DNA from: a virus
Reading direction: 5' to 3' (one strand)
IMG/VR virus record: IMGVR_UViG_3300046167_000396
Span: 1-31,835 of that record
DNA length: 31,835 nucleotides
Made by a program: the position numbers and the translations under genes. The notes beneath the pieces were generated by a model that saw only the letters and a list, made by a program, of their open reading frames with translations, did no database searches and had not been told where the DNA came from. This document shows positions 1-31,835 of the stretch, piece after piece (positions within the stretch are counted from its first letter, which is position 1; every line of letters starts with the position of its first letter).

Positions 1-414
1 ATGTCACCTCAACAGCTTGCACAGCTAGGTCTTAATGCAGAGCAGATCCAACAAGCCCAGACAGTCCAGGCACCTAGCGCTCGTACTGTACAGACAGGTG
101 AGCTTATTAGTGGTTCCTCCGTAGACATGACCCGTGTAGATCAGGCAGTCAACTTCGCTGCAGCTACAGGTGCACCATCTACTGACGCTACTGTACAAGG
201 GCAGCTTACTGGCTTGATGAAGCAGTTTGAAGGTGCTGAGCCTCCAGCTTGGGCTGCGGGTGCTATGAGAGCGGCTACAGCACAGCTCGCTGCACGTGGT
301 TTGGGTGCCTCTAGCATGGCAGGACAGGCTATTGTACAAGCTGCCATGGAAAGCTCCTTGCCTATCGCCATGCAGGATGCACAGACTGCCTCTTCTTTGA
401 GATGCAGAACCTGA
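1..414 (+). CDS. Virion structural protein, N-terminal fragment (cut by window edge, then frame-broken)
   Basis: This is the upstream piece of a protein that continues in another frame at 402. It is rich in Ala, Gln and Met, with a block reading FEGAEPPAWAAGAMRAA and then RGLGASSMAGQAIVQAAMES. I recall blocks of this kind from structural proteins of marine podo- and myophages, so a virion role is likely, but I cannot name the exact part. The ATG at position 1 is probably an internal Met because the window simply begins there. The frame is lost near 390-396: adding one T to the TTT run gives SSFEMQN, which joins smoothly to the next fragment. A lost homopolymer base is the simplest explanation. 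It heads the late rightward genes seen here. Confidence 0.6.
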   Translation: MSPQQLAQLGLNAEQIQQAQTVQAPSARTVQTGELISGSSVDMTRVDQAVNFAAATGAPSTDATVQGQLTGLMKQFEGAEPPAWAAGAMRAATAQLAARGLGASSMAGQAIVQAAMESSLPIAMQDAQTASSLRCRT

Positions 415-1286
415 GTAACCGCCAGCAGACAGCTTTGTTTGGTGCTCAGCAACGTGCTAACTTCCTGAACTTGGAGTTCTCACAGGACTTCCAGACTCGT
501 GTAGCTAATGCATCTCGTATCAGCGACATTGCCAATATGAACTTCAATGCTGAGCAGCAGATTGCTCTAGAGAATGCTCGTATGGCTCAGACTGTTGATC
601 TGACTAACCTAGGTGCAGCAAACGCTAAGATTATGGCTGATGCAGCGGCTATGTCTCAGGTTGATATTGCTAACCTCAACAACCGCCAACAGGCTCAGGT
701 GCAGCAAGCACAGGCATTCCTCCAGATGGATATGGCCAGCCTTAACAATGAGCAACAAACTAATGTGTTCAAGACACAACAGGTTGCTAATGCTATGTTT
801 ACCGATCAGGCTGCTATCAATGCTGCAGCACAGTTTAATGCCTCCTCCCAGATGCAGGTAGACCAATTCTATGAGAACCTAGCTGCTACTGTATCTATGT
901 TCAACGTAGAGCAGAAGTCTACTGTAGATCGTTTCAATGCTGGTGAAGCAAATGCACAGGCACAGTTCAATAGCAGCATCGTCAATCAGCGTGAACAGTT
1001 TAATGCATCTAACTCTCTGTTGATTGAGCAAGCTAATACTGTATGGGCACAGAGTGTAGCTACCCTTGACACAGCAGCTCAGAACCAAGCTAACCGTGAT
1101 GAAGCCATGGCAATGAATGAGATGTCTGCTACTGCATTTAGTGCTATGCTACAAGAAAGCAGAGACCTTATGAGTTTTGCTTGGCAGACGGGTAACAATG
1201 ATGCAGACAGAGCTACACAACTCGCTATCGCAAACATCCAATCAGCAGACGCTAAAGCAGCAGCCTCAGCTTCGAAGGAGCTCTAG
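402..1286 (+). CDS. Virion structural protein, C-terminal part (Gln/Asn repeat protein)
   Basis: This continues the fragment at 1-414 after a one-base frame break. The 294 residues are low-complexity and helical, built from loosely repeated units around (D/N)(M/L)A(N/S)LNN(R/E)QQ, which occur near residues 6, 90 and 110, with many more Gln/Asn/Ala-rich stretches. Such repeats are typical of fibrous or coiled-coil virion proteins in marine phages. The stop at 1284-1286 is probably not the real end. Another frame continues with SSSFWSSVGNFAA and can end in LGAS-stop at 1334, so one or two further indels are likely between 1270 and 1320. The next gene starts at 1359, behind AGGATAATAAC. Function beyond virion structure is unknown. 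Confidence 0.6.
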   Translation: MQNLSNRQQTALFGAQQRANFLNLEFSQDFQTRVANASRISDIANMNFNAEQQIALENARMAQTVDLTNLGAANAKIMADAAAMSQVDIANLNNRQQAQVQQAQAFLQMDMASLNNEQQTNVFKTQQVANAMFTDQAAINAAAQFNASSQMQVDQFYENLAATVSMFNVEQKSTVDRFNAGEANAQAQFNSSIVNQREQFNASNSLLIEQANTVWAQSVATLDTAAQNQANRDEAMAMNEMSATAFSAMLQESRDLMSFAWQTGNNDADRATQLAIANIQSADAKAAASASKEL

Positions 1287-1358
1287 CTTTTGGAGTAGCG
1301 TTGGTAACTTTGCTGCCTGCTTGGTGCTAGCTAAGCTCTATAGGTACAGGATAATAAC

Positions 1359-1583
1359 ATGGCAGATCAATACAACTACTCCTTTGACGTTAATGCATTC
1401 CTTGAGACTGTTAAGGAAGACATTGCAGCTACGCCTGAACCTACGGGCGTCATGGCTCCATCTAAAGCTAAAGCTAAGGAAGTACCTGAGGTATCACCTT
1501 TCGAGAAGCTTAAGACAGACTTCGCTAAGGCAGTACAAGGCTCTTATGCTGATCCTGAAGAGCTGAAGACGTATTTACAGTGA
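1359..1583 (+). CDS. Virion protein with C-terminal lysozyme domain, N-terminal fragment
   Basis: The start ATG lies about 8 nt after AGGA. The frame encodes 74 residues and then hits TGA at 1581. The coding signal continues without a break in meaning through 1582-1875, but in successive frames: frame 1 (ERRKADPVPTREMTLADW), frame 2 (NWIDRQAIVRDD), frame 3 (GVAIKQPEPIEYY), frame 1 (EQPPKVRPVGRED), then the frame of 1862-2710. Each step is a +1 shift, so five single-base insertions explain it. Several fall at short runs such as CCC at 1741 and GGG at 1784. The restored product would be about 450 residues. Its N-terminal half matches no domain I recognise and is rich in Pro, Lys and Glu. Confidence 0.6.
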   Translation: MADQYNYSFDVNAFLETVKEDIAATPEPTGVMAPSKAKAKEVPEVSPFEKLKTDFAKAVQGSYADPEELKTYLQ

Positions 1584-1861
1584 GAGACGTAAGGCAGACC
1601 CTGTACCTACACGTGAGATGACATTGGCTGACTGGGATGCAGCCGCTAAGCGTAGTGCAGATGAAGTAGCACAAGCACGTGAGATGGCTGGTATTACACG
1701 GTCACGCACTACAGATTATGCAGGTAACCCTCCTGCTGATCCCTAACTGGATTGACCGTCAAGCTATTGTACGGGATGATACTGGGTGGTGTAGCTATTA
1801 AGCAACCTGAGCCTATTGAGTATTATTGGTGAGCAACCACCTAAAGTACGTCCTGTAGGGC

Positions 1862-2710
1862 GTGAGGATATGCTCAGAAGGTGCTGGCTTAGCGTCACCT
1901 ATGGGTGGTCCTAACAGAGGTTCAGTACGTCCTGCTGAAGAAGTTACCGCCAACAATATCTTTGCTACGGTAACCAAAGCAGGTAAATCTTTGACTGTAG
2001 ACGAAACAACATCTTTAACTTCAGGCTTTAGTAGTCTTACAGAAGCTGAAGGCACAGACATTCACCTTGATGGTAGAGGATATGTCACTCTACCTTACGG
2101 TATTGTGCCTGATAAAAACAGCGTAAAGAAAGCAGATGGAACTACATTTGATCCTACAGGCTCTCACGGCCTTACGTCTTCAGGTCTTTCTGGAGTAGAT
2201 TACTCTGGAGCTACTAAGTTTGGTATCTCTAGAACGGACTACGACACCGATGAGGCCTTTGCTAAAGCTGTCTATGCAGAGTTTGGCAGTAGGACTGCTA
2301 CCAAATATGGGGAAGGCTTCGATGACCTTACAGAAGAAGCTAAACAGGCTGCATATGACATGGCTTGGAATGCAGGTATTGGTGCTGCATCTTGGTCTTC
2401 AGTAAAAACTATGCTTAAGGAAGCGAGTAAAGAGGGTGAAAAAAGTAAAGACTCTCTGATTGGCTTCACAACAAACTTTAAGTCAGGGACTGATTATCCT
2501 AGAGGGTTACTTAAGAGAAGACTTCAAACGTACAACCTAGTCGCAAATGAGGGCGAAGAAGCCTCTACTATTACTACTAGCGCATCTATGACTGATGGCG
2601 CTAGGACAGGTACAATTTACACTGTTAAGGCTGCTGATGGTACGGTACTTAAAACTTGGAGTAAACCAGACACAAATGAAGTTATTGGGGATCTAGAGGT
2701 ACCACAATAA
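1862..2710 (+). CDS. Virion-associated protein, C-terminal part with GH24-like lysozyme domain
   Basis: The nominal GTG start at 1862 only marks where the frame opens; the real gene begins at 1359. Residues about 55-232 of this piece resemble a T4-type lysozyme (GH24). LTEAEGTDIHLDGRGYVTL with PYGI near 60-81 matches the family pattern with catalytic Glu in an EG pair (here E63), followed by D-x-x-G and T-I-G-Y-G. DLTEEAKQAAYDMAWNAGIGA matches the LT-x-x-Q-x-D-A-L-x-S-F-x-x-N-x-G helix, and YPRGLLKRRLQTYNL matches the closing GLxxRRxxE helix. If correct, the protein cuts peptidoglycan, either as part of the virion at DNA entry or as the endolysin. Its place among virion genes favours the first. 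A TAATG overlap couples it to the next gene. Confidence 0.6.
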   Translation: MRICSEGAGLASPMGGPNRGSVRPAEEVTANNIFATVTKAGKSLTVDETTSLTSGFSSLTEAEGTDIHLDGRGYVTLPYGIVPDKNSVKKADGTTFDPTGSHGLTSSGLSGVDYSGATKFGISRTDYDTDEAFAKAVYAEFGSRTATKYGEGFDDLTEEAKQAAYDMAWNAGIGAASWSSVKTMLKEASKEGEKSKDSLIGFTTNFKSGTDYPRGLLKRRLQTYNLVANEGEEASTITTSASMTDGARTGTIYTVKAADGTVLKTWSKPDTNEVIGDLEVPQ

Positions 2711-3153
2711 TGCTAGGACTTCCACTTGAACTTGTAACTATGCTAGGCTCCACTGTTCTCGGTGGGGTCATGAGCATTTGGGGTCAGTCTATTAAGGCTA
2801 AAGAAGCTCAACAGAAGATGCTCATGGAAAGAGCTAACTTCAATGCACAACAAGTCAATACAGCACGTGAAGCGGGCAAGACAGACTCACACTTCGCTTG
2901 GACACGTAGACTGATTGCACTCTCAGCTGTATTCTCAATTATTGTCTTGCCAAAGATGGTAGCTGTGTGGTACCCTGAGGTCAGCGTCATTGTAGGTTAC
3001 ACGGAAGTCAAAGGTGGCTTCTTCGGCTGGCTCTTTGGAGGGCAAGAAGCTGTACAATGGAGAGCCGCACAAGGCTTCGTTATCACACCCCTAGACACAC
3101 ATATCGTATCCGCTATCGTAGGTCTGTACTTCGGTGCAGGCTTCACTAAATAA
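2710..3153 (+). CDS. Small membrane protein, possible holin (3TM-like)
   Basis: A 147-residue protein whose ATG overlaps the previous stop (TAATG). Hydrophobic segments lie near residues 3-22 (LPLELVTMLGSTVLGGVMSI), 65-87 (WTRRLIALSAVFSIIVLPKM) and 120-145 (end of the protein). A charged amphipathic helix of about 40 residues separates the first two. This layout, with a WxRR motif opening the middle segment, resembles the three-TM holin family first described from gene transfer agents in Rhodobacterales, but I cannot confirm it by sequence alone. It sits directly behind the lysozyme-like domain protein, which suits a holin. A virion membrane protein is the alternative. Confidence 0.6.
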   Translation: MLGLPLELVTMLGSTVLGGVMSIWGQSIKAKEAQQKMLMERANFNAQQVNTAREAGKTDSHFAWTRRLIALSAVFSIIVLPKMVAVWYPEVSVIVGYTEVKGGFFGWLFGGQEAVQWRAAQGFVITPLDTHIVSAIVGLYFGAGFTK

Positions 3154-3163
3154 GGTAAGACAC

Positions 3164-3724
3164 ATGGCAAGTCCACTATCTCAACCCATTCCTGGTCAAT
3201 CTCTGACTGATACACCTAAGGCTGCGCCATGGGAGCGTCCACCTGAGATGGTAGAGCCTCGTGATATCCTTGAGTACTACATCAAGAAGCTGGACGATGA
3301 TGAGCTCATGCAGGACTTGAGTGTTGTATTTGAGCTTGGTGGTGATCTTAAGACTGTAGTAAGCAGCCTGACGCTCATTGAAGCTCAGAAGGGTACACAT
3401 ACAGTAGATGCTGGTATGATAGTAGCTCCTATGGTTGCTACATACATTAAGCTGGCTATGAATGAGCTTGGCATTGAACCTAAAGAAACAAACCGTGACT
3501 ACAAGAAAGAAGCCACAGAACGTGAAGAGAAGCGTCTGCGTCTACTTATTGCTGATGCTATTGAGAAAGATGCAGCAGATGGTGGCACTTCTTCTGGCAT
3601 CCTGGAAGAGCTCTCAGGGCAAGAACCTGCTGAAGCACCTATGGAAGAACCCATGGAAGAGCCAGCAATGGAAACAGAACAACCAGAAGAGCCAATGGGC
3701 CTCATGTCGAAAGGTACAGTATAA
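3164..3724 (+). CDS. Conserved marine-phage protein with acidic tail, probably virion-associated
   Basis: The 186-residue product starts at 3164 rather than the upstream in-frame ATG at 3134, because AAGGTAAG lies just before 3164 and the earlier ATG falls inside the previous gene. The N-terminus contains PIPGQSLTDTP and PWERPPE, a Pro-rich signature I have seen in hypothetical proteins of several marine phages. It is followed by a helical region (EYYIKKLDDDELMQDL). The last 40 residues are very acidic and Pro/Met-rich, with repeats of EEPMEEPAME. Position in the late operon suggests a structural or assembly role, but no enzymatic motif is visible. The stop overlaps the next ATG (TAATG). Confidence 0.65.
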   Translation: MASPLSQPIPGQSLTDTPKAAPWERPPEMVEPRDILEYYIKKLDDDELMQDLSVVFELGGDLKTVVSSLTLIEAQKGTHTVDAGMIVAPMVATYIKLAMNELGIEPKETNRDYKKEATEREEKRLRLLIADAIEKDAADGGTSSGILEELSGQEPAEAPMEEPMEEPAMETEQPEEPMGLMSKGTV

Positions 3725-5712
3725 TGGGTATTGACTTCACGGCCTTTGCACAGGGCTTCCTCGAAGGTACTACAAAGCAAATCCTAGAGCGTAAAGCTAA
3801 GGCAGCTGATTATGAAGACAAGCAGCGAGAGCTAGCTGAGCGTAACAAGGGTATTGTAGCTAAGCGTAAGGAAGTTGTAGCTCGCTACTCTGGTCTAGCT
3901 AACCAAGCTAAGTCACTGGGTGCCTCAGATGAAATGGTCAGTGCTGCTCTAGCATCTGGGCCACAGGGTCTTGTTGATCTCACTAGCAACCTCCAAGGTG
4001 TCAAGGAGAAGATGGGCTCACGCTGGACACCTGAAGTAGCTAAGAACTATGTAGAGCTACCTGAGGGCTTCCAGATGCCTGACATGAACATCAATGAGCA
4101 GATCCAGGCTACGTTTGGCCTAGGTAAAGCTGAAGTAGGTTCAACTAAGGTTGACAAGGGTACGTTCTTTCAGCGTGGTATGGGCTATGGTGCTAAGGAT
4201 CGTGTACGTGCTGAGTTGGACAAAGAGGCATTCGACAATGGCTACTCCATCTTGGACATCAATGAACTGGCACAACAGTCTGAGTACCAAAGCTTGAGCT
4301 CAGGCTCCTTCATGAACTTCACTACACCTAAGGTCTTTAACCCTGAGGATTCTACTACTGAGTCAGCTAACATTAACCGCATGATGCAGCAGGCTACTGA
4401 GTCTGTAGCTTACCAAGAGCTTGAGCAGGAGTATAAGACCCTAGCCAATACAGCTGTGTTGCCAGGGTCTCCAGAGGAGGCAACCCGTGATGCACGTATG
4501 AAGGATATTCAAAGCGAACTACGTAGTATTCAGCGTGACTTCGTGTCTGACTTCGTGAAGGGCCGTGTAGATACATTCTCAGGTGGCGGCTACATGGAGA
4601 GCATGGGTAATATCATTGATGGCTTCCTAGGTACAGGTGCTTCTTCTGACCTACTTCGTGATACGTATGAAGAAGGTGCTGGTGTACCTGTAGGTGCCGT
4701 AGAGGACTTGACTGGCACAAAAGCTACAGCACCTGAAGTAGCTAAGAACATTGAGACTGCAGGTGGTATGGTAGAGACCTCACCTGATGCTATGGTTAAG
4801 ATGACACACGACTCATTGCCCTTTGATGGTGGTTCTGTAGCGTTTAAGACAGACGAGAATGGTAACCCTGTAGAGGCTACTTGGACTATGGATGGTGAAG
4901 AGTACACCACGGATAGTGCTGATGGCGTAGCTGCTGTATGGGATACTGTCACTGCTATCAAACCTAAGAGCGCTGGGCGTATGGTTGAGCCTGCTGATTG
5001 GGTCACCGAAGAGCAGTCAGACACAATGTCTAAGAAGGATCTTCAGGGTATGGGTCTCAAGGGTAGCCCACTAGGTAAACTCGTAGAGTTCCTACCTTCT
5101 GAGGAGCTTAAAGAGCAGGCTATCAAACAGATTGAGATTAAGCGTAATGCTGATCCTGAGGCTTGGTATAAAGTAGTAGTCCCTGGTCTTAACCTCAACC
5201 GTCCTATGAAGGTGAAAGGTGCAGACCTGTTCTTCATTCCTGACGATGCTCTTGTACGGGGTTACAACAACATCACTATCGACGAGTTTGGTATGGATGA
5301 TGACTTGCCTAAGAAGACTTACACTAAGCGGAAGATCCAAAAGACGTATGAGACATATGATGCCGACATGGGTGTATCAGTAGAAGGTGCAGACAAAGCA
5401 CAAGATACACCTGATGGTTCTGTACGTCCTGAGATGCGTCCTGAAGGCTTGGGAGCCAAGCCAGAGGAAGCACCAGCTAAGGAAGGTACAAAGGTAAGTG
5501 CAGATCAAGAAAAGGTAATCCAAACCTATGGCCGTGACATCATGAAGTTCATGGAAGAGGAAGGCTTTACTGGTGAGGACTCAGATGAGGAACTTGCACA
5601 AGGTCTTGCTGACTGGTATGCTGAGAATAGCGAAAAGCTAGACATCCCCTCATACCCACGTGATCAAGGCCCTATCATTAGCTTGATCAAGCGTTACCTC
5701 AAGAAGGACTAA
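3724..5712 (+). CDS. Large internal virion protein (putative ejection protein)
   Basis: A 662-residue protein coupled to the previous gene by TAATG. Residues 15-60 are strongly charged and helical (QILERKAKAADYEDKQRELA), probably coiled coil. The middle is Gly/Ser/Thr-rich, and the C-terminus has an acidic region (GFTGEDSDEELAQGLADWYA) before a basic end. I find no catalytic motif. Length, composition and location just before an even larger protein match the internal core/ejection proteins of T7-like podoviruses (positions of gp15 and gp16), but that analogy is based on gene order, not on sequence identity. The frame is intact throughout. Confidence 0.7.
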   Translation: MGIDFTAFAQGFLEGTTKQILERKAKAADYEDKQRELAERNKGIVAKRKEVVARYSGLANQAKSLGASDEMVSAALASGPQGLVDLTSNLQGVKEKMGSRWTPEVAKNYVELPEGFQMPDMNINEQIQATFGLGKAEVGSTKVDKGTFFQRGMGYGAKDRVRAELDKEAFDNGYSILDINELAQQSEYQSLSSGSFMNFTTPKVFNPEDSTTESANINRMMQQATESVAYQELEQEYKTLANTAVLPGSPEEATRDARMKDIQSELRSIQRDFVSDFVKGRVDTFSGGGYMESMGNIIDGFLGTGASSDLLRDTYEEGAGVPVGAVEDLTGTKATAPEVAKNIETAGGMVETSPDAMVKMTHDSLPFDGGSVAFKTDENGNPVEATWTMDGEEYTTDSADGVAAVWDTVTAIKPKSAGRMVEPADWVTEEQSDTMSKKDLQGMGLKGSPLGKLVEFLPSEELKEQAIKQIEIKRNADPEAWYKVVVPGLNLNRPMKVKGADLFFIPDDALVRGYNNITIDEFGMDDDLPKKTYTKRKIQKTYETYDADMGVSVEGADKAQDTPDGSVRPEMRPEGLGAKPEEAPAKEGTKVSADQEKVIQTYGRDIMKFMEEEGFTGEDSDEELAQGLADWYAENSEKLDIPSYPRDQGPIISLIKRYLKKD

Positions 5713-5715
5713 CCA

Positions 5716-7674
5716 ATGGCTACTAAGCTTACACTTGAACAGATCCAAGCACAGCTGGGTACTACAAAGGTACCTAGCCCCAGCGCTGTGACATCTATGC
5801 CTGAACAGATGGGTAGTACCTTCTCAGCTAAACCTAAAGCAGGTCCGACTAAGCTAAACAAGGATCAGATCCTGGCACAGCTAGGCAAAGGTAAAGTCGA
5901 TGAAGATGAATACATCTTTGACCCTACTGATGTCCTAAAGAAGGATGACCTTAAGACTGGTGACAGAGCTCGTCGTATCCGTGCACACATGGTAGATAGA
6001 CATGGTGTAGACTACAGGAAAGAGGCAGGCAAGTCTGATGCTGAGGTAGTTGAAGACTTCATTGACAATATGCGTTGGATGAACTCCAATACTGTATCTG
6101 TGGCAGGTGAGGTTCGTTTTATTCATGACGCAAAGGATGACGTCAAGGAGAGAGCCAAGGAAGCATACCAGATTTATGATCAGCTAGGCAACGTCTTCAC
6201 CAATGATGGCTTTACTGGTGCTGTAGATGGCATGAAGGATTACCTGTTTGCTGCTGTAGCTGACCCGTCTAACTACATTGGTCTTCTCACAGGTGGTATG
6301 GGTAAGGCTGCAGGTGTAGGCCTGACACAAGCTGGACGTGCTGCAGTCAAGAAAGCTGCTATTGAAGGCGGTAAGCAGGCACTTAAGAGTGGTGCTACAC
6401 AAGCTGCAGCTAAGGAAGCAGGCGAGAAAGCAGCTAAAGAGGCGGCTAAACGCTTTGCGGCTAACAACATTAAGACAGCACAATCTGCTACTATTCGTAG
6501 GGAAGCTGCTCGTCGTGAACGTGACTTGTTCCTGCTTGAAGCTAAGAAGAAAGCACAGCGTGATGTAGTACGTGCACAATCAGCTAAAGACGGTAAGAAG
6601 ATCCTTGCCGCTACAACAGCTGCTGATGCTGCCTTCGCTACACTGCATGATTATACTCTTCAAAGCACTCTCATTGAGGCTGGTGCTCAGGAGAACTACA
6701 GTGCCATGCAGACAGGCTTTAGCTCATTGCTAGGTGGTGTAGGTGGTCTAGCTCAGCTTGGTTTCGGTAAGTTTGCTGGTGCCTCAGGTCTCTCTGATGC
6801 TGACATTAAGCTTAACTTGGGTGCTAAGCGCTCTGCTGAGATAGATAAGCTTGATACAGCTGTTGCTGAGATGGCATCCAAGAACAAACGTGTAGCTATC
6901 GACCTCAAGGAAGAGCAAGCACGTGATGCTGCAGCTATCATTATGGAAAAGGCAGATGCATGGGCTGATAAGGTAAGCCGTGGTAAAGACGCCTACGACG
7001 ATGTACCTACGTCTGTATCTTTCATCAAAGAGGTTATGCTTGGTGAAGACAACAAGAGTGGTGTAGCTAAGTTCTTCAAGGATCAGGGCTTGGCTCTGCC
7101 TAAAGGCGCTACTGTATCTGACGTAATGACATCTATTGTATCTAAGCTACCACAAGATCAGCTTGATGCTATCAACAACAAGATCAAACCTATGGGTATT
7201 ACCCTGGGTGACACAACAGAGATCGGTCAGAGCTTAGGTGACTTGCTTGCTGTAGAGATCAGTAAAGGCGGTCAGGTACTCAATGTGATGTCTCAGGTTC
7301 GTAAGCAGCTTGATGCAGCTACAATCTATGGTCATGAAGTGATTGACGGTAGTGTTAAGGCTATTGATAACTTGGATGCTGAAGCAGCTAAGATCAAGAA
7401 AGCTAAGCTAGGTGAGTATGGACAGAACATCTGGCGTAGGATGCTTGTATCGTCTCCTGCCACTACAGCTGTCAACGTCATGGGCTTTGGGCAGTTCTAC
7501 GTAGGGCAATCGCTTGCTGACATCTTCTCAGGCACAGCTAATACTCTCTGGGGTGTAGCACAGGGCGGTAACATGACTAAGGGTGGCCGTGAAGCACTCC
7601 GTGTTGGACGTGTGTACAGACAGATCCAGTCACAGAAGATCCGTAACCTGCTTGACCCCTTACACTACGCATGA
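5716..7674 (+). CDS. Giant internal virion protein, N-terminal two thirds (frame-broken)
   Basis: This starts 3 nt after the previous stop. The N-terminus has two copies of a short helix motif, LTLEQIQAQLG at residues 6-16 and LNKDQILAQLGKGKV about 40 residues later. The region around residues 170-300 is Ala/Lys-rich and helical, next to a hydrophobic Gly-rich stretch (LLTGGMGKAAGVGL) that could insert into membranes. The frame ends with LLDPLHYA at 7674. Dropping one C from the CCCC run at 7656-7659 gives LLDPYTTHDAYMSFL and joins the frame that continues to 9313. The full product would be about 1,198 residues, in the size range of T7 gp16-like ejection proteins. Confidence 0.7.
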   Translation: MATKLTLEQIQAQLGTTKVPSPSAVTSMPEQMGSTFSAKPKAGPTKLNKDQILAQLGKGKVDEDEYIFDPTDVLKKDDLKTGDRARRIRAHMVDRHGVDYRKEAGKSDAEVVEDFIDNMRWMNSNTVSVAGEVRFIHDAKDDVKERAKEAYQIYDQLGNVFTNDGFTGAVDGMKDYLFAAVADPSNYIGLLTGGMGKAAGVGLTQAGRAAVKKAAIEGGKQALKSGATQAAAKEAGEKAAKEAAKRFAANNIKTAQSATIRREAARRERDLFLLEAKKKAQRDVVRAQSAKDGKKILAATTAADAAFATLHDYTLQSTLIEAGAQENYSAMQTGFSSLLGGVGGLAQLGFGKFAGASGLSDADIKLNLGAKRSAEIDKLDTAVAEMASKNKRVAIDLKEEQARDAAAIIMEKADAWADKVSRGKDAYDDVPTSVSFIKEVMLGEDNKSGVAKFFKDQGLALPKGATVSDVMTSIVSKLPQDQLDAINNKIKPMGITLGDTTEIGQSLGDLLAVEISKGGQVLNVMSQVRKQLDAATIYGHEVIDGSVKAIDNLDAEAAKIKKAKLGEYGQNIWRRMLVSSPATTAVNVMGFGQFYVGQSLADIFSGTANTLWGVAQGGNMTKGGREALRVGRVYRQIQSQKIRNLLDPLHYA

Positions 7675-9313
7675 CGCCTATATGTCATTCCTCAAGAACA
7701 ACGACGATGTAAGTAAGGTCTTGTTTGAGAACTTCACTGGTGGTGTACAGCGTAGCGCTAAACGTCACGGCATTGATGAAGAGGCTAAGTGGTTCGCTAA
7801 GACTGAGGCTGTAGTGGATGGTGCTAACCGTCTGACAGGTGTTAAGATACAGGACACGTTCACTAAGTCTCAAATGTTTATGACTGAGATGGATAAGTGG
7901 CTGCGTCTCAACAAGAACCGTACGCTCTCTGATGTACTTGAGAAGGGTGACGTAGACATTATCGACAATGAAGTGATCGGCAATGCCCTGGATACTACAC
8001 TAAAATCTGTATTCTCTAAAGACTATACTACAGATGATCAACTCCTAGCTAATGCAGCTATGCAGGTCGAGAAGTTCTCAAACATCCCTGTAATCGGTAC
8101 CATCCTACCTTTTGGTCGCTTCTTCAACAACACACTCGCTACTGCATACCAGTGGAGTGTAGGTGGTGGCGTACAGATGGCTGGTGCTATGTACAACAAA
8201 GCCATTAAGGGTGCTCCTGTTCCTGAAACTGCTACTGAAGCATTCTCTCGTAGCTTGGTAGGTCTTACCAGCCTCCGTCTAGCTATGGAGTTTGACGATG
8301 AACGTAGAAAGCAGGGTGTAGCATACAACATGATTGATGCAGGTGGTGGTAACACTATTGATGCACGTAACATGTTCCCCGTATCGCTGTGGCTTGCTGT
8401 AGGTCGTGCAGGTAACCTTGCCCGTAATGACGAGATGGTACCACAGGAGCTCATTGAAGACATTGCTGCTCAGCTTGCTGTAGGACAGTTCGCTAAAGAC
8501 GTACAGTTCGGCAATGATCTATACAACGTGTTTGATACTCTGTTTAACGGCGAGCCAGGTGCACGTGGTGCTACTATGGATGCTGTATACAAACAGGGTG
8601 GTAACATCTTGGCTGGCTTCACACGTCCTATTGATGCGGTTAACCGTATGGTAGGTTTCATCAATGACACAGATGCTGCACGTGATGCTCGTCAACAGAC
8701 TGGTGTTAGCGCTGGGGTTATGGGTGCCACGAAGTACGTAGACAACATCATTGAAATCTTCACAGATAAGCTAGACAGTGTGACAGGTGAAGAACTTCGT
8801 GTAGCTACACGTGAGGGCTCTCTCAAGGATGCTAACCCTATCCTGCGTATCATGGGTATTACAATGATGCCAGCTCGTACAGCTACAGAGAAAGCCTATA
8901 GCATGGCAGAGATGCACCCCTGGAAAGCCAATGAGCGTAGTCAGCTCCCTGGTTATGACAAGGTGTTCAATGAGTTGATCCAACCTCAGCTTGAGAGTTC
9001 ATTCCTAAACCTGGTTGAAACAGACAAGTTTAAGTCTGCATCTGTAGCCCAGCGCCGTGAAATGCTTGGTGCTTGGAAGACTGAATTGTCTAAAGGCCTC
9101 CGTGACTACATGAGTGCCTCGGGTGATACAGGACTAGATGCTGTACGCAGGAAGGCTATTACATCTGTGAACAAGAACGTCAAAGATGAAGCGTTAAAGT
9201 ATATGAAAGACTCATATGGATTCACAGGTAGCATCAAAGAAATGACTTGGGAAGAGGTGCAGCTGTTCTTGACTATCTCTGATTACTACAAAGAGATCAC
9301 TGATCTAAAGTAA
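7658..9313 (+). CDS. Giant internal virion protein, C-terminal part
   Basis: This continues the protein begun at 5716 after an extra C in the run at 7656-7659. The open frame reaches back to 7583, but the sense reading changes over at about 7658, so 7583-7657 in this frame is a shadow. About 550 residues follow, alpha-helical and mixed in charge, with hydrophobic stretches such as IPVIGTILPFGRFFNN and SVGGGVQMAGAMY. No enzyme motif is seen. A role in DNA ejection is inferred from size and from being the last late gene before the terminator. The stop at 9311-9313 is followed within 20 nt by the hairpin at 9332. Confidence 0.7.
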   Translation, partial: PYTTHDAYMSFLKNNDDVSKVLFENFTGGVQRSAKRHGIDEEAKWFAKTEAVVDGANRLTGVKIQDTFTKSQMFMTEMDKWLRLNKNRTLSDVLEKGDVDIIDNEVIGNALDTTLKSVFSKDYTTDDQLLANAAMQVEKFSNIPVIGTILPFGRFFNNTLATAYQWSVGGGVQMAGAMYNKAIKGAPVPETATEAFSRSLVGLTSLRLAMEFDDERRKQGVAYNMIDAGGGNTIDARNMFPVSLWLAVGRAGNLARNDEMVPQELIEDIAAQLAVGQFAKDVQFGNDLYNVFDTLFNGEPGARGATMDAVYKQGGNILAGFTRPIDAVNRMVGFINDTDAARDARQQTGVSAGVMGATKYVDNIIEIFTDKLDSVTGEELRVATREGSLKDANPILRIMGITMMPARTATEKAYSMAEMHPWKANERSQLPGYDKVFNELIQPQLESSFLNLVETDKFKSASVAQRREMLGAWKTELSKGLRDYMSASGDTGLDAVRRKAITSVNKNVKDEALKYMKDSYGFTGSIKEMTWEEVQLFLTISDYYKEITDLK

Positions 9314-9331
9314 GACCAAGTACATAAACAC

Positions 9332-9366
9332 AAAAGAGGGGGTCACAATTAAGTGGCCCCCTTTCT
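9332..9366. terminator. Bidirectional hairpin terminator between convergent operons
   Basis: GGGGGTCAC (9338-9346) pairs with GTGGCCCCC (9353-9361) as a nine-pair stem with one wobble and loop AATTAA. CAAAAGA precedes it and TTTCT follows, so both strands have a U-tract-like end. It separates the rightward virion genes, ending at 9313, from the leftward gene ending at 9389. Confidence 0.85.
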
Positions 9367-9388
9367 AGTTGTTACCCTATGTAGGTAC

Positions 9389-9592
9389 TTACTTTATACC
9401 GTAGTTCTTTACGGCTTCTTTTGTGAGTAGCTCAAAGAGTTGCAGATACTTTAGTGCATCTTCTCTCTCTGTTGAGCCATGCACGTTGTCCATGACGAAC
9501 ACGATTAGGTCTTCTGTAGCATTAAACAATGCCTCGTTAAACTGCTTACGCTTACCCATGATAAAGTCCTCTGCTTCTTGTTCTATGCCCAT
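9389..9592 (-). CDS. Small helical protein with its own promoter; weak resemblance to Acb2-type anti-CBASS proteins
   Basis: A 67-residue protein predicted to be almost all helix: a long first helix up to DLIVFVMDNVHG, a turn with STERED, then ALKYLQLFELLTKEAVKNYG. GAGG lies 8 nt before the ATG. The pattern of a hydrophobic helix, a short REdAL-type turn and an amphipathic helix ending in Ala/Val resembles small phage cyclic-nucleotide sponges of the Acb2 family. Similarity is by eye only, and the size is shorter than I would expect. It is the last leftward gene and, unlike its neighbours, is not translationally coupled. It has a near-consensus sigma70 promoter at 9632-9660 and is closed by the terminator at 9332. 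Confidence 0.7.
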   Translation of the reverse strand: MGIEQEAEDFIMGKRKQFNEALFNATEDLIVFVMDNVHGSTEREDALKYLQLFELLTKEAVKNYGIK

Positions 9593-9631
9593 AAGTTTAG
9601 CCTCATGTTGTCTTTGTTAAGCTGCATGAGT

Positions 9632-9660
9632 ACTATACTACAGTATATTCTAGGAGTCAA
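9632..9660 (-). promoter_or_regulatory. Near-consensus sigma70 promoter for the gene at 9389-9592
   Basis: On the minus strand TTGACT (9660-9655) and TATAGT (9637-9632) are separated by exactly 17 nt. Each hexamer differs from consensus at one position. The predicted start near 9625 gives a leader of about 33 nt. The -35 box lies within the last codons of the upstream gene. This is the best host-type promoter I found in the window. Confidence 0.75.
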
Positions 9661-10111
9661 GCTCTTTGATGAGGCGATCTAAGTACCAACGTGCTTTCTT
9701 CAAGTCCTCAGTACCATTGCCCTTGTAACGCCAGCGATGTAGATACTTCTTGGCATTACCCTCTAGGTAACCCTGAAACATTTGGGGGTCCATATTGTCC
9801 TTCATGTAGACGATACACTCAATCTCACCATTACCGTAATGGCTAGGGCTGTTCACTGCGTCTTGACGTACAGAAATAAACCCTGCTTCTTCAATAGGTT
9901 CCTTACGCCATTCAAGATAGTCATGACGGATACGATTAAGTTCTCCTCGGTCAAGATCAGAGGTATCGTCATACTGTTCTTCCCAGTATTCTGAACCTTG
10001 GGGTGTCTCGCTCCACCAAAAGGCTCCCGTAAGCGCTGAATTATCCCCACTTATCGCAGCTTCAAGATGTGATAGATTAACGTTCATATCTTCAAAGTTA
10101 TATTTAGCCAT
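9650..10111 (-). CDS. DUF3310 domain protein
   Basis: The 153-residue product starts at 10111, where ATG overlaps the PhoH stop (TAATG) behind AGGAGGGG; the longer frame to 10153 would run inside phoH. The first 85 residues are unassigned. The C-terminal 65 residues match the small phage domain DUF3310: VNSPSHYGNGEIECIVYM, then GYLEGNAKKYLHRWRYKGN, then EDLKKARWYLDRLI. That domain is widespread in phages of many hosts. I recall it being labelled as a possible nucleotide kinase, without firm evidence. It is fully coupled to phoH. Confidence 0.85.
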   Translation of the reverse strand: MAKYNFEDMNVNLSHLEAAISGDNSALTGAFWWSETPQGSEYWEEQYDDTSDLDRGELNRIRHDYLEWRKEPIEEAGFISVRQDAVNSPSHYGNGEIECIVYMKDNMDPQMFQGYLEGNAKKYLHRWRYKGNGTEDLKKARWYLDRLIKELDS

Positions 10112-10824
10112 TACAGCCCCTCCTTCATAAATACTTTGACCCATTCCTTGCATATACCACTTCGTACGATGTCGTCAACACCAAACTCAACTACAGGTAC
10201 ATCCAACAAATGCTTCTTCGCTAGGTGTATGATCTTAGCTAGACCTGATGCACCCTTCAAGTCAGACTGTTGTACGTCACCGTTAAGCACAATGGTACTG
10301 CCTTCGCCTACACGTGTAAGCAACATCTTGATCTCAGCAATCTCAATGTTCTGTGCCTCGTCTACAATGATGAAAGCACCCTCAAAGCTACGACCACGCA
10401 TGAGAGCCAGTGTAGCTACCTCAATATTGCCATTCTTAATAGCTGTATCTACTGCGCCTTTGCCTAGGTGTTTAACTAGTACGTCCAGCACAGGTAAGGC
10501 CCAGGGTTGTGCTTTCTCTTCTAGTGTGCCTGGCAGGAACCCAATATCTTTACCTACAGCTACGTGAGGGCGAGTAATGACAATCTTGTCAATCTCTTTA
10601 AGTGTGTACATGTCAGCTGCACAGGTAGCGGTAACGTAAGTCTTACCTGTACCTGCAGGACCAAGGATCAGAACTTGTTGGCTACCCTTGATAGCATCAA
10701 TCAATTCCTTCTGCTTCTCTGTCCTTGGCGTAATCCCAGAGGTTTCCTTGGCTTGGGCGTTCTTGTAGTTTGTCTTTCGGCGTGTCCGTGTCAGCTTCTT
10801 GGGCGGCTCTAGGTCCATAGTCAT
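10111..10824 (-). CDS. phoH: PhoH-like ATPase
   Basis: A 237-residue P-loop protein with Walker A GPAGTGKT at 55-62 and Walker B FIIVDEAQN at 151-159, plus the PhoH signature ITRPHVAVGKDIGFLPG after the first helix. PhoH-like proteins are cytoplasmic ATPases common in marine phages; bacterial relatives are linked to phosphate starvation, ribosome or RNA metabolism, but the phage role is unresolved. Two adjacent start codons exist (10824 and 10818). The first 43 codons overlap the end of the upstream GIY-YIG gene in another frame. The conserved part begins at ITPRTEKQ (residue 31), so a later start cannot be excluded, but the basic N-terminal extension looks like that of other phage PhoH proteins. 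Confidence 0.93.
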   Translation of the reverse strand: MTMDLEPPKKLTRTRRKTNYKNAQAKETSGITPRTEKQKELIDAIKGSQQVLILGPAGTGKTYVTATCAADMYTLKEIDKIVITRPHVAVGKDIGFLPGTLEEKAQPWALPVLDVLVKHLGKGAVDTAIKNGNIEVATLALMRGRSFEGAFIIVDEAQNIEIAEIKMLLTRVGEGSTIVLNGDVQQSDLKGASGLAKIIHLAKKHLLDVPVVEFGVDDIVRSGICKEWVKVFMKEGL

Positions 10825-11347
10825 CTAAGTTATCCAATATCTCTGTTGCTTTTTCTACAGTAAGTTTAAACCATTCTCCTGCAACCTCTTCTGATAATAC
10901 AGTTGCTCTTGCATGGGCTTGTTGCTCAGACTTTCTTCTGTGATTAGACCAAACACTATGCTCTAATACGTAGTCACGATGAGGGCTGCTTGTCTGATAG
11001 CCATTAAGCCTATCTTCCGCATCAATAGCCATACCAATCTTTACCCAGCCAGGCCAAGCTTGATTGGTAATAACGTATACATGACCCTCCTTTACGTTGC
11101 TAGCACCCGATTGCTCAAAGAGAGCATCCCCTATGTTCTTGTATTTACCAGGCTTAAACATACTATAACGAGGGTCACTTTTAGGTACGTACTTACCGTT
11201 TATGTATAATCTCTGAGGGCCGTTTTTAGAGTTAAACCTATTACGATAACATTCTTTACAAATGCGCTGGTTGCGTTTCTTGAAGGAAGGCATCCATGTA
11301 GCATCATTTAGTTCTATACCGCATTTATAGCAAGGGCAAACACTCAT
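10697..11347 (-). CDS. GIY-YIG family endonuclease (T5orf172/MUG113-like) with N-terminal zinc ribbon
   Basis: I choose the start at 11347 (MSVCPCYKCG) because TAAGGATACAGAC precedes it; the ATG at 11371 would lie inside the tRNA. The 216-residue product has a CYKC...CKEC zinc ribbon in the first 35 residues. A GIY-YIG-like domain follows: HVYVITNQAWPGWVKIGMA, DRLNGYQTSSPHRDYVLE, E in RKSEQQAHA, and GEWF. These contain the expected Tyr, Arg and Glu of that nuclease family. Proteins of this type in phages are usually homing endonucleases or mobile nucleases. The last 43 codons overlap phoH in another frame, and the gene begins 16 nt past the 3' end of tRNA-Arg, so it looks inserted. Confidence 0.85.
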   Translation of the reverse strand: MSVCPCYKCGIELNDATWMPSFKKRNQRICKECYRNRFNSKNGPQRLYINGKYVPKSDPRYSMFKPGKYKNIGDALFEQSGASNVKEGHVYVITNQAWPGWVKIGMAIDAEDRLNGYQTSSPHRDYVLEHSVWSNHRRKSEQQAHARATVLSEEVAGEWFKLTVEKATEILDNLDDYGPRAAQEADTDTPKDKLQERPSQGNLWDYAKDREAEGID

Positions 11348-11363
11348 GTCTGTATCCTTATGT

Positions 11364-11440
11364 TGGCCCACCCCGCAGGACTCGAACCTGCAACCTACTG
11401 CTTAGAAGGCAGTTGCTCTATCCTGTTGAGCTAGGGGCGG
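11364..11440 (-). tRNA. tRNA-Arg (anticodon UCU)
   Basis: The minus strand reads from 11440. The acceptor CCGCCCC pairs with GGGGTGG (one G-U), the D stem is GCTC/GAGC, and the anticodon stem ACTGC/GCAGT encloses the loop CTTCTAA with anticodon TCT. The T arm is GCAGG-TTCGAGT-CCTGC, then discriminator G and an encoded CCA. All four stems are intact over 77 nt. It would read AGA/AGG, which are rare in high-GC alphaproteobacterial hosts. It lies between glutaredoxin and the GIY-YIG gene in the leftward cluster. Confidence 0.96.
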
Positions 11441-11450
11441 TGTTATAATA

Positions 11451-11678
11451 TTACACCTCTAAGTAGGCTTTAAGCTCCGTATACCCCCCAATGAAGTTTA
11501 GCTCGCTGTCAAACAGCTGAGGCACTGTGTTGGTCTGCTTGTGTGCAGATACAAAGGCCTTGTTGTTAGGCTCCTGTACGTCATACACCGCTACTGTGTG
11601 ACCACCTGCCTTAAGTAACCCCAGCGCTGCAGTACAGTACTTACAGTTATCTTGAGATAACATTACGTAGTGTGCCAT
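11451..11678 (-). CDS. Glutaredoxin
   Basis: A 75-residue thioredoxin-fold protein of normal glutaredoxin length. It has the active-site pair C12-K-Y-C15, the TVPQLF cis-proline motif near 51 and IGGYTEL near 63 that contact glutathione or the substrate. AAGGAG sits 8 nt before the ATG. In phages carrying a ribonucleotide reductase, a glutaredoxin next to it commonly re-reduces the enzyme, and here it is the next gene downstream of the class II RNR. Its stop overlaps a GTGTTATAATATTACAC dyad that runs into the tRNA. Confidence 0.93.
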   Translation of the reverse strand: MAHYVMLSQDNCKYCTAALGLLKAGGHTVAVYDVQEPNNKAFVSAHKQTNTVPQLFDSELNFIGGYTELKAYLEV

Positions 11679-11681
11679 GTG

Positions 11682-11698
11682 TTCTCCTTATGTGTTAA
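11682..11698 (-). repeat. 17-nt leader repeat TTAACACATAAGGAGAA, copy 1
   Basis: The same 17 nt occur exactly at 29595-29579, again just upstream of a start codon. The AAGGAG part is a ribosome-binding site. The shared upstream TTAACACAT is not explained by that. Confidence 0.6.
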
Positions 11699-11732
11699 GC
11701 GAGCAGTTTATACACTTGCTCAGGTGTTAGTC

Positions 11733-13631
11733 TTACGTCAAGTCAACGATCTCACAGCTATCACCAGAACAAGCTAGTGTCTGACTTCCTGCTGTGTTGT
11801 CTTCCTGTTCATACTCTGAAAGCTTACTCCAGTCAATACCATCAGGCATACATGACAGCAGCATCTCGTAGTCTGACTTGCCTACCTCTTGGTATGGTGC
11901 TTGCTGGTAGGTATGCTCATTGTAAGGCAAGAAGCTTACACCTGACATCTCATCGAAGTGCTTATACACAAACGATCCTACTTCAAACCACTCATCCTTC
12001 TTGACGTTGATAGTGACAGAAGGTTTGTGTTCACACCAAGCACGTTGATAAGCCAACCACATTTCAAGCTGTTCAATAGCTGACATATCAGCCGTGACTA
12101 CAGCATTCGCAGGGGCCTTCATAGGGAAGCTGAACACTGTAGTAGAGTCAGGCTTCATTACGTCAGGCTCACTAGGAATGCCTTGGTCCTTCATGAACTG
12201 TGTCAGTGGGTCTTTGTTGTCACCTCGTACCGTGCGGATATAGTAAGGGCTATGACGTGCGTGAATACCAGAAGCGGAATCAACCAGCTGTGATACAGTA
12301 CCAGAAGGCTTGACGCATGTAATAGCAGCAGACACAGGGATACCAAGGCGATCAGCCCACTCAACATTCGTAGCAACAGCAACCTCCTTCAAGCGTCCAA
12401 GAGTAGCCTCCAAGCCTGCATTCTTTGTAGTCATAAGTGGGTTGTCCATGATGCCTGTCAGTGACACACCAAGCAACCGTTCTTCTTCTGTATTCTTCTG
12501 CCAAATCTTACGGAGGTAGGGGAACTTCGTGTAGCTAGACTGGATTGTACCAAGGATTGTAGCTAGCTTTACTTTAGCTTCCAGTGTCTCAATGGTGTCA
12601 GTGGCACGTACGACTACTTCTGTGAGGTTACAGAACTGGTATGGACGAAGGATAATCTCTGAGCATGGGTTAGTGCCAAACTCGAAGTTAGGGTCACGGC
12701 GTCCATTCTTCTTAGCTTGAGCTACAGATGCTTGACGGTTAAAGATGCCACGCTCACCTGAGCCACTCTCTACAAGTGACATCCACTCACGCATAAAGGA
12801 TACAGCATCGGGCTTCTCAGTGTAGCTCACAGAGTTGTTAGCCAAGGCACGTTGTGGATCATTCTCCCACCATGAGCCTGACTTAGCGTGACGCATACGG
12901 TCATCACTCAGGTTAGATAGAGAGATCATAGCACTGCGGCGTACACCACCTACCACTACGACTTCACCAATCTTACACATGATGTCGTGTACTTCAAGTG
13001 AGCTAAGCTTACGGTGCTGTGCTTCTTTGAAGGTACGAATGACGAAGTTAAACAGGTCAACCAGGGGCGCTGGGCCTGATGCACGACCACCGAATGTCTT
13101 AAGCTTAGCACCTGCAGGGCGTACACGGCTCACGTCCCACTTAGGAATCTCACCACTATACAGGAGTGCAATCACTTGACGCAGAGACTTTGCCCAGCCT
13201 TCCTTGCTGTCCTTGACGACGACAGTTGTGTCACTCTCAAACAACTCAGGGATCTCTGGGAGCTTGGAGACGAACTGACGTTCAACAGAGAAGCCAACAC
13301 CTGTACCACAGAGCAAGATGAACATAGCCTCATCGAAGGACTTAGGGTCATCTACGGGTAGGTAGCTGCAGTTGTAACCTGCTGTGTTATCACGATCAAG
13401 CGCTGGGCCTGCTGTCATGAGTGCTCGCATGGATGGCATGACATTGAGGTCCATGATGGCTGTCTCAAGTGCGTCTGCTGTTGAGGCATCAACCTTAGAG
13501 TGAACCAAGTTATCCATGTAGCGACTTACTGTCTCAACCCATGTCTCACGGCGTCCCTCTTTGTCTAGCCATCGTGCATAACGTGATGTATGGATGAAGG
13601 ATTGGTAGTCTGTCGGTAGGTAGTTGCTCAT
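11733..13631 (-). CDS. nrdJ: Adenosylcobalamin-dependent (class II) ribonucleoside-triphosphate reductase, monomeric type
   Basis: The 632-residue enzyme makes dNTPs from NTPs using a B12 radical, so it depends on cobalamin from the host. Cysteines match the Lactobacillus leichmannii-type enzyme: C88 and C334 as the redox pair, C323 in NPCSEIIL as the thiyl-radical residue with E325, and a C-terminal shuttle pair C621/C626 in CSGDSCEI. The spacings 323-334 and 621-626 equal those in the family. It starts in an ATGA overlap with the MazG-like gene and is followed by glutaredoxin. After the TAA the next frame reads DVRLTPEQVYKLLA-stop (to 11695), so a one-base deletion may have trimmed a short C-terminal tail. 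Confidence 0.95.
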   Translation of the reverse strand: MSNYLPTDYQSFIHTSRYARWLDKEGRRETWVETVSRYMDNLVHSKVDASTADALETAIMDLNVMPSMRALMTAGPALDRDNTAGYNCSYLPVDDPKSFDEAMFILLCGTGVGFSVERQFVSKLPEIPELFESDTTVVVKDSKEGWAKSLRQVIALLYSGEIPKWDVSRVRPAGAKLKTFGGRASGPAPLVDLFNFVIRTFKEAQHRKLSSLEVHDIMCKIGEVVVVGGVRRSAMISLSNLSDDRMRHAKSGSWWENDPQRALANNSVSYTEKPDAVSFMREWMSLVESGSGERGIFNRQASVAQAKKNGRRDPNFEFGTNPCSEIILRPYQFCNLTEVVVRATDTIETLEAKVKLATILGTIQSSYTKFPYLRKIWQKNTEEERLLGVSLTGIMDNPLMTTKNAGLEATLGRLKEVAVATNVEWADRLGIPVSAAITCVKPSGTVSQLVDSASGIHARHSPYYIRTVRGDNKDPLTQFMKDQGIPSEPDVMKPDSTTVFSFPMKAPANAVVTADMSAIEQLEMWLAYQRAWCEHKPSVTINVKKDEWFEVGSFVYKHFDEMSGVSFLPYNEHTYQQAPYQEVGKSDYEMLLSCMPDGIDWSKLSEYEQEDNTAGSQTLACSGDSCEIVDLT

Positions 13632-14095
13632 TGTGCTTCCTCTTGTTTCGTTAATGCCAGATCAGATAGGTCTGGTGCTTTGTAGTCTGGGCCCTTAAGG
13701 ACTTTACCGTCTTCACGTCGAATGGGTTTACCATCTTCGCCTAGCTTACTCATGTTACTTTCATGTACACGCTTGAATGCTTCATTGACTCGTGGTGCAC
13801 CATACTCTTCAATTACAGGTAGTAATGCTTTATTGACTCCATCAAAGAAGTTAGCCCATTTCTCTGCCTCTTCATCAGGGTAGAGGTTCATTAAAGCGTC
13901 AGCCTGCGTTAGGTAGAAGCCATTGAGTACATAACATACGTCAGCTACTTCTTTGAGGTGTGCAGCTGAACCAAAAGACTCAGCCTGCATCTCTGCATAT
14001 TCTTCTTCAATCAGCTTAAGCCACAAGCGAGGATCAAGAGAACCACCGAATGCTTTAATGAACTGCTTTAACTCAATCCCTGTACCTATATTCAT
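13628..14095 (-). CDS. MazG-like nucleotide pyrophosphohydrolase
   Basis: A 155-residue, mainly helical protein. The paired acidic motifs EEEYAEM (30-36) and KEVADVCYVLNGF (48-60) form the ExxE...ExxD metal site of all-alpha NTP pyrophosphatases such as MazG and PRA-PH. A downstream block AFKRVHESNMSKLG and the KGPDYKAPDL end are typical of phage members. The likely reaction is hydrolysis of NTPs or dNTPs to monophosphates, which would adjust or clean the nucleotide pool or lower alarmones. The TGA overlaps the RNR start, so the two are made together, which supports a nucleotide-metabolism role. Confidence 0.85.
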   Translation of the reverse strand: MNIGTGIELKQFIKAFGGSLDPRLWLKLIEEEYAEMQAESFGSAAHLKEVADVCYVLNGFYLTQADALMNLYPDEEAEKWANFFDGVNKALLPVIEEYGAPRVNEAFKRVHESNMSKLGEDGKPIRREDGKVLKGPDYKAPDLSDLALTKQEEAQ

Positions 14096-14265
14096 GTATC
14101 TCTCTCTTCTGTTTTCACGTTGGTGACCTTAACATCGTCTACATCGTAGAACAAGTCGTGGATCAAGTCAGTTACATCTTCTGCGTGATCTGCTTCCGAT
14201 GATGATAGTATGTTGTTGTTCTTGTCGATCTTAAGCATGAAGCTTACTGCGAACTCTTTAGACAT
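14092..14265 (-). CDS. Small acidic phage protein, 57 aa
   Basis: A short gene beginning in a TAATG overlap with the gene at 14265-14561 and ending in an ATGA overlap with the MazG-like gene. That makes it the missing link in a fully coupled string. The product starts MSKEFAVSFMLKIDKNNN and then becomes acidic, with a likely beta-alpha fold. Function is unknown. The double coupling is the main evidence that it is real. Confidence 0.75.
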   Translation of the reverse strand: MSKEFAVSFMLKIDKNNNILSSSEADHAEDVTDLIHDLFYDVDDVKVTNVKTEERDT

Positions 14266-14561
14266 TAGGCAGACCCCATTGTTTTGGAGTTGAAGCTCAA
14301 GACGTTGCTTTCACCCAGTCCTAGCATCTCGTCACGATACTTAACTAGATCATCAAACAGCTCATCCTTGTCTTCAACATATGATAGGAATACGGATAGC
14401 ATGGTGATCAGATCAATCATAATACCAAGAGATTGATCATCTAGTGATGACTCTGTAGGGAAGACTACGGAAGTGCCTAGATCACCTGTGACTGCACCGT
14501 TGTCTTCTACTTCCATCTCAAACACTAAGGCTATTTGGTTTTCTTTGAGCGTGTATCCCAT
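14265..14561 (-). CDS. Hypothetical phage protein, 98 aa
   Basis: An acidic protein starting MGYTLKENQIALVFEME, with predicted strands first and then a long hydrophobic helix (LGIMIDLITMLSVFLSYVED) that is probably a packed core helix rather than a membrane span. It starts inside the end of the endonuclease I gene (31-nt overlap) and ends in TAATG with the next small gene. I do not recognise the family. Confidence 0.7.
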   Translation of the reverse strand: MGYTLKENQIALVFEMEVEDNGAVTGDLGTSVVFPTESSLDDQSLGIMIDLITMLSVFLSYVEDKDELFDDLVKYRDEMLGLGESNVLSFNSKTMGSA

Positions 14562-15004
14562 GTCTCATGCTTCTCCTGTTTGTACAGTATCTTAGTCTCA
14601 GTACGTGGTTTCCCTGGCTCTGTCAACCATTCATCAGGTACAACTTTATGTGACCACTTGAAGCCATACTTGTCAGCCCACATAGCGTAGGTTGTCTTCG
14701 ACCCCTTGTTGATCTTAGCTGCTGCATTGTAGAATACAAACCTGATGTCTAGGTCAGGGTGTTGAGCCCTTACGTGTAGATGCTTGCGCCTGTCAGCTGG
14801 CTCAAACAAACCCTTGTACTCAATGATGATGCCATTGTCTAACTCGAAGTCAGGCGTGTATGTTCGGTACTGTAAGTCCTCCCACTCTACCTTTAGCTTC
14901 TCGTATCTGACTTCCTTCTGGACCTTAGACAACAGCTCAGAAAGTTTCCCCTCTGAGCCGCTGCGGTAAGCCCTCTTGTTGTGTCTGCGCTGGGCTTTAG
15001 CCAT
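14531..15004 (-). CDS. T7 endonuclease I-type Holliday junction resolvase
   Basis: The 157-residue protein follows the T7 gp3 pattern closely: RSGSEGKL near 14-21, YTPDFELDNGIIIEYKGLFE at 49-68, RRKHLHVRAQHPDLDIRFVF at 72-91, KGSKTTY, and a terminal PDEWL. Catalytic residues correspond as E18, D52, E62 and K64, all present. The enzyme cuts branched DNA, resolving replication and recombination intermediates and helping degrade host DNA. It starts directly after the exonuclease gene behind GAGGGTTAAC. The neighbouring exonuclease and polymerase fit a T7-like recombination and replication set. Confidence 0.95.
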   Translation of the reverse strand: MAKAQRRHNKRAYRSGSEGKLSELLSKVQKEVRYEKLKVEWEDLQYRTYTPDFELDNGIIIEYKGLFEPADRRKHLHVRAQHPDLDIRFVFYNAAAKINKGSKTTYAMWADKYGFKWSHKVVPDEWLTEPGKPRTETKILYKQEKHETWDTRSKKTK

Positions 15005-15005
15005 G

Positions 15006-15860
15006 TTAACCCTCCACTAGCAACACATAGTCCACCATAGGCTTGACCTTAGCTGCTGATACCTTTGACTCCATGGTCTGTAGTGTAGGCCAGCACTTAT
15101 GCTTGTAGGAGCAGAAGCCACACTCAGTGTTCAGCTTGAGGTTACCACTAGGTTTCTTACGGTATGTCTCAGGCTCAGGTGCATAACATCTCTCGAAAGG
15201 CATGTCATTGTCTAGATACTCAGTGAGGGCTTCAATGTCTTTAAGCTTAGCCTCAGCATCTACATTGGATGCATCGACATACTTGAACTCACCGTTGCCC
15301 TTATTGACTACCCACCAGCCGCCTACACCTTTGTCAGCTGCAGTAGCGTAACCTACAAGCTGAGCCACATAGCCGAAGCTGTCATGGTTGTTCAGGGTGT
15401 CGAAGTCCTCAAACTTATTGTTGTAGGACCAGGGTGAAGCAGACTTGATGTCGTCTACCTTGTCGTCGAGCACCATGTCATACTCACCCTTGATCTTCTT
15501 ACCATTAGGCAACTCAAGTGTGACATAATCACTGTCTTGGAACTCTACACCCGCAGCACGTAGGACACCTTTGAATACTGCCTCAGTGATATCACCAATA
15601 AGCATATTCAGCAGGAAGTGTGGTGGGAAGGGTGTCTTATCTTCTGAGTCATTCTTGTCGAACCAAAGCTGACACTTAGGTCGTCCAATGTTTGACATAC
15701 GAAGTCGGAACTCATCCCGTGGACCACTATCGAACTGCTTAAACAATGCAGCCTTAACATCGGAGGCGACCTTATCAGCCACCTCCTCTGTCATAGTAGT
15801 CTCACCAGCAAGAGCTTGTTGCAAGAATGCAAATACCTTTAGCTCTGCTGGATGATTCAT
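15006..15860 (-). CDS. Cas4/RecB-like PD-(D/E)XK exonuclease with predicted Fe-S cluster
   Basis: The 284-residue nuclease shows RecB-family motifs in order: GDITE near 89, YDMVLDD near 127, DDIKS at 136-140 with catalytic D and K, and the QLVGY (167-171) motif. Four cysteines, C63 before the core and C247, C250, C256 after it (ECGFCSYKHKC), are spaced as in Cas4 and AddB, which hold a 4Fe-4S cluster. The gene lies between a probable ssDNA-binding protein and endonuclease I, where T7-like phages keep their 5'-3' exonuclease (gp6). A role in recombination, primer removal or host DNA degradation follows from that. Coupled by ATGA to the upstream gene. Confidence 0.88.
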   Translation of the reverse strand: MNHPAELKVFAFLQQALAGETTMTEEVADKVASDVKAALFKQFDSGPRDEFRLRMSNIGRPKCQLWFDKNDSEDKTPFPPHFLLNMLIGDITEAVFKGVLRAAGVEFQDSDYVTLELPNGKKIKGEYDMVLDDKVDDIKSASPWSYNNKFEDFDTLNNHDSFGYVAQLVGYATAADKGVGGWWVVNKGNGEFKYVDASNVDAEAKLKDIEALTEYLDNDMPFERCYAPEPETYRKKPSGNLKLNTECGFCSYKHKCWPTLQTMESKVSAAKVKPMVDYVLLVEG

Positions 15861-16728
15861 TCGTCTGCACCTTGGATGTCTACGAGACCAGCGACCAGAT
15901 CAGCATCATCATCTGAGATACCCTCTACGTTAGCTTCTGACCACTTACGCAGGATGTAACCGTTGACGTACTCAATGTACTCCATGAAGTTACGGAGCAT
16001 CTCTTGGTCCTCAGACTTGAGCTCTACTGTAGTACCTACCTCAGTAGTGATAACACCGTAGCTTACACCTGTCGGCGTAGTCTTGACCTCGTAGCCCAGG
16101 GTGATGTTACCCATGATCGGCAGTACATTCTTGCGCTTGAGGCCGTTGAATGCATCGTCGATAGCTTTGAGGCTGTCACGGTTCTTGATCTCAAACACAA
16201 ATGGTACATCCACTACTTCGATGTCGAGCGGCTCACCATTAGAATCCATAGGCTTCTCAACTGTGATAAGACCCATGACGATACGTACACGTGTGATACT
16301 ACGCATAAGCTCCTTGGTTGACTCAGGCAGGGCATTGAAGTCCTTTACGTAACCTGATGGACGACCGAGGTTGAAGCGACCTGTAGTATCCTTGAGGTCT
16401 TGGTTGAGGTTAGTAGCCATGACTGTCTTCTGTGTCATGTTAGCATTTGCGTCCCAGCGCTGGAACTGCTGACGTACAGCAAAGACACGGACGCTTACGC
16501 CCTCAGCTACGACTTCAGTACCGTCTGGCAGTGTAATGCCATAGACACCAACGCCGACAACTTCTGTCTTGACCTTCTTGCCAGCTACTTCGATTTCACC
16601 CATTACAGCTTTCTGGATTTGACGCACACGTGCGAATGTCAGGTCCGCCACCACCAGATGTAGTGATGCCCATCATCTCTTCCATCGGACATGTTGTTGT
16701 AGTCGGGGGTAGTCAGTTCGTTGCTCAT
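15857..16728 (-). CDS. Putative ssDNA-binding/recombination protein (two frame breaks near the N-terminus)
   Basis: The intact frame begins at 16654 (MVADLTFARV), but coding sense reaches back to an ATG at 16728 behind AAAAGGAATATCTT. Removing one G near 16682 and one G near 16661 gives a continuous N-terminus MSNELTTPDYNN, then MSDEEMMGITTSGGADLTFA. The whole protein would be about 289 residues, with mixed beta strands and an acidic C-terminus (ISDDDADLVAGLVDIQGADE). An acidic tail and a place between polymerase and exonuclease are typical of phage ssDNA-binding proteins such as T7 gp2.5. No OB-fold signature is clear, so the function is inferred from context. ATGA overlap with the exonuclease. 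Confidence 0.7.
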
Positions 16729-16771
16729 AAGATATTCCTTTTCTTGAGCTTCAGGAAGGGTAGTTATAGCA

Positions 16772-18820
16772 CTAAACGTCTTTAACATCAAGCCAATTCG
16801 ACCCGATCTTTGACTCTAGTAGCAGTGGAACATTCATGGTTACGCCAAGCTCCCTTTCAATTAGATCGTTGAGGCTTCCATTCATGTCTTCGATGATACC
16901 AATAACAATCTCTGCTTCGTCTGGGTGTATGTCAACTACGGTTGAGTCATGTACAGTGTTTACGAGGCACGAGTGATATGGCATCAGTCGTTTCTCCAGC
17001 TCAATCAATACGACAGGCACAACGTCTCCTGTAGCAAAGCCTTGCACTGGGTAGTTCTTGATCATCGTGAAGTGGGACACAGTGCCATTACGACGACGAG
17101 TTACATCAGGGAAGGCATACTGTCTGCCACTGACGTTAGTGATCTTGTTGAAACGCATAGCTTCATCAGCCAGGCTCTTGTGCCAGTTAGCTACACCTTC
17201 ATACTTCTGGTTGAAGTGGATGTAGTAGGCCTCTTCCGCCTTACTTCTGCCGTAACCAGTAGCACCAAACAGAGGTGCAAATGTATGCTCCTTCGCTGCC
17301 TGCCGTGACGTAGGCTGTCCCGCATCAGTAATAACCTGAGCAGTATAGCTGTGTACGTCAAAGCCTGTCTCAATCTCCTGTATCGCTACAGGGTCTTGAC
17401 TTAGGAATGCAGCAGCACGGAACTCCAACTGAGCGAAGTCAGCCTCAAGGATTTGACCTCCCTCCCAACGAGATACAAACACCTTCTTCACTGGGAATGT
17501 ACCACCACGAGGCATGTTCTGCATGTTAGGGTTACGTCCTGAGAAGCGACCCGTTGCAGTGATATGCTGCGTGAGTGATACGTGAAGTACGTCATTGGCC
17601 TTGGTGTAGTCAGTGATACCACCAACAAAGCTGGAGAGGTAGCTAGACACAGCTGACAGACGTTTCAGGTCAGTGAGAAACTCAATAGCCTTGTCCATCT
17701 TCTTAGTCTTAGCTGTAGCGATAAGGACGTCTAGGTTGTCCTTGCCTGTGCTGAAACCATTAGCTGATACCCAGGTCTTGCTGGGAGGTGTGAACCCTAG
17801 TCCAGCCAGCTCAGGCAACTGCTTGAGTTGATATCCACGTGCCTCACAATCCTTACACTTGTTTGGTCTAGCGAACTTAGTGCCATCCTTCTTGATGCGA
17901 TACGTCTTGCCTGTACCCTCACAGGTAGGGCACGTGAAGGCTTTAGTCTTACGTAGTAGCCGCATGTTACTCTTGATGATGGACTTGAAGTCTGCGTCAG
18001 TCTTGCTGAACTCAAAGAGAGGTACCCACTCCTTCTTGTTTGACATGGCACGGCTGAATACAACCTGTGACATCTGTTCAGGTGAGCCCAAGTTGATAGG
18101 GGTATCACCCATTAGGTCACGTACATGCTGCTGCAGCCGTGTCTCAATGTCTGCCTTCTCTAGTTCAAACTCTTGTCGTACATTGTCGAGGGCGGCTCTA
18201 TCCACCTTGACCCCTGACATGTACATTCTGGTGAGGGTCTTGCAGGTGTCGAAGGTAACTCTTCTGATGTTATGAAGGGAGGCAGCGTCAGCCTCTGCGT
18301 ACTCCCGTTCTTGGTCAAGGTACAGCTCCCTAGTAACGTCGAGGTCACACCCAAGGTAAAAGCTAAGCTCAGATAAAGGTATCTCACTGGTGTTGTATCC
18401 TTCCTTGAAGTAACGCTTAAGGGTGTCGTCTTTCTCGTGCTCCAACCCTCTACGCTCAGCACAGGCGGCTAGGCTAAGAGGCTGCTTCTGACCCCGTAGC
18501 AAGATGTACTCAGCCAACATAGTGTCATATATGTCACCATCATACTTGTACCCACACTCCCACAGCCACATCAAGTCATGCTGCAGGTTGTGACCAATCA
18601 TCAATGTCGTCAGGTCTAGGATGTCTTGAATGAGCTTCCTGCCTGCGCCACTGATGTCCCTCTTCTCCTTGTGATCCAATGTGACAATGTGCTTATGCTC
18701 TGGGTTGTCCACATCAACCATGCCTACCTGTACAAGCTTGTTTGTTGGCTCATAAGGGTCAAGGTGGTTGCGCCCATTACGTTCCAACACATCATTCTCT
18801 ACGTCTAGTACAAGCTTCAT
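16772..18820 (-). CDS. polA: Family A DNA polymerase with 3'-5' exonuclease and an inserted zinc finger
   Basis: The 682-residue replicative polymerase has intact proofreading motifs: D6/E8 (LDVEND), N78/D82 (GHNLQHDL) and Y155/D159. Polymerase motif A is ILEADFAQLEFR (D461). Motif B is R506...K510...F514 with GYG, and motif C is VHDSTVV (H624-D625). The residue equivalent to E. coli 762 is Phe (F514), a position discussed for marine phage polymerases in relation to fidelity and lifestyle. Unusually, residues 297-325 contain CPTC...CKDC, a DnaJ-like zinc finger placed before the palm, about where the thumb lies. AGGAGAG precedes the start, and the helicase gene lies directly upstream. Confidence 0.96.
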   Translation of the reverse strand: MKLVLDVENDVLERNGRNHLDPYEPTNKLVQVGMVDVDNPEHKHIVTLDHKEKRDISGAGRKLIQDILDLTTLMIGHNLQHDLMWLWECGYKYDGDIYDTMLAEYILLRGQKQPLSLAACAERRGLEHEKDDTLKRYFKEGYNTSEIPLSELSFYLGCDLDVTRELYLDQEREYAEADAASLHNIRRVTFDTCKTLTRMYMSGVKVDRAALDNVRQEFELEKADIETRLQQHVRDLMGDTPINLGSPEQMSQVVFSRAMSNKKEWVPLFEFSKTDADFKSIIKSNMRLLRKTKAFTCPTCEGTGKTYRIKKDGTKFARPNKCKDCEARGYQLKQLPELAGLGFTPPSKTWVSANGFSTGKDNLDVLIATAKTKKMDKAIEFLTDLKRLSAVSSYLSSFVGGITDYTKANDVLHVSLTQHITATGRFSGRNPNMQNMPRGGTFPVKKVFVSRWEGGQILEADFAQLEFRAAAFLSQDPVAIQEIETGFDVHSYTAQVITDAGQPTSRQAAKEHTFAPLFGATGYGRSKAEEAYYIHFNQKYEGVANWHKSLADEAMRFNKITNVSGRQYAFPDVTRRRNGTVSHFTMIKNYPVQGFATGDVVPVVLIELEKRLMPYHSCLVNTVHDSTVVDIHPDEAEIVIGIIEDMNGSLNDLIERELGVTMNVPLLLESKIGSNWLDVKDV

Positions 18821-18836
18821 CGTCTCTCCTATTCAG

Positions 18837-20063
18837 TTATACTGTGTAAAGGCTTCTAGCACCATCAAGCTCACAATGTACAACTCCATGCCAGCCACCG
18901 TCAAGTTTGTTCTTGGCGATATTCAAGTGGCGCTGGGTGTCTTGCTCGTCTGCACCTTCGACCATAGGGTTCTTACTGATAAGTACCATCAGGTCAGCCT
19001 CAGCTGCTTTGCCTGTCTTACTGCCTTCAAGCATAGATTGATCTACGTAGACCTTACCCTCAGCTACAGCACTAAGTTGTGACATCCATACAACACAGCA
19101 TTTGTATTGCTTAGCGATGTTACGTGCATGGATAGCTGCTTCCTTGAGGTAAACGTCTGACTTGTCACTTGTCTTGCTAGCGAACTTGTCACCCATGTCG
19201 AGGATCACAATGTCAGGGCGTTCCGTCTTAACGATAGACTCAACCCAGTTCATGTCTTTGCCTGTGCTGTCCTTGATACGGATGTTTTCCTTGACTGGCT
19301 TATACCGTGAAGCAGCTAGGGCGTAGTTACCTTTGATTTCCTCAAGTGACATATTGGTAGCAGCACAGAGGTAACGAGCACCCACACGTTCGTAGCTCTC
19401 TTCGTTACACAGGACTACACACTTAGCACCCTGGTGAGCAAAGCCATCTGGTCCAGCTATGATAGAAGCATGGAAGGTAGTCTTACCTGTGTTAGGACGT
19501 GCAGCTACAACCAAGAGGTGTCCGCCACTTACACCCTCAACACGGCGGCGTAGGCTCTGGATGTTGAACTTCCACTGTGTCTGTGTCTCGTTAGCTTCAA
19601 GCAGTGTATCAATCTCAATGTCGTCCCAGTCAACCTTGAGGTTAGGCGTGAAGTCGTCCTTGTACATGTCAAGCATAGCACGTAGAGGCTCCATGCTAGT
19701 CTCTGTGCCATTGACATACTCAAAGCCTAGGTTAGCCAAGCGGTCACCAACATGCTGTCGGAACATACTGGACAAGGCATTGTCAGCAATCTCTTTGTTG
19801 ATAGTATCTGCCTTAGCCATACGTCTGAACAGGTCTTCATATGCCTGCTTGTTCGCTGTAGTCATGCTCTGGTTGGTCGTGTAGAACAAAGCCTCAAGGT
19901 CAGCAACAGACATGTCCGTCTCGTATGTCTTCATGCCTAGGTCTAGCGCCTGTTTGATCTTACGTACATCCTTGGAGAAGATGTAGTCAGGGCAGCGGAT
20001 ACCCTTGTGGTCGTCGTAGAACTCCTTGTCTAGCAAGGTACGTAGCAGTGCAAGTTCCATCAT
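18837..20063 (-). CDS. DnaB-like replicative helicase
   Basis: A 408-residue RecA-fold helicase. Walker A is ARPNTGKTT at 188-196, preceded by the GVSGGHLLVVAA strand. Walker B is PDIVILDMGD, and the family-typical QLS motif follows (VVWMSQLSAVAEG). The N-terminal 160 residues are helical and replace the primase part found in T7 gp4; here the primase is a separate gene 5 kb upstream. It unwinds DNA ahead of the polymerase encoded next. Two tandem ATGs occur at 20063 behind AAAAGGATTAACACG. Confidence 0.93.
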   Translation of the reverse strand: MMELALLRTLLDKEFYDDHKGIRCPDYIFSKDVRKIKQALDLGMKTYETDMSVADLEALFYTTNQSMTTANKQAYEDLFRRMAKADTINKEIADNALSSMFRQHVGDRLANLGFEYVNGTETSMEPLRAMLDMYKDDFTPNLKVDWDDIEIDTLLEANETQTQWKFNIQSLRRRVEGVSGGHLLVVAARPNTGKTTFHASIIAGPDGFAHQGAKCVVLCNEESYERVGARYLCAATNMSLEEIKGNYALAASRYKPVKENIRIKDSTGKDMNWVESIVKTERPDIVILDMGDKFASKTSDKSDVYLKEAAIHARNIAKQYKCCVVWMSQLSAVAEGKVYVDQSMLEGSKTGKAAEADLMVLISKNPMVEGADEQDTQRHLNIAKNKLDGGWHGVVHCELDGARSLYTV

Positions 20064-20081
20064 CGTGTTAATCCTTTTCCG

Positions 20082-20285
20082 TCATTCATCTTCATCATCA
20101 TCGAAGCCGCCTGTCATGAACACATACATGATCACACAGGCAGCGTAGGGCCACAGTAGCCCAGCGAGTGTACTCCCAGGGGTAGACCCTCCCGTCTCCG
20201 CATCCTCAAGCATCACCACATACATAGCTGCACCCAACAAGTAAAGCACTATTGCTACGTAACCCTGTGCGTTAATCATGTCCAT
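20082..20285 (-). CDS. Small two-TM membrane protein, 67 aa
   Basis: Two hydrophobic segments (about residues 8-25 and 40-58) flank a Gly/Ser/Thr loop, and the end is acidic (GGFDDDEDE). It starts 1 nt after the preceding small gene and ends just before the helicase. A membrane location is clear from the sequence; the role is unknown. A similar-length two-TM protein lies at 23516-23722. Confidence 0.75.
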   Translation of the reverse strand: MDMINAQGYVAIVLYLLGAAMYVVMLEDAETGGSTPGSTLAGLLWPYAACVIMYVFMTGGFDDDEDE

Positions 20286-20286
20286 C

Positions 20287-20406
20287 TTATTTGTCTTTCT
20301 TCATTAGGGCTTTAATCTCGTGCATTCTATTCTTCAATGCAGATACACGTAGTTCTGCTTTTCTGAGCTCATGCTCTAGGTTCTCTAACTCCCCACACAT
20401 ACTCAT
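20287..20406 (-). CDS. 39-aa coiled-coil protein
   Basis: It begins in an ATGA overlap with the gene at 20403 and stops 1 nt before the next ATG. The product starts MSMCGELENLEHELRKAEL and is a continuous charged helix with heptad-like leucines, ending KKDK. GGAGGA lies 10 nt before the start. It is short, but coupled at the front and abutting at the back, which supports a real gene. Function unknown. Confidence 0.65.
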   Translation of the reverse strand: MSMCGELENLEHELRKAELRVSALKNRMHEIKALMKKDK

Positions 20407-20648
20407 AGTTTATGTCCTCCTGCTTTAGATAAGCGATATGCACCGTCTGTGTTACGCATAGCAGCCAGCAAGTCAAGCCATTGATGTCCAGACATGTGAA
20501 TGAATGCATAAGCCTCGAAGTGCTCATTGTATTGCAGTATGTTGATTGACCCATCGTCTGTGACTTCAAGGATAACATCCTCTAGCTCACCCTTGTCGTC
20601 GATGGTAGTCACTACTGACTTGTCGAACTCAGTCTCAATCGTGAACAT
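20403..20648 (-). CDS. Hypothetical phage protein, 81 aa
   Basis: Three ATG codons lie in a row (20654, 20651, 20648). GGAGG immediately precedes the first, so only the third (20648, 6 nt spacing) is well placed. The product starts MFTIETEFDKSVVTTIDDKG, is beta-rich, and contains HMSGHQWLDLLAAM. No family recognised. It overlaps the upstream gene by 14 nt. Confidence 0.7.
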   Translation of the reverse strand: MFTIETEFDKSVVTTIDDKGELEDVILEVTDDGSINILQYNEHFEAYAFIHMSGHQWLDLLAAMRNTDGAYRLSKAGGHKL

Positions 20649-20892
20649 CATCATCCTCCGTCCAACCGTAAAACTCTAGCACACGGTCTATTGCTGTGAC
20701 ATCACCCAGTAGCTGTTCGTAGTCCTGCTTCTGTGGTTCTGTTAGTTCATCCATGCTAAATAGACGATCAAGCTCTATGGTATACATATCCCGTGTCATC
20801 TTAAGGCGCACTTTAACAACAGCATCAACAAATTCATGCAGTGCTTCACTGCCACTTAGGTGTTTGATTATCTCATTCAACATCAGCATCAT
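20635..20892 (-). CDS. Hypothetical helical phage protein, up to 85 aa
   Basis: Possible starts are 20892, 20889 and 20883; the last has GGA 8 nt upstream. The product is helical (LNEIIKHLSGSEALHEFVDA ... YEQLLGDVTAIDRVLEFYGW) and ends with acidic residues. It overlaps both neighbours. Function unknown. Confidence 0.7.
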   Translation of the reverse strand: MMLMLNEIIKHLSGSEALHEFVDAVVKVRLKMTRDMYTIELDRLFSMDELTEPQKQDYEQLLGDVTAIDRVLEFYGWTEDDDVHD

Positions 20893-21085
20893 CCATGTAG
20901 TTCATCAAGATTTGTAGGGCATACTCTATGTCTAGCTTGGCTGCTGCACAGGTCAGTACAAACCGTAGACCTTCTTCGACAAGCACATCTTTCGTCTTGT
21001 CATCCATCAGGAAGGTCACCTCAGCGCTGCCATCCTCATTCTCTTCTACCTCTTTCACTACAAGGTATGATAGGTCTTTAATCAT
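20873..21085 (-). CDS. Hypothetical phage protein, 70 aa
   Basis: The start MIKDLSYLVVKEVEE overlaps the end of the upstream small gene by 8 nt. The acidic product has a beta region, VTFLMDDKTKDVLVEEGLRF, then a helix. It could be a small two-layer fold. No motif recognised. Confidence 0.7.
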   Translation of the reverse strand: MIKDLSYLVVKEVEENEDGSAEVTFLMDDKTKDVLVEEGLRFVLTCAAAKLDIEYALQILMNYMDDADVE

Positions 21086-21254
21086 CTTGTTCTCCCAGCT
21101 CGTCTATCATATCGGATAGCCCATTCAGCATGTGTGACTTGTTGCTATATGCAGCAACAACTTGGCTTGACATGTATTCTTCACCGCCTTTTGTGACTAT
21201 CCATCCGCCGTTCGGGGCGTGAGTTAGCTCCAAGGTATATCTCTGTTTAGTCAT
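21078..21254 (-). CDS. 58-aa hypothetical protein
   Basis: It starts MTKQRYTLELTHAPNGGWIV behind a CGGAGA site and ends in an 8-nt ATGATTAA overlap with the next gene. The predicted fold is beta strands followed by a helix (MLNGLSDMIDELGEQDD). The overlap and an RBS support it; function unknown. Confidence 0.7.
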   Translation of the reverse strand: MTKQRYTLELTHAPNGGWIVTKGGEEYMSSQVVAAYSNKSHMLNGLSDMIDELGEQDD

Positions 21255-21276
21255 AGTAGGTCTCCGTCTGTTGCGT

Positions 21277-21372
21277 TTATGTCTTACACTTAAGTCTTAA
21301 TTCCTGAATGTGTAGCACGAAGCCTACATTCTCCTTACTGTTTGCGGTAAATAGGGGGTCTAATCTCCGCAT
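21277..21372 (-). CDS. 31-aa basic micro-protein, tentative
   Basis: A short frame beginning MRRLDPLFTANSKENVG, with GAGGG 6 nt upstream, 12 nt after the previous stop and 22 nt before the next start. It fills the only gap in this stretch. It is too short to judge by composition alone. Confidence 0.45.
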   Translation of the reverse strand: MRRLDPLFTANSKENVGFVLHIQELRLKCKT

Positions 21373-21384
21373 ATACCCTCAGTT

Positions 21385-21675
21385 TTATCGTTTACGATAA
21401 TCTCTGTTAAGCATCCATGCGTTAAAATCAGCAGTACTCATGAAGTCCTGTAGGATACGTTCAATAGCCCACAGTAGGTCTTCATCTACACCCATGTCCA
21501 TCCCGCCCTCGTCCGTAACGGGTATTGAACATAGGTTGTAATACTTCATCAGGCTACACACTACAATCTCTTCCTCTGAGTCATCCTCTAAGTCACGCAA
21601 CATACGGCTAAAGCGGTCTGTTGTGACCTGAGCAGCTGCGCTGCGGGTTACGTTGTAGTCTGTTGTATTACTCAT
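21385..21675 (-). CDS. Hypothetical phage protein, 96 aa
   Basis: The start MSNTTDYNVTRSAAAQ overlaps the previous stop as ATGA. The acidic central part (LRDLEDDSEEEIVVCSLMKY) is followed by helices and a basic end (NRDYRKR). No family recognised. Confidence 0.7.
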   Translation of the reverse strand: MSNTTDYNVTRSAAAQVTTDRFSRMLRDLEDDSEEEIVVCSLMKYYNLCSIPVTDEGGMDMGVDEDLLWAIERILQDFMSTADFNAWMLNRDYRKR

Positions 21676-22034
21676 AGCTTACCCTTTTCCTTCAATGACA
21701 TCAGCGTATCAGCCTCATAGAACGTAATGCCCTTCTCTTTTGCTAAGGCCATAATAGCCTCATCTCGTTCCTGATGAGCTTTCTCTTTAGTGTTTAGCTT
21801 TCTGTAACCACAGATGGTCAACCCAACTGGGCCAAGATAGTCTTCCCACGGTTCCATTGTGGACTTAAACTTTAGGTAGCAACCTTGAAGTCCTTCTTCT
21901 TTTGCTACAGCCATAAGCTTAGAGGAAAGCTCTAGGAGGTCTTCAGGTTGATACTCTATGTGCTCGCTAAGGTACTCTGCATGTGTGTGTAGTTCAACTT
22001 CTCTCCAGACCTTATGGTCATTGTAGTTAGCCAT
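21672..22034 (-). CDS. Hypothetical phage protein, 120 aa
   Basis: The helical N-terminus (HTHAEYLSEHIEYQPEDLLE) leads into a mixed region with GCYLKFKSTMEPWEDYLGPV, then a charged helix rich in Lys/Glu. It overlaps the upstream Cys-rich gene by 8 nt (ATGGCTAA) and the next gene by ATGA. AAGGAG precedes the start. Function unknown. Confidence 0.72.
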   Translation of the reverse strand: MANYNDHKVWREVELHTHAEYLSEHIEYQPEDLLELSSKLMAVAKEEGLQGCYLKFKSTMEPWEDYLGPVGLTICGYRKLNTKEKAHQERDEAIMALAKEKGITFYEADTLMSLKEKGKL

Positions 22035-22203
22035 TGTGTTTCTCCTTTACTGGCCAGTAATACTTGCAATCTTCACCCCAAGCTTCCATAGAAATAAACC
22101 ATGCTTGCCTAAACTCGCTTGGTTGAGTGCCACTAGCAGGGTTACGATAACACTTATATTTTAGTGGGCAGGTTGTGCTATCGCACATACTAATATCAGG
22201 CAT
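22027..22203 (-). CDS. Cys-rich small phage protein, 58 aa, probably metal-binding
   Basis: Coupled on both sides by 8-nt overlaps (ATGCCTGA in front, ATGGCTAA behind). The product begins MPDISMCDSTTCPLKYKCYR, and a fourth Cys occurs in GEDCKYYW. The C-x5-C-x5-C...C spacing and the SGTQPSEFRQAWF segment match a small phage protein family I have seen often, without known function. Zinc binding is inferred from the cysteines. Confidence 0.75.
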   Translation of the reverse strand: MPDISMCDSTTCPLKYKCYRNPASGTQPSEFRQAWFISMEAWGEDCKYYWPVKEKHNG

Positions 22204-22543
22204 AGTCTTGTCCTTTCAGTTCTGCGGGGCTGCTTGAGTTCAGAGAAATGACTGGGGGCTTCCTCAGTTTGCCGCCCGTCTCAGCCTCAAACGCAGCGAA
22301 CTGTTCTGGCTTCAAGCGCACCGATGCTGACACTTGGCTGCGTGGAAAAGCAGGGTTGAAAGGGTGCAGTGTTCCAATCTCGACGCCGTTCATCAGGCAG
22401 AACATCACAAACCGAGACATACTGGCTTTCGACAGGGACAAGCCTTCTTCACAGTGCATCCACACACGGCCAGCATAGTCAGGCTTTACGGCTTCCTGAG
22501 CATAGCAAGCACAAGTTCCTTCTGGCCATTTACAGTCACTCAT
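22196..22543 (-). CDS. Hypothetical protein, 115 aa, last member of the cassette array
   Basis: The N-terminal part has several cysteines (CKWPEGTCACY, MHCEEG, FCLMNG), followed by a region with SASVRLKPEQFAAFEAETGG. The C-terminus, PAELKGQDYA, is a worn copy of the AELKGQDDE tail that ends the three genes upstream. It starts in the shared ATGAGTGA overlap. The GC-rich codon choice differs from the flanking small genes. Confidence 0.7.
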   Translation of the reverse strand: MSDCKWPEGTCACYAQEAVKPDYAGRVWMHCEEGLSLSKASMSRFVMFCLMNGVEIGTLHPFNPAFPRSQVSASVRLKPEQFAAFEAETGGKLRKPPVISLNSSSPAELKGQDYA

Positions 22544-22853
22544 CGTCTTGTCCTTTCAGTTCTGCAAGGGTGGTGCGAGCACGTGAGCCACCATCAAAAC
22601 CGCAGATGCCACTACTGCCATCGCTCCACCCGCCGTAATATTCCAGAGACTTCACCGCCTTCGCCAGCTTGGCCGCCAGTTCTTTCCGTGCATCAAGGGC
22701 CTGCTGCGCTAAGTCAGCTTCATAGCGCACGGCAAGTTCCAGTTCTTCGATGCGGTCGGCTGCTGCATCTTGTAGGCTACATTGCATTGTACTCCCCATG
22801 TCCTGCGTCACTGGCTGATCTTCACGCAGTTGCTTCACCAGATCATCACTCAT
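22536..22853 (-). CDS. Coiled-coil cassette protein, 105 aa (array member)
   Basis: It starts MSDDLVKQLREDQPV and includes AADRIEELELAVRYEADLAQ, a long coiled coil (LAKAVKSLEYY), a Gly-rich stretch and the tail ARTTLAELKGQDDE. DRIEELE-type proteins of this design are common in roseophages and other alphaproteobacterial phages, with no established function. It shares the ADLAQQALD block with the next gene upstream, so the two are paralogues. ATGAGTGA overlap at the start. Confidence 0.75.
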   Translation of the reverse strand: MSDDLVKQLREDQPVTQDMGSTMQCSLQDAAADRIEELELAVRYEADLAQQALDARKELAAKLAKAVKSLEYYGGWSDGSSGICGFDGGSRARTTLAELKGQDDE

Positions 22854-23253
22854 CGTCCTGTCCTTTCAGTTCTGCGAGGGTGGTGCGGGCGGGGTTGGCG
22901 CTGAAGTCTCGCTGCCTGTAACGCTCATGCAATGAATGGTCGCTGGGGTATTCTTGCCGAATGTATTGGTCGATCTCCTCTTGGCTCTCCCCAAGGCCTT
23001 GCACCGCCTTCTCCAGCTTCGCCTCAGACACACTCAGTTTTTCCCTCAAGGTTTTCACCCACTCGATTTGACTGTCTAGTGCAGCAGCAAGCTCAGCCCT
23101 GCTGTCCAACGCTTGTTGAGCTAGGTCAGCTTCATACTTTACTGCTTGCTCTAGAAGCCTGATGTTCTCAACAACGTAGTCAGCATGAGCCTGTAGTGTG
23201 CCTTGCTCAGCTCGTCGTGCTACCCATAGGTGTAGGTTCAGGTTGTCACTCAT
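22846..23253 (-). CDS. Coiled-coil cassette protein, 135 aa (array member)
   Basis: The start MSDNLNLHLWVARRAEQG leads into LLEQAVKYEADLAQQALDSR, nearly the same as the neighbour at 22536. A longer coiled coil follows (LREKLSVSEAKLEKAVQGLG) and then the shared ARTTLAELKGQDDE tail. No enzymatic motif. It probably arose by duplication or recombination within the array. Confidence 0.75.
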   Translation of the reverse strand: MSDNLNLHLWVARRAEQGTLQAHADYVVENIRLLEQAVKYEADLAQQALDSRAELAAALDSQIEWVKTLREKLSVSEAKLEKAVQGLGESQEEIDQYIRQEYPSDHSLHERYRQRDFSANPARTTLAELKGQDDE

Positions 23254-23500
23254 CTGTCTCTCCTTTCAGTTCTGCGAGGGTGGATTTTATTGACTTCTCC
23301 ACGACACGCATATTCATGTTTGCGCCCGAAAGGGCGGCATCCGCCAAGCGTAAAGCCTCGACAGCCTTCGCCAACTTGGCTTCCAGTTCCTCAATCCGTG
23401 CTTCGGCTTGCTCAAGCTCTACTGTGACCTCTTGCAGTGCGTCCCAGTCTTCTCTCTCGTCGAGGTATTGGGCGATTGCTTGTGTGTTTCCGTCAGTCAT
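23246..23500 (-). CDS. Coiled-coil cassette protein, 84 aa (first array member)
   Basis: It starts MTDGNTQAIAQYLDERED behind AGGAGAGACAG. An almost unbroken coiled coil (LEQAEARIEELEAKLAKAVE) is followed by the variant tail STLAELKGETDE. The EELEAKLAKAVE block repeats in the two downstream genes. This is the first member in transcription order and has the only non-overlapping start in the array. Confidence 0.75.
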   Translation of the reverse strand: MTDGNTQAIAQYLDEREDWDALQEVTVELEQAEARIEELEAKLAKAVEALRLADAALSGANMNMRVVEKSIKSTLAELKGETDE

Positions 23501-23515
23501 TCTGTCTCTCCTGTT

Positions 23516-23722
23516 TTAGAATAGCACCCTGCGCATGAGTTCTACCGTGACAAGTAGGGGCCATAGTAGTGAAAGTACCGACCCCCCAACGATCGCATCA
23601 CCAAGGTCATACTGTTCAGGGGCTTCCAAGGCAGAGGCGATAAAATACGCCCACATTAGGAAAGACATAAACAGATACACTCCAAGGAAGGCGGGCTTAT
23701 ACTCTTTATAGTCAAACTTCAT
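23516..23722 (-). CDS. Small two-TM membrane protein, 68 aa
   Basis: The ATG at 23722 overlaps the previous TGA and follows GGAGG by 7 nt; the TTG three bases earlier is not needed. Hydrophobic segments (LGVYLFMSFLMWAYFIASAL and GGSVLSLLWPLLVTVELM) predict two membrane spans. A membrane role in host interaction is possible. Function unknown. Confidence 0.72.
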   Translation of the reverse strand: MKFDYKEYKPAFLGVYLFMSFLMWAYFIASALEAPEQYDLGDAIVGGSVLSLLWPLLVTVELMRRVLF

Positions 23723-24084
23723 CAAACTTCCTCCACGAATATCTCAGGGTTGCTACCATCCTCGTTACGTTCAATGCGGTAGACGCAGAGGCGGTTTTCT
23801 GTAGCACCACGGTTCACTTTATTTGAAGCCCCGACCCAACCCTCGTAGACGTTGTGCCACGTTGTGATGCGCTTTTGGATGTCGTGAAGGTCATATTTAC
23901 ACTCATCATCAGGCCAATAAGCCCCGTTTTCTGCGTAATTACAGGCGCAGCCCTCGTCATCAAAACCTACCAGAGGTCTCTCTTTGTTGTGATAAGCACG
24001 CCCCAAGATAGTGACCTTACACCCATATCCATCAACATACTCTGCGGGGAACTCTTTTGGTGGTGTAAATTTACGATTAGTCAT
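23722..24084 (-). CDS. Hypothetical phage protein, 120 aa
   Basis: The start at 24084 (MTNRKFTPPKEFPAEYVDGY) is behind GGAGAAACAG and overlaps the upstream stop as ATGA; the longer frame to 24129 would enter that gene. The product is beta-rich, with GRAYHNKERPLVGFDDEGCA and a second segment near YRIERNEDGSNPEIFVEEV. The pattern suggests a small beta-barrel phage domain. Function unknown. Confidence 0.72.
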   Translation of the reverse strand: MTNRKFTPPKEFPAEYVDGYGCKVTILGRAYHNKERPLVGFDDEGCACNYAENGAYWPDDECKYDLHDIQKRITTWHNVYEGWVGASNKVNRGATENRLCVYRIERNEDGSNPEIFVEEV

Positions 24085-24299
24085 TCTGTTTCTCCCAGCA
24101 AAGCTAATTTCGCCTGCTCCAATAACCATAGAACACTGCCGCCATCTGCAATGGAGGACGCAAAGTAAAGCTGGCCATCGTTGTCAAAGCCCACGACCAC
24201 AACGCCATCGCTGCAATCACCTTTGACCTCATCCAAAACACGATCCGTAGGCAGGTCTAAACGAGTGATGTTACCAAGCGGGATTACGTTGTCACTCAT
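24081..24299 (-). CDS. Conserved small phage protein, 72 aa
   Basis: It starts MSDNVIPLGNITRLDLPTDR and contains GVVVVGFDNDGQLYFASSIA followed by DGGSVLWLLEQAKLALLG. I recognise this compact beta-beta-helix pattern from many phages of alphaproteobacteria, where it is annotated as hypothetical. It is coupled by ATGA to thyX upstream. Confidence 0.78.
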   Translation of the reverse strand: MSDNVIPLGNITRLDLPTDRVLDEVKGDCSDGVVVVGFDNDGQLYFASSIADGGSVLWLLEQAKLALLGETE

Positions 24300-25003
24300 T
24301 GCTTCTCTCCTTCACTCATCAAAGCAGCCCATGATACAGGATATAGGTCTTGCATGATAGTAGACACTTGGTCAGCTACAACACGGCTCTCATACTGTGT
24401 GTCTTCCTTGCAACGAAGGCGGCACATGTCAGCAAAGGCATCAAGACTACCTGACCAGTACCACTCAGTCATGGTTGACTGTGGAAGAACCATACGGGCT
24501 TGCTCAGGAGCTACTCCTTCAGCAAGTAGGTTGTTGTAAAGGTCTAGTGTGACCTGACTGATAGTGTTTCCAAGTTCGTCAGCATGGAAATAGCCATCCA
24601 TCACATCAACAACACCATCACTACCCTGCTTCTTGTCAGCGCTACGTCCACGCCAAACAGCTGGTGTGTAGAACTCAGGCTCATCATCGACATATCGACG
24701 ACTGATCTCATTCCAACGTAGGAACTTATGCTTGACTAGCTGCCGTGCTACAAAGATAGGAGCCTTAACGTGGAAGGATGCAAAGGCATGACCGAATGGG
24801 CTGATGTGCTTATGCTTGGCGAGGTACTTGATGAGCTTGGTGTCACGATCATCAACGACAGGCATATCACCTGACCAATCCCCCATATCCACCCATCTGG
24901 TTTCTTCGCAGTATGACTTCTTGCCGAAGCTAACCCGTGCTGCATTGACTACTGATAGGTCACTGCCCATGTGGTCGATGTATGTTGTTTCAATCTGTGT
25001 CAT
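24296..25003 (-). CDS. thyX: FAD-dependent thymidylate synthase ThyX
   Basis: The 235-residue enzyme makes dTMP from dUMP using FAD, methylene-THF and NADPH. Conserved features include SFGKKS near 25-30, the HISPFGHAF helix region at 66-74, and the ThyX motif KHKFLRWNEISRRY at 91-104. The family pattern is RHRxxSxNExSxRY, so here both flanking Arg are Lys and the first Ser is Arg, a variation I believe occurs in other phage ThyX proteins. The PQSTMTEWYWSG segment binds substrate. It starts in a TAATG overlap with a 44-aa gene that follows primase. Confidence 0.95.
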   Translation of the reverse strand: MTQIETTYIDHMGSDLSVVNAARVSFGKKSYCEETRWVDMGDWSGDMPVVDDRDTKLIKYLAKHKHISPFGHAFASFHVKAPIFVARQLVKHKFLRWNEISRRYVDDEPEFYTPAVWRGRSADKKQGSDGVVDVMDGYFHADELGNTISQVTLDLYNNLLAEGVAPEQARMVLPQSTMTEWYWSGSLDAFADMCRLRCKEDTQYESRVVADQVSTIMQDLYPVSWAALMSEGEKQ

Positions 25004-25137
25004 TAGAATAGGTACTCCCCGTGTTCATCATATGCAGGCAGTGTTTCATAGTTGTACTGCTGTTTCTTCTCTTCGTCCTTAGCTGGAGGTAGAAACCCTA
25101 GCTCTGCCAAGTGTTGTTCGATGGTATGTTCTAGCAT
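25003..25137 (-). CDS. 44-aa protein between primase and ThyX
   Basis: Coupled at both ends: ATGCTAG overlaps the primase stop, and TAATG overlaps thyX. The product begins MLEHTIEQHLAELGFLPPAK and ends YDEHGEYLF. It is acidic, with one helix and a tail. Function unknown; AAGGAGG is well placed. Confidence 0.7.
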   Translation of the reverse strand: MLEHTIEQHLAELGFLPPAKDEEKKQQYNYETLPAYDEHGEYLF

Positions 25138-25922
25138 ACTGCCTCCTTGAGGTTCATCATGTCGTCTTCCACCATGTACTTGATGTCATCCTGCAACAGT
25201 AGAGCCTTTGTGGTATTACCTGTCCATGACTCAATGGTACGTTTGAACTCCAGTGTCTTAGACACGGCGTCTCTATCAAGGGCTACCACAATCCTGTCGT
25301 ACTCGTCAAGCGCCTCAATGTGCTGAGACCCAAGTGAAGTCCCAAGGATAGCCAAGCCTGTCACGCCTGGGAGTTGCTTAGCTACAGTGATAGCACTGAT
25401 CACATCCTCAACCACCACAGCCGTGCCATTGGGCTCACCATACACCATCTTAAACACAGATGCAGTGCCTGTGTAACGTAGCCACTTAGGTGTCTTGCCA
25501 GTCAGCGATCTGCCTACTGCATCGACTAGCCTGCCTTTATACAGGATAGGAAACACTACCCGTTGATCCTTGACGTCATACATAAGCCTGATGCCTTGCA
25601 GCCCCCACTTCTGTATGAACTTATTGAATAGGGCATTGTCTGTAGGGGCTTGGGTTACATACTCAGGTATCACCATCGTCTCACGCTCAGGCTTAGCCAT
25701 GGTGTCTTGGCGTCGAGCTAGGCGTTTCTGTATCTCATGGGCAGTCATGCCTACGTGCACAGCACCAGTAGCACTACACCCTAGGCCGTAGCAGTTATAC
25801 ACCAAGCTACCACCATCGTTAATGACAGTCAGCGTGTTACGTCTGTTGCACTCAGGGCAGTTAGCACGGAATGTCTGGCCATCGCTGAGGCTCAGACTCT
25901 TGATGTATCCTCTGATGCTCAT
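25131..25922 (-). CDS. DNA primase (zinc-binding, TOPRIM)
   Basis: The 263-residue protein resembles the primase half of T7 gp4. A zinc-ribbon holds C22, C25, C44 and C49. A TOPRIM domain has VVVEDV (E172, D173) and VVALDRDA (D216, D218). It would lay RNA primers for the polymerase together with the separate helicase. It lies directly after the integrase (ATGA overlap), so the replication genes are interrupted by about 5 kb of small genes and ThyX. Confidence 0.92.
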   Translation of the reverse strand: MSIRGYIKSLSLSDGQTFRANCPECNRRNTLTVINDGGSLVYNCYGLGCSATGAVHVGMTAHEIQKRLARRQDTMAKPERETMVIPEYVTQAPTDNALFNKFIQKWGLQGIRLMYDVKDQRVVFPILYKGRLVDAVGRSLTGKTPKWLRYTGTASVFKMVYGEPNGTAVVVEDVISAITVAKQLPGVTGLAILGTSLGSQHIEALDEYDRIVVALDRDAVSKTLEFKRTIESWTGNTTKALLLQDDIKYMVEDDMMNLKEAVC

Positions 25923-26842
25923 GTCTTGGCTCCATTGCGTTTAGCTAGGGCATTGGATGCTCCAGCGAATGTGTTGACTAGGTAAGGCTTAACCGATTGT
26001 GGGTTCCTGTGACCACTTACCTGCATGATGCCAGCCATGTCAACCCCTGCCTCAGCCATCTCAGTGATAGCGGTGCGGCGTAAGTCCATGGCTGTAAGTT
26101 CATGTGGTAGATTAGCTTCGGCCTTTACTGCATTGATAAGCTTATGTATTTGCACTTCTGTGTATGCCCTGTAAGCACCGCCGATAGGCTTGACGCTGGG
26201 TGCGACATACTGTTGAAACCCGAAGTCTTCTCTCTGCTGCACGAGCATGGATGTTAGACCATCACTGATCGGCAGGTGCACATCAGCATTGCGCTTACTC
26301 TGTGTCAGGTCAAGGCGCTGGGCGTTAAGGTCTAGGTTGTCCCACTTGAGTAGCCGCATGTCTCCTACACGCTGTGCCCAGTCGTATGACATATGCACAA
26401 GCAACCCAATGCTGCGCCACTTGAAGTCACTGTATGCTGTATCAAGGAATGCCTTAACGTGCTCAGGCTCCCACTTGATCTTACGTGCCTTGGTAGACTT
26501 ACGTGACACAAGGGCGATAGGGTCTGCTGTGACTACCTCTTTCTGCATTGCATACTTCCAACAGGCAGACAGGTAGGCCATACGCATGTTAGCAGTAGTA
26601 GTGCCAATCTCAAGCCATGTCTCATATAGGTCAGACATCATCTTGACACCTACACGGTTGATACGCACACCCCCGAACAGCCTGCCATCACGTAGCTGTG
26701 TAGCACAGGCTAGCCGTAAGTGACGCTCATACTCATACTGACACTTAGCGCTAAGGTCTCGGAAGCGGGGGCTCCTGAGGTAAAACTCAACGATGTCTAG
26801 CATCTTGGCATTGCTCTTAGGTGTTTGTATCTTCCGTGTCAT
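25919..26842 (-). CDS. Tyrosine recombinase / integrase
   Basis: I use the ATG at 26842 (MTRKIQTPKS), which overlaps the previous stop as TAATG and follows AAGGAAG; the earlier ATG at 26881 would overlap the neighbour by 40 nt. The 307-residue enzyme has the catalytic set R158 (WAQRVGDM), K183, R255 (MDLRRTA), H278-R279 (SGHR) and Y287 (SVKPYL). The usual His of the HxLR box is Met here (M252). It probably integrates the phage at a host site. No repressor gene or attP was found nearby. Confidence 0.92.
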   Translation of the reverse strand: MTRKIQTPKSNAKMLDIVEFYLRSPRFRDLSAKCQYEYERHLRLACATQLRDGRLFGGVRINRVGVKMMSDLYETWLEIGTTTANMRMAYLSACWKYAMQKEVVTADPIALVSRKSTKARKIKWEPEHVKAFLDTAYSDFKWRSIGLLVHMSYDWAQRVGDMRLLKWDNLDLNAQRLDLTQSKRNADVHLPISDGLTSMLVQQREDFGFQQYVAPSVKPIGGAYRAYTEVQIHKLINAVKAEANLPHELTAMDLRRTAITEMAEAGVDMAGIMQVSGHRNPQSVKPYLVNTFAGASNALAKRNGAKT

Positions 26843-27069
26843 TACTTCCTTGTCTCCCAATATACCCAGCTCATCAGACAATGGTTTAGGCCTAGCACAG
26901 AGTCAATAGCTTTTGCTATGTTAGGCTTGCCTGCTCGCTTCCATACGTGGTTACGGGCACTGAATGTCTGGTTGCTGTAACCTCCAAGTATCACATTAAG
27001 TAATACGCTGAGGGCGATCCCCACCCGTTTTAGGTATTGGAAGATCTCCCCAATCATCGCACGGATCAT
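26842..27069 (-). CDS. Conserved small phage protein, 75 aa
   Basis: It begins MIRAMIGEIFQYLKRVGIAL, and a hydrophobic segment (VLLNVILGGY) is followed by SARNHVWKRAGKPNIAKAID and a C-terminal C/W. Proteins with this LLNVLLGG...SAR...W pattern occur widely in phages and prophages, mostly without function. It overlaps the 41-aa TM gene upstream by 4 nt. A membrane association is possible. Confidence 0.75.
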   Translation of the reverse strand: MIRAMIGEIFQYLKRVGIALSVLLNVILGGYSNQTFSARNHVWKRAGKPNIAKAIDSVLGLNHCLMSWVYWETRK

Positions 27070-27191
27070 CCTCTTTGCCTCCTAGCTTCTTTGATTTTGA
27101 TGTCACGTTTAGCCTCCTTGCTGCTGTCACGTATGAAATACACTAAGCCAATCATGTAGACGATGATGATAGTATAGGCCATCACAAACAT
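27066..27191 (-). CDS. 41-aa single-TM protein
   Basis: It begins MFVMAYTIIIVYMIGLVYFI, one membrane span, with a basic cytoplasmic tail (KEARRQRG). Its TGA overlaps the next ATG. Two start codons, 27191 and 27182, are possible. The TM plus basic tail recalls small phage membrane proteins; function unknown. Confidence 0.65.
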   Translation of the reverse strand: MFVMAYTIIIVYMIGLVYFIRDSSKEAKRDIKIKEARRQRG

Positions 27192-27194
27192 ACG

Positions 27195-27365
27195 TTAATC
27201 CTCTGTTGCATAAATGCCACACTCCTTAGTCAAGGCAGCAGCCGCTACAGGATCGTCGTCCTCTAGCAGCCACTCAGCATCCTCAATGTCTTCCATAAGC
27301 TTAGCGTGGTAATGCCGCAGCTCTTGTGGGCGTCTCTCTCTGGGTTGCATGATGTTATTCTGCAT
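27195..27365 (-). CDS. Hypothetical protein, 56 aa
   Basis: The open frame extends to 27416 inside the upstream gene; I choose 27365 (MQNNIMQPRERRPQELRHYH), where GAG is 9 nt upstream. The ATG at 27350 is the alternative. The product is acidic after residue 20 (LMEDIEDAEWLLEDDDPVAA). Unknown function. Confidence 0.6.
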   Translation of the reverse strand: MQNNIMQPRERRPQELRHYHAKLMEDIEDAEWLLEDDDPVAAAALTKECGIYATED

Positions 27366-27573
27366 TGGCGTTATACTCACTGAATTGCTCCCATACTGTA
27401 GCATATGTGTCAGCACACATCAGTAGCAGGCGTTTACCCTCTTCTGATTCCATGCCGTAAGACATCAGGAGATACAGGATAGACTTAGCGATGTCTACTT
27501 CATTGGCAGTCTGAGGCAGGTCGGCGTCACTCAGGAAGTCTTGCAGTGTAGGCTCATTGTTTTGTTGTGACAT
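27355..27573 (-). CDS. Hypothetical helical protein, 72 aa
   Basis: It starts MSQQNNEPTLQDFLSDADLP behind AAGGAGCATACC. The rest is helical with KRLLLMCADTYATVWEQF. The gene overlaps the end of the upstream 44-aa gene by 20 nt. No family recognised. Confidence 0.68.
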   Translation of the reverse strand: MSQQNNEPTLQDFLSDADLPQTANEVDIAKSILYLLMSYGMESEEGKRLLLMCADTYATVWEQFSEYNANAE

Positions 27574-27688
27574 GGTATGCTCCTTCGATATTACTGTTGG
27601 CGTAGCCTTCGGCTTCTACTCGGTTGTTCGTGGTGAACCAGCAAAGTAGCTGGCCCTGTGTGTCGTATGTCTTGACTGTATACATCAT
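27554..27688 (-). CDS. 44-aa hypothetical protein
   Basis: Starts with tandem ATGs at 27688/27685; the first overlaps the upstream stop as ATGA. The product begins MMYTVKTYDTQGQLLCWFTT and looks like a small beta sheet followed by a helix. It ends within the next gene. Function unknown. Confidence 0.6.
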   Translation of the reverse strand: MMYTVKTYDTQGQLLCWFTTNNRVEAEGYANSNIEGAYHVTTKQ

Positions 27689-27945
27689 ACATCCTCCAGT
27701 AGTTCTGACCTATCAGCCCAAGCTCCCTTGTATACCCTTACAGAGTCAGGTCGCTTAGTGTCTACTTCATCATACAAATCTAGGTCATGCTCAGATTGTG
27801 TCTCATCTTTGTAGAATACGTGCAAGCAATTCCACTTGATATACCAATCATCTACATCATTCCAAGATTTACCTTCTGGTAGTTCTACAGATGTAGATGC
27901 AAAGGCAGAGTATGTTACTTCAAATGTGATTGTCTCTTGTGTCAC
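27685..27945 (-). CDS. Hypothetical acidic protein, 86 aa
   Basis: Beta-rich N-terminus (MTQETITFEVTYSAFASTS), then a Trp-rich segment (WNDVDDWYIKWNCLHVF) and acidic helices. ATGA overlap with the winged-helix gene upstream. No family recognised. Confidence 0.68.
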   Translation of the reverse strand: MTQETITFEVTYSAFASTSVELPEGKSWNDVDDWYIKWNCLHVFYKDETQSEHDLDLYDEVDTKRPDSVRVYKGAWADRSELLEDV

Positions 27946-28160
27946 TGTTTAGCCTCCTCAATCAAGCTGTAGCGTGTGTAACGCTGTCCTGTCACTGGGT
28001 GTGACTTGCTGTCCTTGTGGATGTTGTAGCCCATAGCTACAAGCTCAGAGATACGCTTAGTGAAGCTGCTGATGCTATACTCAATGATAGCTTCACGGTT
28101 GGTCAAGCTACCTGCCTTACGGAAGTGCTTGAGGATCAGTGCGTGTTGTGTGGTTTTCAT
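27942..28160 (-). CDS. Winged-helix DNA-binding protein, 72 aa
   Basis: The pattern LILKHFRKAGSLTNREAIIE, then SISSFTKRISELVAMGYNIH, matches the small phage/prophage HTH family with a wing of SKSHPVTGQRYTRY. It is probably a transcription or replication regulator that binds DNA directly. Since no CI-type repressor is visible, it is one of the few regulator candidates in the window. It sits at the upstream end of a run of coupled small genes. Confidence 0.8.
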   Translation of the reverse strand: MKTTQHALILKHFRKAGSLTNREAIIEYSISSFTKRISELVAMGYNIHKDSKSHPVTGQRYTRYSLIEEAKQ

Positions 28161-28188
28161 GATAGTAATCCCTTTATGTGTTTATGGA

Positions 28189-28545
28189 TCAGTCTAGGCG
28201 TGATTGCGATACTGCATCAAAGCCATACTGTTTGAGCACCTCAGCACAGGCTCTAGCCCCTGCCTCAAGCGTATCAATGTTCTGCACAGGGTAGTTAGCT
28301 GGGTTCCATATCTGCCAAGCCTTGCCTGTCCAATCTTTGTGTGCCCCCAGCGCCTCAAACAGTTTGCGCTCAGCTTTGCCTTGCCGTGTGTTACCCTTAT
28401 GCTCAGGGAATAGCGTTACCCAAGCAAAGCCACACATGCCACGATCTTCACCTTGCATCTGCTCCCTGAAGAAATCGTCTGCTGCATCTACTGCTGCCTG
28501 CTCAGCTTCAAATCTAATCTTGTCCATCAATTCAGTATCAATCAT
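28189..28545 (-). CDS. Conserved phage protein, 118 aa
   Basis: The start at 28545 (MIDTELMDKIRFEAEQAAVD) has AAGGATTAAGACA upstream; the longer frame to 28593 runs into the neighbour. A helix precedes CGFAWVTLFPEHKGNTRQGK, and TGKAWQIWNPANYPVQNIDT follows. The FAWV...W.IWNP motifs are shared by many hypothetical phage proteins in alphaproteobacteria and marine phages. No biochemical role is established. Confidence 0.75.
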   Translation of the reverse strand: MIDTELMDKIRFEAEQAAVDAADDFFREQMQGEDRGMCGFAWVTLFPEHKGNTRQGKAERKLFEALGAHKDWTGKAWQIWNPANYPVQNIDTLEAGARACAEVLKQYGFDAVSQSRLD

Positions 28546-28556
28546 TGTCTTAATCC

Positions 28557-28817
28557 TTATACAGTAAAGAATGTTCTTAGGTGCTCGTGGCAAGCGCCGT
28601 GGCGTTCATCAGTGTAAGCTTCATGAGCTAAGTCTAGGGCTTCACCTCTAGCGGCATAAACCTCAAGGGGCAAGTCTAGATTGTCATAATCTGCCTGCAG
28701 ATGCAGATAGCAATCATCTATGATAATAGACAGGGAAGTCCGATCTACGTTCTGCGCTGGGCCTTCCATAGCTGCACGGGTGAAGGGATCTAGAATGTGG
28801 TTGAATGTGTTACGCAT
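28557..28817 (-). CDS. Hypothetical protein, 86 aa
   Basis: Begins MRNTFNHILDPFTRAAMEGP in a TAATG overlap with the upstream gene. It contains helix-rich LSIIIDDCYLHLQADYDNLD and His/Cys residues near the end (RHGACHEHLR) that might bind metal. Function unknown. Confidence 0.65.
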   Translation of the reverse strand: MRNTFNHILDPFTRAAMEGPAQNVDRTSLSIIIDDCYLHLQADYDNLDLPLEVYAARGEALDLAHEAYTDERHGACHEHLRTFFTV

Positions 28818-29245
28818 TACGCTGCCTCCTCTGTGATACCTAGAAGCCTGTCGTGTTGCTGGGCGATCTGTTGCAATACAGTTTCAATTTCCTCTACTAC
28901 AAGAGCTATCTCCATCAGGATACCAGATTCCAAGATAGAGTGATGGCAGTTATGCATATAAGTTTCACATTGTCCACCTACCTCTACAACCTCAACGATA
29001 AAGCTGTCATACTCAAGATCCTCCACAAAGAATTGTGCCTTGTATATAGCTCCCAAGCCTGTCTCTGGGTCTTCATATGTAGCGAAGCTGTAATGTGGCT
29101 TGTAGCTAGTCCTGCTCATAGGTGAGAAGCTTGCAGGCCATTTACCTGTCCGCTTTTCTCTTAGTGCATCATTCTCAATAGGCTCATTGAAAAGTTTAAC
29201 CTTGACCCATTCGTCGTATTGGTCCTTCACTGCATAGTGTGTCAT
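28817..29245 (-). CDS. Hypothetical protein, 142 aa
   Basis: The N-terminal half is beta-rich and basic-aromatic (SRTSYKPHYSFATYEDPETG). The C-terminal half is an acidic helical segment (ILMEIALVVEEIETVLQQIA). No motif recognised. The start is 4 nt after the 51-aa gene's stop and the end is coupled by TAATG. Confidence 0.68.
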   Translation of the reverse strand: MTHYAVKDQYDEWVKVKLFNEPIENDALREKRTGKWPASFSPMSRTSYKPHYSFATYEDPETGLGAIYKAQFFVEDLEYDSFIVEVVEVGGQCETYMHNCHHSILESGILMEIALVVEEIETVLQQIAQQHDRLLGITEEAA

Positions 29246-29249
29246 GGCG

Positions 29250-29405
29250 TTAGGCCTCCATTATCTCTAATACAGATTCAACTTGCTCAGGTGTTAGCAT
29301 CTGTGCAATTTCTTCTGCAAGGTGTGTTGCTTGTGCAGCCTTTTCATCTGTTGATGCAGTCACTGCTAGGTCAACAGCTAATTGGAAAGCTTCTATAGGT
29401 GTCAT
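29250..29405 (-). CDS. 51-aa helical protein
   Basis: It starts MTPIEAFQLAVDLAVTASTD in an ATGA overlap and ends 4 nt before the next gene. The product is a pair of helices with LTPEQVESVLEIMEA at the end. LTPEQV recurs in the frame after the RNR stop (11733) but in an unrelated context. Function unknown. Confidence 0.65.
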   Translation of the reverse strand: MTPIEAFQLAVDLAVTASTDEKAAQATHLAEEIAQMLTPEQVESVLEIMEA

Positions 29406-29572
29406 AGTAGATCCTCCGCAAGCGACCAGTGAGAGTCGATGTTGTAAACGTCTGGTGCTAGCTTGTGCAAATCGTCATATAATTCTGCCAAGTATGCAAT
29501 CATATCCCTGTCTTTATACAGAGCTTCATAGTCTGCTTGTGCTGCGTGATGTAGCTTCTCTTCATGTGTCAT
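29402..29572 (-). CDS. 56-aa helical protein
   Basis: Starts MTHEEKLHHAAQADYEALYK, helical and acidic. The ATG follows TTAACACATAAGGAGAAACTATC, which contains the 17-nt leader repeat. It is coupled by ATGA to the next gene. Function unknown. Confidence 0.65.
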   Translation of the reverse strand: MTHEEKLHHAAQADYEALYKDRDMIAYLAELYDDLHKLAPDVYNIDSHWSLAEDLL

Positions 29573-29578
29573 GATAGT

Positions 29579-29595
29579 TTCTCCTTATGTGTTAA
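29579..29595 (-). repeat. 17-nt leader repeat TTAACACATAAGGAGAA, copy 2
   Basis: Identical to the copy at 11698-11682. It lies immediately upstream of the 56-aa gene, so the AAGGAG is again its ribosome-binding site, and the TAA within it ends the 24-aa frame. Confidence 0.6.
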
Positions 29596-29659
29596 ACCAT
29601 ACAGCTATAGCTGTCGGTATAGCTAAGCATATAGCCAGTATCAGTATCTCTGTAAGCAT
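29585..29659 (-). CDS. 24-aa hydrophobic micro-protein, tentative
   Basis: A short frame of one hydrophobic span (MLTEILILAICLAIPTAIAV, then WFNT), beginning 3 nt after the upstream stop. The RBS is weak (GAGA). A membrane micro-protein is plausible and fills the gap, but chance cannot be excluded at this length. Confidence 0.4.
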   Translation of the reverse strand: MLTEILILAICLAIPTAIAVWFNT

Positions 29660-29662
29660 ATC

Positions 29663-30262
29663 TCACACAATCCCGTGCAGTCTACGCCATACAACCCAAG
29701 TGATAGCTTGCATCTCATATGCCTTAAGCTTCTTGCGGTTAAACCTCACCTTGCTGCCTGCAATGGTATAGGCTTCTTGAATGTCACGATATTGTTTCAC
29801 CCCGATGTTAGTCTTGTCGCTTGTCATATTATGGCGTTCACCACGATAGATGTTCAAAGCATGGCCATCCACTGTGCAAGTATCGTCGCCCATGATGTTG
29901 CGGTAAAAGCTCACAATCTTCTGGCCGTTCAGCTTCTTGATCACGCCAGCATGGTCAGGCATAGTCTCAAGGATAGCCCAAGCTTTATCTCGCATGGCCT
30001 TATATGTGCTCGGCTTGCAGTATTCCACTGCCTGTCCATCCAAGAAAGCCTTGATCATATCATTGGTGTTACGAATGTTAATTGACCATTTGTTGTTAGG
30101 TGACAAAGCAGCCGCTACGCCAACCACAATGTGCAAGGGCATGTCATACTTCTTGGCCATAGCCTCAAAGGTAGCCTGTGCTTCAGCATACCACAGCACC
30201 CCGTTCAGCTTTTCCTCTTGGGTAGCCTTGCGGTAAATCTTAATGATGTTTTCAATGGTCAT
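29663..30262 (-). CDS. HhH-GPD-like DNA glycosylase-type protein, tentative
   Basis: A 199-residue helical protein. LNGQKIVSFYRNIMGD at 111-126 followed by VDGHALNIYRGERH at 131-144 resembles the helix-hairpin-helix and catalytic VDxH segment of base-excision glycosylases (usually L-P-G-x-G-x-K-T...VDTHV). D132 would be the catalytic Asp. Further upstream, AAALSPNNKWSINIRNTNDM is a block I recall from a recurrent phage family of unknown function. A role in base repair, or in modifying or counter-restricting DNA, would follow if the fold is correct. The GxG turn of the classical hairpin is only partly kept, so the match is tentative. Confidence 0.7.
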   Translation of the reverse strand: MTIENIIKIYRKATQEEKLNGVLWYAEAQATFEAMAKKYDMPLHIVVGVAAALSPNNKWSINIRNTNDMIKAFLDGQAVEYCKPSTYKAMRDKAWAILETMPDHAGVIKKLNGQKIVSFYRNIMGDDTCTVDGHALNIYRGERHNMTSDKTNIGVKQYRDIQEAYTIAGSKVRFNRKKLKAYEMQAITWVVWRRLHGIV

Positions 30263-30299
30263 GTTAGTCCCTCCGAATGTGTGTGTGTTAGCTTATTGA

Positions 30300-30322
30300 G
30301 ATACACCCTGTGCAGATGTATC
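30300..30322. promoter_or_regulatory. Intergenic hairpin in a 77-nt gap
   Basis: GATACA and TGTATC are perfect arms, with CTG/CAG pairing inside. The hairpin lies between the genes at 29663 and 30340, the longest untranslated gap in the leftward small-gene run. No U-tract follows it on the minus strand, so RNA processing or attenuation is as likely as termination. Confidence 0.35.
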
Positions 30323-30339
30323 CCCTAAGTCAACCGCTT

Positions 30340-30729
30340 TTATTGTGTGGTGAAGTATTTGCCTGTGCTTTGCACATATGTCCAAGCGTTCAAGAACTTA
30401 GCTACGTCCTTAGAAACCTCATGCATAGGGTGTAACGTCTCGGTTGAACCGTCCTGATACTCCAATGTGCAGGGCTGTCTTGTATCCCCAGGGACATGCA
30501 TGATACAAACCTGCCCATCTGTGAAGCCCATAGGCTCAACAAACTTGCGGTAATCCCGTTCATCCATCATGTAAGACGGTTCAAGGATGCCCTCCCAGTA
30601 GCCTATGCAATGCACTAGCCCACCTTGCAGCTCCCCCAGCGCCCTCTTAGTATCCACATGGCGCATAAACTTAGCTACGGCATGTGTGTCTGTGTTTTCG
30701 TCGATTGCGAATATGATCTTGTTCAGCAT
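30340..30729 (-). CDS. Hypothetical protein, 129 aa
   Basis: It begins MLNKIIFAIDENTDTHAVAK with GAGG 8 nt upstream, and includes GLVHCIGYWEGILEPSYMMD and MHVPGDTRQPCTLEYQDGST. The Tyr/Met/Asp-rich centre and short strands suggest a compact alpha/beta fold. No motif recognised. It lies early in the leftward transcript, where host-interaction genes usually sit. Confidence 0.7.
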   Translation of the reverse strand: MLNKIIFAIDENTDTHAVAKFMRHVDTKRALGELQGGLVHCIGYWEGILEPSYMMDERDYRKFVEPMGFTDGQVCIMHVPGDTRQPCTLEYQDGSTETLHPMHEVSKDVAKFLNAWTYVQSTGKYFTTQ

Positions 30730-30755
30730 CTGTCTAGCCTCTTATGTCTATGGGT

Positions 30756-30911
30756 TTACGCAAGCACATCTTGCAGGGTGGCTTCAATCACTTCAAACTC
30801 ACCCATAAGCTCCACTGCCTCAATCGCATCTAATTGTGATGCAGCCTTGACTAGCTTCATGTATACATCGCCTGTATCTTCACAGAAATATGTCACTTCA
30901 TACACTCGCAT
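30756..30911 (-). CDS. Hypothetical protein, 51 aa
   Basis: The start at 30911 (MRVYEVTYFCEDTGDVYMKL) has AAAGGGAAAACAA upstream; the longer frame to 30965 is out of context. The product is a small beta-beta-helix domain (AASQLDAIEAVELMGEFEVI). Function unknown. Confidence 0.68.
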   Translation of the reverse strand: MRVYEVTYFCEDTGDVYMKLVKAASQLDAIEAVELMGEFEVIEATLQDVLA

Positions 30912-30951
30912 TTGTTTTCCCTTTCGTGTTCTTACCCTAAGAAAGATCCAC

Positions 30952-31122
30952 CTAAAGCGGTGCACCTGTCAAGAGATAAGACGGGCCAAGAGTTCCATAT
31001 CTGCTTATTCTTGCAGCATCTCTTAGCCCTGTCTCTAGGCCATTATCGCTTTGCAGCTAGGCATAGGGCTTTATTCACAATGTCAAACAGCGTTCGGCCT
31101 GAGCCTCATAAGTTAAATCCAT
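30952..31122 (-). pseudogene. 56-aa gene with two compensating frame breaks
   Basis: The plain frame reads MDLTYEAQAERCLTL-stop. If one C is restored near 31087 and one A removed near 31044, the string becomes continuous: AERLFDIVNKAL, then CLAASDNGLETGLRDAARIS, then RYGTLGPSYLLTGAPL, with a stop at 30952. The net shift is zero, and start and stop lie in the same frame. An RBS-like AAGAG is 8 nt upstream. The compensating pattern suggests sequencing indels rather than decay. A GTG 39 nt upstream is an alternative start. Confidence 0.45.
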
Positions 31123-31161
31123 CGCCGTAACTCTTAGGCCTCGCCGCCTATTCCGTGTCAC

Positions 31162-31235
31162 TTAGGGTTCAACCCGTCTTGCCTTAACCGTGGCATTTAC
31201 TAATCAAGCTTGTCAACACTAAAGTTTAATCTCAT
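31162..31235 (-). pseudogene. Possible 24-aa gene with a one-base deletion
   Basis: The plain frame MRLNFSVDKLD is stopped by TAG TAA. If the TT after GA is read as TTT, the frame continues DLVNATVKARRVEP and stops at 31162. AGAGGGG stands 5-6 nt upstream of the ATG. Short and dependent on a guessed base, so only a candidate. Confidence 0.25.
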
Positions 31236-31369
31236 GTGCCCCTCTTGATTGCTAGGGCTTGCTCAGTGGCTCAGGTTGAAGCAGTGACCTGGTGTCGGTG
31301 TGCTTCGGTGTTTGCCTTCCGATGAATCAGTTATAGCCCGATACTTTCTGAGATAGCAAGAAGAAATTG

Positions 31370-31421
31370 CACATAAAGCTAAACTTTCTTGTAACCTTTT
31401 GATTTGTATAAGCTTTATGTG
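31370..31421. repeat. Perfect 11-bp inverted repeat CACATAAAGCT / AGCTTTATGTG
   Basis: Arms at 31370-31380 and 31411-31421 with a 30-nt AT-rich spacer containing TTTGTATA. The arm word CACATAA also occurs in the leader repeats at 11698 and 29595. The form suits an operator or a binding site for a pair of protein dimers. Confidence 0.7.
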
Positions 31422-31471
31422 GTTTTGATCTGTAATTGCAGGAAAGCTTGTGCGTGTATGTATATACTACC

Positions 31472-31609
31472 CGTGCGCACGTGCGTGTTCTTATTCCTGA
31501 ATGCGTGGGCTTGATGTCTTGGCAGGATGTCTGTGCATTAGCGCACCAAAGTCTTAGCTCTGTGCATCAACGCACAAGTTTATGCATCCCTATTGTGTTT
31601 CTGTGCACA
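31472..31609. repeat. Cluster of four GTGC-GCAC dyads
   Basis: CGTGCGCACG (31472-31481), GTGC-N6-GCAC (31533-31546), TGTGC-N6-GCACA (31561-31576) and TGTGCACA (31602-31609). Centre spacings are about 63, 29 and 37 nt. The second and third share the form TGTGCATnnnCGCAC. Such clusters are typical of regulator or initiator binding sites. Confidence 0.6.
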
Positions 31610-31835
31610 TGTATACAATGGGGGTGTTATATTGTAACACATGGCTAAAAGTCACTTCTTCAATGTGTATACAAATGTAATGAAAACAATGCTTTAGCAC
31701 ATGAGAATACGCCTGTTTTGATCTATTGCTTTGCCTATAGCCTAGGCATCATGAGCTTTTCCCTGTGAAAACAAAGGCTTAGCATATAAGCAAGGGGCGG
31801 GCGCTTGGGCCAGGTGGGGGTGCTACGTAGTGTGT

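Follow-up and report, generated by a model that had tools for sequence, protein, structure and literature searches.

A small helical hairpin gene with a probable promoter of its own in the early arm of a CRP-2-like marine phage

A gene for a 67-residue helical protein closes one arm of a marine virus fragment, with a near-consensus sigma70-type promoter sequence in front of it and a terminator behind it. This layout raises the question of whether the gene is an independently expressed anti-defence gene, as an earlier note on this DNA had proposed on the strength of the promoter and a weak resemblance to Acb2. Acb2 is a homohexamer that binds cyclic di- and trinucleotides, and the Acb2/Tad1 superfamily is known for signal sponges. 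We refer to the gene and its relatives as the hairpin gene and the hairpin family, and to the whole stretch of DNA that was analysed (31.8 kb) as the window.

Genomic setting of the hairpin gene

In the window, the structural arm (1-9313) runs rightward and the early arm of ~21 kb runs leftward. The early arm encodes proteins of replication and nucleotide metabolism, including class II ribonucleotide reductase, ThyX, DNA polymerase, PhoH and glutaredoxin. The gene order is that of the roseophages CRP-2, CRP-207 and CRP-603, and the window phage is a CRP-2-like, HMO-2011-type roseophage. CRP-2 has been classed as an HMO-2011-type phage (PMC6918029), and phages of this type rank with the most abundant marine viruses (PMC6918029, PMC9038755). 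The features discussed below are collected in Table 1.

Table 1. Features of the window and their coordinates.
Feature	Position	Strand	Basis or remark
Bidirectional intrinsic terminator between early (leftward) and structural (rightward) arms	9335..9364	.	12 pairs, then T-run
Hairpin gene, 67 aa, ATG start	9389..9592	-	ORF, homologues, purifying selection, AlphaFold2
GAGG, Shine-Dalgarno-like	9601..9604	-	Read from sequence; 8 nt before ATG
-10 hexamer TATAGT	9632..9637	-	Sequence; 17-nt spacer; transcription start predicted near 9625
-35 hexamer TTGACT	9655..9660	-	Sequence; overlaps end of upstream DUF3310 gene; recurs in L015, L048-L050
DUF3310-domain gene, adjoining hairpin gene upstream	9650..10153	-	Pfam DUF3310 5.3e-19
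phoH-like gene	10111..10824	-	PHROG 170, E 2.7e-81; usual upstream neighbour of hairpin family by synteny
tRNA-Arg(TCT)	11364-11440	-	Early arm, between glutaredoxin and T5orf172-domain gene; overlaps the start annotated for the T5orf172-domain ORF
Four consecutive small leftward genes	22196-23290	-	Repeated 45-nt boundary in common
Tyrosine integrase gene	25919-26881	-	Phage_integrase E 1e-17; within replication arm

Two of these features lie apart from the hairpin gene. The position of the tyrosine integrase gene in the replication arm suggests that the window phage may be temperate. The boundary that recurs in the cluster of small genes consists of an end ...AELKG(Q/E)... and then an MSD or MTD start. 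Its repeats are spaced 340, 310 and 400 nt, and two of the encoded proteins have further internal repeats in common. This cluster looks like a set of duplicated small genes.

The hairpin gene is the last gene of the leftward early arm, and its ORF, with its ATG start, is as the earlier note described. Family alignments are free of gaps at 34-45% identity, and pN lies far below pS among close relatives (for example 0.059 versus 0.315, and 0.138 versus 0.463). Because of these two observations, the coding reading can be regarded as secure.

We identified relatives of the hairpin protein in 3 isolate phages and at 41 IMG/VR loci. The family was found through the three isolate phages rather than through the window protein alone, with which a single-sequence search of IMG/VR and GTDB genomes returned no matches. 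In these phages and loci the gene occupies one and the same place: it follows phoH, in some cases with an endonuclease gene inserted between them, and precedes the central terminator. It is usually coupled, either to phoH or to a different small gene. The immediate upstream neighbour varies and can be phoH, an endonuclease VII-like gene, an HNH gene or a DUF3310 gene. In the window, the DUF3310 gene stands between phoH and the hairpin gene; ICBM2 also has a DUF3310 gene (gp29) directly after phoH. The orthologues in the Roseobacter phages, CRP2_gp43, CRP207_gp38 and CRP603_gp43 (34-36% identity), are annotated only as hypothetical and resemble the window gene in sequence and position. They differ from it in a 4-nt overlap with the preceding phoH or endonuclease VII-like gene, and they are without a comparable promoter.

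Comparison of these loci indicates an accessory slot, of which the hairpin family is the resident in the CRP-2-like branch. Cobaviruses with ~76% identical PhoH carry other small genes or none in the slot. We read the slot genes of SIO1, ICBM1, P12053L, CRP-6 and ICBM2 as possible homologues and found them unrelated. CRP-13 gp34 (L006:3703-3954) was rejected as well. It occupies the same slot and has only the N-terminal motif of the family, LEQEAxxF, in common with it, being otherwise a different protein of 83 aa. LEQEAxxF could thus be an independent module.

The strong terminator that had been noticed behind the gene is real, but it is a bidirectional element that the two genome arms share. 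Its folding z-score is -4.8 on the plus strand and -1.9 on the minus strand. The same kind of terminator follows the homologues of the hairpin gene, and the equivalent element of phages ICBM1 and ICBM2 is annotated as a bidirectional terminator. The arms of cobaviruses likewise converge on a bidirectional terminator (PMC6775973).

Relation to Acb2 and Tad1

Structure prediction and a structural search, which had been suggested as a check, gave a hairpin whose BFVD neighbours are mostly annotated as Acb2/Tad1. AlphaFold2 models the window protein as a two-helix hairpin (helices 3-36 and 41-64, pLDDT 93.6), and the model of the L015 homologue has a pLDDT of 94.0. No beta strand is predicted in either model. 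The top BFVD match is an orthologue of the same size (E 1.3e-4), and the ranks after it are mostly annotated as Acb2/Tad1 hairpin, with probabilities of 0.97-1.00 but E-values of at least 0.15. The PDB search gave no significant match to the window or L015 model; weak hits to Tad1 chains recur with the L015 model (26% identity, 42 columns, E ~5).

The sequence evidence comes through the homologues. The window protein matches no Pfam family, including Acb2_Tad1_hairpin (Pfam accession PF24729), and has one weak match among PHROGs (20147, E 0.0021). PF24729 matches 15 of the 26 family members at sub-threshold scores (best E 2.5e-4). The cut-off of 27 bits is reached by no member, the best being L048 (21.6) and L015 (20.0). 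In scans of whole contigs, these sub-threshold matches fall at the family gene, and no such match occurs in related phages that lack it. L048 also matches PHROG 717 (E 7.6e-4, compared with 2.3e-32 for T4 Acb2 itself), and L048 and L015 have PHROGs 717 and/or 1454 in common with T4 Acb2.

Other comparisons gave weaker signals. When one family profile was searched against all PDB sequences, T4 Acb2 (Vs.4, 7uq2) was the joint best match, at a non-significant E of 0.71. A profile-profile alignment with Acb2 spans 22 columns (E 0.00095, probability 22); of 60 permutations that preserved hydrophobicity, one reached an equal score. Searches of NCBIfam and PADLOC returned scattered weak matches only, and a narrow Acb2 HMM run against all window ORFs showed no preference for the hairpin gene.

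Acb2 (anti-CBASS 2; T4 Vs.4, PaMx33-type p26; Pfam accession PF24729) and the hairpin protein are both small phage proteins with a long helical hairpin, and both are encoded in early or metabolic gene neighbourhoods. Most relatives also have the helix-2 pattern A...L.EA.MWA..A (window residues 41-62 aligned to T4 61-82). The tryptophan of this pattern, W56, is present in 14 of 18 dereplicated members and is lost in the window protein (L56). Acb2 is longer, at 88-94 aa versus 67 aa, and has an N-terminal KGY segment and a short first helix, both of which the hairpin family lacks. In Tad1 (Thoeris anti-defence 1), the same Pfam domain forms a helical hairpin at the C terminus. Unlike the window protein, for which no sheet is predicted, Tad1 has an N-terminal antiparallel beta-sheet in addition to two long C-terminal helices (PMC12043709).

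Taken together, the PF24729 and PHROG matches of the relatives, the predicted hairpin and its BFVD neighbours make it likely that the hairpin family belongs to the Acb2/Tad1 hairpin superfamily. The resemblance to Acb2 that the earlier note perceived thus survives as distant membership that is seen through homologues; it is not visible from the window protein alone, and the ligand residues are absent.

We took the data on ligand residues of T4 Acb2 from two papers on Panoptes (PMC12657218, PMC12657230). In T4 Acb2, Y8 is required for cyclic-dinucleotide binding, and the mutations T68M and F82C lower binding (PMC12657230, PMC12657218). At the positions aligned to T68 and F82 the window protein has K48 and K62, and both columns are variable in the family. 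The N-terminal KGY segment and a counterpart of Y8 are absent from all family members, which start directly at the long helix. Since these residues and the KGY segment are missing, the sequence does not predict that cyclic dinucleotides bind in the known pocket. The genuine Acb2-type set, which includes one protein from relatives of the window phage, keeps the pattern KG(E)Y...IK...T.

The invariant residues of the hairpin family are E4, E6, A7, F18, N36, G65 and K67. In the model, E4/E6/A7 and G65/K67 are located at the two chain ends, which meet at the open end of the hairpin. These conserved ends argue for a pocket of different chemistry at the same end, an argument that falls short of proof.

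Two contigs (L055 and L069) hold both a genuine Acb2-type gene and a hairpin-family gene. The hairpin gene is therefore not a plain substitute for Acb2. If the hairpin protein is a sponge, this co-occurrence suggests that its ligand probably differs from that of genuine Acb2. In both, the genuine Acb2-type gene is flanked by the genes for ribonucleotide reductase and glutaredoxin. On L055 it is at L055:1969-2226 (PF24729 E 1.3e-12), and the hairpin-family gene is behind phoH (L055:3989-4168).

The promoter region

The promoter TTGACT-17-TATAGT (9660-9632, minus strand) had been correctly read. It matches the consensus at 10 of 12 positions, is one of the two best sites in positions 1-20000 and sits in a 57-nt gap before the ATG with its GAGG site. 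The string itself is not above chance, with 4 sites of 10/12 in the window versus 8.2 expected from dinucleotide shuffles. The probability of such a site within 120 nt before the start of the hairpin gene is 0.021, which is weak taken alone. The further claim that all other leftward genes are coupled and lack such promoters is not strictly correct. Seven other leftward gaps of 54-130 nt exist, but the genes that follow them have promoter scores of only 7-8, which leaves the hairpin gene as the sole uncoupled gene with a site of this quality.

Comparison with relatives is more informative. Among homologues that overlap or abut the upstream gene (hereafter coupled), 18 of 19 score 7-9 and one scores 10. 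Both other uncoupled lineages have the promoter TTGACA-18-TATACT (11/12). In L015 it lies in a 60-nt gap (P 0.0023 in 120 nt). In L048-L050 the gap is 106 nt (P 0.0003 in 120 nt for L048), and an HNH-type gene intervenes upstream of the hairpin gene in L048. Because the two other uncoupled lineages have better sites and nearly all coupled homologues score only 7-9, the private sigma70-type promoter of the hairpin gene is probably real. Its credibility comes from its position in the gap before the start and its recurrence in relatives, and not from the count alone. Outside the hexamers, the promoter regions of the window, L015 and L048-L050 are mutually dissimilar, which suggests that the three promoters arose independently. 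We infer that insertion uncoupled the hairpin gene and that a private promoter was then selected.

The L015 promoter also has a perfect 7-bp dyad, CCTGTTA-tactg-TAACAGG (L015:3508-3526), that overlaps the -10 box (P ~0.01 in shuffles). The dyad over the window -10 box is 6 bp (P 0.17), and L048 has no dyad over its -10 box. A dyad in this position is possibly an operator for a repressor.

The promoter could instead be a chance match, with read-through from the early operon as the sole source of expression of the hairpin gene. Sites of 10/12 are indeed rarer in the window than in shuffles, no terminator divides the hairpin gene from the upstream gene and the rest of the operon, and most relatives are coupled. 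We nonetheless consider this unlikely, given that better sites recur in both other uncoupled lineages and in sequence unlike that of the window. The layout of promoter, gene and terminator would also fit a recently acquired moron, to which the gene had been likened. This origin is very improbable: the gene is conserved and vertically syntenic across the group, since CRP-2, CRP-207, CRP-603 and 41 contigs have orthologues in the equivalent position, and the terminator is part of the genome architecture, shared by both arms. The accompanying proposal of expression independent of the phage programme is not supported either, as the gene closes the early arm in conserved synteny and mostly overlaps or abuts the preceding gene in relatives.

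Possible functions

We tentatively read the hairpin protein as a divergent, minimal Acb2/Tad1 hairpin protein in an early-arm accessory slot that may act as an oligomeric sponge for an immune nucleotide; this reading falls somewhat short of an even chance. An anti-defence role is plausible but unproven, and is suggested by the membership in a superfamily of sponges, early expression, the accessory slot and purifying selection.

In most relatives, the hairpin protein would be made by translational coupling to the preceding gene. In the window, L015 and L048-L050, insertion or divergence would have separated the hairpin gene from its neighbour, and the gene would have its own near-consensus sigma70 promoter. 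Host RNA polymerase could then transcribe it at once after entry, and not only after read-through of the early arm. A Pfam RNA_pol-family RNA polymerase was not found in the window or 6 relatives, in a search without a positive control. The protein would most likely be an oligomer in which packed hairpins form pockets at their open ends (E4, E6 and A7 with G65 and K67). Such a pocket may hold a nucleotide-type immune signal and keep it from its effector. We infer the oligomer, the ligand, the anti-defence role and the activity of the promoter.

That the protein belongs to the hairpin superfamily but has lost the binding of immune nucleotides is a serious if less probable possibility. The gene would then encode a small early protein that forms oligomers and serves a different purpose, for instance as an accessory to PhoH or to the nucleotide-metabolism genes with which it is coupled, or as a modulator of a host protein. 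This would fit the absence of the canonical ligand residues and the conservation of residues elsewhere, the coupling to phoH in many relatives and the two contigs that also carry a genuine Acb2-type gene. However, the neighbour is not fixed, since an endonuclease VII-like, HNH or DUF3310 gene may stand in between, and the cobaviruses with a similar PhoH are without the hairpin gene. A partnership with PhoH is therefore not general, and a private promoter would be unexpected for an obligate operon partner. The protein could also be unrelated to Acb2 and Tad1. It would then be a small helical hairpin of separate origin, with a second helix that acquired the pattern A...L.EA.MWA..A by convergence. 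The fold is simple, every sequence match is below curated cut-offs and a permuted profile can score equally. Matches in 15 of 26 members, two PHROGs in common with T4 Acb2 and structural neighbours in BFVD dominated by the Acb2/Tad1 family make such convergence improbable.

The sponge reading can be extended to a tail-less branch of the Acb2/Tad1 superfamily that is widespread in HMO-2011-type marine phages. Its E4/E6/A7 and G65/K67 pocket would sequester an immune nucleotide distinct from the signals known from CBASS, Thoeris and Panoptes, and acquisition of a host promoter could turn coupled expression of the gene into stand-alone immediate-early expression. As a whole, this extension is speculative and rather unlikely to hold.

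In the literature searched, we found no report of an anti-defence gene in HMO-2011-type phages. The promoter is present in three uncoupled lineages and essentially absent from coupled ones, a comparative sign that early expression of the hairpin gene has been selected. A conserved hairpin protein that lacks the known ligand residues would mean either that sponges extend further in sequence than the known binding residues imply, or that the hairpin fold has other uses.
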